Source of the DNA: a virus
Strand: one strand, 5' to 3'
IMG/VR virus record: IMGVR_UViG_3300006028_000013
Location: 1 to 58,419 of that record
Length of the DNA: 58,419 nt
In this document: piece after piece, positions 1 through 58,419 of the stretch
Layout of the letters: every line of letters begins with the position of its first letter
Position numbering within the stretch: position 1 is the first letter of the stretch
Position numbers and translations under genes: made by a program
The notes under the pieces: model-generated
Database searches by the model: none
What the model was told of the DNA's origin: nothing
What the model saw: only the letters and a program-made list of their open reading frames with translations

Positions 1-5
1 ACGGG

Positions 6-1475
6 TTATGAGGTACACACGCCAATGCGTAGCGAGTCCGGATTCCACACAGCACCACCGACACGTTCCCACAAAATCACGCCTGTCTGATCGGTATCAG
101 CAAACCGTTCGCGCAGAACTGTCGAGGTGATTTGCGCGCGCTCGCCGATAATATAGCCGGAGAAATCACCGAACAATACCGTCTTCGATGTCGCGGTACC
201 GTCAGTCGGAACGAAGTCCGAGTTGAAGATCGGGTAGCCCATTAGTTCGTGCGGAACTGCGGAAAAGCCGCCGGCAGTCATGGCTGGCCACAGGTAGCGA
301 CCCGCACCGTCGACGTACTTGCGGATCTTGCCTTCAATGGTTCGGCGCATAAGCCACGTGGCACTATCGGCATACTGCGGCGGCAGGGAATACACGAGGT
401 CGATCAGCGCGCCTGGCGGGCCAGGGTGCGTCGTATCGTTGACCATCACGTGCGTGGTGAGCGGCGTGGCTGTCACATCGGTGGTGCTGATGCCTGGTGC
501 CGTCAGGATGCCAGTCGGGTGCAGCGCAGAACCGTCAGCGGTGATGAACTCGTTGTCTTCAACGAGCGCCATGTTCTCCGCGCCGTTCTGGGCCAGGAAG
601 CCGAGCACGTTCACGACCGCGTCACTGATGAAGTCGTTTGAGAGCTTCGTCGCGCAGCGGATCTTGATGATCGGCACGTCGAACGAGCCGAACGCGGCAT
701 CCGTGTCCGAGAAGGCTGGCGTCTCACCCGCAACCGACCCGACGAAACCGCTCGAATAGATCGAGCCGGATGTTGCGTTGGCTTGAACCATCGGCCACTT
801 CAGGATGTCGCGCGACGTTGCCTGCACACGCGCACCAGCGCGCCGCACTGCGGATCGCTGCGCCTTGCGCACGAGCAGTTCGGCCTGAATGTCCGGCGGG
901 ACGAGGAAGCCGCCCGCGGTGTCGGTGCCTTCCGAAAGCGCCTTCTGCTCGTCGCCACTCAGGCGCGTCCATGCCATGTTGGGATCGTGCATGAGGCCAC
1001 ACAGACGCAGGTAATTGCCGTACGCCTTGGTGTAGTCCGGCTGCATGGCGCGTCGCGTGAGTGTGTAGAACTCCGCCGCTTCCTTCTGGGCCGGAATGTC
1101 GCCGAAGAGCACAGCCTCCGGGAACATCGCGTACATCTTGCCCTGGCTGGTCGGGGCGTAGACCATGCCGCTCTTGACTTCCCAACCACCCTGGCGCAGC
1201 GCTTTGTGGCCGTCATCGTCGCCGTTGCCGACGCCGACTGGCACGCGGTACTGCGGGGCGTTGAGGAAGTCGTCGATGCGGCCGAGGTCGGCCTTTTTCT
1301 CGTCGAGTTCGCGTTCGGCTTTGATCTGGCCGGACAGTTCGACGCACTTGGTGGTGAGCTTGGTGAGCTCGTCGTTCTTTTCAGCGGTGAGGCCGCCGGC
1401 GCCGTACTGGTCGATAATGGCTTGTGCGCGCGCCTTGAGCGTCTCGAGTTCGCCGCGCATGGCAAGCAGAGTCAT
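6..1475 (-). CDS. HK97-fold major capsid protein
   Basis: This 489-residue protein forms the icosahedral shell. The first ~75 residues are charged and helical, like the delta (scaffolding) domain that the prohead protease removes in HK97-type phages. The rest shows the family pattern, including a DTAGGFLVPP segment near residue 185 and a C-terminal stretch ending in GGAVWNPDSLRIGV. A GGGAGG-like ribosome site lies just before the ATG. It follows the protease gene, the usual order. The cleavage site was not determined. Confidence 0.95.
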   Translation of the reverse strand: MTLLAMRGELETLKARAQAIIDQYGAGGLTAEKNDELTKLTTKCVELSGQIKAERELDEKKADLGRIDDFLNAPQYRVPVGVGNGDDDGHKALRQGGWEVKSGMVYAPTSQGKMYAMFPEAVLFGDIPAQKEAAEFYTLTRRAMQPDYTKAYGNYLRLCGLMHDPNMAWTRLSGDEQKALSEGTDTAGGFLVPPDIQAELLVRKAQRSAVRRAGARVQATSRDILKWPMVQANATSGSIYSSGFVGSVAGETPAFSDTDAAFGSFDVPIIKIRCATKLSNDFISDAVVNVLGFLAQNGAENMALVEDNEFITADGSALHPTGILTAPGISTTDVTATPLTTHVMVNDTTHPGPPGALIDLVYSLPPQYADSATWLMRRTIEGKIRKYVDGAGRYLWPAMTAGGFSAVPHELMGYPIFNSDFVPTDGTATSKTVLFGDFSGYIIGERAQITSTVLRERFADTDQTGVILWERVGGAVWNPDSLRIGVCTS

Positions 1476-1626
1476 GGGTCAGGTGACCTCCCGGTGAGGA
1501 TGAACTGGTGCTGGAGGCCGCTGACCTAGAGATCGGCTGGGCGTATGTCCAGAGCGGACATTTCACGGGCTCGTGAGCCGCGTGGCGCCTCGTCGGTGCT
1601 TGGCCTGAAAATGAGGTGGTGAGTGG

Positions 1627-3297
1627 TTAGACTTCGTCGACCTGGAGCAGCGCGAGTCGGTGGCGGAACATGTCGACGAGCATCTTGCCGTCTTCGCCCT
1701 TCTCGACTTTGTCGGCCCATTCGAGGATCTGGCCGAGCGAGTTGTGCAGCTCTTTGAGTCGCGAGCGCATGCCGCTGTTCAGCCGCGCGCCTTTCTTGGT
1801 GTCGATGCCGGTGCGTTCCATCGCGAGGCGATCCTTGGCGATGTCCGCGACGCACTCATCGAGCTTGTAGCCGACGATCAGGAGCGCGGCGGCCGCGCCT
1901 TCCGACCATTCGGGTGCGTGCGAGTCGATGCCGTGATACTCGGCATACGCGTGCGAGCCGAGGTGTGCGACCGACTTGGCGGCGATGTCGCGTGCGATGG
2001 GGTCCTCGCCGTCTGCCACGGTCTGCGCGTGGCTGAGCGCGTGCGCAAGGTGCTCCGCGTCGATCGTGCCGTCGTGGTTGTGGTGCGCATAATGGCGCGC
2101 GGCACGCGGCACAGTGCGGCCGGTGTCGTCCTTGGCCGACAGGCCGTTGCCCTCGATGTGGGCGAAGGCGTCGTCTGGGAGCAACGCGACGAACGCCGCA
2201 TCCCACGGCTGAGTGTTCTGCGGCATACGTTTTGTCTCCTGGCGTGTGAGTGATTTCCCGGCGCCGGCCGCTTTCGCGACCGCGGAGTCCGGCGAGACTT
2301 CGATATTGAGTGAGCGCGCGCGCGCGACGATCTTCTTCGCGGCCGCGGTTTTCTTGGCGTCCGACTCGAACTGCGTCTGGTCGAACCGCGACATGGCAGC
2401 GCGCACGTGCGCGGCATCGCCGATGGGCAGATGGCCGCGGCCGTTGGAGTCGATGTAGGCGTAGTCGCTGCGGCCGGACGCGCCAGGGCGGCTCGTGCCG
2501 GGGTCGTAGCCGGCGGACGGCGCCGCTTTTTCGGTGGCTTCCTTCGACGGCACATACGCCTGGTCGACGGCGACGGGCGTGCCGAGGACCGGCTCCTTGT
2601 TGGCGTCGAGCTGGTAGGGGATGTCGTAATACGTGGAGTCTTCGTCGCCCATCATCTGCGGGCCCATGACGCACACCACGACGTGCGTCGGGAACGTGGC
2701 CATGACGCACACGTCCATGACGCCGAGCGCTTCTTCCGCGGCATCCTCGAGATCGTCGATCAGGTCCTCGTATGAATCGTCATAGGTGATGACCTGGCCG
2801 AGTACCGAATCCTTCTTCGCCTTCACACCCGTCATTTGTGCTAGGGGGTTCGCAGCAAAATCCGGGGAGGCAAGGAAGCTGTACTCGACCAGGTCAACAT
2901 CGGTGAGGTGGCGCACGCCCTTTTCCATCGTTGAGCCACCGGGCGCGACGCGGTAGCCGATCGACATGCCGAGCGTCTTGCCACGACTGAGCCGACGCCG
3001 CGCAACTTCCAGTAGCGCATCACCGTCAGCCGTCGCGTAAATCGAGGTCGTCGTTAGCAGACCGTTCGCGTCGGCGCGCATGGAGATCGGCTCGCCGACC
3101 GGGAGCTTGCTGGAGTCGTGGCCGATGAAGGCGACCACGTCGTGGTTTTCCTTGATCGAGCGGTCGAACGCCTTGGGCTCGATCACATCGCCGGTTCTGT
3201 CGCGGTTCAGGAACGCAGCCGCATAGCCTTCGATCAAGCGCTGCGAGGTATCGACGTTTTTGACTTCGAGCCTCGTAAAGAGCCTTTGTGGATCCAA
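1627..3297 (-). CDS. HK97-type prohead protease with long C-terminal extension
   Basis: The N-terminal ~170 residues match the S78 prohead protease family: a GHDSSKLPVG segment carries the probable catalytic His, a GMSIGY segment the probable Ser, and VEYSFLASPDF follows. The protein continues for another ~380 residues, far longer than a stand-alone protease. This extension holds an acidic stretch, a YAYIDSNGRGHLPIGD module known as a separate small phage family, and a helical tail. The start was set to TTG at 3297 (556 residues) because a perfect AAGGAGG lies 8 bases upstream; the frame stays open further but without a ribosome site. The extension may act as a fused scaffold, which is inference. 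Confidence 0.9.
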   Translation of the reverse strand: MDPQRLFTRLEVKNVDTSQRLIEGYAAAFLNRDRTGDVIEPKAFDRSIKENHDVVAFIGHDSSKLPVGEPISMRADANGLLTTTSIYATADGDALLEVARRRLSRGKTLGMSIGYRVAPGGSTMEKGVRHLTDVDLVEYSFLASPDFAANPLAQMTGVKAKKDSVLGQVITYDDSYEDLIDDLEDAAEEALGVMDVCVMATFPTHVVVCVMGPQMMGDEDSTYYDIPYQLDANKEPVLGTPVAVDQAYVPSKEATEKAAPSAGYDPGTSRPGASGRSDYAYIDSNGRGHLPIGDAAHVRAAMSRFDQTQFESDAKKTAAAKKIVARARSLNIEVSPDSAVAKAAGAGKSLTRQETKRMPQNTQPWDAAFVALLPDDAFAHIEGNGLSAKDDTGRTVPRAARHYAHHNHDGTIDAEHLAHALSHAQTVADGEDPIARDIAAKSVAHLGSHAYAEYHGIDSHAPEWSEGAAAALLIVGYKLDECVADIAKDRLAMERTGIDTKKGARLNSGMRSRLKELHNSLGQILEWADKVEKGEDGKMLVDMFRHRLALLQVDEV

Positions 3298-3332
3298 GGA
3301 CAGAGCCTCCTTACGAGGTGGAATCGGGTGAA

Positions 3333-3419
3333 TCTCTCGCGGCAGATTGATAAGTCTCTCGCGGCAGATTGACACCTTATATAAGGGAATATAAGGTGGG
3401 TGCTGTGAGGGAGGGCCGG
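3333..3419. promoter_or_regulatory. Divergent promoter/operator with direct and inverted repeats
   Basis: Between the leftward protease gene and the rightward gene at 3420 lie two identical 18-base copies of TCTCTCGCGGCAGATTGA (3333-3350 and 3355-3372). They are followed by an inverted repeat CCTTATAT/ATATAAGG (3376-3383 and 3390-3397). The second direct repeat runs into TTGACA at 3369, which with TATAAG at 3390 resembles a sigma-70 promoter with a short spacer. The layout suggests a regulator-bound promoter for the rightward islet. The regulator is not known. Confidence 0.55.
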
Positions 3420-4040
3420 ATGGCTCCTGTAGCAGCAACGAGCAATGGCAAGGCGACCGAGACAGTGGTTCTGATGGAACTGCCGAAACCCGATCTGCGC
3501 ACCGTGACTGTGCGTCTCGTTGGGACCTCGCCACTTATCAGCCACCGATGGGCCGACAAGGCTAAACAGCAGATGCTCGATAAGCAGATGAAACGCGCGA
3601 AGGTTGCAAAAGAAGCGAAGGACCCAGTACAGGACTATCGTGATTCGCTGTATCCGTTTCCAGGCGGCGGCTACGGATTTCCCGCGGTGGCATTCAAGAA
3701 TGCGGCGGTGAGCGCCTGCACACAAATCAGTGGCGTAACCAAGGTGATGGCGCGCGGCGCATTTCACGTGATCGCGGATGACAAGGACACGGGCCTCGTC
3801 AAAATCGATGGCGAGCCGCGCCAGCGCCAGGACATGGTCCGCATTGGCATGGGGACGGCAGACATTCGATACCGCGGTGAATTCACCGAATGGAGATGCA
3901 CACTGACGGTGCGTTACAACGGCGGCGTCATCAGTTCCGAAATGCTGGCGAACCTTTTTCAGCACGCCGGCTTTTCTGTAGGCGTTGGTGAATGGCGACC
4001 CGAGAAGGATGGAAGTTACGGGATGTTTGAACTGGCATGA
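3420..4040 (+). CDS. Conserved phage protein of unknown function
   Basis: 206 residues; the ATG at 3420 follows a GAGGGAGG ribosome site. I recognise the pattern from other phage hypotheticals but no function: a TSPLISHRW segment near residue 40, a lysine-rich helical stretch, GGGYGFPAVAFKNA, MARGAFHV, and a glycine-rich end VGVGEWRPEKDGSYG. Its stop overlaps the next start (ATGA), so the two are probably co-translated. It is transcribed against the surrounding head genes from its own promoter region. A nucleic-acid binding role is possible but unproven. Confidence 0.75.
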   Translation: MAPVAATSNGKATETVVLMELPKPDLRTVTVRLVGTSPLISHRWADKAKQQMLDKQMKRAKVAKEAKDPVQDYRDSLYPFPGGGYGFPAVAFKNAAVSACTQISGVTKVMARGAFHVIADDKDTGLVKIDGEPRQRQDMVRIGMGTADIRYRGEFTEWRCTLTVRYNGGVISSEMLANLFQHAGFSVGVGEWRPEKDGSYGMFELA

Positions 4041-4549
4041 GCTATGAGGCAGTAGCACCGCTTCCTGTGCGGAGTGACGTGCCGATCGATGTCATCGGTG
4101 AAGCGATTGAGTCGATCAAACGGGAACTCGGCGTACCTGTTTGCCCAGCAGACGAATATGTTGATCGCGCACGGCCCGAGAACTCACCTATCCATGGGAC
4201 GCTGACATGGGATGATGCGGTACTTGCTGAGCGCGCACGGCGGGAGCAGGCGCGCCTGATTATCCGCGTAGTCGTGCGCACCAGTAGCACCGACGAGCTC
4301 CAAACGTGGCGCAATGTCCACATCACCGTCAGAAGTGACGATGGGGAACTCGTAGAGGGCGGCGCAAGTGTTGCTGATGTGGCGCCACGCAGTGATTTGC
4401 GACAGCAGGTGCTACGCGAATTGTTAGCCCGAGTGCGGGGTGATGTGGAAAACCACGGTTGGCTGACGGAAACGCAGCCGATTCTGAACGCCATTAAAGA
4501 CGTCGAACGCGTCTATCTAAGCGAACACGCGCCGCTGATGCCCGTGTAG
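4037..4549 (+). CDS. Conserved phage protein paired with the upstream gene
   Basis: 170 residues, starting inside the stop of the preceding gene. An ENSPIHGTLTWDDAV segment followed by a helix rich in Glu, Arg and Ala (about residues 45-75) resembles a family of phage hypotheticals that I recall only by pattern. The C-terminal half is helical. No catalytic motif was seen. The pair forms a two-gene operon that reads into the pentanucleotide repeat tract. Confidence 0.7.
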   Translation: MSYEAVAPLPVRSDVPIDVIGEAIESIKRELGVPVCPADEYVDRARPENSPIHGTLTWDDAVLAERARREQARLIIRVVVRTSSTDELQTWRNVHITVRSDDGELVEGGASVADVAPRSDLRQQVLRELLARVRGDVENHGWLTETQPILNAIKDVERVYLSEHAPLMPV

Positions 4550-4556
4550 TCTAGCC

Positions 4557-4962
4557 GTGTCCTTGGCTAGGCAAGCCGGGGTATGGCGCGGCATGGCAGG
4601 CGTGGCTTGGCCCGGTGCGGCTTGGTAGGTTTGTGTGTGGCAGGGCATGGCAGGCATGGTTCGGCTAGGCTCGTCAGTGCAAGGCTCGTCTTGGTGCGTT
4701 AGGGCGCGGTTTGGCAGGCAGGGCGGGGTTCGGTAAGGCGTGTTTAGGTGCGGCTCGGCTTGTTTCGGCATGGCAGGCAAGGCCCGGTCTGGCGCGGTAC
4801 GGCGTTGGTCTGGCGGGTCGTGGCAAGGCAGGCGAGGCTCGGCAAGGAACGCTGGGCGCGGCGCGGCGCGGCGCGGCGCGCCTGGCTTGGCAGGGCGTGG
4901 TTCGGTCTGGTTGGGCAAGGTACGGCGCGGCGCGGCGCGGCGCGGCGCGGCAGGCGTGCGAA
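4557..4962 (+). repeat. Degenerate pentanucleotide (GGCNN)n tract
   Basis: About 400 bases without a convincing gene, built from roughly eighty units of GGCNN (for example GGCAT, GGCAG, GGCTT, GGCGC), with two purer (GGCGC)n runs near 4860-4880 and 4925-4951. The strand is very G-rich and A-poor. Because GG pairs recur every five bases, the top strand or its RNA could fold as chains of two-layer G-quadruplexes. Long open frames here are artefacts of the period. It lies between two rightward genes and is probably transcribed with them. Confidence 0.9.
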
Positions 4963-4971
4963 GATAGCGGC

Positions 4972-5142
4972 ATGGCCGAAGCAACAGATGAGAGCGTGTT
5001 AGCGGCGATTGAGAAGGGCGGCAGCACGTGCCCTGCCTGTGGCGAGAAGCCGGTCCGGCTGGTGAGCCGTTACCCAACGGTCGCCACGGTGGCCGACGAG
5101 GAAGGGCACCAGTGGGACGTCGAGGTCGAGCCTGAGAACTAG
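4972..5142 (+). CDS. Small CPAC-containing protein
   Basis: 56 residues, starting at the first ATG after the repeat tract. It has one CPAC pair near residue 20, an acidic C terminus and no other metal ligands, so a full zinc ribbon is not evident. It could be a half-ribbon that dimerises. It converges with the next gene, overlapping it by four bases. Function unknown. Confidence 0.55.
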   Translation: MAEATDESVLAAIEKGGSTCPACGEKPVRLVSRYPTVATVADEEGHQWDVEVEPEN

Positions 5143-5342
5143 GGCTTCGGAATGAGCGCCGTCGTCGCGTAGCCCGGCGCGTCCGTCGTTTCGATCCAGA
5201 TCGCGTTCCGCGCCAGTCGCCACCGGTCGGACACATCCGGCCAGTCGTGCACGGTCTGCAGATGCCGCTGGATGCGCATGACGACCGCTGCATCGCCCTC
5301 GAGCGGCGCACCGCAGATCCCGCAGCGCCAGCTACCCGTCAT
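5139..5342 (-). CDS. Small C2H2-like zinc finger protein
   Basis: 67 residues with CGIC near the N terminus and HLQTVH about 18 residues later, a spacing that could bind one zinc ion. The rest has a WRLARNAIWIETTDAPGY segment. It lies directly downstream of the portal gene in the head operon and is probably translated from the same mRNA. Function unknown. Confidence 0.6.
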   Translation of the reverse strand: MTGSWRCGICGAPLEGDAAVVMRIQRHLQTVHDWPDVSDRWRLARNAIWIETTDAPGYATTALIPKP

Positions 5343-5354
5343 CAGTCACCTGAC

Positions 5355-6836
5355 CTAGTCCGCGCCCATACCAACGATATAGGCCACTGACTTGGAGATA
5401 TCGCGGTTGTCGCCGTCGGGCGTGCGGCTCATGCCGTTGCCATGCGCGCCTGGTCGCGTGTCGCGCGGCAACAGTTCGGCTTGCTGCGCCTCGCTCAGTG
5501 CTGGCGGCGGAACGGGTACGGCGCCCGGCAATGGCTCGGGCGGTATGAGGTTGTCGAGTTCCGTCGGCGTCACGATGTTCGGGATGTAGAGCACATCCGA
5601 GTCGGGTCCTTCGGATTCGTTGCCGATCATGACCAGCGCCTGGTTGCGCGTGAATAGACCGGCCAGCAGGCCGCCGCGCGCGCGCTCGTGCACCTTGTCT
5701 TCGTCCGCTTGCAGCACGCGGACCTTGCTCAGGTCGAAGCCAACCTCGGCGTGATCGAAGTCCTCAAACTCGGGCAAGAGTTGCGTATCGAGCTCGGCGG
5801 CCAGCAGTCGCTGCGTCGGGATGATGCACGACTCATAGGCTTGCTCGCGCATCTCGCGCATGGTCGCGCCGACTTTCGTGCGCTCGAGGCCCGCGCCCAG
5901 GCCGACAACCGCGGCGGGGATGCCCAGAATGGCGGTCACGCGCTCTTCAGGCACCATGCGCAGTTGCTTGAGGTCCATCTGCTGCGGCGAGAAGCTGAGC
6001 ACGGCCACGTCGGTCTTACCGCTCATGATCAAGGGCTCACCGCGACGTTCGCCGCCGAAGCGAGCCATAAATTCGCCCTTGACGCGCTCGAGGTCCTCGG
6101 CCGAGACCGTGCCAGGACCGTGCTCGGAGGGAGAGAGCACGACGCCTGGCACGCCCAGGTTTTTGAGGATCGACGAGGTGAAGCGCGCGGCTTCGTCGTC
6201 GGTGAAGATCTCCTGAAGCAGCGACGCGAGTGGGGACAATCCCTTACGCACGTTGCTCGGATCGAGCCCATAGCGGAAGTGCACGACGTCCTCGACGGCG
6301 ACCGGGATGTGCTGCAGCGCGTCAGGGCTGTAGACGTAGTTCGTCAGGAAGACGCTACCGTCCTTGGGCCATTGCGGCTGCATCATGTGCTGCGGCACCC
6401 ACCACAGCTCGACGACCTTGCCCGCGCCCGAGCGCACCTTCAGCCAGTAGCTGTTGCCCGTGGTGAGCATGTCGGTGAGCGTCGCGTACCAGAGCAGGAC
6501 GCCCGAGTAGTACGGGTTTGGCTTGCGCAGCAGGCGTGTCAGCGGATGCGGCTCGACGGCTTCGCGTTTGTTGTCGGGTCCATCGATGAGGACCTGCAGC
6601 GGCGCCTCGGGGAAGGTACGGCAGATCCACAGCACGGACGCCATGACGATGGAGTTCGCGTTGGGGTCCGTGTGAGCTGCAGCATAGTAATTGGTGGAAC
6701 TGATAAATGAGCGGCCCCAGGTCGACCAGTTGCCGCCGGAGCCGTCCGAGTTCCAGAGCGAGCTCCAACTCTGGCCGAACGTCATGCTGAAGCCGCGTTT
6801 GACCGCCGTGAAGGCGCGCGTGATTGGATTGGCCAT
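5355..6836 (-). CDS. HK97-type portal protein
   Basis: 493 residues, normal length for the family. The portal dodecamer forms the DNA channel at one vertex. Recognisable segments are WICRTFPEAPLQV near residue 70, GNSYWLKVR near 125, DPSNVRKGLSPL near 205, and an LGIPAAVVGLGAG stretch near 305. The C-terminal ~80 residues are Pro-rich. It sits between the large terminase and the protease, the classic order. The ATG start is well placed. Confidence 0.95.
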   Translation of the reverse strand: MANPITRAFTAVKRGFSMTFGQSWSSLWNSDGSGGNWSTWGRSFISSTNYYAAAHTDPNANSIVMASVLWICRTFPEAPLQVLIDGPDNKREAVEPHPLTRLLRKPNPYYSGVLLWYATLTDMLTTGNSYWLKVRSGAGKVVELWWVPQHMMQPQWPKDGSVFLTNYVYSPDALQHIPVAVEDVVHFRYGLDPSNVRKGLSPLASLLQEIFTDDEAARFTSSILKNLGVPGVVLSPSEHGPGTVSAEDLERVKGEFMARFGGERRGEPLIMSGKTDVAVLSFSPQQMDLKQLRMVPEERVTAILGIPAAVVGLGAGLERTKVGATMREMREQAYESCIIPTQRLLAAELDTQLLPEFEDFDHAEVGFDLSKVRVLQADEDKVHERARGGLLAGLFTRNQALVMIGNESEGPDSDVLYIPNIVTPTELDNLIPPEPLPGAVPVPPPALSEAQQAELLPRDTRPGAHGNGMSRTPDGDNRDISKSVAYIVGMGAD

Positions 6837-6876
6837 CGCGTGCCTCCAGTGGTGTCAGGTAAGTTGGAACGAGAGC

Positions 6877-7080
6877 ATGAGCAGGGTTACAGCATGGGTG
6901 GTGACTTGCGAGCAGGAGTTCGCGGATCACTGGCGACTGGTCGGTGCCTTCGACGACATCGAGGAAGCCAGGCGTTGCCTAGCGAAGACGCCTGACGGTG
7001 TGCTTTATGAGTGCGACGGTGAAGACTGCGAACAGATCGCGCCGAAGAACTACAACGCCGTCCAGCGTGGCGGCGTGTAG
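6877..7080 (+). CDS. Small protein antisense to the head operon
   Basis: 67 residues from the ATG at 6877. The sequence looks like a compact folded domain (WVVTCEQEFADHWRLVGAFDD, then an acidic YECDGEDCEQ segment). It starts just upstream of the portal gene on the opposite strand, and its last 31 bases overlap the end of the large terminase gene. No family recognised. Confidence 0.5.
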   Translation: MSRVTAWVVTCEQEFADHWRLVGAFDDIEEARRCLAKTPDGVLYECDGEDCEQIAPKNYNAVQRGGV

Positions 7081-8528
7081 GCGCTGAGCACAACGGCATC
7101 GCCGCAATCAGGCGAGCGGCCGAGCCGCTTCACGATGTCTTCCTTCGACTCGACGATGATCCCGGTCGTGCGCATCGACCAGTGCGGCGCGCACAGATCC
7201 GCCAACAATTCGCTGTCCGGCGGCAGCATCAGGTTTTCGCCCTTGTCGGGGTCGAGCGCTTCGCGCAACTTCCAGTACGCCTCGGCCCGGCGATTGGCGA
7301 ACCGCAGCGTGTTGCTGCGATCGCGAGCGCTCGAGGACTCGGCGAAGTTGATCGGCACCACCTTGGCGCGCTGCTGGCGCAGCAGGTCGTAGACGCTGGC
7401 GCCCACGCCGATCACATCCACGTTTGCCTGGCCGCCGTCCGTGAGCGCCTTGAGCGTGAGCGTGGCGACGGCCTGACCGTCCGGCGTATCGCTGCCTGGG
7501 TACTTCTCGAGCAGCGCGAACCACGCGCCGTAACGCCGGCTCAGCACCGTCTTGTCCGCGCCGCCGCGGGCCACGTCGACGCCGACGCAGTCCTGCGGGC
7601 CGTCAGGCAGCCTCGGCGACCAGCGCGCTTGCGCGGCGCGGATCCACGCGGTTGGGATGACCTGCCAGGGGTCGTCCTTGGTGCCCGCCTCGAAGTCGCC
7701 GTACAGCATCTGCGACCGCAGCGGCTCAGGGAACGCCTGCAGGATGGCGCGGTAGCCGGACTTCTCCAAGTAGGGATTGTCCGAGAGGTGAGCCGGGATG
7801 AACGTGCGCGAGCGCGGCTGAATCATCTCGCCCTTGAAGTCGAACGGCGTGCCGTCCTCGACCTCGGTGTCGTCGCCGTCCAGGATGGCGAACCAGCGCA
7901 GTTGACCCGGTAGCGCCGGGTGCGGATGCTGGCCGTCGAGCCAGGGTGCCCAGCGCCGGATGACCCACTCGCCCTCGGCGCTCGTCGGCGGATTGCCTGC
8001 GCCGACAACCCGGCAGCGCTGGCCGGGGATCGTCGTGCGGTTCCAACCGATCAAGAATCGGTACTGCCGTTCGCTGAGCTGGCTGACCTCATCGAACGCT
8101 TTCAGGTCGTGAGCGCGACCCTGAAAGCCCTCGGCATCGTGGTCGAACTGCACCGCGCCGAACTCGAGCACGCGGCCATCCACCAGGCGCCAGACGTTCG
8201 TCTGCTGGTTGAAGCGGCCGCGGCTGCCGATGATGGCGTGTGAGCGATCGATGATGTCTCGGAGCTGCTTGTACTCGCGGCGGAAGATGATCGATCGTCG
8301 ATGCGCGGTGAGTGCCAGTCCTATTTCGAGGTCACTTTTCCCGCCGCCGGCCGCGCCGCCCAGGAAGAGCTCGTCGGCTTCACTGAGCCATGCCTCAGTC
8401 TGCGGTCCCTTCTGCGGGGTCCAGATCGGATTCGATTGTCCCACCAACAGCAGCAGCGCGGTTTCGGGCCCGCTGAACGATGGCAAGGACTCGGGCATCT
8501 CGCTCTTCGTCGGTGAGGCTGTCGCCAA
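7050..8528 (-). CDS. terL: Large terminase subunit (TerL)
   Basis: 492 residues. It powers DNA packaging through the portal and cuts the concatemer. The ATPase half shows a Walker A motif GGAAGGGKS (residues 57-65) and a Walker B motif LKAFDE (142-147), with a coupling segment VVGAGNP near 174-180. The nuclease half begins with VGVDVARGGADKT near 315-327, whose Asp is a probable metal ligand, and ends with a DCGDAV motif. The start overlaps the small terminase gene by 134 bases; a later ATG (residue 11) is also possible. Confidence 0.95.
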   Translation of the reverse strand: MATASPTKSEMPESLPSFSGPETALLLLVGQSNPIWTPQKGPQTEAWLSEADELFLGGAAGGGKSDLEIGLALTAHRRSIIFRREYKQLRDIIDRSHAIIGSRGRFNQQTNVWRLVDGRVLEFGAVQFDHDAEGFQGRAHDLKAFDEVSQLSERQYRFLIGWNRTTIPGQRCRVVGAGNPPTSAEGEWVIRRWAPWLDGQHPHPALPGQLRWFAILDGDDTEVEDGTPFDFKGEMIQPRSRTFIPAHLSDNPYLEKSGYRAILQAFPEPLRSQMLYGDFEAGTKDDPWQVIPTAWIRAAQARWSPRLPDGPQDCVGVDVARGGADKTVLSRRYGAWFALLEKYPGSDTPDGQAVATLTLKALTDGGQANVDVIGVGASVYDLLRQQRAKVVPINFAESSSARDRSNTLRFANRRAEAYWKLREALDPDKGENLMLPPDSELLADLCAPHWSMRTTGIIVESKEDIVKRLGRSPDCGDAVVLSAYTPPRWTAL

Positions 8529-8832
8529 GTGGAGCGCCGTCCTTTCCGGTCAGCTCGTCGCGTGTGACGTAGCCGCGGTCCTTCCCGACGGTACGCAGAT
8601 AGAACTGGATGGCCCACGCCTCGCCGTTCTGCACGGCCTGGTAGAGCTTGAGTTCGGCCGTGTCGCCGGCGAGGCCGCGTTCGAGGTCGAGCGTCTCACG
8701 TAGCGCCGTGGATTGGGCGACGCGCGCGGTGATCGTCTGTCGTGAGCAGCCGAGTCGCTTGGCCGCGATGAAGACCATGCCGCGCGCTTCGTGCAGGGCG
8801 GCGTCGATCTGGGCGGTCGTGTAGCGGGGCAT
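8395..8832 (-). CDS. Small terminase subunit-like DNA-binding protein
   Basis: 145 residues. The N terminus has a helix-turn-helix (an FIAAKRLGCSRQTITARV stretch, residues 20-37), as expected for a protein that recognises the packaging site. The middle has an AELKLYQAVQNGEAWAIQFYL segment found in many small terminases and their relatives. Its position immediately before and overlapping the large terminase supports the call. Confidence 0.8.
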   Translation of the reverse strand: MPRYTTAQIDAALHEARGMVFIAAKRLGCSRQTITARVAQSTALRETLDLERGLAGDTAELKLYQAVQNGEAWAIQFYLRTVGKDRGYVTRDELTGKDGAPLGDSLTDEERDARVLAIVQRARNRAAAVGGTIESDLDPAEGTAD

Positions 8833-8851
8833 GGTTCTGTGCTCAGTTTGC

Positions 8852-10012
8852 TCAGTTTGCGAGCGTTGCAGTCTTGCCGGTGAGCTTCTGCCAGCGGTTC
8901 ACGATGACGTCGCAGTAGCCGGGGTCGATCTCCATCAGGTAGGCGGTGCGGTTGGCTTGCTCGGCCGCGATCAGCGTGGAGCCTGAGCCACCGAAGAGGT
9001 CGAGGACATCCGATCCAGATTCGCTACTGTTTGCCAGCGTGCGCGCAATAAGGGCAGTCGGCTTCTGTGCCCCATGCAGCCGTTGCACGGTGAAGTTTTC
9101 GGCTTTGATTTGCCAGACATCAGGCTCATCGCGCGGGACCTTTCGTCGCGTCTCGCCCCACGAGCCAAACATCAGGAGTTCGTAGCGGAAGCGGTATTGT
9201 GACCCGGCTTTGATCCAGTCGTAGTCCCACACGATGACATTCGTAAGCCCATAGCGCGCCACGTCCTCGAAGATGAGCGGGTACGTTCGCCAGTCGGTCG
9301 CGATATACCAGTGCGCGCCCGACTCAATTGCGGTCGCCATGCAGACGAGCCAGTCGCGGAAGAACGGGCGCAGGATCTTTAGATCGGACAGGCTGCTTTG
9401 AATGCCAGTCGTGGATACGCCAACGGCATAAGGCGGGTCGCAATAAGCCATCTGCGCCTTGCGACCGTCCATCAGCCGCTCGACGTCGGTGAGGTTGGTC
9501 GAGTCGCCGCACAGCAATCGGTGCTCGTCCAGTAGCCACAGGTCGCCGGGTTTTGTGATCGGCTCAGACGGAGGCTCAAGGTCGGCCGCGTCCTCTTGGG
9601 GGACCTGCGTCACGCTGTTGAGTAGACGGTCGAGCTCCAGCGAGTCGAAGCCCAGCAGGTCGATATCGCTGCCCGCGTCCTTCAACTCGGCCAGCAGATG
9701 CCCGAGATCATCCTCGACCCACATCCCCCATGCACCATTGTCTTTAAGAGCCCGTTCCTTGGCGAGTTGCTCGGGGATGTCGCTCAACTCGGCGGGGACA
9801 TCCTTCCAGCCAAGATGCTGCACCGCGCGATAGCGCTGATTACCCCCATAGATGACCCCTGCCGTTGTGGCAAGGACAGGGCGCAACTCCAATAAGCCGG
9901 GATCTGCTTGGATGGAATCGCAGAGGTTCTTAAACCGCGCTGACCTGATCTCGCGGGGATTCCAAGGAGCTGGCGTGAGACGGTCCAGTCTCACTCGTTC
10001 GACGCGCGGCAT
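8852..10012 (-). CDS. ParB-like domain fused to a DNA methyltransferase
   Basis: About 386 residues from the ATG at 10012; a GTG start 6 bases further up is also possible. Residues 1-100 form a ParB/Srx-like domain (LTPAPWNPREIRSARF, then GGNQRYRAVQHLGW). The C-terminal ~220 residues are a beta-class methyltransferase: a CGDSTNL segment, the catalytic DPPY, and the cofactor loop DLFGGSGST near the end. It should methylate adenine N6 or cytosine N4. This fusion is common in phages, where it is thought to protect DNA or mark packaging sites. No cognate nuclease is nearby. It overlaps the preceding HNH gene. Confidence 0.88.
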   Translation of the reverse strand: MPRVERVRLDRLTPAPWNPREIRSARFKNLCDSIQADPGLLELRPVLATTAGVIYGGNQRYRAVQHLGWKDVPAELSDIPEQLAKERALKDNGAWGMWVEDDLGHLLAELKDAGSDIDLLGFDSLELDRLLNSVTQVPQEDAADLEPPSEPITKPGDLWLLDEHRLLCGDSTNLTDVERLMDGRKAQMAYCDPPYAVGVSTTGIQSSLSDLKILRPFFRDWLVCMATAIESGAHWYIATDWRTYPLIFEDVARYGLTNVIVWDYDWIKAGSQYRFRYELLMFGSWGETRRKVPRDEPDVWQIKAENFTVQRLHGAQKPTALIARTLANSSESGSDVLDLFGGSGSTLIAAEQANRTAYLMEIDPGYCDVIVNRWQKLTGKTATLAN

Positions 10013-10595
10013 ATTCACGACGCCGAATACCCGCACAGATTAGGCAGCCGTAGCGATTGAATGTTTCGGGTGTCCGCGGGTGACCATTGCGACAGGTCGT
10101 CGCTATTGGTGGCACCCAATCGAGCGGTCGTCCCTGTTTGACGAGCCACGCCTCGCGAGCGCGCGTCTGATTGCACGCTCGGCATTGCCGGCCCTCCTGC
10201 GTTTCGTAGACGTTGTCGCCACTTAGCAGGTGAGCACGAACGCAGCGCGTCTTGGCAGCGTTGATTGCAGTAGGGCCGCGGCCAATCAGAACGTTCTCGG
10301 TGAACGTCACCGGCTCTAAATGTGAGAGGTCCAAGCACCGCCGGTGCCGACAGCGAGGACCGCCCGGACATGTCTTGTCCTTGGTGTGGCAGCGATGATC
10401 CAGGTGTTCGTTCGGGCTGAGCGGACGCACTGCGTAGATGTAGAGCGCGCGATGCAGCCGCTCTGTTTTCCCGCTGATGCAGATCGTGGCATAGCCCCCT
10501 GAGTCGACGCCTTCGCGCCACTCCAAGCAGCCGTTCGATAAGCGTGTTGTATGCTGCGCGACATGTTCGGGGAGCGGCGGTCGGCGCTTCGGCAT
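9930..10595 (-). CDS. HNH homing-type endonuclease
   Basis: 221 residues. An HNH core with an H.ALYIYAVRPLSPNEHLDHRC pattern followed by a C/H-rich loop and LDLSHLEPVT (about residues 50-115) matches the HNH_3 type of free-standing phage nucleases. The C terminus carries two further Cys pairs (CRACN, then CRNGH...CLIC), probably zinc ribbons for DNA recognition. Its tail overlaps the methyltransferase gene by about 80 bases. It lies near the packaging genes, a frequent place for such selfish genes. Confidence 0.8.
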   Translation of the reverse strand: MPKRRPPLPEHVAQHTTRLSNGCLEWREGVDSGGYATICISGKTERLHRALYIYAVRPLSPNEHLDHRCHTKDKTCPGGPRCRHRRCLDLSHLEPVTFTENVLIGRGPTAINAAKTRCVRAHLLSGDNVYETQEGRQCRACNQTRAREAWLVKQGRPLDWVPPIATTCRNGHPRTPETFNRYGCLICAGIRRREYAARRTSETGPSHASSLESPRDQVSAV

Positions 10596-10643
10596 GTGCC
10601 GATGTTACCACTATGCCGCCGTAAGTCGCGCCATCGTTCGATC

Positions 10644-10895
10644 TCATGCCTGGGCCGGCGTGTACTTGGTCACCAGCTCGTCGAAGACCTTTTGCGCCGT
10701 CAGGCTCGCCGCGCGGGCCGTCTTTGCATACGCCTTGACCGTCGGCTTGACCGCGCCCTTTGAATCCATCGCCAATTCAACCGACGACTGGCCGATGCTC
10801 AGTTCGTAGACCGCGGCTGTCAGCAACGCCGCCGCCGCATCGTTCGGCACTAGCTTTTTTGGCCGACCCGCGCCGACTCGTGCTCCGCCTCTCAT
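10644..10895 (-). CDS. Small basic protein with GAGRPKK motif
   Basis: 83 residues starting with RGGARVGAGRPKK, a flexible basic N terminus found in many phage small-terminase and DNA-binding proteins. The rest is an Ala-rich helical stretch. It lies a few hundred bases before the terminase genes on the same strand, so a packaging or DNA-binding role is plausible but unproven. Confidence 0.6.
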   Translation of the reverse strand: MRGGARVGAGRPKKLVPNDAAAALLTAAVYELSIGQSSVELAMDSKGAVKPTVKAYAKTARAASLTAQKVFDELVTKYTPAQA

Positions 10896-11010
10896 AACGA
10901 ATCGTTTGATTCCCCCATCTGATGCATCTGAAATGCTGATGACTTAGGATTGCGATGAGCGTGTTGACGTCACACGCGACGCACATTTGCGTAAAGGAGG
11001 GCACCACCCG

Positions 11011-11499
11011 ATGCCGAGAGGAATTGCTGGATCGGGACGAACCGCTACCCGCACGACGCGGACGCGATCCTCGACCAGTACGCGAGCCCGCTCACCATCG
11101 TCGTCGTCGACGGCGCAGCAGATCATCTGGTCTGGCGCCTCGCTCGACGGCCAGCACCTGTTTCAACTCGTGAAGTCAGGCATGGTCTGGCAGCTCTACG
11201 AGCTCAATTTCACGGGTGCCAACGCGGCCAGCCGGCGCATGGTCACGACGCAATCCATGTTCATGGAGGCGTTCGCCGCCATCGGCTCGCAGTACGCGCT
11301 GCTGATGAATGCCATTCCGAGTAGTCGGCTGGCGAATCGCTCAGTCCGCGCGAGCGCTGCTAACGCGATCCCCGGCGCAATCGTCGCTGCGCAGCCTGCC
11401 ATCGCTGTCGCCGCCAAGCCCAGTGCCAGCGCCACCAGGCGCGTGCGCCGGCGCGTCAGCGTCAATCGGAGCACTCCCGCCACCGTCAGCGCCGTCTAG
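11011..11499 (+). pseudogene. Unknown rightward gene with two apparent compensating frameshifts
   Basis: An ATG at 11011 follows AAGGAGG by 10 bases and its frame is open to 11499. However, between about 11022 and 11140 this frame encodes low-complexity Thr/Ser/Arg. A neighbouring frame there, with no start of its own, reads like a real protein (CWIGTNRYPHDADAILDQYA, then LTIVVVDGAADHLVW) and has the GC-rich third positions typical of this genome. After 11140 the original frame looks real again (LDGQHLFQLVKSGMVWQLYE), ending in an Ala/Arg-rich tail. A -1 shift near 11022 and a +1 shift near 11145 would give one continuous ~160-residue protein. Product unknown. Confidence 0.6.
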
Positions 11500-11796
11500 G
11501 CCCGCAGGGCCCGCGGGTTGACTGTGGAGATGGCTCAGCCAGTCGCTGAGGTGCTTCACGAGCAGCCCGCGGTCGCTCATGTAGAGGGTTTCGTTCGAGA
11601 CGAAGTAGCGCGGGTAGCCCGCCCCACCTTCGGCGGTCGCCCAGTCACAGCCAGGGCAGACGTGGGCGTGCTCATCTAAGTGGACGACGTACGCAAACCA
11701 TACGTGCACTTCCGCGGACACGCGGCATTTTGCCTCGGCACACGATGATTTAAGCATCGCCGCGGCGAGCAGGTCGGTGAGCATCTCGTCATCCAC
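11341..11796 (-). CDS. Unknown protein with Gly/Ala-rich tail
   Basis: 151 residues. The N-terminal ~100 look like a folded domain with several Cys/His (HAHVCPGCDW near residue 45, a possible partial zinc site). The tail is rich in Gly, Ala and Asp, with a collagen-like PAGPAG start. The tail region is antisense to the end of the gene at 11011, so its true length is uncertain. No family recognised. Confidence 0.6.
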   Translation of the reverse strand: MDDEMLTDLLAAAMLKSSCAEAKCRVSAEVHVWFAYVVHLDEHAHVCPGCDWATAEGGAGYPRYFVSNETLYMSDRGLLVKHLSDWLSHLHSQPAGPAGLDGADGGGSAPIDADAPAHAPGGAGTGLGGDSDGRLRSDDCAGDRVSSARAD

Positions 11797-11868
11797 GCAC
11801 CCTAACCGTAGGCATGCGCCCTCTTGACATGCGCGGTTCGACCCTGAACAGGCGACCTATGTAGGGGG

Positions 11869-12078
11869 TCAGTAGCCAACCAGCCGCACGGCGGCCATCG
11901 TTCGGTTGTCGGCGTGCGTCTTGAGCATGATTGCCGTCATGTGGTGCTTGATCGTCTGCGTCTCGACGCCCAGTAGCCTGGCGATCGACTTGTTGGGCAG
12001 GCCACCGATCAGGAGCCGCGCCACGTCCCGCTCGCGCGGCGTCAGATGGAACTCGGGCGCGTCATAGAGCACCATCAC
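11869..12078 (-). CDS. Stand-alone LuxR/GerE-type DNA-binding domain
   Basis: 69 residues consisting of a LuxR-type helix-turn-helix: FHLTPRERDVARLL, then NKSIARLLGVETQTIKHH. There is no receiver or ligand domain. It probably acts as a simple transcription factor. Its start overlaps the stop of the upstream gene (ATGA), making a small regulatory operon with the genes upstream. Confidence 0.85.
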   Translation of the reverse strand: MMVLYDAPEFHLTPRERDVARLLIGGLPNKSIARLLGVETQTIKHHMTAIMLKTHADNRTMAAVRLVGY

Positions 12079-12305
12079 GTGATCAGCACGTCGGCGATGT
12101 CGAGCACCTCCCGCTCAAGCGCCGCGAGTTGCCGGCTGATATCCGCACACATGCTCACGATCGCGTTGAGCTGCAACACGGCCAGCGCCATGCGCTCTCG
12201 ATCCTGGTCGGCGCGTTCGCCGCATCGCACGGCATACCGATGGGCGGCCGCGCCGCTGGCGCGCATGCGCTCGATCTCTGAGGTAAGGCTGATTGGCTCG
12301 GGCAT
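12075..12305 (-). CDS. Small helical protein of unknown function
   Basis: 76 residues, almost entirely predicted helix, with heptad-like spacing towards the end (ISRQLAALEREVLDIADVL). It overlaps the LuxR-type gene by four bases, so the two are probably translated together and might interact. No family recognised. Confidence 0.6.
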   Translation of the reverse strand: MPEPISLTSEIERMRASGAAAHRYAVRCGERADQDRERMALAVLQLNAIVSMCADISRQLAALEREVLDIADVLIT

Positions 12306-12320
12306 TGAGAGCCTCCGTGT

Positions 12321-12863
12321 TCACAGGCGATCGACCGATGCCCTGAGTCGCTCGGGCATCGCGATCGCGTAAATCTGCGTCGTTGCCACCGAGCTATGGC
12401 CAAGCAAGTCCTTGATTTCGAGCAGGTCCGCACCCTGGTACAGCAGGTTGCTCGCGAACGAATGCCGCAGCTTGTGCGGCGTCACGTGGCGCACGATGTC
12501 GGCGCGCTCGGCGGCGGCGCTGATCATGAGTTGCACGGCGCGCGGCGTCAGGTGCCCTGATCGGCCGCGGCGCGACGGAAACACCCAGCCCTGGCGCCGG
12601 CCGTCGAGGTGCACGCGCATGCTCGCGGCGATGCGGCGGTGCATCGGGATATTGCGGTCCTTGTCGCCCTTCCCGGCGTGGACCTCGAGCATGCCGTCCT
12701 CGAAGTCGACGTGCTCAGCCTGCAGACAGACGATCTCGGAAATGCGAAGTCCCGCGTAGGCGCCGACGAGCAGCAGCAAGCGGTCGCGCGGCGTCGGCGC
12801 CTGATCGAAAAGCCGCTCGAGCTCCTGTGGTCTGAGGAAGACGGGCAGTCTTCGTCGCGGCAT
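12321..12863 (-). CDS. Minimal tyrosine recombinase
   Basis: 180 residues. The catalytic domain is complete: Arg in GLRISE (about 40), Lys in the HAGKGDKDR turn, HKLRH (130-134), LLGHSS (156) and the nucleophile Tyr in TQIYAI (165). The N-terminal SAM-like arm/core-binding domain of ordinary integrases is missing, so the protein is about half the usual size. The ATG at 12863 shares its A with the stop of the upstream small gene. It may resolve dimers, invert DNA or act with the full-length integrase. Confidence 0.88.
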   Translation of the reverse strand: MPRRRLPVFLRPQELERLFDQAPTPRDRLLLLVGAYAGLRISEIVCLQAEHVDFEDGMLEVHAGKGDKDRNIPMHRRIAASMRVHLDGRRQGWVFPSRRGRSGHLTPRAVQLMISAAAERADIVRHVTPHKLRHSFASNLLYQGADLLEIKDLLGHSSVATTQIYAIAMPERLRASVDRL

Positions 12864-13033
12864 CAATCACTTCGCCATTTGATCGGAAGGCGAACTCGCG
12901 AGCGAGTACTTTTGCGAAGCGCGCGCGCGCACGCGAGCGTAATGCGATACATGAAGAGGCCAATGGCGAGGGTCGCGATTAGCTCAAGCGGCGTCGTCTG
13001 GTATGGCGTGACGAGCCAGTCGAGCGGGTTCAC
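12863..13033 (-). CDS. Small single-pass membrane protein
   Basis: 56 residues. The GTG start overlaps the stop of the upstream gene (GTGA) and its stop overlaps the recombinase start (TGATG), so it is probably a real coupled gene. A hydrophobic segment LELIATLAIGLFMYRITLA (about residues 16-34) can span the membrane, followed by a very basic tail. Function unknown. Confidence 0.6.
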   Translation of the reverse strand: MNPLDWLVTPYQTTPLELIATLAIGLFMYRITLACARALRKSTRSRVRLPIKWRSD

Positions 13034-13635
13034 GCGGCACGCTCGATGCGGTCACCGACGTGCTCGCCGTCGGTGTGGTCGAACCAACCGCGGCAGTCGA
13101 TGACCGGGCAGGCGTACCCTGGCGGGCCGCGCCGCGGGCAGATGTTCAACCCTCGCGCCACGATCTGGCGCATGCGTTCGTGCAGCTCGGCCTGCGTCTG
13201 ACCCTCGTCCTCCATGCTCATTTCGAGGATCTCGGTGCCGTCCATCTTGTGCGTCGGCGGCTTCCAGTGCAGCCGCAGCGCCATCTCGCGGATACCCCGG
13301 TGCCGCGCGCGGTCGACGAACCACCGGTTAGCCCCTGGAATGTGCTTGGCCACGCTGACCGCGGGATAGCCAGCCACGTAGTACTGCCAGATGACCTCGC
13401 GCACGACCGGCTCGAGCAGGCTCAGCGCCCAGTCGAGATCGGCCTGAATCGCGGCGCCCATCTCGAAGCCGCCCTCGGGTGTTTCACGTGGTAATCGCTG
13501 GCTGCCCGAGTCGTCGCTCGCGCCGCTGCCCGTCAGCCGCACCAGATCGTCGTAGCGCCAAAGCAGAAGTTTGACCCTGCCCGGTGAGTAGAAGCCGTCG
13601 CTGTCGATCGAGGATCTCAATCCCTGGTTACCCAT
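13030..13635 (-). CDS. Putative phage transcription regulator with zinc-binding tail
   Basis: 201 residues from the ATG at 13635, which follows AGGAG by 10 bases. Residues ~65-120 contain a sigma-region-4-like helical pattern (EPVVREVIWQYYVAGYPAVS, then a WFVDRARHRGIREMAL helix) similar to ArpU/antiterminator-type phage late regulators. The C terminus has CPRRG...CPVIDCRGWFDH, a probable zinc knuckle. It heads the operon containing the small membrane protein, the minimal recombinase and the LuxR-type protein. The late-regulator role is an inference. Confidence 0.6.
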   Translation of the reverse strand: MGNQGLRSSIDSDGFYSPGRVKLLLWRYDDLVRLTGSGASDDSGSQRLPRETPEGGFEMGAAIQADLDWALSLLEPVVREVIWQYYVAGYPAVSVAKHIPGANRWFVDRARHRGIREMALRLHWKPPTHKMDGTEILEMSMEDEGQTQAELHERMRQIVARGLNICPRRGPPGYACPVIDCRGWFDHTDGEHVGDRIERAA

Positions 13636-13657
13636 AGGTTGCGAGCTCCTGGCCCCC

Positions 13658-13713
13658 AAAAACGGGCACAAAAAAACCGCCGCTCAGGAGCACATTCGCT
13701 CGTGAGTCAGCGG
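13658..13713 (-). terminator. Leftward intrinsic terminator
   Basis: On the minus strand an imperfect GC-rich hairpin is followed by seven T, GTGCCCG and five more T. It ends leftward transcription from the genes upstream just before the regulator gene. The 20-base tail (13658-13677) recurs exactly at 30925-30944. Confidence 0.7.
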
Positions 13714-13748
13714 CTCAGCCGGCCGTTTCGGTAATTACAGTCTACTCG

Positions 13749-14036
13749 CTATAGCTCGTCGCGCGTGCCGTGCGTCGATGAAGGCGTCACGCCCTCGTGC
13801 GCGAATCGCTCCTTCACCTCAGCCTGGTAGGACGTCGGACCGAAGTCGAACAGCACGTGCCCGGTCCGCATTCCCTCGATCTGCGGCCGATGGTCGAGCA
13901 TCCACGCGATCAGCTTGGCGATGCGGCCGTTCACGGTCACCGCGTGCGTCGAATTGATGTTGGCAGGCCCGTCGTTCGGCAGGATCACCACGACGGCATA
14001 CGGCTCGGGCAGGTCACTCAGACGCGACGGGGCCAT
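13749..14036 (-). CDS. Unknown small protein
   Basis: 95 residues, mixed composition with an N-terminal beta-like stretch (YAVVVILPNDGPANI) and a helical middle. No family recognised. It is the last gene before a terminator and so may be the end of the secretion-like operon or a separate unit. Confidence 0.6.
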   Translation of the reverse strand: MAPSRLSDLPEPYAVVVILPNDGPANINSTHAVTVNGRIAKLIAWMLDHRPQIEGMRTGHVLFDFGPTSYQAEVKERFAHEGVTPSSTHGTRDEL

Positions 14037-14063
14037 CCGACCCTGAGATTTTAACGGCGATTG

Positions 14064-14354
14064 TCACCTAGCCTTGCGCTGTTCGCGCATGACGCGCAAA
14101 TCCCGCAGCACCAGAACGGCTCGTTCATCATCCATCTCAAGGCGCTCCTTGAGCCAGCGCATGAGCACCTCGTCTGTCTCGGCTGCAGTAGCGGTCTGGA
14201 GTAAGTCTGCGGCGACGGACCGCGCCTCCTCCGGCGTCAGATAGACCGCTTTCCGATCACCGACTGTAAGCCCGACTAGACCCTTTCTGGTTCGTGCGCC
14301 GAAGATCGAGTGACACCAGATCGTGGTCTCTTGGCCAGATTCCGTCTCGGGCAC
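14064..14354 (-). CDS. Unknown small helical protein
   Basis: 96 residues. The middle has a VYLTPEEARSVAADLL stretch of a kind seen in many actinobacterial and phage hypotheticals, followed by charged helices ending RKAR. No function can be assigned. Confidence 0.6.
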   Translation of the reverse strand: MPETESGQETTIWCHSIFGARTRKGLVGLTVGDRKAVYLTPEEARSVAADLLQTATAAETDEVLMRWLKERLEMDDERAVLVLRDLRVMREQRKAR

Positions 14355-14377
14355 GGCTCACACCAAAGGCACCAGTT

Positions 14378-14542
14378 TCACAGGAACAGGGCGATGCCGA
14401 CGACGAGCATGGCGCCCCAGAACAGTTTGGGGTCCCACGGGACCACGCCGAGCAGGCCGAGTACAGCCAGGACGATCAGCACGACACCGATGACCCACCC
14501 GAGATAGCGGGTCTGGAAGGCTACAGCCGGCGGTGAGGACAT
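14378..14542 (-). CDS. Small two-pass membrane protein
   Basis: 54 residues from an ATG at 14542. Two hydrophobic segments (about residues 14-33 and 40-54) are separated by a short PWDPK turn. It directly follows the VirD4-like gene and may be an accessory membrane subunit of the secretion-like module. Not recognised. Confidence 0.6.
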   Translation of the reverse strand: MSSPPAVAFQTRYLGWVIGVVLIVLAVLGLLGVVPWDPKLFWGAMLVVGIALFL

Positions 14543-14592
14543 GGGGAGCAGTGACCTCCGTTCCTGCTCCGCGACTGTAACACTGTGATGCG

Positions 14593-16254
14593 TTAGTGAC
14601 CTCGCACGCGACCGCGGTAGCTCCACCTGTCCTTGCTGTTGTCGCCACGCGTCAGCAGTCGCAGATGCACCAGCTTCGAGCAATCCTTGTTGACGCACAC
14701 GCCACGCAGATGATCGACCGTCTGAGTCGTCCCGTCAGGGTTCCGTGGGATCGCTCCATACGCCATCTCCCACCTCACCCGGTGCACCTTCTGCCAGCGA
14801 CCATCCAACCAGACCAGCCCGTACCCATCCTTGTCGTGCTTGCCGCCCCAGCGCTCACAGCTTCCCTCGGGATAGATGCTCACCAGTAGCTTCTGCAGAA
14901 TCGCACTCGGCGGCGGCAGCATCTTCGGGCCAGAGTGCTCCCACACCACGGGTTCGACCTGCTCCCACTGCGGCTCCTCGACTATCGTCCAGCGCGGCAC
15001 CATCCGCGTTTCGCCATCCGACAGATCCGTCCGTTCGCCTTCCACTACGCCATCCGTCGCGGATGGGCGCGATTCCGACGGCTTGGGGAAGTGCACCAGA
15101 CGGCGCACCTTGCCGTCGTGCTCGACCCACGCGTGGTAATCGGGGATGCCGTCAACCTCGCTCTCCGAGAGGTCCAGTGCTTTCGCCACCTTCGCGCGCT
15201 GCTCAGGTTTGTTCGGGCGGAAGTACACCCGCGTCGCACTGTTCGTCGCCATCGCATCGTCTGCATCCTCTTCGGCGTGCACCAACGCGTCGACTGCAAT
15301 CAAGCGGCGCCTGCCCGCGGCAAAGAATGGATCAGCCAGGTCGATGCGCTCGCCGAGTTGGTCGGCTTCCTCGAAGATGAGACGGAAGCCGCCGGGCACG
15401 AGATCGCCGACGCGCTTCGCCTCGGCCAATCCGAACGCTACCGTGTCGCCGCACAGTCCTGGGTGCTTCCATCGATCGTTGTCGATGACCACGCCCTTAC
15501 CCGCGCGCAGCAACTCGGCGATGTCGACGCCACCCGAGGCTACGCTCGGTCCCATGGCCATTGCGGTCGACATGAACCGCGTGATCCACCCTTCGCACGC
15601 CATCTTGAGTCGACGATTGGTCTCGACGAGCTCCTCGACGCCAGCACCGATTGCCTGCAGCGAGCGCGGCTCGCGCGCTTGGTCTAAGTCGCGGATGACC
15701 CGTGTCGCGGCTTCGCGCGCGGCCATCATCCATACACCATTGCCGCCACTACGGAAAACCGTAGTCAGCCGTTCGGCGACATCCTCGGGCGTGCCCTTGA
15801 GAAAGTCGATTGGCATCTGCGATTCGCCTGCGGTCCAGATGAAGTCCGCGCGCCGGCGCAGCGGGTCTGACACGTCGGGCATAACCGCGAGCCACGGACG
15901 TGCGCCATCGCAACGCACCGTCGCCACACTCTCGCTCTTGCCGGCTCCCGTCGGCCCAGGCCACAGCGCGTGTGAGCGCTTGCCCGTGCGGTCGATCACC
16001 AGTCCGTCGACGCGCATCACGTCGCGCGGCGGTCGCACCTTCCAGTATTGACGCCGCCACCATGCGGTGTTCTTCGCGCGGCGTATGGGTTTATCGACGA
16101 TGCGCCGCGGAGTTGTGGTGTGATGCGCGCCTGGTCGCCACACGAGCATGAGGAACAGTCCGAACACCAACAGACCCACGGCGATGTGGATCTGGTCAGT
16201 CTGCGCGAGCCACCAGGCGTACGCGTCAGTCGCGGAGAGGGTTGGCCATTTCAA
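14593..16254 (-). CDS. VirD4/TraG-like ATPase fused to a C-terminal HNH domain
   Basis: 553 residues. A membrane segment (about 24-39) is followed by a basic linker, a Walker A motif GPTGAGKS (100-107) and a Walker B region RLIFEEAD (291-298), the layout of type IV coupling proteins that feed DNA or protein to a secretion channel. The last ~100 residues are a different domain: DKDGYGLVWLDGRW, HRVRWEMAYGAIP, then TVDHL...CVNKDC...HLRLLTR, which is the HNH_3 nuclease pattern. The gene overlaps the VirB4 gene by four bases. The fusion could make a nicking or cutting coupling protein, or be a captured homing domain. Confidence 0.82.
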   Translation of the reverse strand: MKWPTLSATDAYAWWLAQTDQIHIAVGLLVFGLFLMLVWRPGAHHTTTPRRIVDKPIRRAKNTAWWRRQYWKVRPPRDVMRVDGLVIDRTGKRSHALWPGPTGAGKSESVATVRCDGARPWLAVMPDVSDPLRRRADFIWTAGESQMPIDFLKGTPEDVAERLTTVFRSGGNGVWMMAAREAATRVIRDLDQAREPRSLQAIGAGVEELVETNRRLKMACEGWITRFMSTAMAMGPSVASGGVDIAELLRAGKGVVIDNDRWKHPGLCGDTVAFGLAEAKRVGDLVPGGFRLIFEEADQLGERIDLADPFFAAGRRRLIAVDALVHAEEDADDAMATNSATRVYFRPNKPEQRAKVAKALDLSESEVDGIPDYHAWVEHDGKVRRLVHFPKPSESRPSATDGVVEGERTDLSDGETRMVPRWTIVEEPQWEQVEPVVWEHSGPKMLPPPSAILQKLLVSIYPEGSCERWGGKHDKDGYGLVWLDGRWQKVHRVRWEMAYGAIPRNPDGTTQTVDHLRGVCVNKDCSKLVHLRLLTRGDNSKDRWSYRGRVRGH

Positions 16255-17909
16255 GGAGCCACCACAACAACAGCGCCGCTCCCACGATCAGCCAGATGCT
16301 CACCTTCACGACCTTCATCGCTACCGTTCCCGCTATCAACAACGCGAACATCTCGCACCTTCTCCCTCGGGTCCGTGGTGATGGCCCGGTGCTCGTCAGG
16401 CGATGCCTGAATATCCGTTGGTATCAGTAGACCACCACAGTCAAGCAGCGCCTGACCGCGCGCTGCGCTGCGTAAGAATCGACGCGCGGGCGCCGGCAGA
16501 CCCACGGCATTGCACAGCTTGTCGAGATCGTTGTCATGCTGCTTCAGGTAGACGCGTATCGCGGCGTTGTTCAGCACGGCCAGGCCGCCGTCAGAATCGA
16601 GCATCTCTTTGACCTGCTGCGTCGCGATCCACAGACTCAAATAGTGGTGTCGTCCGATGCGCGCGATCTCTTCGATCAGACTTGCCAGTTCAGGATTCCG
16701 GAGTAGTGACCACAGCTCGTCGAGAATGAGTAGTCGCGGTTTAGGATCACTTTTCGCCACAGCCCACAACTCGGACACGAAGTCACGAAGCCGAGACGCC
16801 CGCTCAGCGTAGGGTATGTCTGCCAGATTGAAGGATCGTGCTCCGGCGACGCTGGCGTATTCGGCTGGGGTGCGTTGCTCAACGATCAATACCTCCACGC
16901 CGTGCAGACGGCGGCATAGCAGTTTGAGCAGGAACGATTTACCCATCCCGACCTTGGCGAGCACGATGCCGCCGAACGACTCGAGCGACGGGTCGAACGG
17001 ATCGAGGCGCACCAGCATGCTGCCGTCATGCGTCGTACCCAGCTCGGCACCATTCACATGGTTGACGGTTGCCGGCTGAAACATCCACGTCGAGGCGGTC
17101 GACGTGCAGTCGAGCGTGCGATACGCGCCGAGCAACTCGCAGCGGCCAGTGGGTAATGTCGCCGCGAGTCCGCGGTCCTGCTCGTACTTCGCGAGGCGCA
17201 CATCGGCCAGGGCAAGGCCGATCTCGTGGCGCAGCGTGTCCGCGCGGTTCTTGAGCTGGTAGCGATCGCGGGCGTACACCGTGAGCACGACGGCAACTTT
17301 CACGGGCCGGTCCTGGCGGGCGATCATGCGCTCGCGCGTGTAGGCTGCGTCGCGTTTACCGAGTTTGTTAGCCGGGTCCTTGCCGCCGTCGTCCTGCCAG
17401 GTCTCCTGTCCCTTGAGCATGCGCGCGACGCGCTGCGCGTCCTGCGGGATGACGTGGATGGACGCGTCGACCGGCAGATCGCCGGCGAGTGCCTGGCCAA
17501 GCCACCCCGGCGCGACCTCGCGCGGCCAGCGCCGCAGCACTAGCGACGCGCACCATGCGCCATCGAGTCGTATGCCATCGGGTCGGACTTCCTGATTGTG
17601 CTCCTCATATGAGGCCGCGAAATCGGAAGTCCGTAGCCCGACACCTTCCAGCGCGTTCCTGAGCGTGCGCGTGCGCCACTCGAGCGCGCCGCTGTCTTCC
17701 GCGGTGATCACCGCCAGCCAGCGCCGCTCAAGCAGCGGCGGCCTCGTCCAGTCGTGCTCAGTTGTTGTCGGGCGCGCCTGGGCTATGAGTTGCAGCGGAT
17801 GCGACAGCCCCATGAGCACTCGGGCCAGGGACTCCATTTGATCGCTGCGTTCGGCGACGCTGGCCACCGCGTAATTGGTTGTCGGGGTTAGCTCGAGCAC
17901 GCTGTGCAT
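16251..17909 (-). CDS. VirB4/TraC-like type IV secretion ATPase
   Basis: 552 residues, shorter than many VirB4 proteins but with both halves: an N-terminal domain with a VLELTPTTNYAVASVAERSD start and SHPLQLIAQAR, and a C-terminal motor with Walker A KVGMGKS (319-325) and Walker B LLILDE (393-398), plus a WIATQQVKEML arginine/Gln segment near 455. VirB4 energises pilus or channel assembly at the inner face of the membrane. Its ATG directly abuts the stop of the upstream VirB3/PrgI-like gene. Confidence 0.88.
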   Translation of the reverse strand: MHSVLELTPTTNYAVASVAERSDQMESLARVLMGLSHPLQLIAQARPTTTEHDWTRPPLLERRWLAVITAEDSGALEWRTRTLRNALEGVGLRTSDFAASYEEHNQEVRPDGIRLDGAWCASLVLRRWPREVAPGWLGQALAGDLPVDASIHVIPQDAQRVARMLKGQETWQDDGGKDPANKLGKRDAAYTRERMIARQDRPVKVAVVLTVYARDRYQLKNRADTLRHEIGLALADVRLAKYEQDRGLAATLPTGRCELLGAYRTLDCTSTASTWMFQPATVNHVNGAELGTTHDGSMLVRLDPFDPSLESFGGIVLAKVGMGKSFLLKLLCRRLHGVEVLIVEQRTPAEYASVAGARSFNLADIPYAERASRLRDFVSELWAVAKSDPKPRLLILDELWSLLRNPELASLIEEIARIGRHHYLSLWIATQQVKEMLDSDGGLAVLNNAAIRVYLKQHDNDLDKLCNAVGLPAPARRFLRSAARGQALLDCGGLLIPTDIQASPDEHRAITTDPREKVRDVRVVDSGNGSDEGREGEHLADRGSGAVVVVAP

Positions 17910-18027
17910 TCAGGACCTGCTCAAGAAGGGCACATGCTTGCTGAGTCGGCGTACGCCACTGACGGTCGGCCATCTCAGCCAGGGTAGCCTTGTTCTCGTC
18001 GCGGATCGTAACCGTGAGTTCTTCCAT
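17758..18027 (-). CDS. Possible nested ribbon-helix-helix protein
   Basis: A frame of 89 residues overlaps the 3' end of the PrgI-like gene and the 5' end of the VirB4 gene. Its first ~45 residues (ELTVTIRDENKATLAEMADR, then TPTQQACALLEQVLN) look like a genuine ribbon-helix-helix domain, and a GGGAGAACG ribosome site precedes the ATG. In the same stretch the PrgI-like frame is basic and unconvincing. It may be an operon autoregulator. Either it is a dual-coded gene or the larger gene has a shifted end. Confidence 0.5.
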   Translation of the reverse strand: MEELTVTIRDENKATLAEMADRQWRTPTQQACALLEQVLNAQRARANPDNQLRGGQRRRTQRSNGVPGPSAHGAVASAATHSPGAPDNN

Positions 18028-18389
18028 CGTTCTCCCAGTGCGTGTGTGATCGGCGGCCACTGCGCCACCTTGAAGAAATGCCAGTAGGCAAGCAGCCATT
18101 CGTGAGCTCGGCGCAGGCCGAGTTTGCTGCGCAGACCCGCGGCGACGGCACCGATGTACGGCACGTCGGCCGCGGGCTCGCCGGTGAGCGTGAAGACTGC
18201 GACGATCGCGAACAGCGGCAGCGTGTACCAGAGCGCAATGCCGCCGATGTGCAGTGGCCCGAAATCCTTCGGTACTGCCAGCCACCATATGAGCAGGCCC
18301 GCGCCGAACAGAACGGCCAGATCGACGAAACCGTCTGACCGCTCGAGTTCGGTCGGGACCGTAACGGTGACCGGCGGCTGGTCGCTCAT
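17910..18389 (-). CDS. VirB3/PrgI-like inner membrane protein
   Basis: 159 residues. A short N terminus with a VTVTVPTELERSD start leads into two membrane segments (about 23-40 and 50-67) and a cytoplasmic tail with a GLRRAHEWLLAYWHFFKVA stretch. This topology just upstream of VirB4 is typical of VirB3/PrgI proteins of minimal (Gram-positive type) secretion systems. The last ~40 residues are basic and overlap a nested frame, so the C terminus is uncertain. The family call rests on context and topology. Confidence 0.65.
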   Translation of the reverse strand: MSDQPPVTVTVPTELERSDGFVDLAVLFGAGLLIWWLAVPKDFGPLHIGGIALWYTLPLFAIVAVFTLTGEPAADVPYIGAVAAGLRSKLGLRRAHEWLLAYWHFFKVAQWPPITHALGERWKNSRLRSATRTRLPWLRWPTVSGVRRLSKHVPFLSRS

Positions 18390-18595
18390 GCGTGAATAGC
18401 CGCTCCCACGGTCATGCTCGTGAGCATCACGGCCGTACCAATTAGCGCGCAGATGATGCCTTCTTTACCGCGCTGGTGATTGCCGAGCGCCATGATGCCG
18501 CCGGCGATCAGCAGTGCGAAGCCCGCGATGACCGGCACCAATGTGAGCGCTTGCGTCAGGATCGCTGTAAGAAGTCCGAGTAGCGGTGCGAGCAT
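18386..18595 (-). CDS. VirB2/TrbC-like pilin candidate
   Basis: 69 residues with two long hydrophobic helices (about 4-33 and 47-66) joined by a short polar loop NHQRGKEG. Size, topology and position before the VirB3-like and VirB4 genes fit a VirB2-type pilin. There is no clear signal peptide cleavage site. A holin-like or other small channel protein is the alternative. Confidence 0.6.
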   Translation of the reverse strand: MLAPLLGLLTAILTQALTLVPVIAGFALLIAGGIMALGNHQRGKEGIICALIGTAVMLTSMTVGAAIHA

Positions 18596-18597
18596 CC

Positions 18598-18696
18598 TTA
18601 TCTCCAGATATCCAGTAGCCGGGCAATCATGACGATCCCGGCTACGTCAGCCGTGATCAGTGCAACCACGAACGTCAGCGATAGATACCTCCTCAT
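18598..18696 (-). CDS. 32-residue membrane peptide in the secretion-like operon
   Basis: The ATG overlaps the stop of the VirB1-like gene (ATGA) and the TAA is two bases before the pilin-like start. The product is a short peptide with one hydrophobic helix (SLTFVVALITADVAGIVMIA) flanked by Arg. A GAGG sequence inside its start region could also serve as its ribosome site. Coupling on both sides supports it as a real small subunit. Confidence 0.5.
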   Translation of the reverse strand: MRRYLSLTFVVALITADVAGIVMIARLLDIWR

Positions 18697-19253
18697 CGCG
18701 CCACCGCACGCGCGCGTGCCAGGTCACTTGCCCAGTTCGGTGCGCCAGGCAATCCACCGCACCCGCCGGGATACGTACACCATTGCGTCCATCCGCCGCG
18801 GCGGTAGAGCACCAGTGCGGCGCGCGCATTGTTGATGGGCACACACAGCGCAGCGTTGCCGCCGAACTCGGCCCAGTGCGCGCTATTAATTTGCCAAAGT
18901 CCCAAGTCGAACGAGCCGTTGTTGTTGCGGCCGGACATGGCGCAGGGATCGCCGCCCCCGTCCTCTGCAATGCTGATTGCCGTGGCGGTAATCGCCTCGT
19001 CGTGCGAGAAGCCGGCCTCGAGCGCTAACACGAACCGCTGCGCGTCACTCACCAGGGGTTGCGGACCCGCGGACGGTCCGGTCACGACCGGCACGATGGC
19101 GATGGCACCGAGCGGCAGGCTGTCCACCGATGTCGGCAGCGTCGTGCCGTCGTGCTTGCCAAACCAGAATGGCGCCCAGGCTTGCTCGTGCATGCCCATG
19201 ATCGGTGCCATGAACACCACGGCGAGCAGCAGGACGGCAATCGCGCGGATCAC
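18693..19253 (-). CDS. VirB1-like lytic transglycosylase
   Basis: 186 residues. An N-terminal hydrophobic segment (about 3-20) acts as a signal or anchor. The lysozyme-like domain has SIAEDGGGDPCAM with the catalytic Glu near residue 96, a loop of three Asn, and DLGLWQINSAHW, the SLT/C-type lysozyme signature. Several Cys (CAM, CVP, WCTY, GGCGG) could form disulfides outside the cell. It would open peptidoglycan for the secretion channel. It sits between VirB6-like and pilin-like genes. Confidence 0.85.
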   Translation of the reverse strand: MIRAIAVLLLAVVFMAPIMGMHEQAWAPFWFGKHDGTTLPTSVDSLPLGAIAIVPVVTGPSAGPQPLVSDAQRFVLALEAGFSHDEAITATAISIAEDGGGDPCAMSGRNNNGSFDLGLWQINSAHWAEFGGNAALCVPINNARAALVLYRRGGWTQWCTYPGGCGGLPGAPNWASDLARARAVAR

Positions 19254-20230
19254 AGGCCGACCCTTCGACGGATGAGCATGATGGCCGCGGCCGCCATGCC
19301 ATGCCCACGTTCCTGGCCCGCGCCGCCACCGGCGATCAAGGTCTTCGGCAGATCGCGAATGAGCAGCAGCACCACGATGCTCAGCAAGGTGCCGATGATC
19401 CCGCTACCGCCGAGCGTCGCGAGCACCGACGCGACGCGCAGGCCGAGTACGACGAGGACCTGACCGAAGAGCAAACCAACGGAGAGACGCGTGTAGTGCT
19501 GCGCCAGGAATTCGGATTGCTCGGTGGCGTAGCACAGCAGCGCCAGCGAACCGACGGCGATCAGGATGTCGATCAGTCCGAGACGGAACAGCAGCGAGAA
19601 GATCAGCAGCAGCGCGACGATCGCGTACACGATGAGCAGCACCAGCGTCGTGAGCTCGCCGGACGGCATGAGCCCGATCGACTGCTGCGGCAGCAGGAGG
19701 TGCGGCTTGATCAGACTTGGCAGGTCTGGCGCACCGATCGACGTCGTGATCGCGTTGTTGAGACGGATGCCGATCTCCCACCACACGAGGTTGCCGATAC
19801 ACAGCACGACACCGAAGACGAGCCGGCCGTAGTTCATGCCCTGGCCGAGCGCGTGCTGCGCGCCCGCAGCGAAGATCGCCAGTGCCACCAGGCCGAGCGC
19901 GACATTGCGCAGCAGCTCCGCGAGGCTGCGAATGCTCGGGTTGTTCCACGACATGTCGTCGGGCGTGGTGCGCCAGACGTCCGGTAAGCCGAGCAGGTCG
20001 TTGGCGAACTGCACTGGTGGCGGCGCGACGACCGTCATCAGGATCGACTCGGACGACTGCACCGATGCGTCGGCGATGATCTGCGGATCGGGCGGTGGCG
20101 CCGTGACGGTGATCTCGTTGTGCACGGTCACGTTCTGCGGGCCGCCCGAGTTGGACGGCGGCGGCACGACGATGGGGTTACCTTCCTGAGCGATCAGGAG
20201 GCCCATAGCGACGAGCACCATACCGATCAC
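19250..20230 (-). CDS. VirB6/TrbL-like polytopic membrane protein
   Basis: 326 residues starting with GTG at 20230. A signal-like N terminus and a Pro-rich extracellular stretch are followed by six or so hydrophobic segments between residues ~100 and 310, including LALGLVALAIFAAG-like and LLIVYAIVALLLIFSLLF helices, and a basic end. This is the shape of VirB6/TrbL channel proteins. It is the first gene of the leftward secretion-like operon and its stop overlaps the VirB1-like start. Confidence 0.75.
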   Translation of the reverse strand: MIGMVLVAMGLLIAQEGNPIVVPPPSNSGGPQNVTVHNEITVTAPPPDPQIIADASVQSSESILMTVVAPPPVQFANDLLGLPDVWRTTPDDMSWNNPSIRSLAELLRNVALGLVALAIFAAGAQHALGQGMNYGRLVFGVVLCIGNLVWWEIGIRLNNAITTSIGAPDLPSLIKPHLLLPQQSIGLMPSGELTTLVLLIVYAIVALLLIFSLLFRLGLIDILIAVGSLALLCYATEQSEFLAQHYTRLSVGLLFGQVLVVLGLRVASVLATLGGSGIIGTLLSIVVLLLIRDLPKTLIAGGGAGQERGHGMAAAAIMLIRRRVGL

Positions 20231-20303
20231 TAGCGCTCACTATAGAGCACCGTTATACAGCCGTCTAGTGCTATAGAAATCCCTGTGTTACTCTGCGAAC
20301 ACG
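20231..20303. promoter_or_regulatory. Divergent promoter between secretion-like operon and small regulator
   Basis: The 73 bases are much richer in A/T than the flanks and hold an inverted repeat CTATAGAGCAC (20240-20250) and GTGCTATAG (20268-20276). On the minus strand TATAGT (20245-20240) is a good -10 element about 10 bases before the GTG of the VirB6-like gene, so its mRNA may be nearly leaderless. The repeat is a likely binding site for the regulator encoded at 20304. Confidence 0.6.
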
Positions 20304-20480
20304 GTGGATGATCCGCTCCTGACCGTCCGTCAGGTGGCGCAACAACTCCAGGTCGCAGAGATCACCGTCCGACGCTGGATCGCGACGGGCCGCATCAAGC
20401 GCGCGTCGAAGATCACCAGTCGCAGCGGCTGGCGCATCCCGCAGTCCGAGGTCGAGCGCTTGCTGCGCGAATCGTCATAG
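20304..20480 (+). CDS. MerR/excisionase-type DNA-binding protein
   Basis: 58 residues starting with GTG. It is a single winged-helix domain: LLTVRQVAQQLQVAEITVRR, WIATGRIKRA, then a WRIPQSEVERLL wing. This is the HTH_17/Xis pattern used by phage excisionases and small regulators. It is divergent from the secretion-like operon and converges with the integrase gene, overlapping its end by six bases. It may control excision, the secretion operon, or both. Confidence 0.85.
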   Translation: MDDPLLTVRQVAQQLQVAEITVRRWIATGRIKRASKITSRSGWRIPQSEVERLLRESS

Positions 20481-21452
20481 GCGCCAACGCGCACTGAGCG
20501 ACGCGACCTCCGCGGCTTCGACCTGCGACGGATCGGACCACGTGATGTAGTCGCTCAGCGTCGACCTGTCGAGGTGGCCGAGCCGCGAACGCAGTTGCAG
20601 CTCGGCGCCAGGTCGCTGCGCGAGGAAGGCGGAGGCATTCGTGTGCCGGCATTTATGAGGATGGGCGTCAGGCACACGCGCTGCGCGCCCGAACTCGGCG
20701 AACATCTCGCGCGCGCGGCGCGTCGACAACGGATAGCGCTCGCGCGTGGTGAACAGTGCGCTGACGCCGGGCCGCGCCTCGCGCACCTTCAGCCAGTTGC
20801 GTAACGCTGCGAGCGCGGGCCCACCGTCGCGCCGATCGCGCACGCGGAAGATGACGCGCCGCGGGTGTCCATTCTTCGTCGTGCAGAACGTGATCGAGCC
20901 TTCGGTCAGGTCGACGTCGGCGACGGTTGCCGCACAGAGCTCGCCAATGCGACAGCCAGTGTCGAACATCAGCAGCAACAGCGCGCGGTCGCGGATCGGG
21001 TTCGAGCCGGCCGACGCGGCCTGCACCAGGCGCCGCGCTTCGTCTTCGGTGAATGGTTTGCGGTGCAGCTTTTTCACGCGCGGGATCTTCAGTCGCGCCA
21101 GCGGGTCATTCGCGTACACATCGTTGTCGACGAGGAAGCGCGACCACGTCTTCAGCGTCATCACGCCCTGCTTCTCGGTCGCGACGCCGCCGCGGCGCCC
21201 GGTCGACTTGCCGCGCAGCCACGTCTGCCACTCGCGCACAAACTGCGGGTTCAGTGCGTCGAGGGTTGGCTGTACGTCGTGCTCGAGCAGGAACGTCAGG
21301 AACGAGTCCTGGTAGATGCGGTACAGACGCAGCGTCTGCGAGCTGCGATTGAGCCGTTCGAGCGCATGCCGATGAAACTCCGCACAGTCGATCAGATCCA
21401 CGGGCAATCCCCTTACCCCTAGCCGTGGACCGGTGCGGTGTGCAGTCGTCAC
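20475..21452 (-). CDS. int: Full-length tyrosine integrase
   Basis: 325 residues. The N-terminal SAM-like domain (about 20-125) is followed by a complete catalytic domain: Arg168 in GCRIGEL, Lys193, His266 and Arg269 in HKCRH, His293 in LGHLD and Tyr302 in LSDYITW. It should integrate the phage or module into a host site. The start could also be a slightly later codon. An adjacent palindromic intergenic region is a candidate attP. Confidence 0.93.
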   Translation of the reverse strand: MTTAHRTGPRLGVRGLPVDLIDCAEFHRHALERLNRSSQTLRLYRIYQDSFLTFLLEHDVQPTLDALNPQFVREWQTWLRGKSTGRRGGVATEKQGVMTLKTWSRFLVDNDVYANDPLARLKIPRVKKLHRKPFTEDEARRLVQAASAGSNPIRDRALLLLMFDTGCRIGELCAATVADVDLTEGSITFCTTKNGHPRRVIFRVRDRRDGGPALAALRNWLKVREARPGVSALFTTRERYPLSTRRAREMFAEFGRAARVPDAHPHKCRHTNASAFLAQRPGAELQLRSRLGHLDRSTLSDYITWSDPSQVEAAEVASLSARWRL

Positions 21453-21564
21453 TTCCGTATTGCCCTCGGAAGCGACCCGCTCAATCCACGCCGACAGGGT
21501 ATGCAGCGTCGGACTGATGCGAGAAGTAGCGGCAACATCACGGGTGCATTACGCTAATGGCGCT

Positions 21565-21580
21565 GCATGCCGGCATGCCG
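21565..21580. repeat. Overlapping palindromes upstream of the integrase
   Basis: GCATGCCGGCATGC (21565-21578) and CCGGCATGCCGG (21569-21580) are both perfect palindromes. They lie in the 136-base gap between the integrase start and the end of the repressor gene, where an integrase or repressor site or attP core could lie. Nothing else was recognised in this gap. Confidence 0.5.
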
Positions 21581-21588
21581 GAGGATGG

Positions 21589-22152
21589 TTAGGCGGCGCA
21601 GAGTGCGTTAGTGCGCGCGGGACGGTAGCCGAGCGGGTGCGTAAGCGTATGTTTGCTCCTTGCTAACGACTCCCCACCATCGCGGCGCGACTTGCGGCGG
21701 CGCGCAGGATGGTCGCTAACTGCGGCACTAACGGCGGCATCGCGTTCAGCATTAACGGCGGTCCTGATTTCGTCGATCAGGCGCAGGTTCGATTCGGCCT
21801 GGTTAGTTAGGTTCGTCCAGAAGAAATCCTCGTACTCGGGACCAACAGCGTCTGCCCAGCGCTCGAAGCGCTCGCGCACGGCCTGACGCCTGGCGTCGAT
21901 CTCGGCGCGCGGTTCGCGCGGCTTGCGATGGCCGGCCAACTCAAGGACGTAGTCGGGGTCGAGGTCGAGCGCGGCGGCGATCTTTTCGCATGACGCGGGA
22001 CTGGGCAGGATGCGCAGCGCCTCGTCTTCGGCGAGCCATTTGTAGGCGAGCTGCGCACTGACCTGACACTCGCGGGCGAAGTGGGGAATCGTCCAGCGCC
22101 GCTCCCTAAGCGCCGTCTTGAGGAAGTCGAACAGCATCGGAGGTGTGCTCAC
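21589..22152 (-). CDS. CI-like repressor
   Basis: 187 residues starting with GTG. The N-terminal ~70 residues form an XRE-type helix-turn-helix (WTIPHFARECQVSAQLAYKW, then CEKIAAALDLDPDYVLELAG). The middle is a charged helical region and the end is basic; no LexA-like protease domain was seen. It is divergent from a Cro-like gene with palindromic sites between, the layout of a lysogeny switch. It probably represses early transcription and its own gene. Confidence 0.82.
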   Translation of the reverse strand: MSTPPMLFDFLKTALRERRWTIPHFARECQVSAQLAYKWLAEDEALRILPSPASCEKIAAALDLDPDYVLELAGHRKPREPRAEIDARRQAVRERFERWADAVGPEYEDFFWTNLTNQAESNLRLIDEIRTAVNAERDAAVSAAVSDHPARRRKSRRDGGESLARSKHTLTHPLGYRPARTNALCAA

Positions 22153-22223
22153 TCTCGCACGATTGGGAAGTCGTCGTCAATAGGACTTGACACTCTCACG
22201 CATGCGAGAGTAGAGTGAATCGC
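22151..22223. promoter_or_regulatory. Repressor/Cro operators and divergent promoters
   Basis: ACTCTCGCA occurs at 22151-22159 and, inverted, at 22203-22211; the latter is half of a 20-base near-palindrome (22192-22211). Rightward, TTGACA (22187) and TAGAGT (22211) make a promoter with an 18-base spacer overlapping the operator. Leftward, TTGACG (22180-22175) is placed symmetrically. Predicted start points fall at or beside the start codons, so both mRNAs may be leaderless. Confidence 0.7.
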
Positions 22224-22454
22224 GTGCGAACCAAGCTGCGGCACCCAGTCGATGAGATCCTTCGGGCCAGGGGTTCGACCCAACGATGGCTCGCGATGAA
22301 GCTCCGCATGGATTCGACGCTGCTGCATCACTATCTGGCGGGTCGGCGCCAGGCACCGCCGGATCTCTACCAGCGCATCGCCGACGTGCTGCAGGTACCC
22401 GTGTCTTTTGTGGAGCCGCGAGACGCGGCCGGGACGACGCCGCTCGTCGCATGA
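22215..22454 (+). CDS. Cro-like XRE regulator
   Basis: 79 residues, one helix-turn-helix domain (STQRWLAMKLRMDSTLLHHY, then PPDLYQRIADVLQVPVSFV). The frame starts at GTG 22215, but the promoter -10 overlaps this codon, so a leaderless start at GTG 22224 (76 residues) fits better. It is divergent from the CI-like repressor and heads the rightward early region, as Cro does in lambdoid phages. Confidence 0.82.
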   Translation: MNRVRTKLRHPVDEILRARGSTQRWLAMKLRMDSTLLHHYLAGRRQAPPDLYQRIADVLQVPVSFVEPRDAAGTTPLVA

Positions 22455-22464
22455 GCTCTTAACG

Positions 22465-22498
22465 AAAAAAGCGCCGCTGGTGTCGATCCCAGCGGCGC
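22465..22498 (-). terminator. Leftward intrinsic terminator inside the early region
   Basis: A 10-bp perfect stem (22471-22480 with 22489-22498) and an 8-base loop are followed, on the minus strand, by six T. The neighbouring genes are all rightward, so it should stop antisense transcription before the repressor. In rightward mRNA the same hairpin sits 20 bases before the next start codon and could affect translation. Confidence 0.7.
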
Positions 22499-22518
22499 GT
22501 GGTCGAAAGGTAAACCCC

Positions 22519-22716
22519 GTGAAGTCACCCTACGACGAATCTATTGTTGCAGATAACTCGCGAAATGCAAGCAACTCGTTGCCAGACGAGCATGCTGCAT
22601 CAGGTACGGCGCTGTTCGCGCATCAGAACTGTCCGGTGTGCTGGCGGAAAACGGTCGCGCCCGAGACCGCCGCGGACACCGCCCGGTATGGGTTTGGGAA
22701 AGTTGGCGCGCCGTGA
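22519..22716 (+). CDS. Small protein with CPVC motif
   Basis: 65 residues; the GTG start follows AAAGG by eight bases and a strong hairpin. The N terminus is polar and probably disordered; a CPVCW segment near residue 38 could bind metal with a partner. Its stop overlaps the next start (GTGA). Function unknown. Confidence 0.6.
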   Translation: MKSPYDESIVADNSRNASNSLPDEHAASGTALFAHQNCPVCWRKTVAPETAADTARYGFGKVGAP

Positions 22717-22961
22717 CCGGTCACACGCCGGGACCGTGGGTGATTACGACGCATGAACCCTGGGAAATCGGCACGGACGGCACCGAGGAACTTGAGCAGG
22801 CAGCCGTAGCAACGGTGTGGAGCTCGGGCGCGGATGCTTCCCTGATCGCCGCCTCGCCGGAGTTGCTGGCAGCGCTGAAGGCGATGCTGAACCCGGATGC
22901 TGAAGGTGACATTGATCAGGCAATGGCGGCTATTCGCAAAGCCGAAGGGCGGACGTCATGA
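22713..22961 (+). CDS. Conserved phage protein, HTPGPW family
   Basis: 82 residues starting with GTG. HTPGPWVI at the N terminus and ADASLIAASPELLAALKAM in the second half are hallmarks of a very widespread family of small phage proteins with unknown function. It is coupled to its neighbours by GTGA and ATGA overlaps, as are most genes of this operon. Confidence 0.8.
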   Translation: MTGHTPGPWVITTHEPWEIGTDGTEELEQAAVATVWSSGADASLIAASPELLAALKAMLNPDAEGDIDQAMAAIRKAEGRTS

Positions 22962-23137
22962 AACCGGGGCAGGCGCTCAAACAACTGGGGCACTTCCAAC
23001 GCCGGGTTGAACGCGCCGAACGGCGCATCCTCGCCGACAGTAAACGCCTCGACCGCGCGCGGTCCGAACGCGATTACGTCGTGCAGCTCGCAGCAGAAGC
23101 TCGCGTGTACTGGCCAGCGGATCGAGGTGCGGCATGA
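22958..23137 (+). CDS. Small basic helical protein
   Basis: 59 residues, coupled at both ends by ATGA overlaps. It is predicted to be almost all helix, with an Arg-rich middle (FQRRVERAERRILADSKRL). It may bind nucleic acid or form a coiled coil. Not recognised. Confidence 0.55.
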   Translation: MKPGQALKQLGHFQRRVERAERRILADSKRLDRARSERDYVVQLAAEARVYWPADRGAA

Positions 23138-23334
23138 GTGAGTGCGGATGCGATATCGAGATCTATCACCTGAACGGTACGGTAGCTGACCTTCAGCAAA
23201 GATTGGGCGATCTGCTCGACCGCGTGATCGTGCTGGAGAGTCAACTGCAGGACGAACGTGCGCGTCGCCGCGTGTTGTCTGGTCGCGTTGATTCAAACGA
23301 AATGCGCCGGCCGGGATTGGGTTGGGTGTCGTGA
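23134..23334 (+). CDS. Small coiled-coil protein
   Basis: 66 residues. A short N terminus with CGCD leads into a long coiled-coil helix (VADLQQRLGDLLDRVIVLES). It is coupled to the genes on either side. Function unknown. Confidence 0.55.
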   Translation: MSECGCDIEIYHLNGTVADLQQRLGDLLDRVIVLESQLQDERARRRVLSGRVDSNEMRRPGLGWVS

Positions 23335-23603
23335 GCCTGCTCGTCGACATGGGACCCGATTGCACGTGCATTGATTCAGCGCTCGTGCAGGTTATGGCAC
23401 ACGAGCCGGCTTGTCAACGCGGCTCGTACCTCGACGGCTTTCGCGACGGCTTCCGTACCGGCAAAGAAGAGGGCTACCACGCCGGCGGCTACGACGCCGT
23501 GCGCAGCGCAACCGAACTGAATCGCCATTTACAGGACACCACGTTCCGCGACGCGCTCGCCAAGCTGCTGCTGTTCGTGGTCGACGCGGAGGAAGCGGGA
23601 TGA
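23331..23603 (+). CDS. Unknown small protein
   Basis: 90 residues from the GTG at 23331, which overlaps the previous stop. It has CTC near the N terminus and a GFRDGFRTGKEEGYHAGGYD repeat-like segment of alternating Gly and charged residues, as in proteins with short helical turns. The C terminus is a hydrophobic helix, KLLLFVVDAEE. No family recognised. Confidence 0.6.
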   Translation: MSLLVDMGPDCTCIDSALVQVMAHEPACQRGSYLDGFRDGFRTGKEEGYHAGGYDAVRSATELNRHLQDTTFRDALAKLLLFVVDAEEAG

Positions 23604-23821
23604 CCACATCACTGCTGCAGATGATTGGGCAAGTACGCGTGATTCAACGACTCGACGTTGTCGGGGTGTATCGCAAATGTGATGCATGCGGCGAGTTGAA
23701 GCCGCTCGAGCACTATCTGCGCTACACCGCCGGTCGGAAACGTGACCTCACGCCTTGCCGCGGGATTGGCTATCAGGTGTGCGCCGCCTGCCGCGGGCGA
23801 TTGCGGAGCAAAGCGTCATGA
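23600..23821 (+). CDS. Small zinc-ribbon protein
   Basis: 73 residues. CDAC near residue 28 and CAAC near residue 63 give a four-Cys set that probably binds one zinc. The FxHYLRY segment between them resembles small phage proteins related to homing or recombination nucleases. It directly precedes the Rad52-like gene. Confidence 0.65.
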   Translation: MTTSLLQMIGQVRVIQRLDVVGVYRKCDACGELKPLEHYLRYTAGRKRDLTPCRGIGYQVCAACRGRLRSKAS

Positions 23822-24327
23822 CGTCGTCAGCAGTGCAGGCGCGTCAGGCAGACGCGGAAGCGGACGCCGCAGCACGCGCGGAAATGAAACGCGAGCAACC
23901 AAAGGCGCCACTCATCAAGCCGGACGGTACGCCCACACCAGAAGGCTGGCGCAAGATCAACGAACTGCTGCGCCATCCAATGGCCACCAAAGACTTCAAA
24001 GGCAAAGGCGGCCGCATGTACACGTACATCACCGCGCGCCAGGTGCAGGACCGGCTCGATGCGGTCGTCGGTCCTGGCAACTGGTCAACCGAGGTAACGG
24101 TGGTGCGCTCGGAGCATCCGGTCGCGGTGCTGGTGACGATGTCGATCTTCGGCGTTCGCAAGACCGATGCGGGCTACAGCAATAACCCGGAGGCCGACAG
24201 TCCAGACGATCGCGCGTATGAAGACGAACCGCTGAAAGCGGCGGTGAGCGATGGCTTCAAACGCGCGGCGGTGCAGTGGGGAATCGGACGCTGGCTGTAT
24301 GGCGACGGAGTGAATCAAACGCGATGA
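23818..24327 (+). CDS. Rad52-like single-strand annealing protein
   Basis: 169 residues. The conserved Rad52/22 pattern is clear: LDAVVGPGNWSTEVTVV, then VTMSIFGVRKTDAGY, and DEPLKAAVSDGFKRAAVQWG near the C terminus. Proteins of this group anneal complementary single strands during phage recombination and replication. It is short, covering the annealing core only. It fits with the RusA-like resolvase further down the same operon. Confidence 0.87.
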   Translation: MTSSAVQARQADAEADAAARAEMKREQPKAPLIKPDGTPTPEGWRKINELLRHPMATKDFKGKGGRMYTYITARQVQDRLDAVVGPGNWSTEVTVVRSEHPVAVLVTMSIFGVRKTDAGYSNNPEADSPDDRAYEDEPLKAAVSDGFKRAAVQWGIGRWLYGDGVNQTR

Positions 24328-24419
24328 CGAGTAAAGACGTTGTAAAGGCGGTGCTTCGCACACCAGCGCTGCCGGAGGCGCCGGCCGACTCACCATCGGC
24401 CGGCGTATCTCGGACATGA
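24324..24419 (+). CDS. 31-residue coupled peptide
   Basis: Both ends overlap neighbouring genes by ATGA. The peptide has a short helical start (TSKDVVKAVLRT) and a Pro/Ser-rich end. It is supported only by its perfect spacing; it may be a real small gene or a translational bridge. Confidence 0.35.
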   Translation: MTSKDVVKAVLRTPALPEAPADSPSAGVSRT

Positions 24420-24880
24420 CGCGGATTGCCGTCAGCGCCGCGACGCTGCTGATGATCGCCACGAGCTCGATGGCGCATGCCGCCGACGAAGCGGACGCGC
24501 CTGAGGTGATCCAGCAATCCGTGGAGATCGAAGGCGCGCTGAACACGCTGCACGAGGCCGGCTACGACGTGGACGCGGTGAGCTATCTCGCCTCGGAAAA
24601 GAAGCCTGTCGCTGCTGCCGTGGCCTCGCGCACCGTGCGCGTCCGGCTCACCTACTACGTCGAATATGGCGTCACCGCGAGCGGTGGGCATCCCTACGCA
24701 GGGTCGACAGCGTGCAGTTGGAATTTCGCGATTGGCACGCGCTTCCGTCTGCCCGACGGCGAGACATTTACGTGCAATGACCGCGGCCTGCTCGGCTCGA
24801 GCGGCTGGTTAGATTTGTGGCGCCGCCCCGACCTGGCGCGCGCATACGGACCATATGCCACCGCTGAGGTCGTCCCATGA
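24416..24880 (+). CDS. Secreted 3D/RlpA-like domain protein
   Basis: 154 residues. A classical signal peptide (hydrophobic core to about residue 20, cleavage after AHA) is followed by a helical stretch and then a beta-rich domain: VRLTYYVEYGVTASGG, then GTRFRLPDGETFTCNDRG and WLDLW. This resembles the 3D/double-psi barrel domains of peptidoglycan-acting proteins. A secreted early protein could alter the cell wall or surface. The domain call is moderate. Confidence 0.65.
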   Translation: MTRIAVSAATLLMIATSSMAHAADEADAPEVIQQSVEIEGALNTLHEAGYDVDAVSYLASEKKPVAAAVASRTVRVRLTYYVEYGVTASGGHPYAGSTACSWNFAIGTRFRLPDGETFTCNDRGLLGSSGWLDLWRRPDLARAYGPYATAEVVP

Positions 24881-25098
24881 TGCCGAACGGCAGGGTGACG
24901 CTGAGTCGCCAGGTGCTTCGGTTGGACGATGGGCATCGCATCGCTCGCCGACGTCGACGGACGGCTGGCGACCGCGCGCAGGACCTGCTCTTTTACTTGC
25001 TGCCTGTAGCCAGCATCGTGCTGCTCGCGTGCTGCTGTGTGCTGCTGTTCTGGATCGGCGCGGCGGTCCAACGCCTCCTCCGCGGCGAAGGGATCTGA
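24877..25098 (+). CDS. Small single-pass membrane protein
   Basis: 73 residues. The N-terminal half is basic (RRRRR near residue 25), so cytoplasmic, followed by one hydrophobic helix (LLPVASIVLLACCCVLLFWI, about 42-61). Coupled to the secreted protein before it. Function unknown. Confidence 0.6.
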   Translation: MMPNGRVTLSRQVLRLDDGHRIARRRRRTAGDRAQDLLFYLLPVASIVLLACCCVLLFWIGAAVQRLLRGEGI

Positions 25099-25101
25099 GC
25101 C

Positions 25102-25218
25102 ATGCACACGCTACTGCTGACTTGTCTGGGGCAGGGAACAATCGAAAGGAGACGTACCTACCAGAGCCCTGTCCCCAGGCACCCGCGCGTGTTCGGTGCG
25201 GCTGAGGTCGCGCCATGA
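25102..25218 (+). CDS. 38-residue peptide
   Basis: A short frame between two coupled genes; its stop overlaps the next start (ATGA). It has a hydrophobic start (HTLLLTCLG) and a basic, Pro-containing end. Only its position supports it. Confidence 0.35.
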   Translation: MHTLLLTCLGQGTIERRRTYQSPVPRHPRVFGAAEVAP

Positions 25219-25523
25219 AGCAGCGCGCTGTGCCCAGGTGGTGTACGTGTCGGGATGCGGATGAGCCGTCGCCCTGGCATTGCGCATGTGGCCGATGGAA
25301 GCCGTCCGCGGCGCCGGTGTGCGAGGTGTGCTCGGAGGAAGTGAGCGCCAGTTTGCGACAGGCACCAGTCTTTAGACATGCACTGACGGACGATCAGGTG
25401 CGCGAGGTCCGGATAGCGATTGCTCAGCACGTCAGACATCTGGATCTGGCGGTTCGGTATGGCTGCTCGGATACGACGATCTGGAGCATTGCGACGGGCC
25501 GGTCGCGGCGGGACGTGGCATGA
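25215..25523 (+). CDS. Zinc-ribbon plus helix-turn-helix protein
   Basis: 102 residues. Six Cys in the first 45 residues (CTC, CAC, CEVC) suggest a zinc ribbon. The second half is a small helix-turn-helix of a type attached to homing nucleases (LTDDQVREVRIAIAQ, then LAVRYGCSDTTIWSIATG). It probably binds DNA; there is no nuclease domain. Confidence 0.65.
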   Translation: MKQRAVPRWCTCRDADEPSPWHCACGRWKPSAAPVCEVCSEEVSASLRQAPVFRHALTDDQVREVRIAIAQHVRHLDLAVRYGCSDTTIWSIATGRSRRDVA

Positions 25524-25753
25524 GCGCGCCATTGGGCCGCTTCGTGCTGGTGGAGCTGCACGAGGACCTGGCGCGGCACGGCACCACGTCGAACGTCGCC
25601 AAGCTGTCAATCAAGCACGTGCCGGGCGTAGCCAGCGTCACCGACCTGGCCGCGATCGGCGCTGAAACGCTCGAGACGATTCTCAGGACGCCGGACTACG
25701 ACCCGCCGTTGCCTCTCGAACCGTCGCAGCGGCAGATGGAGTTGGGCGCGTGA
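25520..25753 (+). CDS. Unknown small protein
   Basis: 77 residues, with a RFVLVELHEDLARHG start and an alternating strand/helix pattern. It is coupled by a GTGA overlap to the methylase gene, so it might be an accessory. No family recognised. Confidence 0.55.
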   Translation: MSAPLGRFVLVELHEDLARHGTTSNVAKLSIKHVPGVASVTDLAAIGAETLETILRTPDYDPPLPLEPSQRQMELGA

Positions 25754-26898
25754 CGCTGACGGCGCCGTTCCCCTGGTTTGGTGGCAAGCGCCGCATTGCG
25801 CACGTGGTCTGGGAGCGCTTCGGCGATGCACCGAATTACGTGGAGCCATTCGCGGGCTCGCTGGCAGTATTGCTCGGCCGACCGCATGCAGCGCGCACTG
25901 AGACAGTCAACGACAAGGACGCGTATGTGGCGAATTTCTGGCGGGCCGTCCAGCACGATCCCGAGCAGGTTGCCTACTACGCCGACTATCCAGTCAATGA
26001 GGTGGACCTGCACGCGCGGCATGCCTGGCTAGTCACCACCGGCCGCGAGCGCGTCGAGGCCCTGCTGACGGACCCGGAGCACTTCGACGCGAAGGTCGCG
26101 GGCTGGTGGGTGTGGGGTCTGTGCATGTGGATTGGCGGCGGCTGGTGCGCTGAGGTCGGCGACGGAAGATTGCGTCGGCCAGCGCTCAGCAATGGGGGCA
26201 TGGGCATACTGACGTGGCAGCAGCGACCGGACCTCGCGAAACGCGGCAATGGACGCGGGGTGCTCTCAACCAGTCGGCGCCGGCCTGTAGAACAGGCCGG
26301 CGCCCGAGGTGTGTATGACGTGCCGGCGAAGCGGCCACAGAAAGGTGGTGGCCACGGCGTACATCGGCTGACCGTTCCGCAGCAGGTACCGGACATCGCT
26401 GGCGATAGCGGAGCAACTGGCCGAGGCATGAATGCCTCGGCCCTCGATGATCGCGGTGGGTTGGTGTGGTGGTTCGAGGCCCTCGCCGAACGGCTGCGGC
26501 GCGTGCGCGTGTGTTGCGGCGATTGGACGCGCATCCTTGGCCCGTCGCCGACGTGGAAGATCGGCCCGACCGCAGTGCTGCTCGATCCGCCATATTCGCA
26601 TGACGAGCGGACGGACGGACTGTATGCCCAGGACCACGACATCGCCGACGACGTGCGCGAGTGGGCGATTGCCAATGGCGACAACCCACTCATGCGCATC
26701 GCGCTCTGCGGCTACGACGGCGAGCACGACATGCCTGGGTCGTGGTCCGTGGTGGCGTGGAAAGCGCATGGCGGGTATGGACCGCAACGGAAGGACGGCA
26801 CGGTCAACCAGAACGCATGGCGCGAGCGCGTCTGGTTCTCACCACATTGTCTGCTGCCCCAACGCGGGCTGTTCGATGCCCTGGAGGTGCCCGCGTGA
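25750..26898 (+). CDS. Dam-like (D12 class) DNA adenine methyltransferase
   Basis: 382 residues starting with GTG. PFPWFGGKRR at the N terminus, the cofactor motif EPFAGSLAVLL (about 35-45) and the catalytic LLDPPYSHDE (about 277-286) define the alpha-class D12 family that methylates adenine N6. Between about 160 and 240 there is a Gly/Arg/Pro-rich insert whose DNA holds two perfect hairpins (see below). It is the second DNA methyltransferase in the window. It probably protects phage DNA from host restriction. Confidence 0.88.
   Translation: MTLTAPFPWFGGKRRIAHVVWERFGDAPNYVEPFAGSLAVLLGRPHAARTETVNDKDAYVANFWRAVQHDPEQVAYYADYPVNEVDLHARHAWLVTTGRERVEALLTDPEHFDAKVAGWWVWGLCMWIGGGWCAEVGDGRLRRPALSNGGMGILTWQQRPDLAKRGNGRGVLSTSRRRPVEQAGARGVYDVPAKRPQKGGGHGVHRLTVPQQVPDIAGDSGATGRGMNASALDDRGGLVWWFEALAERLRRVRVCCGDWTRILGPSPTWKIGPTAVLLDPPYSHDERTDGLYAQDHDIADDVREWAIANGDNPLMRIALCGYDGEHDMPGSWSVVAWKAHGGYGPQRKDGTVNQNAWRERVWFSPHCLLPQRGLFDALEVPA
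26276..26304. repeat. Perfect 12-bp inverted repeat inside the methylase gene
   Basis: GGCGCCGGCCTG and its exact complement are separated by TAGAA, so a very stable hairpin can form in DNA or mRNA. It lies in the part of the gene that encodes a low-complexity insert. Confidence 0.9.
26420..26441. repeat. Perfect 10-bp inverted repeat inside the methylase gene
   Basis: GCCGAGGCAT and its exact complement flank a 2-base loop. Together with the hairpin 115 bases upstream it marks the ends of a non-conserved insert in the methylase. Confidence 0.9.
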
Positions 26899-27302
26899 AA
26901 CAGGAGCTTCTGATTCGCGGTTGGCACCCGCGGACCTCGCCGAACGGCTCGCATGGGCATTGGAGCACGCATCAGCGCAACCACGACGTGGACCGCGACA
27001 TGGCCTGGGCGAGTGCCAGGCAGGCCGGCTGGACCTACGTACCCGGCAGGGTCAGGTTGACCATCACGCTGGTGTACCCGCGTAAGCCAGTGCCGGACCC
27101 CGACAACGCCGTGGCTCGCTGCAAGGGCCTGATCGACGGACTCACGGAGAAACGCTACGTCTCGGGGATTCAGGAGCGGCGTTACAGCGGGTGGTTCACC
27201 GACGACAGCACCGAGTGGCTGGACCTGGAGGTGCGCGTTGTGGTCGAGAAGGGCATCAAGGCGGTGCGCATCGAACTCGAGCCGGCGGGGGTGCTGGCGT
27301 GA
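26895..27302 (+). CDS. RusA-like Holliday junction resolvase
   Basis: 135 residues from a GTG overlapping the previous stop. The RusA pattern is visible: a strand LTITLVYPRK, then VPDPDNAVARCKGLIDGL with the Asp cluster, and a second acidic stretch FTDDSTEW. These Asp residues should bind the metal. It would cut branched replication or recombination intermediates and works logically with the Rad52-like annealing protein. Confidence 0.8.
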   Translation: MKQELLIRGWHPRTSPNGSHGHWSTHQRNHDVDRDMAWASARQAGWTYVPGRVRLTITLVYPRKPVPDPDNAVARCKGLIDGLTEKRYVSGIQERRYSGWFTDDSTEWLDLEVRVVVEKGIKAVRIELEPAGVLA

Positions 27303-27496
27303 GCAACTGGTGCGTGCGGTGCCTGCGGCATCAGGACGAGGCGGCCGGGCCCGAGTGCAAGAACACGAGCTGGCACACGGGCGTCGTGCTCGAGCGTGCG
27401 CAGCCTGGCACGTGCTGGCGCTGCAAGTGCGACGCACAAACCAACGATGACGCATGCGGCTGCTGCCACGTGGCGCCGTGCGAGATGGAACGCTGA
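27299..27496 (+). CDS. Cys-rich small zinc protein
   Basis: 65 residues with ten Cys arranged as CVRC, CK, C, CWRCKC, CGCC and C, enough for two zinc sites. It is coupled to the resolvase gene by a GTGA overlap. Possibly a DNA- or RNA-binding accessory. Confidence 0.6.
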   Translation: MSNWCVRCLRHQDEAAGPECKNTSWHTGVVLERAQPGTCWRCKCDAQTNDDACGCCHVAPCEMER

Positions 27497-27497
27497 T

Positions 27498-28436
27498 ATG
27501 CATGTAAAAGAAAGGACGCCAGGTCTGATGCCCCGTCAGAGACTCGCGTGGTTCAAGGTATGGGTTGGCGCGACACGCCATGAGAAGGTGGTGACGCTGG
27601 ACAACCTGGCGTTCCGGGTCTGGGTGGAGCTCCTCGATGCAGCCAGCGAACAACCGATGCGTGGCCGGTTCACGTCGTGTGCCGCGGCCGCGGCGATCGT
27701 TCGTCGGCCTGTCGGGGTCGTGCGCAAGCTCGCCCAAGCGCGGCTACTCGACGAGCGCGAGGACGGGGTGTGGCTGCACGACTGGGCCGACTGGCAGCGC
27801 TGGCGGCCTGCGGATGAGGCCGAGGATACGTCTCACGATTCACCCCCGGACGGTGGGGGAATCACTCAGGAATCACACCGGAATAACTCCGCAAAGACTA
27901 CGGAAAAACGCAGGAAAACCGGGTCCCTCGTGCGTGTGCGCGAAGACGGAGAAGGAGACGTAGACAAAGAATTAGACGAAGAAGTAGATACCCTCCCTGC
28001 TGCTAACGCAGCAGGTCCCTCCCACCCGCCACCCGGGTTTTCCGAGGACGAACGATCGGAGATCGACGAGATCGAGACGACGCTCGAGCCGTTCGGGCTG
28101 CATCAGCGGCCCGAGTTCTGGCGCAAGGTGCTCGACACCTACGGCGAGCTGCCGCTGGGCATGGAGGCGCTCAAGCAGGCCGACTGGCTACGCCGCAATG
28201 GGAAGCGCATCACCAACGTGTCGCGGTACACGAACTGGCTCGACAAGGCGATGGTGGACTACCGCGAGCACGCCCCGCCGGCGCTGGTCGAGATGCCGCG
28301 GCGAGCGCCGCATGTCTGCACGATCGAGTGCGAGCATGAGTGCTTCGACCTCGAATGCGCGGTCCACGGCGCGGCGACTCGTGACGCGATCCAGCGCCGC
28401 ATCGCGAGCCATGCGAAAGGCGCATTGAGCGCATGA
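27498..28436 (+). CDS. Replication initiator/DnaD-like protein
   Basis: 312 residues. The N-terminal ~100 residues form a winged-helix-like domain (RLAWFKVWVGATRHEKVVTL, then VGVVRKLAQARLLDE and WLHDWADWQRWR), as in phage replisome organisers. A long charged linker is followed by a helical domain (about 190-260) containing a WLRRNGKRITNVSRYTNWL segment that resembles the C-terminal part of DnaD/replisome organisers. The last 50 residues have Cys/His that may bind zinc. A later ATG (27528) is an alternative start. Confidence 0.65.
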   Translation: MHVKERTPGLMPRQRLAWFKVWVGATRHEKVVTLDNLAFRVWVELLDAASEQPMRGRFTSCAAAAAIVRRPVGVVRKLAQARLLDEREDGVWLHDWADWQRWRPADEAEDTSHDSPPDGGGITQESHRNNSAKTTEKRRKTGSLVRVREDGEGDVDKELDEEVDTLPAANAAGPSHPPPGFSEDERSEIDEIETTLEPFGLHQRPEFWRKVLDTYGELPLGMEALKQADWLRRNGKRITNVSRYTNWLDKAMVDYREHAPPALVEMPRRAPHVCTIECEHECFDLECAVHGAATRDAIQRRIASHAKGALSA

Positions 28437-28621
28437 AGATTCGGAGTGCCGACCTCGAGCGGCTTTGCGATGTAATGTTCGATCGCTGGTGCGCCGAGGA
28501 ACTCATCGACCCGCGCCTGAGAGAGATCCTCGAGGAGGCGTTCGTCAACGGCTTCATGGCTCGCGATTCGCTCGAATACAGCGACGATGCGAAGCCTGCC
28601 ACGAAGGCCGTTGTCGCATGA
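28433..28621 (+). CDS. Small helical protein
   Basis: 62 residues, coupled to both neighbours by ATGA. It is mostly helical and acidic (LREILEEAFVNGFMARDSLE). A family of similar phage proteins probably exists, but I cannot assign a role. Confidence 0.55.
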   Translation: MKIRSADLERLCDVMFDRWCAEELIDPRLREILEEAFVNGFMARDSLEYSDDAKPATKAVVA

Positions 28622-28896
28622 CGGACGCTGTGCCCGAGTGGTGGTTCATGGGTCCGAGTGCTCGCGAGCGGCAGAGCTCGCCGAAGGAAGCGATGACTGA
28701 CGGTCGAGTGCTCGAGGGCGTGGAGATCGACGAGACGGCGACGATCCAGGCGTGCAGGTCCTGCGGAAAGCCCGTGTGGTGGGGTGTCACGAAAAACGGA
28801 AAGGCTTGCCCGTTCGACGTGATCGGTCGCGAACGGACGGCGCAGACTCATTTCTCGACGTGCCCAACGCCCGAACTATTCAGGAAGAAGCGTTAG
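28618..28896 (+). CDS. Zinc-finger phage protein
   Basis: 92 residues. CRSCGKPVWWGVTKNGKACP followed by FDVIGRERTAQTHFSTCP is a pattern I recognise from many small phage and actinobacterial hypotheticals that probably bind one zinc. The N terminus is polar. Its stop overlaps the GTG of the next gene (TAGTG). Confidence 0.7.
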   Translation: MTDAVPEWWFMGPSARERQSSPKEAMTDGRVLEGVEIDETATIQACRSCGKPVWWGVTKNGKACPFDVIGRERTAQTHFSTCPTPELFRKKR

Positions 28897-29498
28897 TGCC
28901 TCTGCTGATCTGTCCCACGTGCGAGAAAGAGTTCAGTCGGCCACGTTCTCTCATGAGCCGTCGTGGCGGCAAAAACTACTGTAGTCAGCGCTGTTCGGCT
29001 GACGCCCGGCGCAAGCCTGTGCAGATGAAACTGCCGAACCCGCCATGGCGCGTTCGGGAGCACATTCCGCCTCTTGAATTGGCATGGGCCGCCGGACTAT
29101 TTGAAGGTGAGGGCACCGTACGAATCAATCCGCCCACAAAGCACAACCAAGGACATATTGAGGTGTCGGTTGCCAATACCGATCTCGACATACTGAACTT
29201 CTTTCAGGAGCGATGGCCTGCCTCTAAATTCCATAAAGTGACCATTCGCCCTGACCAGAGAGACGCTTATCGGTGGGGCATACCGTCCCGGCGCGCGCTC
29301 GTGTTCCTAAATGCCATAGAGCCATATGTGGTCAACACTCGGATGAAGTTGCGTATCCAGACAGCCCGCGAGTTCCAGATGCTGAAAAGCACTCCGAAAG
29401 GCCAGCGTCCTGATGACTATGGCGAGCAAGGATTCAACCTATGGATGTGGATGAGTCATTTGAACCGTCGCGGGCGAGACGTCGAGATTGCTGTATGA
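28896..29498 (+). CDS. LAGLIDADG-type homing endonuclease
   Basis: 200 residues from a GTG preceded by AGGAAG. An N-terminal zinc finger (CPTCEKEF, then NYCSQRC) precedes a LAGLIDADG-like domain starting at LAWAAGLFEGEGTVRI, with a second half containing ALVFLNAIEPYVVNTRMKLR. One catalytic motif is present, so it should work as a dimer. The zinc finger may add DNA specificity. It is inserted neatly between early genes with normal coupling. Confidence 0.8.
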   Translation: MPLLICPTCEKEFSRPRSLMSRRGGKNYCSQRCSADARRKPVQMKLPNPPWRVREHIPPLELAWAAGLFEGEGTVRINPPTKHNQGHIEVSVANTDLDILNFFQERWPASKFHKVTIRPDQRDAYRWGIPSRRALVFLNAIEPYVVNTRMKLRIQTAREFQMLKSTPKGQRPDDYGEQGFNLWMWMSHLNRRGRDVEIAV

Positions 29499-29545
29499 CA
29501 TGCAAAGACGCCCGCCAATGGAGCAAGAAATGATGACGAGACGAT

Positions 29546-29755
29546 GTGATCCGCAGTCAGGAATGGGCTGGCATGGCACTGGTCAGAGAAAACGAACGGC
29601 TCCGCGCTGAGGACGAGCGGCTGCGCGTCCAGTCGCTTACTGACAAGGAGTGGATTCGCGGTATACACGAACAACTCGCGTTGGAGAAGTCGCAGAACTG
29701 CGCGCAGCATGAATGGTTCAGTGGCGGCTGTCCCTGTGATTGTCACACCAAATGA
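29546..29755 (+). CDS. Small coiled-coil zinc protein
   Basis: 69 residues from a GTG; ATG at 29573 is an alternative start. A coiled coil (VRENERLRAEDERLRVQ) is followed by a CAQHEWFSGGCPCDCH cluster that could bind zinc. The C-terminal pattern recurs in other small phage proteins. A 12-codon frame precedes it and was not annotated. Confidence 0.5.
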   Translation: MIRSQEWAGMALVRENERLRAEDERLRVQSLTDKEWIRGIHEQLALEKSQNCAQHEWFSGGCPCDCHTK

Positions 29756-29814
29756 GTGCCCGTATGGCACGTAATAGAAAACGCAAGGGCCATCGAGGCA
29801 GCAGAAAGCGGTGA
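29752..29814 (+). CDS. 20-residue basic peptide
   Basis: Both ends overlap the neighbouring genes (ATGA and GTGA). Eleven of its 20 residues are Arg or Lys, so it might bind nucleic acid. Supported only by position. Confidence 0.3.
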   Translation: MSARMARNRKRKGHRGSRKR

Positions 29815-30020
29815 CCTGGTTCTACATCGCGATGCTGTTTGCGCAGACGAGCAATCCGTGGGACGGCACATGGAAGTGGGCGACCTACGCTGAGCGAGCA
29901 GCATGGGACGCGCAATGGAAAACGCAGATCCGGATCGACACGGATGCGAATTGCGGCCGGCCCTACTGGGGCACCTACTGCAAGCTGCCCGATGGCACCT
30001 TCGGATTCGTGACGCGGTGA
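29811..30020 (+). CDS. Unknown small protein
   Basis: 69 residues starting with GTG. A hydrophobic N terminus (WFYIAMLFA) resembles a short signal or anchor, followed by a Trp-rich part (WDGTWKWATYAERAAWD) and two Cys. It may be exported. No family recognised. Confidence 0.5.
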   Translation: MTWFYIAMLFAQTSNPWDGTWKWATYAERAAWDAQWKTQIRIDTDANCGRPYWGTYCKLPDGTFGFVTR

Positions 30021-30023
30021 TTC

Positions 30024-30644
30024 GTGTTGTTTCTGTCCGGCGTGTTGATCCCAGCGCTGCGCGTATCGGAGCGGACCGACTCGGGTTTCATGGCAACCCG
30101 AGACTGCGGCCAGAAGGCACCTCCAGGCATGACGGTGGCGTATGACAACGGGTGCTTTGCCGGGTCGTGGCAGCCTGAGCCCTGGGCGAGATGGCTGCAC
30201 AAACAGCGCCGCGGCCTGTTTGCGGTGGTACCCGACGTGGTAGGCGACGCGCATGCTACGCGTGCTCGATTCGAGCGCTTCGCGGCTGTCGTAGCTGGGC
30301 ATCAACCGGTGGCCTATGCAGCTCAGGACGGTAGCGACCGCTACCCGCCACCATGGGATGACTTCGACGTGCTGTTCATCGGTGGCACCAATGCGTTCAA
30401 GTTGAGCGAAATCGCCTGGCGGCTCATTGCCGAGGCGAAAGAGCGTGGCAAGTGGGTGCACAACGGGCGCGTCAATTCCTTTCGCCGCATGAGCGCATGC
30501 CATGCCTCCCTGGTCGACAGTACCGATGGCACGCTGCTGCGATTGGGCCAGAGCCGCAAGTACGCCAGCAATCCACGCTGGCCGCAGTTATGTTCATGGC
30601 TGGATATTCTGAACAGTCAACGAACACTGGCGGGTGCGACATGA
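30024..30644 (+). CDS. tRNA-guanine-transglycosylase-like phage protein
   Basis: 206 residues starting with GTG. LFLSGVLIP, VAYDNGCFAG, FAVVPDVVGDAHATRARFE, DVLFIGGTNAFKL, WVHNGRVNSF and LVDSTDGT form the signature of a common phage family that I associate with the queuine tRNA-ribosyltransferase fold, including DpdA-type enzymes that put 7-deazaguanine into DNA. No 7-deazaguanine synthesis genes were seen, so it would use host precursor. Membership of the fold is inferred from motifs; the substrate is unknown. Confidence 0.6.
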   Translation: MLFLSGVLIPALRVSERTDSGFMATRDCGQKAPPGMTVAYDNGCFAGSWQPEPWARWLHKQRRGLFAVVPDVVGDAHATRARFERFAAVVAGHQPVAYAAQDGSDRYPPPWDDFDVLFIGGTNAFKLSEIAWRLIAEAKERGKWVHNGRVNSFRRMSACHASLVDSTDGTLLRLGQSRKYASNPRWPQLCSWLDILNSQRTLAGAT

Positions 30645-30847
30645 GATTCTGGCGCGCGCCGCGGAGCGAACTGCTGCATTTGCGCATGGGCAAGATGTTC
30701 ACGGCGTGCGGCCATCGCATCGTGTTCACGCGCTGGGTTGCCGTCATCGCAGCGCCATTGCCACCGGTCGAACGCGTCTGCGCCAAATGTCACGAGAAAT
30801 GGCGCATCGCGGAACTCGTCAATCGCCTGTTCAAGATACCGGCATGA
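30641..30847 (+). CDS. Small CxxC protein
   Basis: 68 residues. CGH near residue 23 and CAKCH near residue 47 could bind one zinc. The middle is hydrophobic (RWVAVIAAPLPP). Coupled to the genes on both sides. Confidence 0.5.
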   Translation: MRFWRAPRSELLHLRMGKMFTACGHRIVFTRWVAVIAAPLPPVERVCAKCHEKWRIAELVNRLFKIPA

Positions 30848-30924
30848 AGCCGGCGTTGTATCTGGTGCTCATCTTCGTGTCGGCGGTGCTGTTCGGCTGG
30901 ACCCTGCGCGGCGTGTTCGGATAA
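30844..30924 (+). CDS. 26-residue membrane peptide
   Basis: Starts within the previous stop (ATGA). The product is one hydrophobic helix (LYLVLIFVSAVLFGWTL) ending RGVFG. Similar short membrane peptides occur at five other places in this genome. Confidence 0.45.
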   Translation: MKPALYLVLIFVSAVLFGWTLRGVFG

Positions 30925-30984
30925 AAAAACGGGCACAAAAAAACGCCCTCGCCCCGAGCTTGGGAGTGAGCTCGGAACGAGGGC
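30925..30984 (-). terminator. Leftward intrinsic terminator
   Basis: A two-part stem (30945-30951 with 30978-30984, and 30954-30960 with 30969-30975) is followed on the minus strand by T7, GTGCCCG and T5. The 20-base tail is identical to that of the terminator at 13658. It faces the late operon, which ends at 32705, and should stop its read-through into the early genes. Confidence 0.75.
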
Positions 30985-31030
30985 AGAAGTTATCCAATTG
31001 CAGCAAAAGGGGAGTACACTACGACAAGAA

Positions 31031-31087
31031 ATCGCCCCCACACCGCGGTCACGGCTGGGGGCAGGCACCACGGAGGTTTGTCCCGCG
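31031..31087 (+). promoter_or_regulatory. Leader hairpin before the next early gene
   Basis: GCCCCC (31034-31039) can pair with GGGGGC (31057-31062). Ten bases later comes GGAGG (31072) and then the ATG at 31088. The preceding 50 bases contain no gene. The hairpin may shield or expose the ribosome site; a similar layout precedes 57668. Confidence 0.5.
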
Positions 31088-31339
31088 ATGCATCTAGAGT
31101 CTAGAACTATCAGGATTCTGCCGCACCACTACCACGACGACCTGGCCTTCTATCGTGGCGATGGCTCAGAACGCTGCCTGGTGTGCGGTGTTCGAGACTA
31201 CCCGAGCTGGTACGTTGGCTACCGTGATCACGTCACCGACGAAGGTCTCCCCGAGCGCTTCGCGGTGTGCAGCGAGAACCACGGACTGGTGCTCGCCGGG
31301 CGGGTGCTGTCAGTGTTTGAAGGTGATAATGGTGCATAA
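31088..31339 (+). CDS. Small protein with CLVC motif
   Basis: 83 residues with a good GGAGG site. An N-terminal HHYHDDL segment, then CLVCGVRDYPSWYVGYRDH and a CSENH segment could form a zinc site. It starts a new transcription or translation unit after the leader. Function unknown. Confidence 0.6.
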   Translation: MHLESRTIRILPHHYHDDLAFYRGDGSERCLVCGVRDYPSWYVGYRDHVTDEGLPERFAVCSENHGLVLAGRVLSVFEGDNGA

Positions 31340-31643
31340 GTCGACCAAAGACTGGTTCGTTGAGGGACCAGAGGATGGATTCATGAATAACGATGGATCG
31401 TATGGTCGAGTGGCCGCGCCAGACTTCGACCATGACATGCCCTACAACTTCGAGGAACGAATGCGGAAAGCTGAGGCCGAGCGCGATGCCCTCCAATTGG
31501 CGCTCGACGCGCACCACAGGAGTCAGTTTCCGAATCTAGATCCAGGCGGGATCTGCCGAGAGTGCGGTTACGACGGGATCGACGTACCGACCCGACAAGC
31601 CTACGCGCTGGCTATCGAAAACGACTGTGACGCTGACGACTGA
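31329..31643 (+). CDS. Small zinc-ribbon/helical protein
   Basis: 104 residues from an ATG overlapping the previous gene by 11 bases. A helical stretch (ERMRKAEAERDALQLALDAH) precedes CRECGYDG. The C terminus is acidic. Not recognised. Confidence 0.55.
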   Translation: MVHKSTKDWFVEGPEDGFMNNDGSYGRVAAPDFDHDMPYNFEERMRKAEAERDALQLALDAHHRSQFPNLDPGGICRECGYDGIDVPTRQAYALAIENDCDADD

Positions 31644-31680
31644 GACGCTTGGTGCTTAGGTCGGACAAAAGGCCGGACCA

Positions 31681-32094
31681 ATGAGCACCCTGCGCGAGTA
31701 TGCCTTGCGTCACGCTCACGACGAGCGGGATATAGCAGCGATCAACGCATGGTTTGAGGAAGCCACTGAGGAAGGCGACGTGCTTAGCTCTACCAAAATT
31801 TGCACTCGCTCAGATTGCGAGCGGGATCAAGCCGAGACAGGCGAATGTCACTGCTCCGTCTATGGTGAGCCGGCATGGACCTGCACAGAGTGCGGTGCAG
31901 TGTGTCTTCACGCTCGCTCCATCCATCGCTGTGACCCTGAAGAAATGGTCGCGCACTGGGCGGTTGGCCAGTTCAGGCTGGGCCGAAGGCTCGTTGCGCT
32001 GATCTCGCCGGACCAGGCGCACGATGGGCCGCGTTATGCGGGGTACTACTGTGTGGACGGCCCGGAACCGCTTGAGCCTCATAAAGATGGTTAG
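31681..32094 (+). CDS. Cys-rich protein of unknown function
   Basis: 137 residues. Eight Cys between residues 40 and 85 (CTRSDC, CHC, CTECGAVC, then HRC) suggest two zinc sites. The flanking parts are helical and acidic. No family recognised. Confidence 0.55.
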   Translation: MSTLREYALRHAHDERDIAAINAWFEEATEEGDVLSSTKICTRSDCERDQAETGECHCSVYGEPAWTCTECGAVCLHARSIHRCDPEEMVAHWAVGQFRLGRRLVALISPDQAHDGPRYAGYYCVDGPEPLEPHKDG

Positions 32095-32407
32095 CTCTAC
32101 CAAGCCAGACGAGGGTCACGTCCTGTTCTGGATCACCGAAGAAGACGGACGCGAGTTTGCTACGTGCGCTGCCGCGAGTTTCCGCGCCGCGATGACTGAG
32201 CGCGACGAACTCCGTGTCCAGAACAAGGTGCTGCAACTGCGGGGTGACACGTACCTAGAACAGTTACAGCAGCAACATGCCGAGATCGAGCGGCTGCGGG
32301 CGGCGATCAACGATCTGTTGGCGCTGATCAAGAACGTGGACGCTGAAGCCAACAACGTCCAATTGGATATCGCCAGAGCGCTGCGGCGGCACCACATGGA
32401 CGCTTGA
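32087..32407 (+). CDS. Coiled-coil protein
   Basis: 106 residues overlapping the previous gene by eight bases. After a short beta-like start (HVLFWITEEDGREF) it is a long coiled coil (about 35-95), QLQQQHAEIERLRAAINDLL. Probably a structural or accessory protein of the early operon. Confidence 0.55.
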   Translation: MVSSTKPDEGHVLFWITEEDGREFATCAAASFRAAMTERDELRVQNKVLQLRGDTYLEQLQQQHAEIERLRAAINDLLALIKNVDAEANNVQLDIARALRRHHMDA

Positions 32408-32421
32408 CCGACTTATGTGCC

Positions 32422-32502
32422 GTGATATTGACCAAACGTGACTACCTGGCGGTCATTGGGTTCGCTTTCTTGATCTTCGTTGGCGGCGTGCTGGTCGGCT
32501 GA
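32422..32502 (+). CDS. 26-residue membrane peptide
   Basis: GTG start; a KRDY start followed by a single hydrophobic helix (LAVIGFAFLIFVGGVLVG). Similar in size to the peptides at 30844 and 54733. Function unknown. Confidence 0.4.
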   Translation: MILTKRDYLAVIGFAFLIFVGGVLVG

Positions 32503-32537
32503 GGCTTGCGCGGGTTTTGGTAGAGAGATGTGCCGAT

Positions 32538-32699
32538 ATGACTGACAACGCTGAGTGGCGCTGCCCGTACTGCACGCGGAACTGCGTCAACGAACAAGCC
32601 GAGATCGAGCGGCTACGGGAAGCGCTAGAAGAACTCGTCCATATCGGCCCTTCATCAACAATGGGCGACCTTCAACCGTGCCCAAGCCAGGGCGCGTGA
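32538..32699 (+). CDS. Last early gene, small CxxC protein
   Basis: 53 residues from the ATG at 32538. CPYCTRNC near residue 10 is followed by an amphipathic helix (EQAEIERLREALEELVHIG). It ends five bases before the convergent holin-like gene. Confidence 0.5.
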   Translation: MTDNAEWRCPYCTRNCVNEQAEIERLREALEELVHIGPSSTMGDLQPCPSQGA

Positions 32700-32704
32700 G
32701 GTGC

Positions 32705-32917
32705 TCAGTGCGGCGGCGGCACCAGCGCAGCGACAGGCGTGACCCGGCTGCGAATCACAACGCCGGCGCCGACGGCCAGCAGTGCGCCGAGCAGCGTATC
32801 GATGGCGGTCTTCTGCTCGCCGGTGATCGGGAGGCCGAACGTCACCGCGACCAGCAGCGCCGCATTGGCGAGGCTTATCCACAGCGCCGGCTCCGCGGAG
32901 AATGAAATGTCAGGCAT
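32705..32917 (-). CDS. Holin-like membrane protein
   Basis: 70 residues with two hydrophobic segments (about 11-29 and 40-56) separated by a TGEQKTA turn. It is the last gene of the late operon, directly after the amidase, which is the usual place for a holin. It should permeabilise the membrane at lysis. Confidence 0.7.
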   Translation of the reverse strand: MPDISFSAEPALWISLANAALLVAVTFGLPITGEQKTAIDTLLGALLAVGAGVVIRSRVTPVAALVPPPH

Positions 32918-32929
32918 GAAGTCCTCCGA

Positions 32930-33445
32930 TCAGGTCGAGAGTGTCGTCAGTCCGAGCTCCGCGGCGAGTCGCGCGAACATCCCGGAGCCGATCCAGCGCG
33001 CGCCAGGGCAATTCGGCCGGGTATGCGGCGAGATGTCGCGATGGCCGAGCAGGTAGGTGATCGTCGGATACATGTTCATGGCCAGCCGACAATTGGCGAG
33101 CACGGTCGCATACTGCGCGACGGTCACCGTCTGATTGTTGTTGCCCAGGTCCTCAGTCTCGATCGACACCGTCAGATAGTTCGGATTGACCGCCGGTAGG
33201 TGATTGGCCTGCCACGCGTTGCCAGCCTCGAGGATGCCGTTCGCCCAGGCCGTGTCTTCGAGCTGCACGAACTGATCGTCGCGACCGTCCAGCCCGACGC
33301 CGAAGTGCGCGGAGACCTGGCTCGAGTTGTTGTCGAACGTCGCGACCGTGCCAGCCTCGCTCCCGGCTTCGGTATGGATGACGATCGCGATGGGCGGTCC
33401 TTCGTCGCGGCCCGGCCAGAAATTCCCCGATTCCCACTGATGCAG
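32930..33445 (-). CDS. N-acetylmuramoyl-L-alanine amidase (endolysin)
   Basis: At least 171 residues. The Amidase_2 zinc site is complete: His in IAIVIHTEAGS, His in YLLGHRDIS and Cys in RPNCPGARW. It cleaves the peptide from the glycan in peptidoglycan at lysis. The start is unresolved: the frame is open further upstream but has no ATG, GTG or TTG, so CTG at 33445 was taken as a minimum. The missing N terminus might be supplied by a frameshift from the preceding gene or a base error near 33470. Confidence 0.82.
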   Translation of the reverse strand: MHQWESGNFWPGRDEGPPIAIVIHTEAGSEAGTVATFDNNSSQVSAHFGVGLDGRDDQFVQLEDTAWANGILEAGNAWQANHLPAVNPNYLTVSIETEDLGNNNQTVTVAQYATVLANCRLAMNMYPTITYLLGHRDISPHTRPNCPGARWIGSGMFARLAAELGLTTLST

Positions 33446-33468
33446 GACAGGGGTCGTAACCGGGGTTG

Positions 33469-33660
33469 TTACGGCCCGAACACGAAAGGGGCGACTGCGA
33501 CGTTGCCTCCCGCGGGATCGATGGCGGCGAGTTGCCAGGCGGCTGAGGTGGGATCGCCGTCGAGGTGGCCGCCGAGGAATTCGCGCAGTACCTGCACGGT
33601 CATGGCCTGCTGTTGTTTCAACTGGTCGATTTCCGCCTGCAACTGAGCCGATGTCGTCAT
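33469..33660 (-). CDS. Small coiled-coil protein before the amidase
   Basis: 63 residues. A helix rich in Gln (LQAEIDQLKQQQAMTVQVL) is followed by a Gly/Ala/Pro-rich end. Its stop lies 24 bases before the first possible amidase start, and the amidase frame is open through this whole gene in another phase, so a fused product is possible. Confidence 0.55.
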   Translation of the reverse strand: MTTSAQLQAEIDQLKQQQAMTVQVLREFLGGHLDGDPTSAAWQLAAIDPAGGNVAVAPFVFGP

Positions 33661-33677
33661 GGTGGGAAATGCCTTTC

Positions 33678-33872
33678 TTAGGGAGCGCGCGCGCCGCAGT
33701 GCTCGCAGACGCGCTGGTCGGCAGCGAGCGGACGGCTACAAAACAGGCACGTGCGATCGTCGAACCATTCGACCGGCCGCCACTCGGCCGCGCCGATCTG
33801 GCGTGATGACTCAGCGCCGAGCAGATCGTGCGACTTGTACTTGCCGCGTGGCGCGTGCGGGTCCCAGGTCAT
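33678..33872 (-). CDS. Zinc-ribbon protein
   Basis: 64 residues from the ATG at 33872. CLFC and CEHC near the C terminus, spaced by 13 residues, form a classical four-Cys ribbon. The N terminus is polar. Its start overlaps the stop of the upstream gene (ATGA). Confidence 0.6.
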   Translation of the reverse strand: MTWDPHAPRGKYKSHDLLGAESSRQIGAAEWRPVEWFDDRTCLFCSRPLAADQRVCEHCGARAP

Positions 33873-34096
33873 GCCGCGATGACGCGCTGCGCCGCGCCAG
33901 GTGCGACGTTCGCCAGTCGCCACCTCTCAAACAACATGGAGTCGAGCCAGAGTTGATCGTTGATCAGCGCGTCGTGCGGCGTGCGCGTCACGACCTGCCC
34001 GCCGAACAGGCCGAAAGTACACGTGCAATGGTGGGAGATGGCATTGACGAGCGCGTGCCCTTCGGATGTATTCCCTTTGAAATTTGCGTAGACCAT
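33869..34096 (-). CDS. Unknown small late protein
   Basis: 75 residues with an HHCTCTFGLFGG segment in the middle and no clear motif. It is coupled to the zinc-ribbon gene downstream. No family recognised. Confidence 0.55.
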   Translation of the reverse strand: MVYANFKGNTSEGHALVNAISHHCTCTFGLFGGQVVTRTPHDALINDQLWLDSMLFERWRLANVAPGAAQRVIAA

Positions 34097-34136
34097 GACT
34101 GGGCCCTTCTACACGCGCTGCGCTGAGACATTTGAA

Positions 34137-34781
34137 TTAGTGCGGACGGAGGAACTCGAACACCACGATGAGCAGGCCGGCGAAGCCAATCGCCGTGCCA
34201 ACGATCGTGACCATCAGCGAACTGGACGACATCGCCGTGCTGCGCTGCTCGCTATGGCCGGCGCCCTTGCCTTCGATGAGCGTGAGCCTCGACTTGACGT
34301 CGTCGATCTTGTCATTGAGGCCCTGCGTCGTGCTCTGCACCAGCGTGCCGATCTGATCCATCTGCTTCGCCGTGGCGGCTTCACTCTTGGCGATCGACTG
34401 CGCGCTGGCCAGGTTCTGCGCCTGGACCGCATCCCGCGCGGCCTGCAGCGCGGCGTCGACGGCGATCTTGTTCTCCCGCGACGCCTGGTCGGCTCGCTTC
34501 TCGCGTTCGGCAAACTGCATCGCCACAGACGCGAATTTCTCATCGTGCAAGAGCTGGAGGTGCTCGATACGTTCGTTGGCCGTCACCACCAGTTGCCTGG
34601 CGAGGCGTTCCATATCGTTGACGCGGATATCCATCACTGCGGCGTGAGCTACAAGCTCACGCCGCAGTGTGTCCATTGCCGAGGCGACGGCCTGATTGGT
34701 CAGGACGGTCGGATCTGGAATCGGCCGCGAATCGTGGCCGCGATAAAAGTCTGGTGGTGATTGGTCGGGCATGTCTTGCAT
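34137..34781 (-). CDS. Coiled-coil protein with C-terminal membrane anchor
   Basis: 214 residues. Residues ~30-180 are a long coiled coil with a characteristic HLQLLHDEKFASVAMQFAER segment and a LTLIEGKG end. A hydrophobic helix (MVTIVGTAIGFAGLLIVVF) lies near the C terminus. I recognise the type from many tailed phages, always near the lysis or tail genes, with unknown function; an anchored lysis or adsorption role is possible. Confidence 0.7.
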   Translation of the reverse strand: MQDMPDQSPPDFYRGHDSRPIPDPTVLTNQAVASAMDTLRRELVAHAAVMDIRVNDMERLARQLVVTANERIEHLQLLHDEKFASVAMQFAEREKRADQASRENKIAVDAALQAARDAVQAQNLASAQSIAKSEAATAKQMDQIGTLVQSTTQGLNDKIDDVKSRLTLIEGKGAGHSEQRSTAMSSSSLMVTIVGTAIGFAGLLIVVFEFLRPH

Positions 34782-34820
34782 CTCTCGATCTACCTCCGCC
34801 GACGCAATCCGCAGCAGACA

Positions 34821-34863
34821 AAAATGTGCCCCCGCGAACGTGTGAGTAGCCGTTCCGGGGGCA
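34821..34863 (-). terminator. Leftward terminator between late genes
   Basis: TGCCCCC (34827-34833) pairs with GGGGGCA (34857-34863), with a further GAAC/GTTC pair inside. On the minus strand the stem is followed by ACATTTTTG. It separates the gene at 34903 from the anchored coiled-coil gene and may reduce expression of the lysis end of the operon. Confidence 0.6.
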
Positions 34864-34902
34864 TGGCGACTGAAGCGAGGACGCCTTCAGTGCTCAGCCA
34901 GT

Positions 34903-35226
34903 TTATATGACGCGCACTGGTCCGGCCTTTTTCACCGGAACCTCGGGATTGTCACTAACTTTCGCGTACACGTCATATAGGCCAGGCGTGAGCTGCACGA
35001 CGCCGCCGACCGGCCCGACCAGGGCACGCGCGAAGTGCGTTGTCGGCACCGTCGTATTGTCCTGAACCCACGAGCCCGTCTTGAAGTCGCCCGCTACCGG
35101 CGTGGTGCCTTGCGGCACGAAGGCGAGCGCGACGACGTCCCCCGTTGGATCGATGTCCACGCCGGCGCTGGTCGCGGCAATGCTGACGTGGATGTACTCG
35201 AGCGACAACGACGAAATTACCAACAA
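34903..35226 (-). CDS. Conserved phage virion-region protein
   Basis: About 107 residues with a TTG or similar start. It is beta-rich (VALAFVPQGTTPVAGDFKTG, ARALVGPVGGVVQLTPGLYD) and ends with DNPEVPVKKAGPVRV. I recognise the pattern from small proteins in late regions of actinobacterial-type phages; the role is unknown. Probably a small structural or tip protein. Confidence 0.65.
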   Translation of the reverse strand: MLVISSLSLEYIHVSIAATSAGVDIDPTGDVVALAFVPQGTTPVAGDFKTGSWVQDNTTVPTTHFARALVGPVGGVVQLTPGLYDVYAKVSDNPEVPVKKAGPVRVI

Positions 35227-35241
35227 CGCCCGACCTCCGAT

Positions 35242-37917
35242 TTACTGTTGCGGTGCGCCCGTGGCGACCTCTGGCTGTGGCGGCCCGATGACCCAGTGCA
35301 CGTCGGGCGCGATCGCGCCGATGACCCAGTTCGCGAACGGCACGCCCGCGATGTACAGCAGGTCGCGCGGCGGGATGCCGCTGCCATAGGGCGCCGTCGC
35401 GCTGTGCGTGTAGTCACGTAGCCTCGGCGCTGCACGTGGCGGTAACTGCCAGTCGTAGGCTGGAACCTCGCCAGGCGCGCCGTAGAGCGTTTCCTGGCCT
35501 ATCAGGTGGACCGGCAGCGACCTGAGGAACGTGTAGTCCCGCGCGCGAGCAGGTCCTCGCGGCGGCAGCACGCTCGCTTCGGTCGACGCGCCCGTGGGGA
35601 GCTGCTGGTAGACGTGCAGCGGCAGCGTCTGCAGCCACGTGTAGTCCCGCGCGCGAGCAGGTGCCTTCGGTGGAATCTCGGTCGGCCCGGTGCTGCGGCC
35701 TGTCGGCAGCGCATCCTTGCCAATGAGCCCGGCGAAGTACGACGCCGTGAATGAGTAGTCCTTCGCGCGCGGCGCTGCCTTCGGCGGCAGGTCGAACGAT
35801 TGCGCGCCCGGTGGCGGCGGGACGGTGGGCGCCAGCGCGGTGTTGTTGACGCCAGGATCACTGAGCGTCGACGCGCGCGGTGCGCCACGTGGTGGGTTCG
35901 GCCAGTCGCGCAGGACCTGGCCACCGATACCATTCGGGAACTGGTCGAGTCCGACGAAGATCGGCAGCGGGGTGTCGAACTGCCCGACGTCCGCGGCCGT
36001 GCGCGCGATCCGGCTCTGCGCGAGCGGGACGGCGAAGGACGGATTCGGCCAGTCCTCTTGGACCTGACCGCCGGCGCCGTTCGGAAGAACGTCCTTGCCA
36101 ATGAGACCCTGGAAGTAGGAGGCGCTGAACGAGTAGTCGCGCGCTCGCGCGGCGGCTCGCGGGTAGAGCTCGCTGAGCGCCGTGCTGAGGCCGTACGGAA
36201 TCGTCGGCGGCGCGGCCGTCAGGATGATGGTGAGATTGACGCCCGGCTCGCTGAGCGTCGACGCACGCGGCGCGGTCGCGGGCGTGTTGCCCGACAACTG
36301 GTCGCCGACGACCATCGCGTCCTGCGCGATGAGGCCCTGGAAATAGCTGGCCGAGAACGAATAGTCCCTGGCTCGAGCCGCTGCCCTGGCTGGTAGGTCG
36401 TAGACCTGCGCGCCCGCGGCCAGTGTGTCCTGGCCGAAGAGCAGCGGCAGTGGCGTGTAGAGCCACGTGTAGTCGATGGCTCGCCGAGGACCCGCCGGCG
36501 CATTGCCGCTGAGCTGCTCGCCCGCGGCCATCGAATCCTGGCCGTCGAGGCCGTGGAAGAAGCCGGCGGTAAACGAGTAGTCGCGCGCTCGAGGTGCGCC
36601 ACGTGGCGGCAGATCACACGGCGCGGTGGTCTGGATGAACGGCGGCGCCACGCTCGTGAGCAGCGGGATCGGATTCGATCCGGGATCGCCGAGCGTCGAG
36701 GCGCGGCGGGCGCCGGCTGGCGCATTGCCCGAAATCTGCTCGCCAGTCGCCATCGCGTCCTGGCCGTCGAGGCCGTGGAAGAACGCCGAGGTCTGGCCGT
36801 ACTCGCGCGCTCGCGGCGTGGTGCGGTACTGCTGGTCGAGTGCTGCCTCGCCCGGCGGGATGACGGCCGCGGCGGTGGCGAGCGCGAGGGTGTAGTTCGC
36901 GCCTGGGTCGCTGGCGAGCGTGCGCGCGCGCGCGGCGGTCGGCGGCGCGTTGCCCGACAACTGCTCGCCCGTGGCCATCGCGTCCTGCGCGATGAGTTCG
37001 AGCGGGAAGCTCGCGGCGATGGTGTAGTCGCGCGCGCGCAAAACTGCGGGAGTCGGCAGGACGAACGATTGATCGCCGACGGCGAGCGCATCCTGACCGA
37101 ACAGGATCGGGAGCGGGGTGTAAAGCCAGGTGTAGTCGACCGCGCGCCGCGCGCCGGCCGGCGGGTTGCCGCTGAGTTGCTCGCCAGGTGCGAACTGATC
37201 CTGGCCGATGAGTTCGAGGGTGAAGGCGTCCCAGCCAGCACCCATGTCGCACGCGATCGCCGCGGCGTAGCCCGCGCGCTGGCGCGCAACCGCGGCCGCA
37301 TTCGTCGGCGTGAGTGTGGTGCCGCAGCCGTCGCAGCAGCTCGCGCCTGGCGGCAGCGACACGACGTTGCCGAGCAGCGGGAGCGGACCGTTCCAGTTGC
37401 CGGCGTCCGCGGACAGACGGGCAACGAAGGCTTGTTTGCCGACTACCGCGAAGGACGGATTCGGCTCGTCGAAGTTCGGCGCCTTACCAGGGCCGTCATA
37501 GAAGCGGTCCTGGCCGACAAACGACGGTAGCGGCGTGTCGTACTGGCCGACTTCGGCCGCAATGAGCGCGACGACATTCTGTGCTCGCAGGACGAGGAAT
37601 GATGGGTTTGGCTGGTCACGCTGGACCTCGCCACCAACTCCATCGGGCAGCGTGTCCTTACCGAACAGGACATCGAGCGGCCCGTCAGCCTCAGCACTGT
37701 TGCTCGCCCGCAGTGCAACGTACGCCTGCTGTTTGAGAACCTGAAACGACGGGTTCGGGAAGTCGCGCTGGACCTGGCCGCCAACGCCATCCGGCAAAAC
37801 ATCCTTGCCGACGAGTTGCGGCAGGATTGCCTGCGCGGTTTCGGAAGTACCGGCCGAGCCGATTGCTCGCCGCGACTGGAGGTCTTTCTGAGAAAGGATC
37901 CAGTACGGGTATGCCAC
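35242..37917 (-). CDS. 891-residue tandem-repeat structural protein
   Basis: The protein is built of about twenty degenerate units of 35-50 residues. A typical unit reads L..GQD.L..G.Q, then a Pro-rich turn, RAxDY and an aromatic end, for example GQDAMATGEQLSGN. Several units instead carry DGVGGQVQRDFPNPSF. There is no catalytic motif. Short modules of this kind occur in tail-region proteins of other phages, but not usually in such number. It may be an extended tip or side fibre whose length depends on the number of units. It is the third longest gene product after no other similar protein in the window. Confidence 0.75.
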   Translation of the reverse strand: MAYPYWILSQKDLQSRRAIGSAGTSETAQAILPQLVGKDVLPDGVGGQVQRDFPNPSFQVLKQQAYVALRASNSAEADGPLDVLFGKDTLPDGVGGEVQRDQPNPSFLVLRAQNVVALIAAEVGQYDTPLPSFVGQDRFYDGPGKAPNFDEPNPSFAVVGKQAFVARLSADAGNWNGPLPLLGNVVSLPPGASCCDGCGTTLTPTNAAAVARQRAGYAAAIACDMGAGWDAFTLELIGQDQFAPGEQLSGNPPAGARRAVDYTWLYTPLPILFGQDALAVGDQSFVLPTPAVLRARDYTIAASFPLELIAQDAMATGEQLSGNAPPTAARARTLASDPGANYTLALATAAAVIPPGEAALDQQYRTTPRAREYGQTSAFFHGLDGQDAMATGEQISGNAPAGARRASTLGDPGSNPIPLLTSVAPPFIQTTAPCDLPPRGAPRARDYSFTAGFFHGLDGQDSMAAGEQLSGNAPAGPRRAIDYTWLYTPLPLLFGQDTLAAGAQVYDLPARAAARARDYSFSASYFQGLIAQDAMVVGDQLSGNTPATAPRASTLSEPGVNLTIILTAAPPTIPYGLSTALSELYPRAAARARDYSFSASYFQGLIGKDVLPNGAGGQVQEDWPNPSFAVPLAQSRIARTAADVGQFDTPLPIFVGLDQFPNGIGGQVLRDWPNPPRGAPRASTLSDPGVNNTALAPTVPPPPGAQSFDLPPKAAPRAKDYSFTASYFAGLIGKDALPTGRSTGPTEIPPKAPARARDYTWLQTLPLHVYQQLPTGASTEASVLPPRGPARARDYTFLRSLPVHLIGQETLYGAPGEVPAYDWQLPPRAAPRLRDYTHSATAPYGSGIPPRDLLYIAGVPFANWVIGAIAPDVHWVIGPPQPEVATGAPQQ

Positions 37918-37945
37918 AGTGACTCCGGTTGGTTAGGACGCTGCG

Positions 37946-38704
37946 CTAACGCGTCATCGCATTGTCGTGATGGAACTCCTGCTGCATCTGCACAACCGGA
38001 CCGAGACCAGGCGGGATCGTCGAGACCGCACCGGCTAACTGATATACCGCGGCCAGCATGCCCCACGTCGTACTGGCGTTGCTGCTGCCAGGAAACGCGG
38101 CCTTCATATCGGTTGTTTGCGTGGTGCCGGACGTACCAGAATCCTTGTCGCCAAACCAGCACTGATAGTCAACGGTGTCATTCTCATGAACGCCCCGTTG
38201 GGTGAGGGTCGTCCCACCATTGCCCGTCAGCACGAACGACCAGCCCGAGTCGAGATACGCGCCTGCCGTGAGCTCGTTGGCCGCCGTCGTCGCCGCCGAC
38301 GCACCCGAAGACGCGGTGCCGCCTACGCCGGCCGTCGCCTTCACCTTGTCGGTTCCGGGATCGCTCGCCAATAGGCCGCTGTAGCCCGCGACGGTGAACC
38401 CGCCAACCGATGATGCGCTGGTGCACGTGACCACTGGCGTGCCCGCGGCGCTGGTGTGGCTGTAGAAACTCGCCCGGCACTGCGTCGTGCCGTCTGTAAA
38501 CGTGGTAAACGTATCTTCGGTGTAGTTGCCCGCGTTGACGTTGTCGGTAATCGTCGGAGTAGTGGGCGGGGAACCTGAGCGGCGAGTGAATGCAGCCACA
38601 ATAATGCGATCGCCGCTCGACAGCGCAGCTCCGAGCGTAACGTTGCCGGGGAACGTAATGCTGGCGCTGGCTGCGAACGTGCTCGCCCGGAATCCCCACG
38701 CCAT
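37946..38704 (-). CDS. Beta-rich virion protein
   Basis: 252 residues, rich in Ser, Thr, Gly and Ala, with alternating strands (FPGNVTLGAALSSGDRIIVA, then TVAGYSGLLASDPGTDKV). The composition suggests an immunoglobulin- or lectin-like beta-sandwich on the tail tip. The motif AAAYQL-like end is typical of the family. Host recognition is a possible role. Confidence 0.65.
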   Translation of the reverse strand: MAWGFRASTFAASASITFPGNVTLGAALSSGDRIIVAAFTRRSGSPPTTPTITDNVNAGNYTEDTFTTFTDGTTQCRASFYSHTSAAGTPVVTCTSASSVGGFTVAGYSGLLASDPGTDKVKATAGVGGTASSGASAATTAANELTAGAYLDSGWSFVLTGNGGTTLTQRGVHENDTVDYQCWFGDKDSGTSGTTQTTDMKAAFPGSSNASTTWGMLAAVYQLAGAVSTIPPGLGPVVQMQQEFHHDNAMTR

Positions 38705-38707
38705 ACC

Positions 38708-39061
38708 CTAGCTCGACCAGCAGCTATAGAAGAACGGGAATGCCCACCCGTGTGAGCTATCTCTTCCGACGGTGTCGACCATAAGCAGATCGCCGCCGAA
38801 GACATGCTGGATGCTCGGCTGTTGGCCGGGCGCGGTGCGCGGCAACACGAGATCGGCACCGAGTTGGGCGGCGCGACTAAAACTCTGCACCGTTGAGCCA
38901 TCGGTGCGACTGAGTAAGTCGACGTTGAATGTCGCCGCAGGACCATTGTTGACGAGGCGTATTTCGGTTACGACAGGCGGCGACAGACTATCGTCAAAGG
39001 TGTACGTGATCTTCGCCAGGCCGTTATTGAAGCCACAGGCATCACGCGTCTGGAGCGTCAT
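38708..39061 (-). CDS. Small virion-region protein
   Basis: 117 residues from the ATG at 39061, with AGGGGA upstream. A beta-rich pattern (AKITYTFDDS, VVTEIRLVNNG, TFNVDLLSRTDG) and a C-terminal aromatic end FPFFYSCWSS. Probably structural. No family recognised. Confidence 0.6.
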   Translation of the reverse strand: MTLQTRDACGFNNGLAKITYTFDDSLSPPVVTEIRLVNNGPAATFNVDLLSRTDGSTVQSFSRAAQLGADLVLPRTAPGQQPSIQHVFGGDLLMVDTVGRDSSHGWAFPFFYSCWSS

Positions 39062-39072
39062 GGATCGTCCCC

Positions 39073-40650
39073 TTATTGGCAACCAGGACCTGGCTGCACG
39101 GTGTACGCGTGCTGCGAGACGGTGACCTGCACCTGGCAATCGACGGGCGTGGCGCCCGGCGTTGGCGTCAGCGGTACGCTCGTCGGCACTGGAGTCGATG
39201 GGACGGCTGTTGCCGTCGCAACCGAGGCGGCCGTCGCGGTTGCGATGGGAGCGATCGTCGCCGTCGGCACTGAGGTTGGTGGCGAGGTCGCCGGCGGCAC
39301 GCTCACGCTCGTATTGACTGTCACGTCGATGTTCTGCACGTCGAGGCCGGTAGCGGCTGCCAACTCGAGCGTATTGTCCCCGTTCTTGAGGTCGGCGAGG
39401 CTGATCGGCACCGATACCGCGCGCCAGTCTCCCTGCACATCCGGGAACGGAGACGCCACATTGCGCCACGGGCCGCCATTCAGGCGATACTGGAGTCCAC
39501 TCGCCGTCGAGAAGTTACTCTCGACGTCCAGATTGAGCGAGGCGTCCGTCGCGCCGGTCAGATCAATCGCATGGAGAACGAATGCTGGCGAGCCTGGATG
39601 GGCGCCGCCGCTCAAGGCATAACTTAGCGTGACGGAGCCATCCGCGTGCGGGGTGAGCGCATCCGGGACATCGTAGCCACGCGCTGCCGGAAGTACCGGA
39701 CCATCGAAGCCCATGCTTGCCCATTCGTAGTGCTGGTCGGGCGAGGCTCCCTGCTTGGCCGCGTTGTAGTGGGTGTGCGCATAACTGACGTACCCGCGCG
39801 TGAACGGCAGGTTGATGCCATCCTTGACGGCGAGTTGCTTGAGCGGACCTGACGGACCCTTGTCCGTACCCCACACTTCGACATGATTCTGAGACAGTCG
39901 GATCTCGAAGTGGTTGCGCTGGCCGTCCGCGGTCGTGACGCAGTTCGGCGAGGAAAAGTCGTTACCGTAGTGGAGTTGGGTCCAGGCGTAATTCCGCGCG
40001 AGGTCGATGTACTGCACGGTGGCGACGTTGCCGCCAGGAGTTTCCGCTGCGCATCCGCTGAATTCAAGCCCGATGCCATTGCGCGGCTGTGTCGCGACGC
40101 CCGGACCGTTGCCGACGGCAGGCTGCGGTTGATCGGCGATCCAGACCTCGACCCAGTAGGAGTGACCACCTTCGGTCTTCGCGTCGACGTCCATCGTGAT
40201 GGTGCCGGTGCGACCCGCGAAGTCGAATGCCTGGCGCGGCCTGAATGACATGCGGACAAACGTGCCGTGATCGTCGAACTGCTCGTCGAAATACGAGCCA
40301 GTCGCGTCCGCGGGGCAGACATTCACGTCGCTATCGGGAACGATGGCGCCGAGATTCTGATCGCAGATCGGCAGCGTCGACGGACCCCAGGCATTGCCTG
40401 CAAGCTGGCGGGTAACGCTCCAGCGCGTCTCGTCGAGCCCGCCGCCACGCCCGCCGGGAGATGCCGTGGTGAAGGTGTCGCAAAATGCCGGGGTGGGCAG
40501 GTTGCACGTGTTCGGGGAGGCCGTCTGAAATACGGTTCCGAAGCCGCTATTGGCGACGCCAAGGACCACGACGGCGAGCAGCGCGATGATGACGAGGAGT
40601 GGAATGGGCTTGCGCAGCGGTGGCGGGATAAGCTTCGGCACAATCGGCAT
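39073..40650 (-). CDS. Signal-anchored surface protein with Pro/Thr-rich stalk
   Basis: 525 residues from the ATG at 40650 (AAGG six bases before). A hydrophobic segment (PLLVIIALLAVVVLGVA, about 17-33) is an anchor or signal. Residues ~45-310 resemble a concanavalin/GH16-like beta-jelly roll (FCDTFTTASPGGRGGGLDET, then SYWVEVWIADQP). A second beta domain (about 330-420) precedes a long Pro/Thr/Ala/Val linker and a short Cys-containing end. This is the architecture of bacterial exported proteins and strange in a virion operon; it might coat the lysogen or modify adsorption. Confidence 0.7.
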   Translation of the reverse strand: MPIVPKLIPPPLRKPIPLLVIIALLAVVVLGVANSGFGTVFQTASPNTCNLPTPAFCDTFTTASPGGRGGGLDETRWSVTRQLAGNAWGPSTLPICDQNLGAIVPDSDVNVCPADATGSYFDEQFDDHGTFVRMSFRPRQAFDFAGRTGTITMDVDAKTEGGHSYWVEVWIADQPQPAVGNGPGVATQPRNGIGLEFSGCAAETPGGNVATVQYIDLARNYAWTQLHYGNDFSSPNCVTTADGQRNHFEIRLSQNHVEVWGTDKGPSGPLKQLAVKDGINLPFTRGYVSYAHTHYNAAKQGASPDQHYEWASMGFDGPVLPAARGYDVPDALTPHADGSVTLSYALSGGAHPGSPAFVLHAIDLTGATDASLNLDVESNFSTASGLQYRLNGGPWRNVASPFPDVQGDWRAVSVPISLADLKNGDNTLELAAATGLDVQNIDVTVNTSVSVPPATSPPTSVPTATIAPIATATAASVATATAVPSTPVPTSVPLTPTPGATPVDCQVQVTVSQHAYTVQPGPGCQ

Positions 40651-40716
40651 GGCGCCCTTCTTTCTGAACACAGAAAAGCCCGGCGCGAGCGCGCGGACTG
40701 CGTGTACGCGAGAGCG

Positions 40717-41442
40717 TCAGGCCGTTAGCAGCGTCGATTGCGTATTTGCGCTTGCCGTGCCATTCGAGCGTCCGTAGATCGCCTGGTGCACCAGTGGCAT
40801 ATTCTGCGGCGTGGTCATCACTTCGCTGAGGTGGCCGATCTGCGCGGCGGGTTGGACCCACACCTTGAAGCCGAGCTCGCGCGCGCGCTCGTGGCAGGCA
40901 TAATCCTCGCTCAGGTAAATCTCGCGCCCATCGGCCATCGTGTGAATCGAGGGCATAAAAAAAGGCCAGAAGGACGAGATGGTGTCGTTCTTGTGCAGCA
41001 GCGGCAGCGTCTTCGCCATCCTGACGAACACGTCGCGGTGATAGGCCAGCGCGCCGCCGGCCCACTTGATCTCGAACGGTTCGACATCAGGCGCCAGCCA
41101 CATCTCGCGTTCGCCATTGAGCGGCACGATCGCCGTGTAGTGGCCACTGCGCAGCGGCGTGACGCCCGCGGCGATGCTACGCTTTTCGATGGCCAGGTTG
41201 ACGATGGCTTCGGCGGCTTCGGGCGTGAACTGGAAGTCGTCGTCCACCATGAGGAATGCCTCATCGCCAGGGAACTCGCGTAGCCAGCGCGAGACGGCGA
41301 TCGAACGCACGCGCGAGATGAGCGCGTCGCCCGCCTCGACGAGCACGCGCCAGTCCGCGGTGGTGCTCATCAGATTCATGATCGAGCCGAACGTGGGCAG
41401 CGTCATGGTGCGATGCGCGCACAGAATCAGCGCTTTGGTCAA
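40717..41442 (-). CDS. Glycosyltransferase-like protein
   Basis: 241 residues from a TTG with GGGAG upstream. LMVDDDFQFTPEA near residue 75 gives the DxD metal site of GT-A enzymes, and EDYACHERARELGFKVWVQP with an IGHL end matches the C-terminal half of the fused protein at 55128, so the two are paralogues. It may glycosylate virion proteins or host surface sugars. A further start at an internal ATG is possible. Confidence 0.75.
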   Translation of the reverse strand: MTKALILCAHRTMTLPTFGSIMNLMSTTADWRVLVEAGDALISRVRSIAVSRWLREFPGDEAFLMVDDDFQFTPEAAEAIVNLAIEKRSIAAGVTPLRSGHYTAIVPLNGEREMWLAPDVEPFEIKWAGGALAYHRDVFVRMAKTLPLLHKNDTISSFWPFFMPSIHTMADGREIYLSEDYACHERARELGFKVWVQPAAQIGHLSEVMTTPQNMPLVHQAIYGRSNGTASANTQSTLLTA

Positions 41443-41490
41443 ATCAGATGATCTCCCTGATTTAAAATGCGGTGTACGCTTGGTGACCTG

Positions 41491-41691
41491 ATGACGATGT
41501 CTGAAGATGAACAGGAGATCAGCGTTACGCTTAACGCGGCTGACCTGCCCGTACTTGACCGACTTGCCGCAAAGCATGGCGTGAGTCGGAGCGCTGTGCT
41601 CCACGCGATGTTTCAAGTCGCGGACTTCGGCGACGTGGACGAGAAGATATGGGCGCAAGCCGGCGCGCGGAGTGCCTTTACAGGTCGATGA
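41491..41691 (+). CDS. Ribbon-helix-helix-like protein on the opposite strand
   Basis: 66 residues from the ATG at 41491. ISVTLNAADLPVLDRLAAKH followed by GVSRSAVLHAMFQVADF looks like a MetJ/Arc-type (CopG) DNA-binding domain. It is rightward in an otherwise leftward region and starts 50 bases from the divergent glycosyltransferase gene, which it could regulate. Confidence 0.65.
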   Translation: MTMSEDEQEISVTLNAADLPVLDRLAAKHGVSRSAVLHAMFQVADFGDVDEKIWAQAGARSAFTGR

Positions 41692-42139
41692 CTCCGACGT
41701 TGCTCACAACTGTCGTCCATGGCTGGAGCGTGGTCCAGTCGTAACGGTGTGAGTACAGCGCAAGCGCCTCCTCGAGGCCAGGATGGCTGCGGATCGTCGC
41801 CGGCTGGGTATCGTGGACGACGATGTAGCGAACGGGATACTGCGCGAGCATCGCCAGAATCGGACCGCGCGATGCGGCCGAGCCGTCGATCAGGACGACG
41901 TCGGCGTGTGCGGCGTGTCCGACGCTATCCGGCGGTAGGCGAATGCCCTGGTGCAGTCCGGTGAACAGGTGGAGATAGCGGACGAGCCAGCGGCCGTCTT
42001 CCTCGTACGAGACGACTGACCGGCCGCGTTCGGCGAAGAAGTGCAGGAACGGTGTGGAGAAGTCGCCCGATCCGAATTCGACGATGAGGCCGGTGGTCTG
42101 CGCGATGCACCAGGCAAGGACCGGCAGATGCGTCCACAT
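41678..42139 (-). CDS. Class I SAM-dependent methyltransferase-like protein
   Basis: 153 residues. LIVEFGSGDFSTPFLHFF (about 18-35) is motif I, SVVSYEED motif II and ADVVLIDGSAASRGP (about 79-93) motif IV. The fold is complete but short. The target is unknown; it lies beside a glycosyltransferase, so methylation of a sugar is plausible. Its last 14 bases overlap the convergent ribbon-helix-helix gene. Confidence 0.7.
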   Translation of the reverse strand: MWTHLPVLAWCIAQTTGLIVEFGSGDFSTPFLHFFAERGRSVVSYEEDGRWLVRYLHLFTGLHQGIRLPPDSVGHAAHADVVLIDGSAASRGPILAMLAQYPVRYIVVHDTQPATIRSHPGLEEALALYSHRYDWTTLQPWTTVVSNVGVIDL

Positions 42140-42217
42140 CTAGCGGCGACGCAGGCGCCACAACAGGAATGCGACCTGAGTCCGATCCAGCAGATATTTC
42201 AGGTGCCACATTCCCAT
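42140..42217 (-). CDS. 25-residue basic peptide before the methyltransferase
   Basis: The ATG follows GAGGG by seven bases, and its TAG directly abuts the methyltransferase ATG. The peptide has a WHLKYLLDRTQVAFLLWRL helix and ends RRR. It could be an amphipathic membrane or translation-coupling peptide. Confidence 0.4.
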   Translation of the reverse strand: MGMWHLKYLLDRTQVAFLLWRLRRR

Positions 42218-42246
42218 TATTGTGCCCTCAATCTTGCGCGCTCAAT

Positions 42247-42756
42247 TTAAAGCTGCTCGTAGATCAGGTGAGCTGACATCGGGCCTGAGGTCGCGCCCGT
42301 GAAGCCCGACAGTGAGACTTCACCACCGGTGGTTGCGGATGCGACCGCGTTACCGATCGTGATAATCTCGGAGCCCGGCGCGGCGACCCAGCGCACGATG
42401 CCGCCAAAGCTGTTGAATGACAGGTCCAGAAGGTGACGCGCGACGTCACGCTGCGGCTTGGTGGTCGCGGCGACACCGAGTAAGGCGGTGCCCGCGATGG
42501 CGGCCGGGTTGAGCGGCGTCCACGACTGCTTGGTCGTCAATGCGGTAAACGACGCGCCGACCGTTGAGTCACGCGCAAAGGTCATGATGTTCAGGGCGCT
42601 GGCCGTGTTCTCACCGCCCATATAGATCTCGATGAACTTGTGCATGATGGTGGCCGAACCACCCTGCACAGCCATATAGGCGTTGTCAGTGATGTTCACG
42701 CTGTCGGCGAGTGCGGTCGGAGTCCAGCTATTTGCGTTGAATGTGTACTGAGCGAT
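42247..42756 (-). CDS. Virion structural protein with ATC start
   Basis: About 169 residues. The beginning QYTFNANSWTPTALADSV and TDNAYMAVQGGSATIMHKFI match a family of small phage structural proteins that I know by pattern and that normally start with a Met just before AQYTF. At that point the codon is ATC (42756), with AAGGG seven bases upstream. An ATT three bases earlier is the alternative. The remainder is beta-rich. No usual start codon is available nearby. Confidence 0.65.
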   Translation of the reverse strand: MAQYTFNANSWTPTALADSVNITDNAYMAVQGGSATIMHKFIEIYMGGENTASALNIMTFARDSTVGASFTALTTKQSWTPLNPAAIAGTALLGVAATTKPQRDVARHLLDLSFNSFGGIVRWVAAPGSEIITIGNAVASATTGGEVSLSGFTGATSGPMSAHLIYEQL

Positions 42757-42782
42757 AATTCTACCCTTGCCTTCGTGGTGCC

Positions 42783-43130
42783 CTACCGGGCGGAATGGCC
42801 GGGCAAGAGGAGCCCGGAAGATGTGGTGCGCGCCGGAGCGCCGGCGACCGACAGAATGACGTTCGGCTTGTCGTAGTACTGAGCGACGAATGGCGCGCAA
42901 CTCGCGCCATGTGCACGAGCCTCGTCGCAGTCGTCGCAAATGATCGCCATGCACCGGATGCACACGGCGCGGTCCCGCGTGCGGCGGAACTCCTTGATGA
43001 CGACCCGACAGCAATGCACGCAGGTATAGGTGGCACTCTCGAAGACCGTGCCTTCCGGCACCATTGGCGTACCGGGTGAGGCGCGGTGATCGATCAGCAA
43101 TTCGCCGGCGAGGGCTTCCAAACTAGACAT
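42783..43130 (-). CDS. Zinc-binding phage protein
   Basis: 115 residues. TYTCVHCCRVVIKEFRRTRDR, then CIRCMAIICDDCDEARAHGASC form a cluster of eight Cys/His that should bind two zincs, a pattern known from many tailed phages (unknown function). It lies just upstream of the structural protein at 42247 and is divergent from the RCC1-like gene. Confidence 0.75.
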   Translation of the reverse strand: MSSLEALAGELLIDHRASPGTPMVPEGTVFESATYTCVHCCRVVIKEFRRTRDRAVCIRCMAIICDDCDEARAHGASCAPFVAQYYDKPNVILSVAGAPARTTSSGLLLPGHSAR

Positions 43131-43141
43131 GCCGATACGCG

Positions 43142-45067
43142 GTGCTCCTTGACGCGGGAATGGTTGACTCCGCCCGGTATCCGGGCGGGATGGCTGTCGC
43201 CTATAGTCGGGACGGCGACATGAATGAGTTATTCCAATACGTGACCGGCGTTCAGGCCACCGCGAAGGTGCTCAACCTCTGGAATGGTTCGAGTAACGAT
43301 CCGCCGCCCGCCGGATTCTTTGATCCTGGCTTCGACGACTCGGCGTGGCCTACCAGTTCGAGCCCGTTTGTGGCCTTGGGGAGTCTCGGGGACTTGGAGC
43401 AAGCGCTCGCACCCTGGGTAACCCCGCCATCAGCCACCGCGCAGTTCATCATGCGCCAGCACTTCGCCACGCCTGCCTCGCCGTGGCGGTTTTATGGTCC
43501 GGTCGACTTGCTCAACGGCAACGCCTTTACTCTGGCCATCAATGGTACCTCGCTGGCTGAGTTCGCCGAAGACGCTCCGTTCAACCCGATACATCCGACA
43601 CCAGGCGCGGATAACGTCATCGTTATGGTCGGGACTGCCCTCAGCGTGGGTGAAGGCTGGGTGGCCTTCCGGGTCACCTTCTATACGCGGGACCTGCGCG
43701 AAGGCACCGTGTTCGCGTGGGGCACACCGGTGTTGGGCGTGTCCGACAACGGCGTCATGGGGGTTGGCGATACGCTCGCGCACCTGACGCCCGTACCCAT
43801 CGGACTGACCCTACCCGCGACTATTTGTAAGGTGGTGAGCAACGGCAAGACGTCGCTGTTTCTCGATACCAATGGCGACGTGTACGCCTGCGGAGACAAT
43901 ACGACTGGCATCGTGGGTTACGACGGGACCGCCGGCTATCACCCGGATAGCAGTCCTCACGCGACGCCGATCAAGCTGCCCTTTCGGTACATCGCGGATG
44001 TGTGTATTGGCGACGATTGTGCCATCACGATAGATAGGTACAGCACCATCATCACGTGGGGTGTGAATGCACACGGTTCCTTTGGCGACGGCACGACTAC
44101 ACCGGGCTCAGCGGTTCCGCTGAACAACACGAATACGCTCGGCATTTTGTGTCGCGGCCCAGGCTTTCCCGATATCCAGATCGCCGCGGGCAAACACTTC
44201 ACGGTGTTCGGCACCGGTACAGGACTGACCGTCGCCGGCGAAAATACATATGGGCAACTGTCGCGCGCTACCAGCGGGCCGGATGTCATCACCAGGAACA
44301 TTGCCATCGGGTTCCCCATAGGCGTGGGCCAGGTCACCTATTTGTCCGCTGGTGCGGACAATATGCTGGTGACGATTGATACCGGCGCGGGCACCGTTTG
44401 CTACGGTTGTGGCCGAGCCGAACTTGGCGCCCTCGACTCGAACCTCTATGCGGCCGGGACGGGCGCGGCTCACATCGTCAACACGTTGACGCAACTGGAC
44501 CACTTCAGCGGACGCCGGACGAACAAGTATGTCCAAGCAGGGCCCGTCGCTTTTCAGTTCGACAAACTCAGCGAACAGATACAAGCGCTGGGTGACGGCA
44601 CGCCGTATGGGGGCACCGCTGCCTACCTCGATTTCAATGGCGAGCAGGCGAGCGTAGTCTGGGGTGTTGATAATCCTACCTCGGCGGGCGTGAAGAGGAA
44701 CGCCTCATTTGACACGTTCCTGTCGTTCGGCATCGCCGAGATCAACGGCGGCTCGCAGAATAATCCGTACACGTTCCGCAGTTCCCTGGCCGTCTATGCC
44801 GCGATCGCGGACAAGTTCATCGAGACGCTCGATCCTCTTGACATCGGCGTCAACTCGGAGCACCTGTACACCTGGGGCTGGGGCGGCGCGGGACAGATGG
44901 GCAGCGGCCACGACTCGACGTCGAATCTGTTACCTGTCAGCGAGAACGGACTCGAGGGCGTCTCGCTGGCAACCGTCGCCGAGGGCATCATGTTCGCCAT
45001 TTCACGGACCTTCGTCCCACCAATACCGCGCACCGGGCGCAGCTTCGTGACGGTCATCGGCGACTAG
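43142..45067 (+). CDS. RCC1-like seven-bladed propeller protein
   Basis: 641 residues at most; starts at GTG 43142, ATG 43163 or ATG 43220 are all possible. Residues ~30-190 look like a carbohydrate-binding jelly roll (FFDPGFDDSAWP, then FRVTFYTRDLREG). After it, seven repeats with the RCC1 pattern follow, e.g. VYACGDNTTGIVG, ITWGVNAHGSFGDG, LTVAGENTYGQLS and YTWGWGGAGQMGSG. RCC1-like repeats form a beta-propeller used for binding. It is rightward inside the leftward late operon and so has its own control. A receptor-binding or host-interaction role is likely. Confidence 0.8.
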   Translation: MLLDAGMVDSARYPGGMAVAYSRDGDMNELFQYVTGVQATAKVLNLWNGSSNDPPPAGFFDPGFDDSAWPTSSSPFVALGSLGDLEQALAPWVTPPSATAQFIMRQHFATPASPWRFYGPVDLLNGNAFTLAINGTSLAEFAEDAPFNPIHPTPGADNVIVMVGTALSVGEGWVAFRVTFYTRDLREGTVFAWGTPVLGVSDNGVMGVGDTLAHLTPVPIGLTLPATICKVVSNGKTSLFLDTNGDVYACGDNTTGIVGYDGTAGYHPDSSPHATPIKLPFRYIADVCIGDDCAITIDRYSTIITWGVNAHGSFGDGTTTPGSAVPLNNTNTLGILCRGPGFPDIQIAAGKHFTVFGTGTGLTVAGENTYGQLSRATSGPDVITRNIAIGFPIGVGQVTYLSAGADNMLVTIDTGAGTVCYGCGRAELGALDSNLYAAGTGAAHIVNTLTQLDHFSGRRTNKYVQAGPVAFQFDKLSEQIQALGDGTPYGGTAAYLDFNGEQASVVWGVDNPTSAGVKRNASFDTFLSFGIAEINGGSQNNPYTFRSSLAVYAAIADKFIETLDPLDIGVNSEHLYTWGWGGAGQMGSGHDSTSNLLPVSENGLEGVSLATVAEGIMFAISRTFVPPIPRTGRSFVTVIGD

Positions 45068-46089
45068 ATCGGCAGCGTCGTGTTCGAGCGCTGGCTCGTG
45101 TGCGACGGCGTGAGCCACGGCCGACGATTCGGCATCGCGAAGTGCTGCGCGCCTGGCGGCGGTGGCGCCGCGCCCACCAACCAGAGTTCGACGTTCGTAT
45201 AGACCTCAGTCCCAAAGTTCGCCGCTACACCGAAGCCGAATGAGCCGTTCGTCGTGGTGACCTGATGCTGAATCTGGAATGTTTTGGCCGACGCGATGGC
45301 GAACTTCCCTGCGATGAACGTCCTCGTCTGCGGCGCATTCGCGACGGCGGCGCTATATTCGCTCGTGCCGGGTAGCGTCGTGGCGCTGTCGGTGATATTT
45401 TGCAGCCGACTCTGGTGGGCGCCCACCTGACAGGCGGGCGCTGAGGCCGCGATGCGGTACGTGCCGGCCTGCAGGGTAAATTGATTACTGGCCAGGCCGA
45501 TCAGCCCACTCGCATCGTTGACGACATTCGTAAGGGTCCGTGTTTGCCACGCGCCGCTCGTGGCCGTACCGCCGGTAACGTTCTGTGCCTTCTGGTCTTG
45601 GACATTCGCGTACGGCGGGTCGTTCGTGCTCAGCCCTATCGGCCCGGTAGGTCCGACCGCGCCGGTGGCGCCGGTAGCACCGGTGGCACCGGTAGGCCCA
45701 ACACCGCCGGTCAGTCCGGTGAAGACCAGCGGCGTCGTGTCGATGACGATCGTAGGCGTCGTGGTCAATACCCACGTGGTGCCCTTGTAGGTCGTGCCCG
45801 CGTACACGTAGACGGAAAAGCCGATATAGAAGTCGGACGCGGCCGACGCGTCGCCCGCTCGCGTCATCAGCGACGTCGGGCCGTTCCAGACCCAGATTCC
45901 GTTCTGCGAGCCCGAGATCTGGTTCGTCAGCAGGACGCGATCGCCGCCGACCAGCGTGACGCTGTCGATGGTCGCGCCAGGCGCAGCAAGCGTGATATTG
46001 CTGGGCGAGGAGACGCGGCACGGTACCTTGGTGCGCTTGTCTTCGTGCAGATCTGCGCCGGTCAGCGTGTTGTGAACGATGCTTGGAAT
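45064..46089 (-). CDS. Tail protein with collagen-like segment and ATT start
   Basis: About 341 residues. The N-terminal IVHNTLTGADLHEDKRTKVP is a phage tail-fibre-associated start that I recognise, and an ATT codon at 46089 lies eight bases after GGGGGAG; no ATG, GTG or TTG exists at a sensible distance. A triple-helix segment (GPTGATGATGATG, about 145-165) is followed by a globular beta-rich head. Collagen-like stems are typical of phage fibres that trimerise. It is convergent with the RCC1-like gene. Confidence 0.75.
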   Translation of the reverse strand: MPSIVHNTLTGADLHEDKRTKVPCRVSSPSNITLAAPGATIDSVTLVGGDRVLLTNQISGSQNGIWVWNGPTSLMTRAGDASAASDFYIGFSVYVYAGTTYKGTTWVLTTTPTIVIDTTPLVFTGLTGGVGPTGATGATGATGAVGPTGPIGLSTNDPPYANVQDQKAQNVTGGTATSGAWQTRTLTNVVNDASGLIGLASNQFTLQAGTYRIAASAPACQVGAHQSRLQNITDSATTLPGTSEYSAAVANAPQTRTFIAGKFAIASAKTFQIQHQVTTTNGSFGFGVAANFGTEVYTNVELWLVGAAPPPPGAQHFAMPNRRPWLTPSHTSQRSNTTLPI

Positions 46090-46105
46090 GGACGGACTCC
46101 CCCTG

Positions 46106-46633
46106 CTATCGCCGCAGCACGGTTGCGCCGCTGATGCTGATGATGGTGTCGCCGCCGGTATCGATCAGTCCGGCCGGGACGGCTGGCCACTTGAGGCGAC
46201 GGTAGAACAGCGCGAGCGTCACGCTCGTAATAGGCACGGTCACGCTCGCGAGCCGCGCGCTCAGAATGTCGTTGTGTTGAATCGCGGTAACCCAGCCCGT
46301 TACGTCGAGCGCTGTCGCCGCGGCTAATGTGAGCGATGGCGTTACTGGTGCGACCGGCGTCCGTGTGGGCCAACTCGTCAGCGTACTGATCGTGAGCTCG
46401 ACGCTCGCGGTGCCAGCCACGTCGGCCACGAGCTGCGCGCCGACCAGGCGCGCCACGAGGAGGCCGATCGGAAAGATCAGGACGTCGCCGATAGTCGGGG
46501 TCTGGCCCGCACCATCGAAGACGAACTCGATGTTGAGCGTCTGCGCGACCTCGGTCGGCGTCGGCTCATTGCGCGCGTCGCGGCGCATGTTGCGGAACAC
46601 GTCGACGAGCTGCGCATCGGCCTGCATGGTCAT
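46106..46633 (-). CDS. Virion structural protein
   Basis: 175 residues. A helical N terminus (MQADAQLVDVFRNMRRDARN) leads to beta-rich segments (VELTISTLTSWP, SVTVPITSVTLALFYRR). It lies between the fibre gene and the tail hub-like gene, so a tail-tip role is likely. Confidence 0.65.
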   Translation of the reverse strand: MTMQADAQLVDVFRNMRRDARNEPTPTEVAQTLNIEFVFDGAGQTPTIGDVLIFPIGLLVARLVGAQLVADVAGTASVELTISTLTSWPTRTPVAPVTPSLTLAAATALDVTGWVTAIQHNDILSARLASVTVPITSVTLALFYRRLKWPAVPAGLIDTGGDTIISISGATVLRR

Positions 46634-47719
46634 CTAGATGCCCGCCACGTAGATCGGATGCTGGGTGACCTCGCCATTGGTGCCCACCTCGGTCGTGACC
46701 GACTTGACCCACATGGTGTCGGCCGCCACACCCGAAATGAAGTGGAGTTGAGCGGGACCGATCAGTGCATCTGAGGGCGTATGCAGCCTGACGATCTCCT
46801 GATTGCGGTCGAGTTGCGTTAGCCAGAAGTTGGCGAGATCGGTCGCGAATGCGTCCGTCTCGATGAGCGGCGACGTGACGTGATAGATCGAGCCGGAGCC
46901 AATCAAGCCGCTTGTCGCCGGACCAGTACCGTCGTCATAGCCCTCGACAAGGACCGCGCTGCGGCGCCCGATACGCGTTGAGGTTTTCTGGGTATCGCCG
47001 AAGATGTCTATGCCGACCGTGAAGGTGACCTCGGCGCCGATGCCGTCCGTGACAGAGATCTGCTTGAGGTACACGTTGCCGTCGGCCGAATCGAACAGCC
47101 GATAACCGGCAGATGCCTCGAGCAGTCGATGCAGGTAGGCGGCGGCCGTCTCGTGCGTGCCCCAGGTGAACTCTTCGGGCGCGAGCGTGCCGTACACGTG
47201 GCCGGGGTCTGCGAGGTTGCTCGCGCTATAGGTCACGCCGACGGTGCCCAACACCGCAGTCACGATCTGTTTGAGCGTGGCGCTCGATGCTCCGACGAGA
47301 TCCTCGAATGCCAGGCCAGGGCGACCTGAGCCATCGCCGGCGTTGATCGTCTCGACGGGATTTTCGTATTCCTCGAGTGCGTATAGCGGGCCCTTGCACA
47401 GCGCGATCACCGCGTGCGGCGCAAGCGTGGTATCGAAGCCGACGAGCGTTCCCGCAAAGCGTTGGGCGACCGTTCCGGGCGTGCAGCCGAACGTGACGCT
47501 AACGCTGTCGCCGATAGCGCCGGCTTCGGTTGGCAGGAGGATGCGCGCCTCGCCCGAGACCTGATCCCAGCCATACGAAACTTGCGCGCTGAGCGCAGTG
47601 CCGAGCGAGGTTGTCAGGACCGTCTTACGAACGATGCCGACGGCGGTCGCGACGGGCCCGTTGCCGTCGAGTCCGGGATTCAGGTCGCCATTGGTGCCCG
47701 AATTGATGATGGCGGGCAT
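46634..47719 (-). CDS. Tail hub/tip protein
   Basis: 361 residues from an ATG that shares its bases with the upstream stop (TGATG). It is beta-rich with a late-control-D/hub-like pattern: VSVTFGCTPGTVAQRFAGTL and GFDTTLAPHAVIALCKGPLY in the first half, a helical domain (HETAAAYLHRLLEASAGYRL) and LPYR-like strands after. The position after the distal tail protein fits the tail tip. The family is not certain. Confidence 0.65.
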   Translation of the reverse strand: MPAIINSGTNGDLNPGLDGNGPVATAVGIVRKTVLTTSLGTALSAQVSYGWDQVSGEARILLPTEAGAIGDSVSVTFGCTPGTVAQRFAGTLVGFDTTLAPHAVIALCKGPLYALEEYENPVETINAGDGSGRPGLAFEDLVGASSATLKQIVTAVLGTVGVTYSASNLADPGHVYGTLAPEEFTWGTHETAAAYLHRLLEASAGYRLFDSADGNVYLKQISVTDGIGAEVTFTVGIDIFGDTQKTSTRIGRRSAVLVEGYDDGTGPATSGLIGSGSIYHVTSPLIETDAFATDLANFWLTQLDRNQEIVRLHTPSDALIGPAQLHFISGVAADTMWVKSVTTEVGTNGEVTQHPIYVAGI

Positions 47720-48063
47720 CAGGAGGTGATCAGGAACGTGGCGCTGGCGCGGGAACGCAGCGAGCCAGGCTCGATCTCCGAGCGTGCCAGGCTGATCAGA
47801 ATGGCTTGATGACTGTCGAGATTGTCGATGTTGAGCGAGCCGACGCCGGCACCGCCGCCGATGTCGACGATGACGTTGTTTCCGCCAGGTACTGGCCGCT
47901 GTGACACGGCCCATGAACGCAGCGAGAACAGAGCGCCCCACACTGACGCGTTATCGATGAGCAGGCCGACGGTGATCTCCTCGAGCGCGCCGCCTTTGTC
48001 TGAAAAGCCGTCCGACGTCGCAGCGAAGGTGACGGTTGTGCCACTGACCGAGAAGGTGCTCAT
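47719..48063 (-). CDS. Distal tail-like protein
   Basis: 114 residues, beta-rich, with FSVSGTTVTFAATSDGFSD at the start and a WGALFSLRSWAVSQRPVPGG middle. It follows the tape measure gene, as distal tail proteins do. The identification rests mostly on position. Confidence 0.55.
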   Translation of the reverse strand: MSTFSVSGTTVTFAATSDGFSDKGGALEEITVGLLIDNASVWGALFSLRSWAVSQRPVPGGNNVIVDIGGGAGVGSLNIDNLDSHQAILISLARSEIEPGSLRSRASATFLITS

Positions 48064-48122
48064 GGTGGTGCGCTCAAACCTCGGTGGTGTAGGGTGTCGA
48101 GTCCGGGGGTCAGATAGCTGCG

Positions 48123-48371
48123 ATGTCCTTGGATCACTCAGAGGATGAACTCGCGCGCGCGGTAGCGCGCGGCATTCGTCAGGAACGTGAGCAGCGCGAG
48201 AACATGGCCGCGCGCGTCGTCATTGCCATCGTGCTGTGTGTTGTGGTGTGGTGCGTCGTGGTCGCAGTCACGCAGACGGCCGGGGTTGCGACAGTCGCTG
48301 CGGTGATCGCGTTCGTGGTGCCGTTCATCGTGGGCGCGCGAACGGTCGGCGACGACCTAGCGGGGCGCTGA
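48123..48371 (+). CDS. Rightward membrane protein
   Basis: 82 residues. A charged N terminus (SEDELARAVARGIRQEREQRE) and two hydrophobic helices (about 32-49 and 55-73). It lies in the small gap between the tape measure and the distal tail gene on the opposite strand, with its own 60-base upstream region. It could be a second holin or a superinfection protein. Confidence 0.55.
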   Translation: MSLDHSEDELARAVARGIRQEREQRENMAARVVIAIVLCVVVWCVVVAVTQTAGVATVAAVIAFVVPFIVGARTVGDDLAGR

Positions 48372-50633
48372 GCCAGTCGCGAACGAGCCACCCAGCGCGC
48401 CGGCGACCGGCGTGCCCTGCATCGCGGCCTGCCATGCTGCGGCGATCGCATCGACGACCGCAGCCTTGACCTGATCGACCATGTTGTCGACGTGCGCCGG
48501 GTCCGAGGCATTCACGCCGTTCACGGTGACGTTGATATCGCCCTGGTGTGTCACAGCCGGACCTTCCCCGCCGGCGCCGGCTACGGGTGCCGGTCCGAAG
48601 GTGGGGAACTTGTCGCGGTTCTGGATGAGGAAGAGTTCGGCCGATGCGGCCTTCTCGCGCGCTTCGGCGATGGCCATTTCCGCCTGGAATCCCTTTTCGG
48701 TCAGGTCGAATCGTTGCTTTTCCAGATCGACCACGTGCTGCTGGTCCTCGACTTGTCGCTTGGCGATGACGGCCGCGGCATCGGCCGGCGCCATCGCTTC
48801 GGTCACGCCGAGTTTCTGACCAGCGGTGGTGTTTGCCGCGAGCTGCGCGTCGAGGTCGGTTGCCGACTTCGCACGATTGGCGAGCGCGACGTTGTGCTCA
48901 GCCGCCAGTAGTCCCGGCTCGAGTTGCCTGCCCTGCTGCTGCAAGCTGTGCAGTTGCTGACGCAGCGCATCCCGATCGACGGCAGAGCCGCCCGAGCGCG
49001 AAGCCGCGATCTGCGCCTTGATCTCGTTCTCTTGGAACGTGATGTCGGCGCTCGCGTTCTGTAGCGGCGATGCGGATTGCTGCGCCAGGAGCGATGCGCG
49101 CTGCTCTTCGAGTTGTAGTCGGTCGCGTGCGAAGTTGACCGCGTTGCGGTCGATATCCTCGATCTGGCGCTTGTACTCGACCAGTGCGGAGTTCGCTTCG
49201 ACCTCAGCCGACTTCAGCGTGAGCAGTTGCTGCGCGTCAGCGAGGCTGTCGATGTCGAATTGCGCTTTGCGTCCAGCCTGCGCGTTTTGCAGGCCCTGGA
49301 GTTGGGCTTTCGCGACATCGGCTGCGGCTGTCGCGGCTTTGCTGCCAAATGCGCCTGTCCCAGATTCGCCTTCTGCGCCGGCGCCCGCCTCAGCCGACGC
49401 GGATGACGCCAGCAGATCCCCGGCCGAATTGCCGGGCAACTTGTTGAGCAGGTCCCTGGCCGTTGTCGCGGCACCACCGAGCACCGGGGTGCTGAATGCT
49501 TCCTGCGGCAGGCTGTTATAGGCGGCCTTGAGCTGATAGAGCGTGTCGATCGCATCGCGCAGTGGCTGGCTGAACGTGTACACCGCAGCACCGATCACTG
49601 CAAACATCGCGGTAAGCGGCGTGAGCACGACTGATGCGACCTTGGCGGCAGCGGCCAGCACGACCATGCCCGACCCGATGCCGAGCAGTGCACCGGTCGC
49701 GGGCGAGTCGGCGACGGCCTTGAGTTGCGGCGTCAGGCTGGTGGCGAGCACTCCAGCGAATCCCGCGGTGGCTTCGGCGGCGCGCGTGATAGCCGGCATG
49801 AACACGGCGCCGAGTTGCACGGCAATGCCCTGCATCGCGAGGTCCATGTCTTTATGCGCAAGGGTGAAGCGCAGCACGTCGTCGAGGTTCTCGCCCGTGA
49901 GCGTCAGGCCGTACTTCTCGGCCGCCGCCGCGGTCGCTTCGATACCGGCTCTGCCCTGATCCAACATCAGCAGCATCGACTGCGAGCCGCGGCCCATGAT
50001 GGCCGTGAGCGCCAGGTTCTTCTGCTGCTCGTCCGTGCTGTGTTTGAAACCCTCGGCCAACATGGCGAGTTTTTCAATCGCCGGGATGGTCTGTGATGCC
50101 GCGACCTCCGCGGACACGCCGAACTCCTGCAGGAACTGGCCGGCGGTCTTGCCGCCGGTCGTCGTGATGCCCTCGATGTCCTCTTGGCCAGCGAGGGCCT
50201 TTTCAAAACGCGATAGGCGCGTCGTCGCCTCGTCGAGCGAAGGCGTGTACTTCTCGAAGATAGCGACCAGCGCGCTCGAGTTCGCGGCCGTGTCGCCAGT
50301 GATGCGCTGCACGCTGAGCACGGCCTTGCCATACGTGTCGATCTGTTCGGCCGCATTGGCGATGCGCTCTGAGATGGACATGGCGACGTTTGCGGCGAGC
50401 ATGCCGGTGGCCATGCCGACGGCCATCTTGCCGATGTTGTTCAGTTCGGCACCGAACTTGCCGAACGCGCCTGCCGACTCTTCGGTCTTTTTCGCCGTCT
50501 TCTCGACGGTGCTCCCCGTATTGGCCATGATCTGCTCGAGTTGGCGCGTCTGCTGCTGTAGCTCGCTGAGCACGCCGTTAGCTTCGCCCGCATTCGCCGT
50601 GATGTTGATCAGGAGCTCTGCGGTTGACGCCAT
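48357..50633 (-). CDS. Tail tape measure protein
   Basis: 758 residues, the longest helical protein of the late operon. It has helical repeats, a hydrophobic region (about 255-345) including FAGVLATSLTPQL and a GSGMVVLAAAAKVASVVLTP stretch, and many Gln/Ala-rich coiled coils. At about 0.15 nm per residue the tail would be roughly 110 nm. It follows the two tail assembly chaperone frames, the standard order. Its end overlaps the rightward membrane gene by 15 bases. Confidence 0.92.
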   Translation of the reverse strand: MASTAELLINITANAGEANGVLSELQQQTRQLEQIMANTGSTVEKTAKKTEESAGAFGKFGAELNNIGKMAVGMATGMLAANVAMSISERIANAAEQIDTYGKAVLSVQRITGDTAANSSALVAIFEKYTPSLDEATTRLSRFEKALAGQEDIEGITTTGGKTAGQFLQEFGVSAEVAASQTIPAIEKLAMLAEGFKHSTDEQQKNLALTAIMGRGSQSMLLMLDQGRAGIEATAAAAEKYGLTLTGENLDDVLRFTLAHKDMDLAMQGIAVQLGAVFMPAITRAAEATAGFAGVLATSLTPQLKAVADSPATGALLGIGSGMVVLAAAAKVASVVLTPLTAMFAVIGAAVYTFSQPLRDAIDTLYQLKAAYNSLPQEAFSTPVLGGAATTARDLLNKLPGNSAGDLLASSASAEAGAGAEGESGTGAFGSKAATAAADVAKAQLQGLQNAQAGRKAQFDIDSLADAQQLLTLKSAEVEANSALVEYKRQIEDIDRNAVNFARDRLQLEEQRASLLAQQSASPLQNASADITFQENEIKAQIAASRSGGSAVDRDALRQQLHSLQQQGRQLEPGLLAAEHNVALANRAKSATDLDAQLAANTTAGQKLGVTEAMAPADAAAVIAKRQVEDQQHVVDLEKQRFDLTEKGFQAEMAIAEAREKAASAELFLIQNRDKFPTFGPAPVAGAGGEGPAVTHQGDINVTVNGVNASDPAHVDNMVDQVKAAVVDAIAAAWQAAMQGTPVAGALGGSFATGSAPR

Positions 50634-50884
50634 CGACCAGGAACCAGGGACCTTTCTTGTGCCGCGGACTTCGCGTTCTTCTCGGCTTCCTCACGCGAGC
50701 GACGGAACCGCTCGTTATCGATCTCGAACACGGCCAGCCAGTAGGCTTGCTCACCGCGGCCGAGTTCGCGCAGCAGACGCTTGTGCGTCATGTGCAATTC
50801 CTTGGCGATCAGGTACTCGTTGTGGAGTCCTGGATCACTCAGCAGATGCGCTTTTGGCGTCCTCTTGGGCGCGCCTGCCGACAC
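50609..50884 (-). CDS. Second tail assembly chaperone frame (T-like)
   Basis: 91 residues from a GTG within the preceding chaperone gene, and overlapping the tape measure gene start. NEYLIAKELHMTHKRLLREL and YWLAVFEIDNERFRRSREE are helical and typical of the short frame before a tape measure gene. In most such phages it is made as a frameshift extension of the first chaperone; here it lies in the +1 frame. Confidence 0.7.
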   Translation of the reverse strand: MSAGAPKRTPKAHLLSDPGLHNEYLIAKELHMTHKRLLRELGRGEQAYWLAVFEIDNERFRRSREEAEKNAKSAAQERSLVPGRWRQPQSS

Positions 50885-51263
50885 CGGAACGCGCGAGGAT
50901 CTCGCTCAGGATCGTGTTGACCGGACCAAACGAGCGTTCGATGATCCAGCGTTTAGCGACTTCGTAGTCGATCTTCGGCTCGATCATGCCGAGCGCGAGG
51001 CACCAGGCATTCAACAGGTCCTCGTTGGTCTCGCGCTTCTTCGGATCCCACGACTGCACGCGCGCGACAGCCAGTTCGTCGTAGCTCAAGCTGCGCACTT
51101 TGACGAACCCGCCCCATTCGGGGATCTCGAGGTCCGTCTCGGCGCGATCGTTCGCGGCGTTGATCTGATCGACGGTGAGCGCTTTCGCGCGCATGTCGGC
51201 GACGACCTCGGCGACTGCCTGCTCGAGTACTGCCTCTTTCTCTTTGATTGTTGCGGCGGTCAC
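50835..51263 (-). CDS. Tail assembly chaperone (G-like)
   Basis: 142 residues. LEIPEWGGFVKVRSLSYDEL and an AWCLALGMIEPKIDYE segment match the Gp13/XkdN-type chaperones of siphophages, which bind the tape measure protein during assembly. The 3' end overlaps the next frame by 50 bases and contains a run AAAA where a +1 slip would join them. Confidence 0.75.
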   Translation of the reverse strand: MTAATIKEKEAVLEQAVAEVVADMRAKALTVDQINAANDRAETDLEIPEWGGFVKVRSLSYDELAVARVQSWDPKKRETNEDLLNAWCLALGMIEPKIDYEVAKRWIIERSFGPVNTILSEILARSGVGRRAQEDAKSASAE

Positions 51264-52537
51264 AGTACGCCCGTGTTGCGGATCGCGAAGGTATCGGCGT
51301 TCGTGCCGCCAGTGACGGCGACCGGACTGGACGCGACCAGGGAGGTGTAGACGCGCGTGATGATGACGCCCGGCGGCTGCGCGGCCAGCACGTTTGACGC
51401 ACTGATGACCGCGAGGTCCTGCGTACCAGGGATCGGGGTTTGCGTGGCCGCCGTGCCCGAGGATGCCATCGGGATGACCGTGCCGTTTGGCTGCGACGGC
51501 GGAATGTTCGCCGTGTACGTGACCGAGGTCGTGGCGCCCGTGGACTGGACCGTGACGGAGATCGTCGAGGCCGCGGAACCCGTGCTGCCGGCGTTGGTGA
51601 CGACGACCTCGAATGCGTCCTGCAAACCGAGGATGACCTTCTTGTCGACGACCGTCGCCGTGCCGCTGCCAGTGAAGGCGACCGTGGCCAGGCGCATCGA
51701 GTGGTCCTTGCCGTTACGCAGGATGCGGACGTACTCGGCGAAGCCCGCGGGGAAGTCGAAGGGCGTGACCGTCTGATGGGTGGTCTTTGCCCACGCCAGC
51801 AGTGTCAGGCCCTGGCCGTTGGTGCCCAATCCCTGCGATGCGGTGCACGTCTGGACGTACTTGTCGATGCTCGTGAGGGCGAAGCCGAGCTCGTTCTTGA
51901 CCGCTTTGCGGGAGATGAGGTTGGACTGGCCAGCGTCGAAGTCGGCGAAGATGCGCGCGGCCGGATCGGTCGTCTGCGCGGCGTAGGCCGTCAGCGTCTG
52001 GCCGAGCGTGATGTTGGCCGTCGCAATCGAGGTGCCGCCACCGTTGAACAGGATGCGAATCATCGCGATCAGGCAGTAGCCCGGCGGAATGTTTGGCCGC
52101 ACCTCAGTGTCGAGGCGATCCGCGCGCGGGCCGCGGAAGACGGTCAGCGCGCCGAGGATGTCGCAGCACAGCGCGGCGTCGTAGAACTGGCCAGCGAGCA
52201 GCGCCGAGCCGTCGGTGCAGGTCTGACTCCACGTCGCCGTTGAGCCGAAGGTCGCATTGGTTGCGCATGTGACGGCCGCGCCCTGGATGGTGACGTTGCC
52301 GCCGGTGACGTTAACGGTGATGCCAGGACCGACCTGGGCGACCGCGACCGCGCTGCCAGCGGTGATGCCGGTGATCAGGTCGTTACCGCCGCGGCAGTAA
52401 CTTTTGACGGCCTCGAGCCAGTAGAACGGGCCGGATTGATGGCCCTCGTTGCCGACGACGCGCATGTATTCGTTGTGCGCGCGCCCCACCCAGGTGCAGA
52501 CGTTGGTGAGCAGTGTCGTATCGACTGCAATAGACAT
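51260..52537 (-). CDS. Large virion protein between tube and chaperones
   Basis: 425 residues, rich in Ala, Thr, Gly and Val. The N-terminal ~280 residues include LTNVCTWVGRAHNEYMRVVG and a VKNELGFALTSIDKYVQTC helix; the last ~130 residues look like an Ig-like beta domain (VTVQSTGATTSVTYTANIPP). It could be a second tail tube/decoration protein or a sheath-like component. No firm family; the starts and ends overlap both neighbours. Confidence 0.6.
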   Translation of the reverse strand: MSIAVDTTLLTNVCTWVGRAHNEYMRVVGNEGHQSGPFYWLEAVKSYCRGGNDLITGITAGSAVAVAQVGPGITVNVTGGNVTIQGAAVTCATNATFGSTATWSQTCTDGSALLAGQFYDAALCCDILGALTVFRGPRADRLDTEVRPNIPPGYCLIAMIRILFNGGGTSIATANITLGQTLTAYAAQTTDPAARIFADFDAGQSNLISRKAVKNELGFALTSIDKYVQTCTASQGLGTNGQGLTLLAWAKTTHQTVTPFDFPAGFAEYVRILRNGKDHSMRLATVAFTGSGTATVVDKKVILGLQDAFEVVVTNAGSTGSAASTISVTVQSTGATTSVTYTANIPPSQPNGTVIPMASSGTAATQTPIPGTQDLAVISASNVLAAQPPGVIITRVYTSLVASSPVAVTGGTNADTFAIRNTGVL

Positions 52538-52758
52538 CAGGGGTTCTCCGTTGCGTCAGATACGACGACTTTCTTTGTGGTTGGCGACTGGACGCCGACA
52601 AGAGAGCAGTACGGCTCACCGGTCTCGGGATCGACCGCGCCGCTTTTCGCGAGCTCCACCAGCGCCGGCGACGGATAGTCGACGACGTCGCCGGGCTCGT
52701 GCGTGCCTTCGCGGTCGGCGATGCGCGAGCCTGCGCCGATACGAACTGGCTGACTCAC
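52537..52758 (-). CDS. Small virion-region protein
   Basis: 73 residues with a RIGAGSRIADREGTHEPGD start and an acidic DPETGEPYC centre. It overlaps the genes on both sides by one to four bases. Probably an assembly factor. Not recognised. Confidence 0.55.
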   Translation of the reverse strand: MSQPVRIGAGSRIADREGTHEPGDVVDYPSPALVELAKSGAVDPETGEPYCSLVGVQSPTTKKVVVSDATENP

Positions 52759-53144
52759 GAGAACGTCACCAGCCCATCGACGGCAAGCTTGGCCGTGAAC
52801 TCGGCGGCGCCTTCGGCCGGGGTGTGCTCGTCATAGAGGACGCAGTAGGCGTTGCACGAGCGCGTGCCGCCGGCGGCGCCCTGCGGCTTGAATACGACCG
52901 CGCCAACGGTCGGCACGGCTTCGGCCATCTTCGTGGTAAAGACGGTTGTCGCCGTGACATGTACCCAGCCTTGCAAGTCGATGAGGGTCGTGGTGGGTCC
53001 GACGATCTGCGAGACGGCGCCGCCGCCGAGGATGGGCAGGGGCGTCTCTTTGCGGGTCGGTGAGAACTTGACGTCCTTGAGGAAGAGACTGATGTCGGTT
53101 CCCGCATAGCTGAATGTGGCATCGAAGCCGCTCGAAAAAGGCAT
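52755..53144 (-). CDS. Tail tube-like protein
   Basis: 129 residues, almost all strand: FDATFSYAGTDISLFLKDV, then LIDLQGWVHVTATTVFTTKM and a C-terminal AEFTAKLAVDGLVTFS. The length and beta pattern match small major tail tube proteins, and it follows the tail terminator-like gene. A good ribosome site AGGAGG precedes the ATG. Confidence 0.65.
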   Translation of the reverse strand: MPFSSGFDATFSYAGTDISLFLKDVKFSPTRKETPLPILGGGAVSQIVGPTTTLIDLQGWVHVTATTVFTTKMAEAVPTVGAVVFKPQGAAGGTRSCNAYCVLYDEHTPAEGAAEFTAKLAVDGLVTFS

Positions 53145-53186
53145 CAGGAGACCTCCGAAGGAGTTGGGGTGTAGGCGTTGGACGAG

Positions 53187-53624
53187 TTAGGCGCCGGCGA
53201 CGGTGCTCATGAGCGGCACGTTCACGGTGAAGCCGTAGAACTCACCGCTGCCCCATTTCATCGTGTAGACGAATCCGGTATTGCCGAACCCCATCTTCGA
53301 CGTCAGGTGCGCGCGATCGACAAACCGGTCACCGACCTGGCTCAGGTGTGTATACGTGTCGTGGAATTCGGTCGATAGTCGCAGGCAATCCTGGTACGCC
53401 TTCGCCACGTTGCCTGTGGTGACGGATGCAACGAATACGCGCACCCAGTATTCGCAGGTGCCGAACTTGGTGTAATCGTCGGGTCCGAGTAACGTCATCG
53501 CCGCGGGAAACGTGACCAGCGTCTGCGGCAGGTTCGTCGAGCCGTAGGCGATCGCGATACCGGGGATCTGGCGATTGACGGTGGCGAGCTGGTCGATGAT
53601 CTGCGCGTGCGTCTGCTGCGCCAT
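53187..53624 (-). CDS. Tail terminator-like neck protein
   Basis: 145 residues. Helical start (HAQIIDQLATVNRQIPGIAI), then an alternating strand pattern FVASVTTGNVAKAYQD and HLTSKMGFGNTGFVYTMKW. Order between the gp10-like gene and the tube protein indicates the tail terminator or closure protein. The family is inferred. Confidence 0.65.
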   Translation of the reverse strand: MAQQTHAQIIDQLATVNRQIPGIAIAYGSTNLPQTLVTFPAAMTLLGPDDYTKFGTCEYWVRVFVASVTTGNVAKAYQDCLRLSTEFHDTYTHLSQVGDRFVDRAHLTSKMGFGNTGFVYTMKWGSGEFYGFTVNVPLMSTVAGA

Positions 53625-54034
53625 CAGCGATTGAGTTCAGCCTGTATCGCCGCGGTGAAGTCCCGGCCGATGGCTTCGGCCGACTCATTCACGACTTGCA
53701 GATCGGTTTGCCAGTGGTGCATGTTCCAGGCTTGATGTGGATCGCCGAGGGTTGGATCGTGCTCGACGAAGCCGGCGTACGAGACGTCAGTGCTGGCGAT
53801 GACGCCCATGAGACCGCCGACTCCGCCAACCGGTGATTGCGCGCCCCAGCTTCGGCCGAGGTCGCCAGTGCGGACGTAGGTGCTGGCCGGTGGTGGCGGC
53901 GGGTAATCCGCCAACCGCTGCCGGATCAATTCCTGCGCGCGTTTCATCGGCGCCATAAGCGTGTTGAGCGACGCCGCGCCTGCGAGTTTCGCGGTCAGTT
54001 TCTCTAAGCCGACGAGTTGGATGGTGATCTGCAC
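53624..54034 (-). CDS. HK97 gp10-like head-tail joining protein
   Basis: 136 residues. YVRTGDLGRSWGAQSPVGG followed by SYAGFVEHDP is the HK97-gp10 motif, with a helical N terminus (KRAQELIRQRLADYP). It forms part of the neck. Its stop abuts the next gene's start. Confidence 0.82.
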   Translation of the reverse strand: MQITIQLVGLEKLTAKLAGAASLNTLMAPMKRAQELIRQRLADYPPPPPASTYVRTGDLGRSWGAQSPVGGVGGLMGVIASTDVSYAGFVEHDPTLGDPHQAWNMHHWQTDLQVVNESAEAIGRDFTAAIQAELNR

Positions 54035-54038
54035 TCGT

Positions 54039-54728
54039 CTATGCTCCCCAGACGAATTCGCGGTACTTGCCCGCGACTTCCCACAGGATGGCCGCCACGT
54101 CGACGTCGCTGTAGCCGATGTGCACCGCGGCGCCGCCCAGCGATGAGCTCGAGCCGCCGCCGGGTGTTGGCTTGCGGTAGTAGATCATGGCGAGCTGCAA
54201 GCACGCGCGGCGGATCGGATAGGGCGTGATGCCGTCCTCGACGATGCCCCAGGAGCCATCGATCTGGACACGCGCCTGGCCGAGCGGGAACTCGAAATGG
54301 CCGGTCTCCTGATTGGTGTCGATGGTGCGCTTCGTCTCGGCGTTCAGCGGCAGCAGAAAGTAGTCGGTGTTCGCCGTCCAGAGCGTCTCGAAGATGCCGT
54401 CGCCGTCCTCGTCCGTCTTGAGCGTCGTTACCGAAATGAGAGGTGGCACGCTGATCGACCGCACATTGAGCCAGCCCGGCCACAGGCTCGAGGAGTCGAC
54501 CCAGCGCGTCAGGGACAGACCGCGGCCAGTCAGCCCTGACGTCTGGATTGAGAACAGCTTGACAGCGCTGCGCGGCGCGAAGGTGCCCGGCTCCTGAAAA
54601 CAGAACGCGTCGATGGCGCGTGACGCGTCTGTGATGGCGCGATCGAGGCGTGCGTCTTCGTTGGGATCGGTGACCTGCATCTCTTCCGAGAGGTCACCGC
54701 GGAGGCAGTAATTGGCAGCGGCTGTCAT
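54039..54728 (-). CDS. Head-tail connector (gp6-like)
   Basis: 229 residues. An N-terminal helical part (LSEEMQVTDPNEDARLDRAI followed by TDASRAIDAFC) is the gp6-type connector pattern; the middle has beta strands and RRACLQLAMIYYRK near the end. It attaches to the portal. It is the first neck gene of the operon. Confidence 0.8.
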   Translation of the reverse strand: MTAAANYCLRGDLSEEMQVTDPNEDARLDRAITDASRAIDAFCFQEPGTFAPRSAVKLFSIQTSGLTGRGLSLTRWVDSSSLWPGWLNVRSISVPPLISVTTLKTDEDGDGIFETLWTANTDYFLLPLNAETKRTIDTNQETGHFEFPLGQARVQIDGSWGIVEDGITPYPIRRACLQLAMIYYRKPTPGGGSSSSLGGAAVHIGYSDVDVAAILWEVAGKYREFVWGA

Positions 54729-54732
54729 GGGA

Positions 54733-54813
54733 TTAGCCTCGTCGCGTCCAGCCGACGCCGCCGAGCAGCAGCAGGATCACGACCACGATCAGGATGAGGA
54801 CAATGGGATCCAT
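54733..54813 (-). CDS. 26-residue membrane peptide
   Basis: An ATG and a stop just before the connector gene enclose a peptide made of one hydrophobic helix (IVLILIVVVILLLLGGVGW) and a basic end. Similar peptides occur in many phages between neck and other late genes. Function unknown. Confidence 0.5.
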   Translation of the reverse strand: MDPIVLILIVVVILLLLGGVGWTRRG

Positions 54814-54820
54814 CTATCTA

Positions 54821-55135
54821 TCAGGCCGACGGGCAGGCGGGATAGTTCGGACGCAGCACGGGACCGTCCGCGCCGGGCTCGAAGCAGCAATCAACGCACC
54901 TGTCCGAGTCGCAGTGCATGTGATCGCCGACGTCGTGCTCGAGCCGCAGCAATCGGCCACAGTGCGGGCATGGCGGGCGGTTCTTGTCGGCAGCTTTCTG
55001 CGCGGCTTTGGCGTCCTCTTCAGCCTGCGCGACCGCGGCATCGGCCAGTTCAGCCGATTCCGCGGCCGTCTGCGCGGCCTCGTCTGCCGCGACAGCCTTG
55101 GCAGTCGGCTCTTCGGGATCTGTCGCTTTAGCCAT
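54821..55135 (-). CDS. Ala-rich helical protein with zinc-binding end
   Basis: 104 residues from the ATG at 55135 (GAGGAGG upstream). The first 50 residues are an Ala/Glu-rich helix (AAESAELADAAVAQAEEDAK). The second half has CPHC, HMHCDSDRC and VDCC, probably binding two zincs. The start overlaps the fused methyltransferase-glycosyltransferase gene by eight bases. Confidence 0.6.
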   Translation of the reverse strand: MAKATDPEEPTAKAVAADEAAQTAAESAELADAAVAQAEEDAKAAQKAADKNRPPCPHCGRLLRLEHDVGDHMHCDSDRCVDCCFEPGADGPVLRPNYPACPSA

Positions 55136-56501
55136 CGACATTGTCCTCCTCGTCATCGTCCGGCTCGAGTCCCAGGCCCTTGCGGCGCTGCTTGTGGGCT
55201 TCGAGCACCGTGTACATGTTGTTGACGTCGATTTCGACCGTGGCCAGATGCCCGAGGCGGATGCCTGGATCGAGCCAGATCTTGAAGCCGAGGTCGACGG
55301 CGCGCTGGCAGAACGCCCAGTCTTCGCTCAGGTCGACGTGCTCGACGGGGTCGCGCTCTTCGATGACCATGCCGCCGAACATCGGCCAGTACGCCCAATC
55401 CTGATTGGCGTGGCACAGCGGCAGCGTCTTGACCAGCGCGTCGATGACGCGGCGGTGCACGGCGATAAAGCCGGTGGCCGCAAAGCGGATCTCGCGCGGC
55501 GGCTCGCTTGGGTTGAAGTGAATCGTCTTCGAGTCCAGCGTGGCGATCGCCAGGTGCGCGCCGTCGCGAATCGGATACGCGGCGCAGATGATGTCGTGCC
55601 CTTCGCGGCACAGCTTCACCAGCCGGTTCGCGTCGTCCGGCGAGAACGTGATGTCGTCGTCGACCATCAAAAAGCAATCGTCGGCGGTCTGCCGATACCA
55701 CTTGCTGACAATGATCCCGCGAGCTCGGGGAATGTAGCCGTCACCGTACTTGATTGGCGGCACGTCCCAGCCGCTGGCCTGGAGCTTGAGGACGCTGGCG
55801 TGTGTCGGGACACTCAGCGCGCGGTAGGCGCAGATCAGTGCGCCGGCGCGCGGTGGGGCTTCCTGGTGGAGTCGCTGCCAGACGCGCACGCGACCGCGCT
55901 CGTCGAGCAGTTCCCAGCCATGCGCTTCCATGCAGTGGCCCGGATGCCAACCGCGGTTCGCCTTCAAATGGAGCGGCGTCTCGCAGTCGAAGGTTGCCGT
56001 ACTTTCGACCATCACCGCGTTCGGTTTGGCCGCACTGGCGATTGCGCCGAGGAACGCTTCCGGGTCCACGACGTGCTCGAGCACGTCCAGGCACACGAAC
56101 ATATCCGGATTGGTGAGGTCGACGTCGTTGAGTGCCTCGCGTACGTCGAACTCTTCCTCGTGCAGGAGCGCGCGCATTTTGCGGTTGGGCTCGACTCCGG
56201 TCAGGCCGAGTCCTTGCTTGTTCAGGTCGCGCAGTGCGCGCAGCTCGAAGCCGGCGCCGCAGCCGATATCGAGCACCTGCCTGGCGTCGATCTGCTGCGC
56301 CACGTGCGTCACGATGTCAGTCCACCGCTGACGCCACGGCAGGCTATGCCAGGCGTGCAGGTCGGCCTGCATACCGTTGGCGTCGCGATAGAACTGGATG
56401 ATCTCGTCGGGTGTCGACGGCGCTTTGTCACGCCACTCCTGAGCCAGGCGAGCCTGCGCGCCATGCAAGTTCAGCGCGGCGCGCTCTTCTGTCGTAGACA
56501 A
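55128..56501 (-). CDS. Fused SAM-methyltransferase and glycosyltransferase
   Basis: 457 residues. The N-terminal ~200 residues are a class I methyltransferase: VLDIGCGAGFELRAL (about 74-88) and VCLDVLEHVVDPEAFL. The C-terminal part is GT-A-like: CFLMVDDDITFSPDD near 280 with a DxD site, and EDWAFCQRAVDLGFKIWLDPG followed by RLGHL near 400, paralogous to the gene at 40717. Such fusions modify surface sugars. It probably decorates virion proteins or the host cell wall. It overlaps the GT2 gene by 31 bases. Confidence 0.82.
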   Translation of the reverse strand: MSTTEERAALNLHGAQARLAQEWRDKAPSTPDEIIQFYRDANGMQADLHAWHSLPWRQRWTDIVTHVAQQIDARQVLDIGCGAGFELRALRDLNKQGLGLTGVEPNRKMRALLHEEEFDVREALNDVDLTNPDMFVCLDVLEHVVDPEAFLGAIASAAKPNAVMVESTATFDCETPLHLKANRGWHPGHCMEAHGWELLDERGRVRVWQRLHQEAPPRAGALICAYRALSVPTHASVLKLQASGWDVPPIKYGDGYIPRARGIIVSKWYRQTADDCFLMVDDDITFSPDDANRLVKLCREGHDIICAAYPIRDGAHLAIATLDSKTIHFNPSEPPREIRFAATGFIAVHRRVIDALVKTLPLCHANQDWAYWPMFGGMVIEERDPVEHVDLSEDWAFCQRAVDLGFKIWLDPGIRLGHLATVEIDVNNMYTVLEAHKQRRKGLGLEPDDDEEDNVDG

Positions 56502-57109
56502 AACGCTGTATCCCCCTTCAGAGAATCCATCATGAATAGCCGCTGGTTGCGCTCGGTTTTGCGGCGAGTCTCGAATATGTCCGGATCGCCGCCGTAATGC
56601 ACGAGGCCTATAGCGCCGCGTAGCACGCCGCCGGTGAGCATCTTGCCGTGGTGTCGTGGATGCTCATATACGCGGCCCGCGTACCGTGTCTGCGGGTTGT
56701 TCGGCCACAGGCGCACGGTGGAAATGTCGCGCCGACCTTCTCGGCCAGCGAGCGTGCATTGGCTTGTTTCGAGGCAGTAGCCGTCGACCCGCGTATTGGG
56801 TTGCCGCAGAACGGCCCGGACCATACCTGCGCCAAATGGCGTCAGGCGCTCGTCGGCGTCGATTACCAGAACCCAGTCCTTGCGGACTTTCGCTAGACCG
56901 ATGTTGCGAGCGGCTGAGAAGTCGTCGCACCACGTGAAGTGATGAATGCGAGCACCAGCCGCGCGTGCGATACGTTCGGTCGCGTCCGTGGTGCGATCAT
57001 CGACGCCGACGATCAACTCGTCAGCAATTGGCCCGACCGAATGAAGCGCACCCGGCAGGAGCGCTTCTTCGTCCCGCACGATCATGCAGACGGTGAGCTT
57101 TGCGCTCAC
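56471..57109 (-). CDS. Family 2 glycosyltransferase
   Basis: 212 residues. LTVCMIVRDEEALLPGALHS, then a VDDRTTDATERIARAAGA segment and WVLVIDADERLTP (DAD metal site) are typical of GT2 enzymes. The last ~60 residues have RYAGRVYEHPRH. It makes a two-gene unit with the fused methyltransferase-glycosyltransferase. Confidence 0.85.
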   Translation of the reverse strand: MSAKLTVCMIVRDEEALLPGALHSVGPIADELIVGVDDRTTDATERIARAAGARIHHFTWCDDFSAARNIGLAKVRKDWVLVIDADERLTPFGAGMVRAVLRQPNTRVDGYCLETSQCTLAGREGRRDISTVRLWPNNPQTRYAGRVYEHPRHHGKMLTGGVLRGAIGLVHYGGDPDIFETRRKTERNQRLFMMDSLKGDTAFCLRQKSAPR

Positions 57110-57116
57110 GTTTCGC

Positions 57117-57551
57117 TCAGTTCGAGGCGATCTTGACGGTCTGGACGGCCGAGTGAGTCGGCGGCAGGATGCCTTCGCGGCGGTAGCGGATCGACGTGGC
57201 GCCGGCTACGACCGTGTTGGTGGTCTGCAGCAGCACCAGTCGCACGTAGCGGCCGGTTGGGCGGTAGACGTCGATGACCGCGACGTTGTTGTTGTTGGCC
57301 GCGAGGACCTGCACCAGCGCGGCATTGGCGATGTTCGCCATGTCCGACGCGTTGGAGTTCGCGCCGGTCTGAACGTACGCATCCAATGCGCCGAGGCCGG
57401 TAATCGCACCGATGGAAATGTTGAACGCGATACCGTCCCAGCCCGACATATCCGTGGTCGTGCCGTTGACGGCAGCGCCAGAGGCAAGCGACGCCGGATT
57501 GACGGCGACCGCGAGGTCGGTGGAATCGTTGAGGCTGGAGTGCATGGGCAT
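57117..57551 (-). CDS. Head decoration-like virion protein
   Basis: 144 residues from the ATG at 57551 (AAGGAG ten bases upstream). It is beta-rich with GWDGIAFNISIGAITGLGAL and YRPTGRYVRLVLLQTTNT. If the window is circular it directly follows the capsid gene, the place of decoration or capsid-stabilising proteins. It is the first gene of the right-hand late block and is divergent from the nuclease gene at 57668. Confidence 0.65.
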   Translation of the reverse strand: MPMHSSLNDSTDLAVAVNPASLASGAAVNGTTTDMSGWDGIAFNISIGAITGLGALDAYVQTGANSNASDMANIANAALVQVLAANNNNVAVIDVYRPTGRYVRLVLLQTTNTVVAGATSIRYRREGILPPTHSAVQTVKIASN

Positions 57552-57616
57552 GTGCGGAAGGCTCCTTGAGCGGAAGTGATACGGAGTGAAGTCCGGTACA
57601 ATAAGGGCAACGAAAT

Positions 57617-57667
57617 GCCCCCGCGCTGGAGCAACAGCCGGGGGCTCGGTCCCAAAGGAGTGCACCA
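57617..57667 (+). promoter_or_regulatory. Leader hairpin before the homing nuclease
   Basis: GCCCCCG (57617-57623) pairs with CGGGGGC (57639-57645), with an inner GCTG/CAGC. AAAGGAG (57654) and ATG (57668) follow. Because the flanking genes diverge, no terminator is needed here, so the hairpin more likely controls the rightward gene, as in the similar leader at 31031. Confidence 0.55.
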
Positions 57668-58419
57668 ATGGAACGTTTACAGAGTAGCACCGCCGAATGG
57701 CATGCCTACGTCGCGGGGTTCTTTGACGGCGAGGGTTCGGTGAGCATCGCGCGTGTCCGCGTCGGCGAACGGTCCGACTACCACAAGATCGTGGTGCAGA
57801 TCGGGCAGAGGTCGGAACACGCGATCGTGTTGGAGCGCATCGCTGCTGACTTCGGCGGAATTGTCAGCGCGCAGATGGCTGCGAGCCGAGTAAATCGCCT
57901 CTGGGCGTCATACAGTAAATGGCAACTCCAGAAGAAGACCGACATCCGTTTGTTCTTGCTGGCGATGCAGCCATACGCAATAGTCAAGGCTCGGCAGATC
58001 GCGATCGGCCTGGAGTTTATCGACACGTTCCGGAAGGGCACCGCCGTGCGCGATAGCCTTGGACGTATCAACGGCAAGGTGCTGAGCCGTGATGAGATCG
58101 AAGCACGCGAACGGCTCCGACTCGCCTTACGTGAAGCGAACGAGTTAGGTCCGCCTCACATCAAGCCGTCCACGTTGCCGGCGTTGGATGCGCAGTTGCA
58201 TTTACGGACAGATAGCGAAGCACTCGCAAATGCGCACGAGTTGATAGAGGACAAACGTCACTGGCGGGCCAAGTTGGAACCGGATCATGCCGTCGCCATC
58301 ATCACGGAATACGCTGCTGGTGGAGTAACTATGCAGGCGTTAGCTGATCGGTACGGAGTGTGCCGATCAACTATCTGTTTCGTTATCCATCGCGCAACGC
58401 ATAAGCGCTTTACAAACGG
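57668..58419 (+). CDS. LAGLIDADG-type homing endonuclease (open at the window end)
   Basis: At least 250 residues, with no stop before the window ends. AYVAGFFDGEGSVSIARVRV (about residues 14-33) is the LAGLIDADG-like motif, followed by a typical alpha/beta core (IRLFLLAMQPYAIVKARQIA). The C terminus has a helix-turn-helix (AVAIITEYAAGGVTMQALAD, then YGVCRSTICFVIHRATH), probably adding DNA specificity. It is inserted rightward between head-gene blocks. Reading past the join to position 1 would overlap the capsid gene. Confidence 0.8.
   Translation, partial: MERLQSSTAEWHAYVAGFFDGEGSVSIARVRVGERSDYHKIVVQIGQRSEHAIVLERIAADFGGIVSAQMAASRVNRLWASYSKWQLQKKTDIRLFLLAMQPYAIVKARQIAIGLEFIDTFRKGTAVRDSLGRINGKVLSRDEIEARERLRLALREANELGPPHIKPSTLPALDAQLHLRTDSEALANAHELIEDKRHWRAKLEPDHAVAIITEYAAGGVTMQALADRYGVCRSTICFVIHRATHKRFTN

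Follow-up and report, generated by a model that had tools for sequence, protein, structure and literature searches.

A five-base GG tract in a phage head-gene block is very likely the guide-RNA array of a VIPR system

What purpose is served by a tract in which GG recurs every five bases on one strand, in the middle of the head genes of a phage? The tract lies in the 58,419-nucleotide viral sequence analyzed here (IMG/VR record IMGVR_UViG_3300006028_000013; "the window" refers to this whole stretch). An earlier note had proposed that it could form chains of two-layer G-quadruplexes, and that it might serve in packaging, replication or recombination as a signal, or be an RNA element. Here, we describe the structure of the tract, the genes next to it and the sequences that it appears to recognize, and we conclude with high confidence that it encodes an array of guide RNAs (vrRNAs) belonging to a VIPR system that the phage carries.

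A five-base array in an islet that sister phages lack

The period-5 GG tract is real: it occupies positions 4565 to 4952 on the + strand with a chain score of 92.5. Dinucleotide shuffling of the whole window (60 shuffles) gave scores no higher than 12, and shuffling of the tract alone (300 shuffles) no higher than 17. The regular one-strand GG that the earlier note had seen is thus confirmed, although the tract ends at 4952 rather than at 4962. Parsing yielded 74 five-base units, with G at the first position in 70 of them, G at the second in 63 (T in 8), and C or T at the third in 71, followed by two variable bases. Since the third base is a pyrimidine and the second G is replaced by T in about one-ninth of the units, the GGCNN originally proposed is better written as GGYNN, or G(G/T)YNN, although the five-base period itself stands. 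Tandem Repeats Finder, a check that the note had suggested, detected little of the tract because the NN positions vary, and it recovered only two short GGCGC runs. These runs, at 4855 to 4879 and 4924 to 4948, each consist of five identical units and carry no guide information; they are possibly slippage products, hinting at the way in which arrays grow.

The window array is broken every ~50 to 60 bases by four-base units, mostly GGCA, that shift its phase. Six GGCA slips were parsed on the + strand, the first at 4595 to 4598 and the others starting at 4649, 4713, 4772, 4827 and 4949. A predicted RNA hairpin (CTAGCC...GGCTAG, 4551 to 4570, + strand) lies just upstream of the array and overlaps its start.

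The tract is the last part of an islet (3297 to 4952, + strand) that also contains two genes, here called A and B, and that is flanked by the genes for the prohead protease and the portal, which bears out the placement in the head-gene block. The comparison of this locus with that of related phages, as the note had advised, revealed that the whole islet is absent from sister phages. Relatives L177 and L181 align to the window up to 3296 and again from 4953, with only ~22 bases between, and the junction is clean in both. At the same position, a third relative, L179, carries a different sequence (4622 to 4848) that reads like a LuxR-type helix-turn-helix (HTH) gene, which suggests that the islet position is a point of exchange. 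No credible Rfam match was found within the islet.

Genes A and B and their relatives in other phages

Gene A (3420 to 4040, + strand; phrog_4652) connects the islet to VIPR, a CRISPR-like system carried by phages whose description rests on a single preprint from April 2026 (PMC13142463). As described there, VIPR combines a RAMP protein encoded by the phage with an accessory gene (vap) and with guide RNAs of alternating GGY and NN; in the system of the Escherichia phage SUSP1, the NN bases pair with DNA, one target base is skipped and GGY stays unpaired. The gene A family profile matched PDB entry 36pp_D, "SUSP1 Vipr protein," with an E value of 4.4e-10, while the window protein alone matched it at 4.7e-4, and hhalign of the profile against the SUSP1 gene gave a probability of 96.9%. 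An AlphaFold2 model of the protein (pLDDT 82.8) resembled Csm3 and other Cas7-like RAMPs, which have an RRM core (Csm3: Foldseek, 1.5e-5; VIA-align Z, 11.0). Based on this homology and the modeled structure, we assign the gene A product as a Vipr protein with a predicted RAMP fold. Its reading frame opens at TTG 3369, and the first ATG, at 3420, is the likelier start. Just upstream, positions 3325 to 3375 contain a direct repeat, TCTCTCGCGGCAGATTGA, and a palindrome, CCTTATATAAGG, a stretch that is possibly an operator or promoter region; a scan for promoters and terminators gave results at chance level.

Gene B (4037 to 4549, + strand; phrog_15946) is a candidate accessory gene because it occupies the position of vap and adjoins gene A in nearly all of the loci described below. 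The model of its product had a pTM of 0.41 and structural matches with Z scores of at most 4.2, and so no fold was assigned. Both PHROG families are annotated as being of unknown function, both genes have intact and conserved reading frames, and PADLOC matched neither of them. Given these PADLOC results and that the tract consists only of five-base GGYNN units, with no identical repeats separating unique spacers, the earlier view that it is not a CRISPR array was correct, as was the view that it is not a protein repeat.

A search with distant DNA similarity identified comparable tracts in Mycobacterium and Gordonia phages, next to gene A and gene B homologues. When viral contigs were scanned for gene A, 80 loci were obtained. 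In 60 of these 80, a tract scoring at least 20 was found on the strand of gene A, whereas no tract was found on the opposite strand, and none of 124 unrelated loci had one. Among the loci without a tract call, a dozen that were inspected had short arrays, and a few stop at a contig edge. The tract may precede gene A, lie between the two genes or follow gene B. This stable linkage, combined with a variable order and a constant strand, suggested that the tract encodes an RNA acting together with the gene A protein. The unit composition was similar across 65 arrays (4,146 units, with G in 96% at the first position, G in 86% and T in 11% at the second, Y in 94% at the third, and N at the last two), GGCA accounted for 329 of the 507 four-base units in the family, and the distance from slip to slip peaked at 10 to 11 units.

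Several loci have features of their own. In Mycobacterium Cheoctovirus and in Gordonia phages UmaThurman and ODay, gene A and B homologues accompany GGCA-punctuated arrays as in the window, but the order is array-A-B or A-array-B, and the module is inserted either in the early region or next to the gene for the tape measure protein; the products are annotated only as hypothetical proteins. In ODay (L211, 2980 to 4697), the module separates the tail assembly chaperone gene from the tape measure gene and has two HTH genes as neighbors, and thus insertion into a late-gene block occurs elsewhere too. Annotated genes also overlap arrays: Philus gene 52 (L004, 3005 to 3937) begins within its array, and UmaThurman gene 40 (L005, 2881 to 3204) is an open reading frame (ORF) almost entirely on the array. 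In a group of loci with short arrays (L026, L033, L051, L063, L070, L071 and others), three elements are conserved: GGAGCCGG..GGCTGGC..GGATC and GAGAGTT.C.TACAACC, which immediately precede short guides, and CTGCCA..TG.GGA.G.AA.GCGAAC, which is upstream of gene A; none of the three belongs to an Rfam family. Pseudomonas phage vB_Pae_LESphi2 (L212, 2094 to 2395) has yet another layout, in which GGYNN guides separated by hairpin-like sequence lie upstream of a distant gene A homologue. Rfam scans of 14 related loci, and of L070 at a lax threshold, returned nothing credible; the hammerhead-interspersed arrays mentioned in PMC13142463 were not seen in these scans or in that of the islet.

Guides, targets and the one-base-skip code

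The GGCA slips divide the window array into guides of ~10 NN pairs, all on the + strand: g1 (4599 to 4648; GT TT CC GC TT AG TG GT AG AT), g2 (4653 to 4712; AT TC TA TC AG AA TC TT GC AG GC TT), g3 (4717 to 4771; AG GG TC AA GT TA GC TC TT TC AT), g4 (4776 to 4826; AA CC CT GC AC GT CT GG GT AA, with one six-base unit), the irregular g5 (4831 to 4883), which includes five identical GGCGC units, and g6 (4884 to 4948; TT AG GT TC CT TG AA AC, followed by five GGCGC units). We scanned viral contigs with guide seeds under the one-base-skip rule. The g4 seed matched six contigs among 2.9 million, and two of these, L177 and L179, are close relatives of the window phage. In both, g4 matched 20 of 20 bases in frame within the prohead protease gene (Pfam PF04586), counting GT for its single six-base unit, and the skipped base fell on the codon wobble position. 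The match to a third relative, L182, was 18/20. Other skip lengths reached only 13 to 14 matches, and shuffled guide orders reached at most 16. In contrast, the window's own copy of the site (2821 to 2850, - strand) matched at 15/20, with central mismatches, and no site with three or fewer mismatches to g4 was found in the window.

g4 is the only window guide for which a convincing target was found. Candidates for g1 (18/20 in the L157 integrase gene) and g2 (22/24 in a terminase-like gene of L140) are weak and could be explained by chance. A second g2 seed never extended beyond 4/8, and genome scans gave no target for g2 and seven chance-like matches for g1. No match with three or fewer mismatches to g1 or g3 was found in 50 related phage records, and the viral scans with g3 and g6 returned chance-like, mostly AT-rich matches and no convincing target.

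The skip rule was also examined across the family by comparing 279 guides to 2.58 Mb of DNA, most of which came from phages that carry VIPR. With a one-base skip, three guides matched without mismatch and three with a single mismatch, whereas skips of 0 and 2 gave no match at 0 to 1 mismatches, and neither did four shuffles. A skip of 3 gave 34 such matches, as would be expected where unmasked arrays match themselves; we read them as probable array self-matches. Beyond these, only the one-base skip produced near-perfect matches. Two L063 guides (5176 to 5340) matched the VIPR-bearing contig L026 (at 2296 and 4884), one of them in the sequence encoding the gene B motif GLIRSVVAIY, echoing a remark in PMC13142463 that other VIPR systems are among the targets of some guides. 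Two more guides, from L038 and L032, matched gene B-like sequence with two mismatches. The slips delimit guides, since for both g4 and the first of the L063 targets the match extends over the units lying between one slip and the next.

Probably another VIPR type, and the alternatives

Taken together, the homology of gene A, its predicted RAMP fold and the GGY/NN composition of the units strongly suggest that the tract is a VIPR guide array, so that of the ideas first offered, the RNA element was the right one. The islet shares with the SUSP1 system (PMC13142463; PDB 36pp; KT454805) a homologous Vipr protein followed by a small gene, guide units of GGY and hypervariable NN, and targets that are decoded by skipping one base, in most cases the wobble base. 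It differs in that each SUSP1 guide is followed by a structured tail, whereas the window array is continuous, cut by GGCA slips and without a 3' tail between guides; array architectures are said to vary, with staggered overlapping arrays mentioned, in the same preprint. Moreover, the identity between the Vipr proteins is low, and gene B, although in place and conserved, has no detectable sequence relation to the SUSP1 gene at the same position, the only accessory gene with which it was compared. Because gene B holds the accessory position but is unrelated to its SUSP1 counterpart, the window locus probably represents another VIPR type. Class 1 CRISPR-Cas systems resemble it in the RAMP fold of their guide-binding proteins (Csm3/Cas7) and in the RNA-guided recognition of foreign DNA or RNA; the window system differs in lacking a repeat-spacer array, in having no cas genes that we could find, and in its noncontiguous pairing code.

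Could the tract instead be a structural element of DNA or RNA, whose two-layer G-quadruplex chains signal packaging, replication or recombination? Two-layer motif starts do outnumber those in shuffles (63 versus 32), but this excess arises because GG recurs every five bases, no three-layer motif is present, and quadruplex-aware folding of g1 to g4 and g6 as RNA gave only ordinary hairpins. A structural signal would also leave unexplained the hypervariable NN bases with their decoded targets, the link to a RAMP gene and gene B on a single strand and the split between GGY and NN, and the tract is absent from sister phages; we give this reading, which the earlier note had raised, almost no credence.

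Two further possibilities accept the array but not its action on rivals. The islet might be a relic whose guides are no longer active, as the irregular g5, the slippage-like GGCGC runs and the lack of a found target for most guides could imply; however, both genes still have open and conserved reading frames, g1 to g4 retain the GGY frame, and g4 still matches relatives exactly, so that decay has only a very slim chance of being correct. It is slightly less improbable, but still highly unlikely, that the array regulates the phage's own genes, such as the prohead protease: the gene with the g4 site is indeed present in the window phage, but its site has 5 mismatches in 20, in the middle, and for the other guides, the best self-matches do not exceed those obtained with shuffled guides.

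We therefore return to a VIPR array directed at other phages, for which the SUSP1 work provides a model. Transcription of the islet on the + strand would cover gene A (Vipr), the accessory gene B and the array, the RNA would be processed into guides of about ten NN separated by GGCA units, and Vipr subunits would coat it along its GGYNN units to form a ribonucleoprotein. In each unit, the two N bases would pair with DNA, one target base being skipped and GGY left unpaired, and binding would repress the bound gene. For g4, this gene would be the prohead protease gene of islet-less sister phages, which it matches exactly, and by the same analogy the most likely function would be repression of a morphogenesis gene of competing close relatives in the same cell. 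More tentatively, and with rather less than even confidence, we suggest a VIPR type beyond those characterized, with tail-less continuous arrays, GGCA slips as guide ends and a phrog_15946 accessory unlike that of SUSP1, which would silence the morphogenesis gene of islet-less sisters while central mismatches protect its own copy.

The recovery of the noncontiguous guide code from other data, by comparing skip lengths, provides computational support for a system known from one preprint. The gene pair phrog_4652 and phrog_15946, together with the array signature, can be used to find such loci in catalogued phages, where they are listed as hypothetical proteins. Since attacker, target, self-protected copy and empty site are all in hand in one natural case, the idea that VIPR drives conflict among closely related phages can be put directly to the test.

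What the first reader, a model, noticed from the sequence alone, without database searches (positions are those of the whole stretch)
13749..20303. Minimal type IV secretion-like operon inside a siphophage genome
Six neighbouring leftward genes resemble VirB6/TrbL (19250), VirB1 (18693), a VirB2-type pilin (18386), VirB3/PrgI (17910), VirB4 (16251) and VirD4 (14593), overlapping or abutting like one operon. This is the core set of a monoderm-type conjugation machine. It is surrounded by a complete tailed-phage genome (terminase, portal, capsid, tape measure, tail) on both sides. No relaxase was seen. Conjugation-like transfer genes in tailed phages are not something I know of, so this could be a new phage-plasmid/ICE hybrid, a superinfection or host-interaction device, or a mobile cargo island.
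Basis: partly seen in the sequence, partly recalled or inferred. Interest (0 to 1): 0.92.

Follow-up and report, generated by a model that had tools for sequence, protein, structure and literature searches.

The report
Secretion-machine genes inside a tailed phage
A near-complete temperate tailed-phage genome from a metagenome carries its own compact operon for a bacterial DNA/protein export machine (a type IV secretion system of the conjugation kind) with a DNA-cutting domain fused to the motor, a combination seen in only one other phage in our searches (the giant phage G) and never explained.

Summary
VirB4 (16251-17909) is certain. The peptidoglycan hydrolase (18693-19253) is a lytic transglycosylase. 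The VirB6/TrbL-like (19250-20230) and VirD4-like (14593-16254) assignments rest on profile alignments that no shuffled control reached. The PrgI-like gene is only suggestive, and the VirB2-like 'pilin' is not supported. The module is interior to a circularly permuted phage genome (a sibling contig joins the window's ends), matches the phage in codon usage and composition, and ends in a terminator whose 20-nt tail recurs exactly at 30.9 kb. No second contig covers it, so chimerism is unlikely but not excluded. The only other tailed phage with such a module in our searches is Bacillus phage G (gp146-gp157); its VirB4 is the closest relative found, and both VirB4s lack the large Walker A-B insert. 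No relaxase or VirB8 was found, so it is not a demonstrated conjugative element. Most likely it is a relaxase-less, conjugation-derived translocation machine used in the lysogen or infected cell. Whether it moves DNA or protein is open.

The parts
19250..20230 (-). VirB6/TrbL-like polytopic membrane protein (326 aa, 5-6 TM), first gene of the operon
   Evidence: TrbL profile ranks it 1st of 85 genes, E=6.7e-5, 0/80 shuffles; TM prediction
18693..19253 (-). VirB1-like lytic transglycosylase (186 aa, N-terminal hydrophobic segment); overlaps the previous gene by 4 nt
   Evidence: PF18896 SLT_3 E=1.7e-15; separate from the phage endolysin (Amidase_2, 32930-33268)
18386..18595 (-). small two-TM protein (69 aa) in the VirB2 position; pilin identity not supported
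   Evidence: topology only; profile test negative
17910..18389 (-). PrgI/VirB3-like two-TM protein (159 aa), directly upstream of VirB4
   Evidence: N-terminal PrgI-like motif, E=0.028, 2/80 shuffles reach it; synteny
16251..17909 (-). VirB4-like ATPase (552 aa); N-terminal ~100 aa resembles the C-terminal domain of PrgI proteins; only 75 residues between Walker A and Walker B
14593..16254 (-). VirD4/T4CP-like ATPase (TM 21-39, Walker A GPTGAGKS, Walker B LIFEEAD) fused to a C-terminal HNH nuclease domain (residues ~460-545, VDH/CVN/VHL motif)
   Evidence: T4CP profile 1st of 85, E=1.2e-3, 0/80 shuffles; PHROG HNH E=9e-11, PF13392 above cut-off
14378..14542 (-). 54-aa single-TM protein, same operon, unknown
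   Evidence: gene call and TM
14064..14354 (-). 96-aa protein, phrog_23845 (unknown function), weak DUF6907
   Evidence: E=1.2e-12
13749..14036 (-). 95-aa protein, last gene of the operon, unknown
   Evidence: gene call; no family
13658..13725 (-). strong intrinsic terminator of the module; its 20-nt tail GTTTTTTTGTGCCCGTTTTT recurs exactly at 30925-30944 at the end of the late operon
20231..20303 (.). divergent control region between the T4SS operon and the HTH gene; weak promoter-like match and repeated CTATAG
   Evidence: sequence; promoter scan no better than chance
20304..20480 (+). HTH_17 (excisionase/MerR-like) small regulator, divergent from the operon
   Evidence: PF12728 E=1.3e-11
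20475..21452 (-). tyrosine integrase next to the module
   Evidence: PF00589 E=8e-26

Best explanation
It is a phage-encoded, relaxase-less, minimal type IV secretion-like operon of the monoderm conjugation lineage, resident in a temperate tailed phage. Shown: a VirB4 ATPase, a lytic transglycosylase, a TrbL-like membrane protein and a T4CP-like ATPase with a fused HNH domain lie in one leftward gene run that ends in a strong terminator. Inferred: it is expressed in the lysogen or infected cell, where the transglycosylase opens the wall, TrbL/PrgI-like proteins and VirB4 form an envelope channel, and the T4CP-HNH protein recruits and pumps a substrate. The HNH domain makes DNA that it cuts itself the more likely substrate, so the machine would be a second, contact-dependent way for phage or host DNA to leave the cell. 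Protein export remains possible.
For: VirB4 identity; SLT; TrbL-like and T4CP-like by profile with rank and shuffle controls; intact HNH motif; gene overlaps; own terminator sharing its tail with the phage late operon; interior position in a circularly permuted phage genome; composition and codon use like the phage; a parallel module in phage G including Replic_Relax, pilin, TrbL, VirB4 and T4CP; the phage has its own TerL and endolysin, so the module is not packaging or lysis.
Against: No relaxase and no VirB8 found; pilin unsupported and PrgI weak; VirB4 lacks the usual Walker A-B insert; HNH is not a relaxase type known to me; no second contig of this or a sibling phage covers the module; both AlphaFold models of the VirD4-like protein were useless (pLDDT 40 and 37).
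Confidence: 0.5

Rival explanations
1. A T4SS-derived protein-delivery or surface device carried by the prophage for the host's benefit (lysogenic conversion): co-opted and relaxase-less, as proposed for Patescibacteria.
For: Relaxase-less clusters are common in Patescibacteria and thought co-opted (PMC12102498); an Actinomycetota chromosome carries a similar pilin-TrbL-PrgI-short VirB4-SLT cluster with no T4CP among the neighbouring gene calls; small unknown genes follow virD4.
Against: No recognisable effector or toxin in the operon; the T4CP has a nuclease fused to it, odd for a protein exporter.
Confidence: 0.22
2. A superinfection-exclusion or defence complex: a membrane motor with an HNH nuclease that cuts incoming DNA.
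For: Motor plus nuclease resembles HerA-nuclease defence in principle; weak HerA hits to VirB4 in PADLOC; position next to the integrase and a regulator, typical of lysogenic genes.
Against: PADLOC E-values are weak and explained by the shared FtsK-HerA superfamily; a defence complex does not need TrbL and a transglycosylase.
Confidence: 0.13
3. Assembly chimera: a bacterial or ICE T4SS fragment joined to a phage contig.
For: No second contig covers 13.7-20.4 kb; most other records with VirB4-like hits in the phage collection are unannotated fragments or prophage-ICE composites.
Against: GC, GC3, tetranucleotides and codon use fit the phage; terminator tail shared exactly with the late operon, 0 expected by chance; two junctions would be needed; VirB4 is closest to another phage's.
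Confidence: 0.07
4. A decaying or recently acquired moron with no present function.
For: PrgI and pilin genes are poorly recognisable; no relaxase.
Against: All frames open, phage-like codon use, catalytic motifs of VirB4, T4CP, SLT and HNH intact by eye, compact overlaps, own terminator.
Confidence: 0.08

Closest known systems
Bacillus phage G gp146-gp157 (Donellivirus gee)
   Same: Tailed phage with TrbL (PF19597 1.8e-11), VirB4 (23.5% identity over 93%), a T4CP-like protein and an HNH gene next to it; VirB4 with the same N-terminal domain and the same 74-75 residue Walker A-B spacing
   Different: 497-kb jumbo phage; has Replic_Relax (4e-25) and a recognisable T4SS pilin; T4CP and HNH are separate genes; no transglycosylase seen in the cluster
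Monoderm conjugation machinery (MPF_FATA; CD1110-family VirB4, PrgI, TrbL, VirB1, T4CP) of Bacillota and Actinomycetota plasmids/ICEs
   Same: Same component classes and PrgI-VirB4 and VirB4-T4CP neighbourhood
   Different: No relaxase or VirB8 found; PrgI short; HNH fused to the T4CP; sits in a virus
Patescibacteria chromosomal T4SS (PMC12102498)
   Same: Monoderm type, relaxase usually absent, VirB4-centred
   Different: Cellular, with VirB2 pilin arrays; not in a phage
SPO1 gp27.4/gp27.3 and Geobacillus phage TP-84 (T4CP-like protein, with Replic_Relax in SPO1)
   Same: Tailed phages that encode a T4CP-like motor
   Different: No VirB4, TrbL or transglycosylase annotated beside it
Prophage-ICE composites, e.g. 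Streptococcus phage phi-SgaBSJ31_rum
   Same: T4SS genes in a record classed as a tailed phage
   Different: An ICE-like block with its own recombinase, resistance genes and SNF2 gene inside a 106-kb record, not a 6.5-kb operon inside the phage gene order

Membership tests
Type IV secretion system (VirB4-based) | VirB4-family ATPase | tested here: met
Type IV secretion system (VirB4-based) | VirB6/TrbL polytopic inner-membrane protein | tested here: met
   profile E=6.7e-5, 1st of 85, 0/80 shuffles; no Pfam/NCBIfam hit on its own
Type IV secretion system (VirB4-based) | VirB3/PrgI | tested here: inconclusive
   E=0.028, 2/80 shuffles
Type IV secretion system (VirB4-based) | VirB2/T4SS pilin | tested here: not met
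   18386-18595 not found by the pilin profile nor by Pfam PF18895/PF04956
Type IV secretion system (VirB4-based) | VirB1-type peptidoglycan hydrolase | tested here: met
   PF18896 E=1.7e-15
Type IV secretion system (VirB4-based) | VirB8-like bitopic protein | tested here: inconclusive
   no operon protein scanned has a Pfam or PHROG match to one; no dedicated VirB8 profile was run
Conjugative element (ICE/plasmid) | coupling protein (T4CP/VirD4) | tested here: met
   profile E=1.2e-3, 1st of 85, 0/80 shuffles, aligned Walker A/B; no single-library hit, structure model failed
Conjugative element (ICE/plasmid) | relaxase and oriT | tested here: not met
   PF13814 absent in the window; no relaxase family in the Pfam/PHROG scans run; oriT not searched
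Conjugative element (ICE/plasmid) | contact-dependent DNA transfer | not testable with these tools
   needs a lysogen and mating assay
Temperate tailed phage (Caudoviricetes) | terminase, portal, HK97-type capsid, tape measure, integrase | tested here: met
HerA-type defence systems | HerA with partner nuclease at family-level score | tested here: not met
   PADLOC: only weak hits to VirB4, none to the other five

The most novel reading that the evidence does not exclude
A temperate phage with two dispersal routes: virions, and contact-dependent transfer of its own genome through a phage-encoded channel, with a T4CP-HNH fusion replacing relaxase plus coupling protein (cut-and-pump in one protein, formally like a terminase).
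Probability: 0.2. Interest if true: 0.93.

Novelty: new variant of a known kind. Interest (0 to 1): 0.72.

Why it matters
Tailed phages and conjugative elements are treated as separate classes of mobile DNA that meet only as composites or helper pairs. A compact conjugation-type operon built into a phage's own gene order, with a counterpart in the unrelated giant phage G, suggests phages have recruited this machinery more than once or shared it. Phage G and its Bacillus megaterium host are culturable, so a function can be tested now. The T4CP-HNH fusion is a concrete, testable protein. It also shows a library mislabel: phrog_2666, called 'terminase large subunit', is the phage G VirB4 family.

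Tried and rejected
IMG/VR scans with VirB4, VirD4, TrbL, integrase and the 13030-13635 protein found no sibling carrying the module; the window+gp155 VirB4 alignment found only phage G. A genome-contig scan gave one weak Actinomycetota hit, used only as a centre for searches. The six-VirB4 alignment was not conserved enough for a scan. AlphaFold on the full VirD4-HNH protein (pLDDT 40) and on its ATPase domain with 6 sequences (pLDDT 37) failed, so no fold search was made. The VirB4 tree did not place the window protein (weak support). The Actinomycetota searches with the capsid and VirD4 proteins did not identify the host. Lack of the VirB4 Walker A-B insert was first thought phage-specific; the chromosomal G193 VirB4 also has a short insert and is placed with long-insert actinobacterial VirB4s, so it is not diagnostic. 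The idea that a packaging ATPase was mistaken for VirB4 was rejected because the phage has its own TerL. Rfam and tRNA scans were empty.

Full report
What the window is. The window is one IMG/VR record of 58,419 bases with no end repeats. It holds, leftward, a terminase large subunit (7050-8528), portal (5355-6836), protease (1627-3297) and major capsid protein (6-1475), and further right a tape measure (48357-50633) and a neck protein. It has two tyrosine recombinases (12321-12863, 20475-21452), a transcriptional-regulator-like gene (21589-22137), a Rad52-type annealing protein and an Amidase_2 endolysin. Contig L007, from another metagenome, runs portal-protease-capsid and then straight into genes found at the window's right end, down to 52.5 kb. 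The window is therefore a circularly permuted, near-complete genome, and 13.7-20.3 kb lies inside it, not at a prophage-host border. L005 and L006 (IMG/VR, other metagenomes) cover 0 to about 12.9 kb with 81-92% DNA identity over most of the aligned stretches, but no contig covers the module.

What the module is. VirB4 (16251-17909) is beyond doubt: NCBIfam CD1110-family VirB4 2.5e-25, solved VirB4 structures 4ag5/4ag6 2e-10, plasmid VirB4s, and a VirB4 profile made without it scoring 332 against at most 29 for any other window gene. The 18693-19253 product is a lytic transglycosylase with an N-terminal hydrophobic segment (PF18896 1.7e-15). For the others I built profiles from TrbL, PrgI, pilin and T4CP proteins of other clusters, ranked all 85 predicted window genes, and compared with shuffles that keep local composition. 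The 19250-20230 protein is the best TrbL match (40.8, next 17.4, shuffle maximum 24.5). The 14593-16254 protein is the best T4CP match (36.8, next 23.3, shuffle maximum 25.8), co-linear from Walker A to the end of the ATPase core. The 17910-18389 protein is only suggestive as PrgI, and the 69-aa protein at 18386-18595 is not recognised as a pilin. These E-values come from single comparisons with small profiles; the rank and shuffle controls carry the weight.

New details. The VirD4-like protein ends in an HNH nuclease domain (PHROG 9e-11; PF13392 above its cut-off) with VDH, CVN and VHL in order; coding signal is continuous through the junction. The first ~110 residues of VirB4 match the C-terminal domain of PrgI proteins (23.7 against shuffle maximum 16.9). 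The same N-terminal extension aligns in phage G gp155, whose PrgI-like neighbour gp154 is short too. Only 75 residues separate Walker A and B (74 in gp155, about 200-260 in most plasmid and ICE VirB4s measured, 96 in the chromosomal G193 protein).

Is it part of this phage? GC (0.645) and GC3 (0.783) of the module equal those of the rest, and tetranucleotide distance is not raised. A codon model trained only outside the module picks the right frame for all nine operon genes. The operon ends in a strong hairpin (-32 kcal/mol, z -2.9) followed by GTTTTTTTGTGCCCGTTTTT; the same 20 nt follow a different hairpin (z -6.6) at 30.92-30.99 kb, at the end of the leftward late operon, and shuffled sequences never contain this pattern. 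A chimera is therefore unlikely, but reads were not available.

Relatives. In 50,697 phage records the best full-length VirB4 relative is Bacillus phage G gp155. Around it lie a Replic_Relax protein (gp146, 4e-25), a T4SS pilin (gp150), TrbL (gp153, 1.8e-11), a short PrgI-like protein (gp154, by position and size only), a T4CP-like protein (gp156) and an HNH gene (gp157). The phage G record notes only 'type IV secretory pathway protein; VirB-like'. I found no paper that treats it: several literature searches and a look in the jumbo-phage review PMC7824862, which does not mention type IV secretion or VirB, gave nothing. The library lacks most subscription papers, so this is not proof of absence. 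SPO1 and other Bacillus phages carry a T4CP-like gene, with a Replic_Relax partner in SPO1 (the SPO1 partner is called by its record's annotation, which matches that of phage G gp146). Streptococcus phage records with VirB4 contain an ICE-like block. A 62-aa pilin-TrbL-PrgI-VirB4-transglycosylase cluster without phage genes occurs on a chromosome in the Actinomycetota search set.

How it may work. Shown: parts, order, operon end, motifs. Inferred: membrane channel (TrbL-like, PrgI-like, VirB4), wall opening by the transglycosylase, substrate loading by the T4CP-HNH protein. A T4CP implies a docked substrate, and the fused nuclease makes DNA the likelier one; the missing relaxase could be replaced by HNH nicking. 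Protein delivery (as suggested for relaxase-less Patescibacteria systems, PMC12102498) and DNA degradation at the membrane (superinfection exclusion) remain open. The defining features of a conjugative element (relaxase, oriT, transfer) are unmet or untested, so I call it T4SS-like and conjugation-derived, not conjugative.

Limits. Host unknown; related phages with similar terminase or portal infect diverse bacteria. Structure prediction failed. No second natural copy of this exact module was found.

Noticed in passing
PHROG library; window 16251-17909; phage G gp155 (L002:11980-13629): phrog_2666, labelled 'terminase large subunit', matches phage G gp155 at E=1e-273; it is a VirB4 family, so automatic phage annotation will mislabel such genes.
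   Followed up: yes
L047 (SPO1 27.3/27.4), L048 (TP-84), L002 gp146/gp156: Several tailed Bacillus/Geobacillus phages encode a T4CP-like motor, paired with a Replic_Relax-type protein in SPO1 and phage G; function unknown.
   Followed up: partly
window 12321-12863 and 20475-21452: Two tyrosine recombinases flank the T4SS region; the 180-aa one is only a catalytic domain and has a 46% identical counterpart in L005 in the same gene order.
   Followed up: partly
window 4589-4958: Degenerate GC-rich direct repeats (GGCATGGCAGGC-like, 6 copies, plus a 35-nt pair) in a stretch between genes; possible replication, packaging or regulatory site.
   Followed up: no
window 43190-45067: Rightward RCC1-repeat (beta-propeller) protein lying among leftward tail/late genes.
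   Followed up: no
window 9000-19000: GC skew turns negative from about 9 kb to 19 kb while leftward genes elsewhere have positive skew; cause unknown.
   Followed up: no
window 55128-57109 and L007, L036, L037: Glycosyltransferase-like genes inside the head gene cluster, in varying order among siblings; family assignment is by eye only.
   Followed up: no
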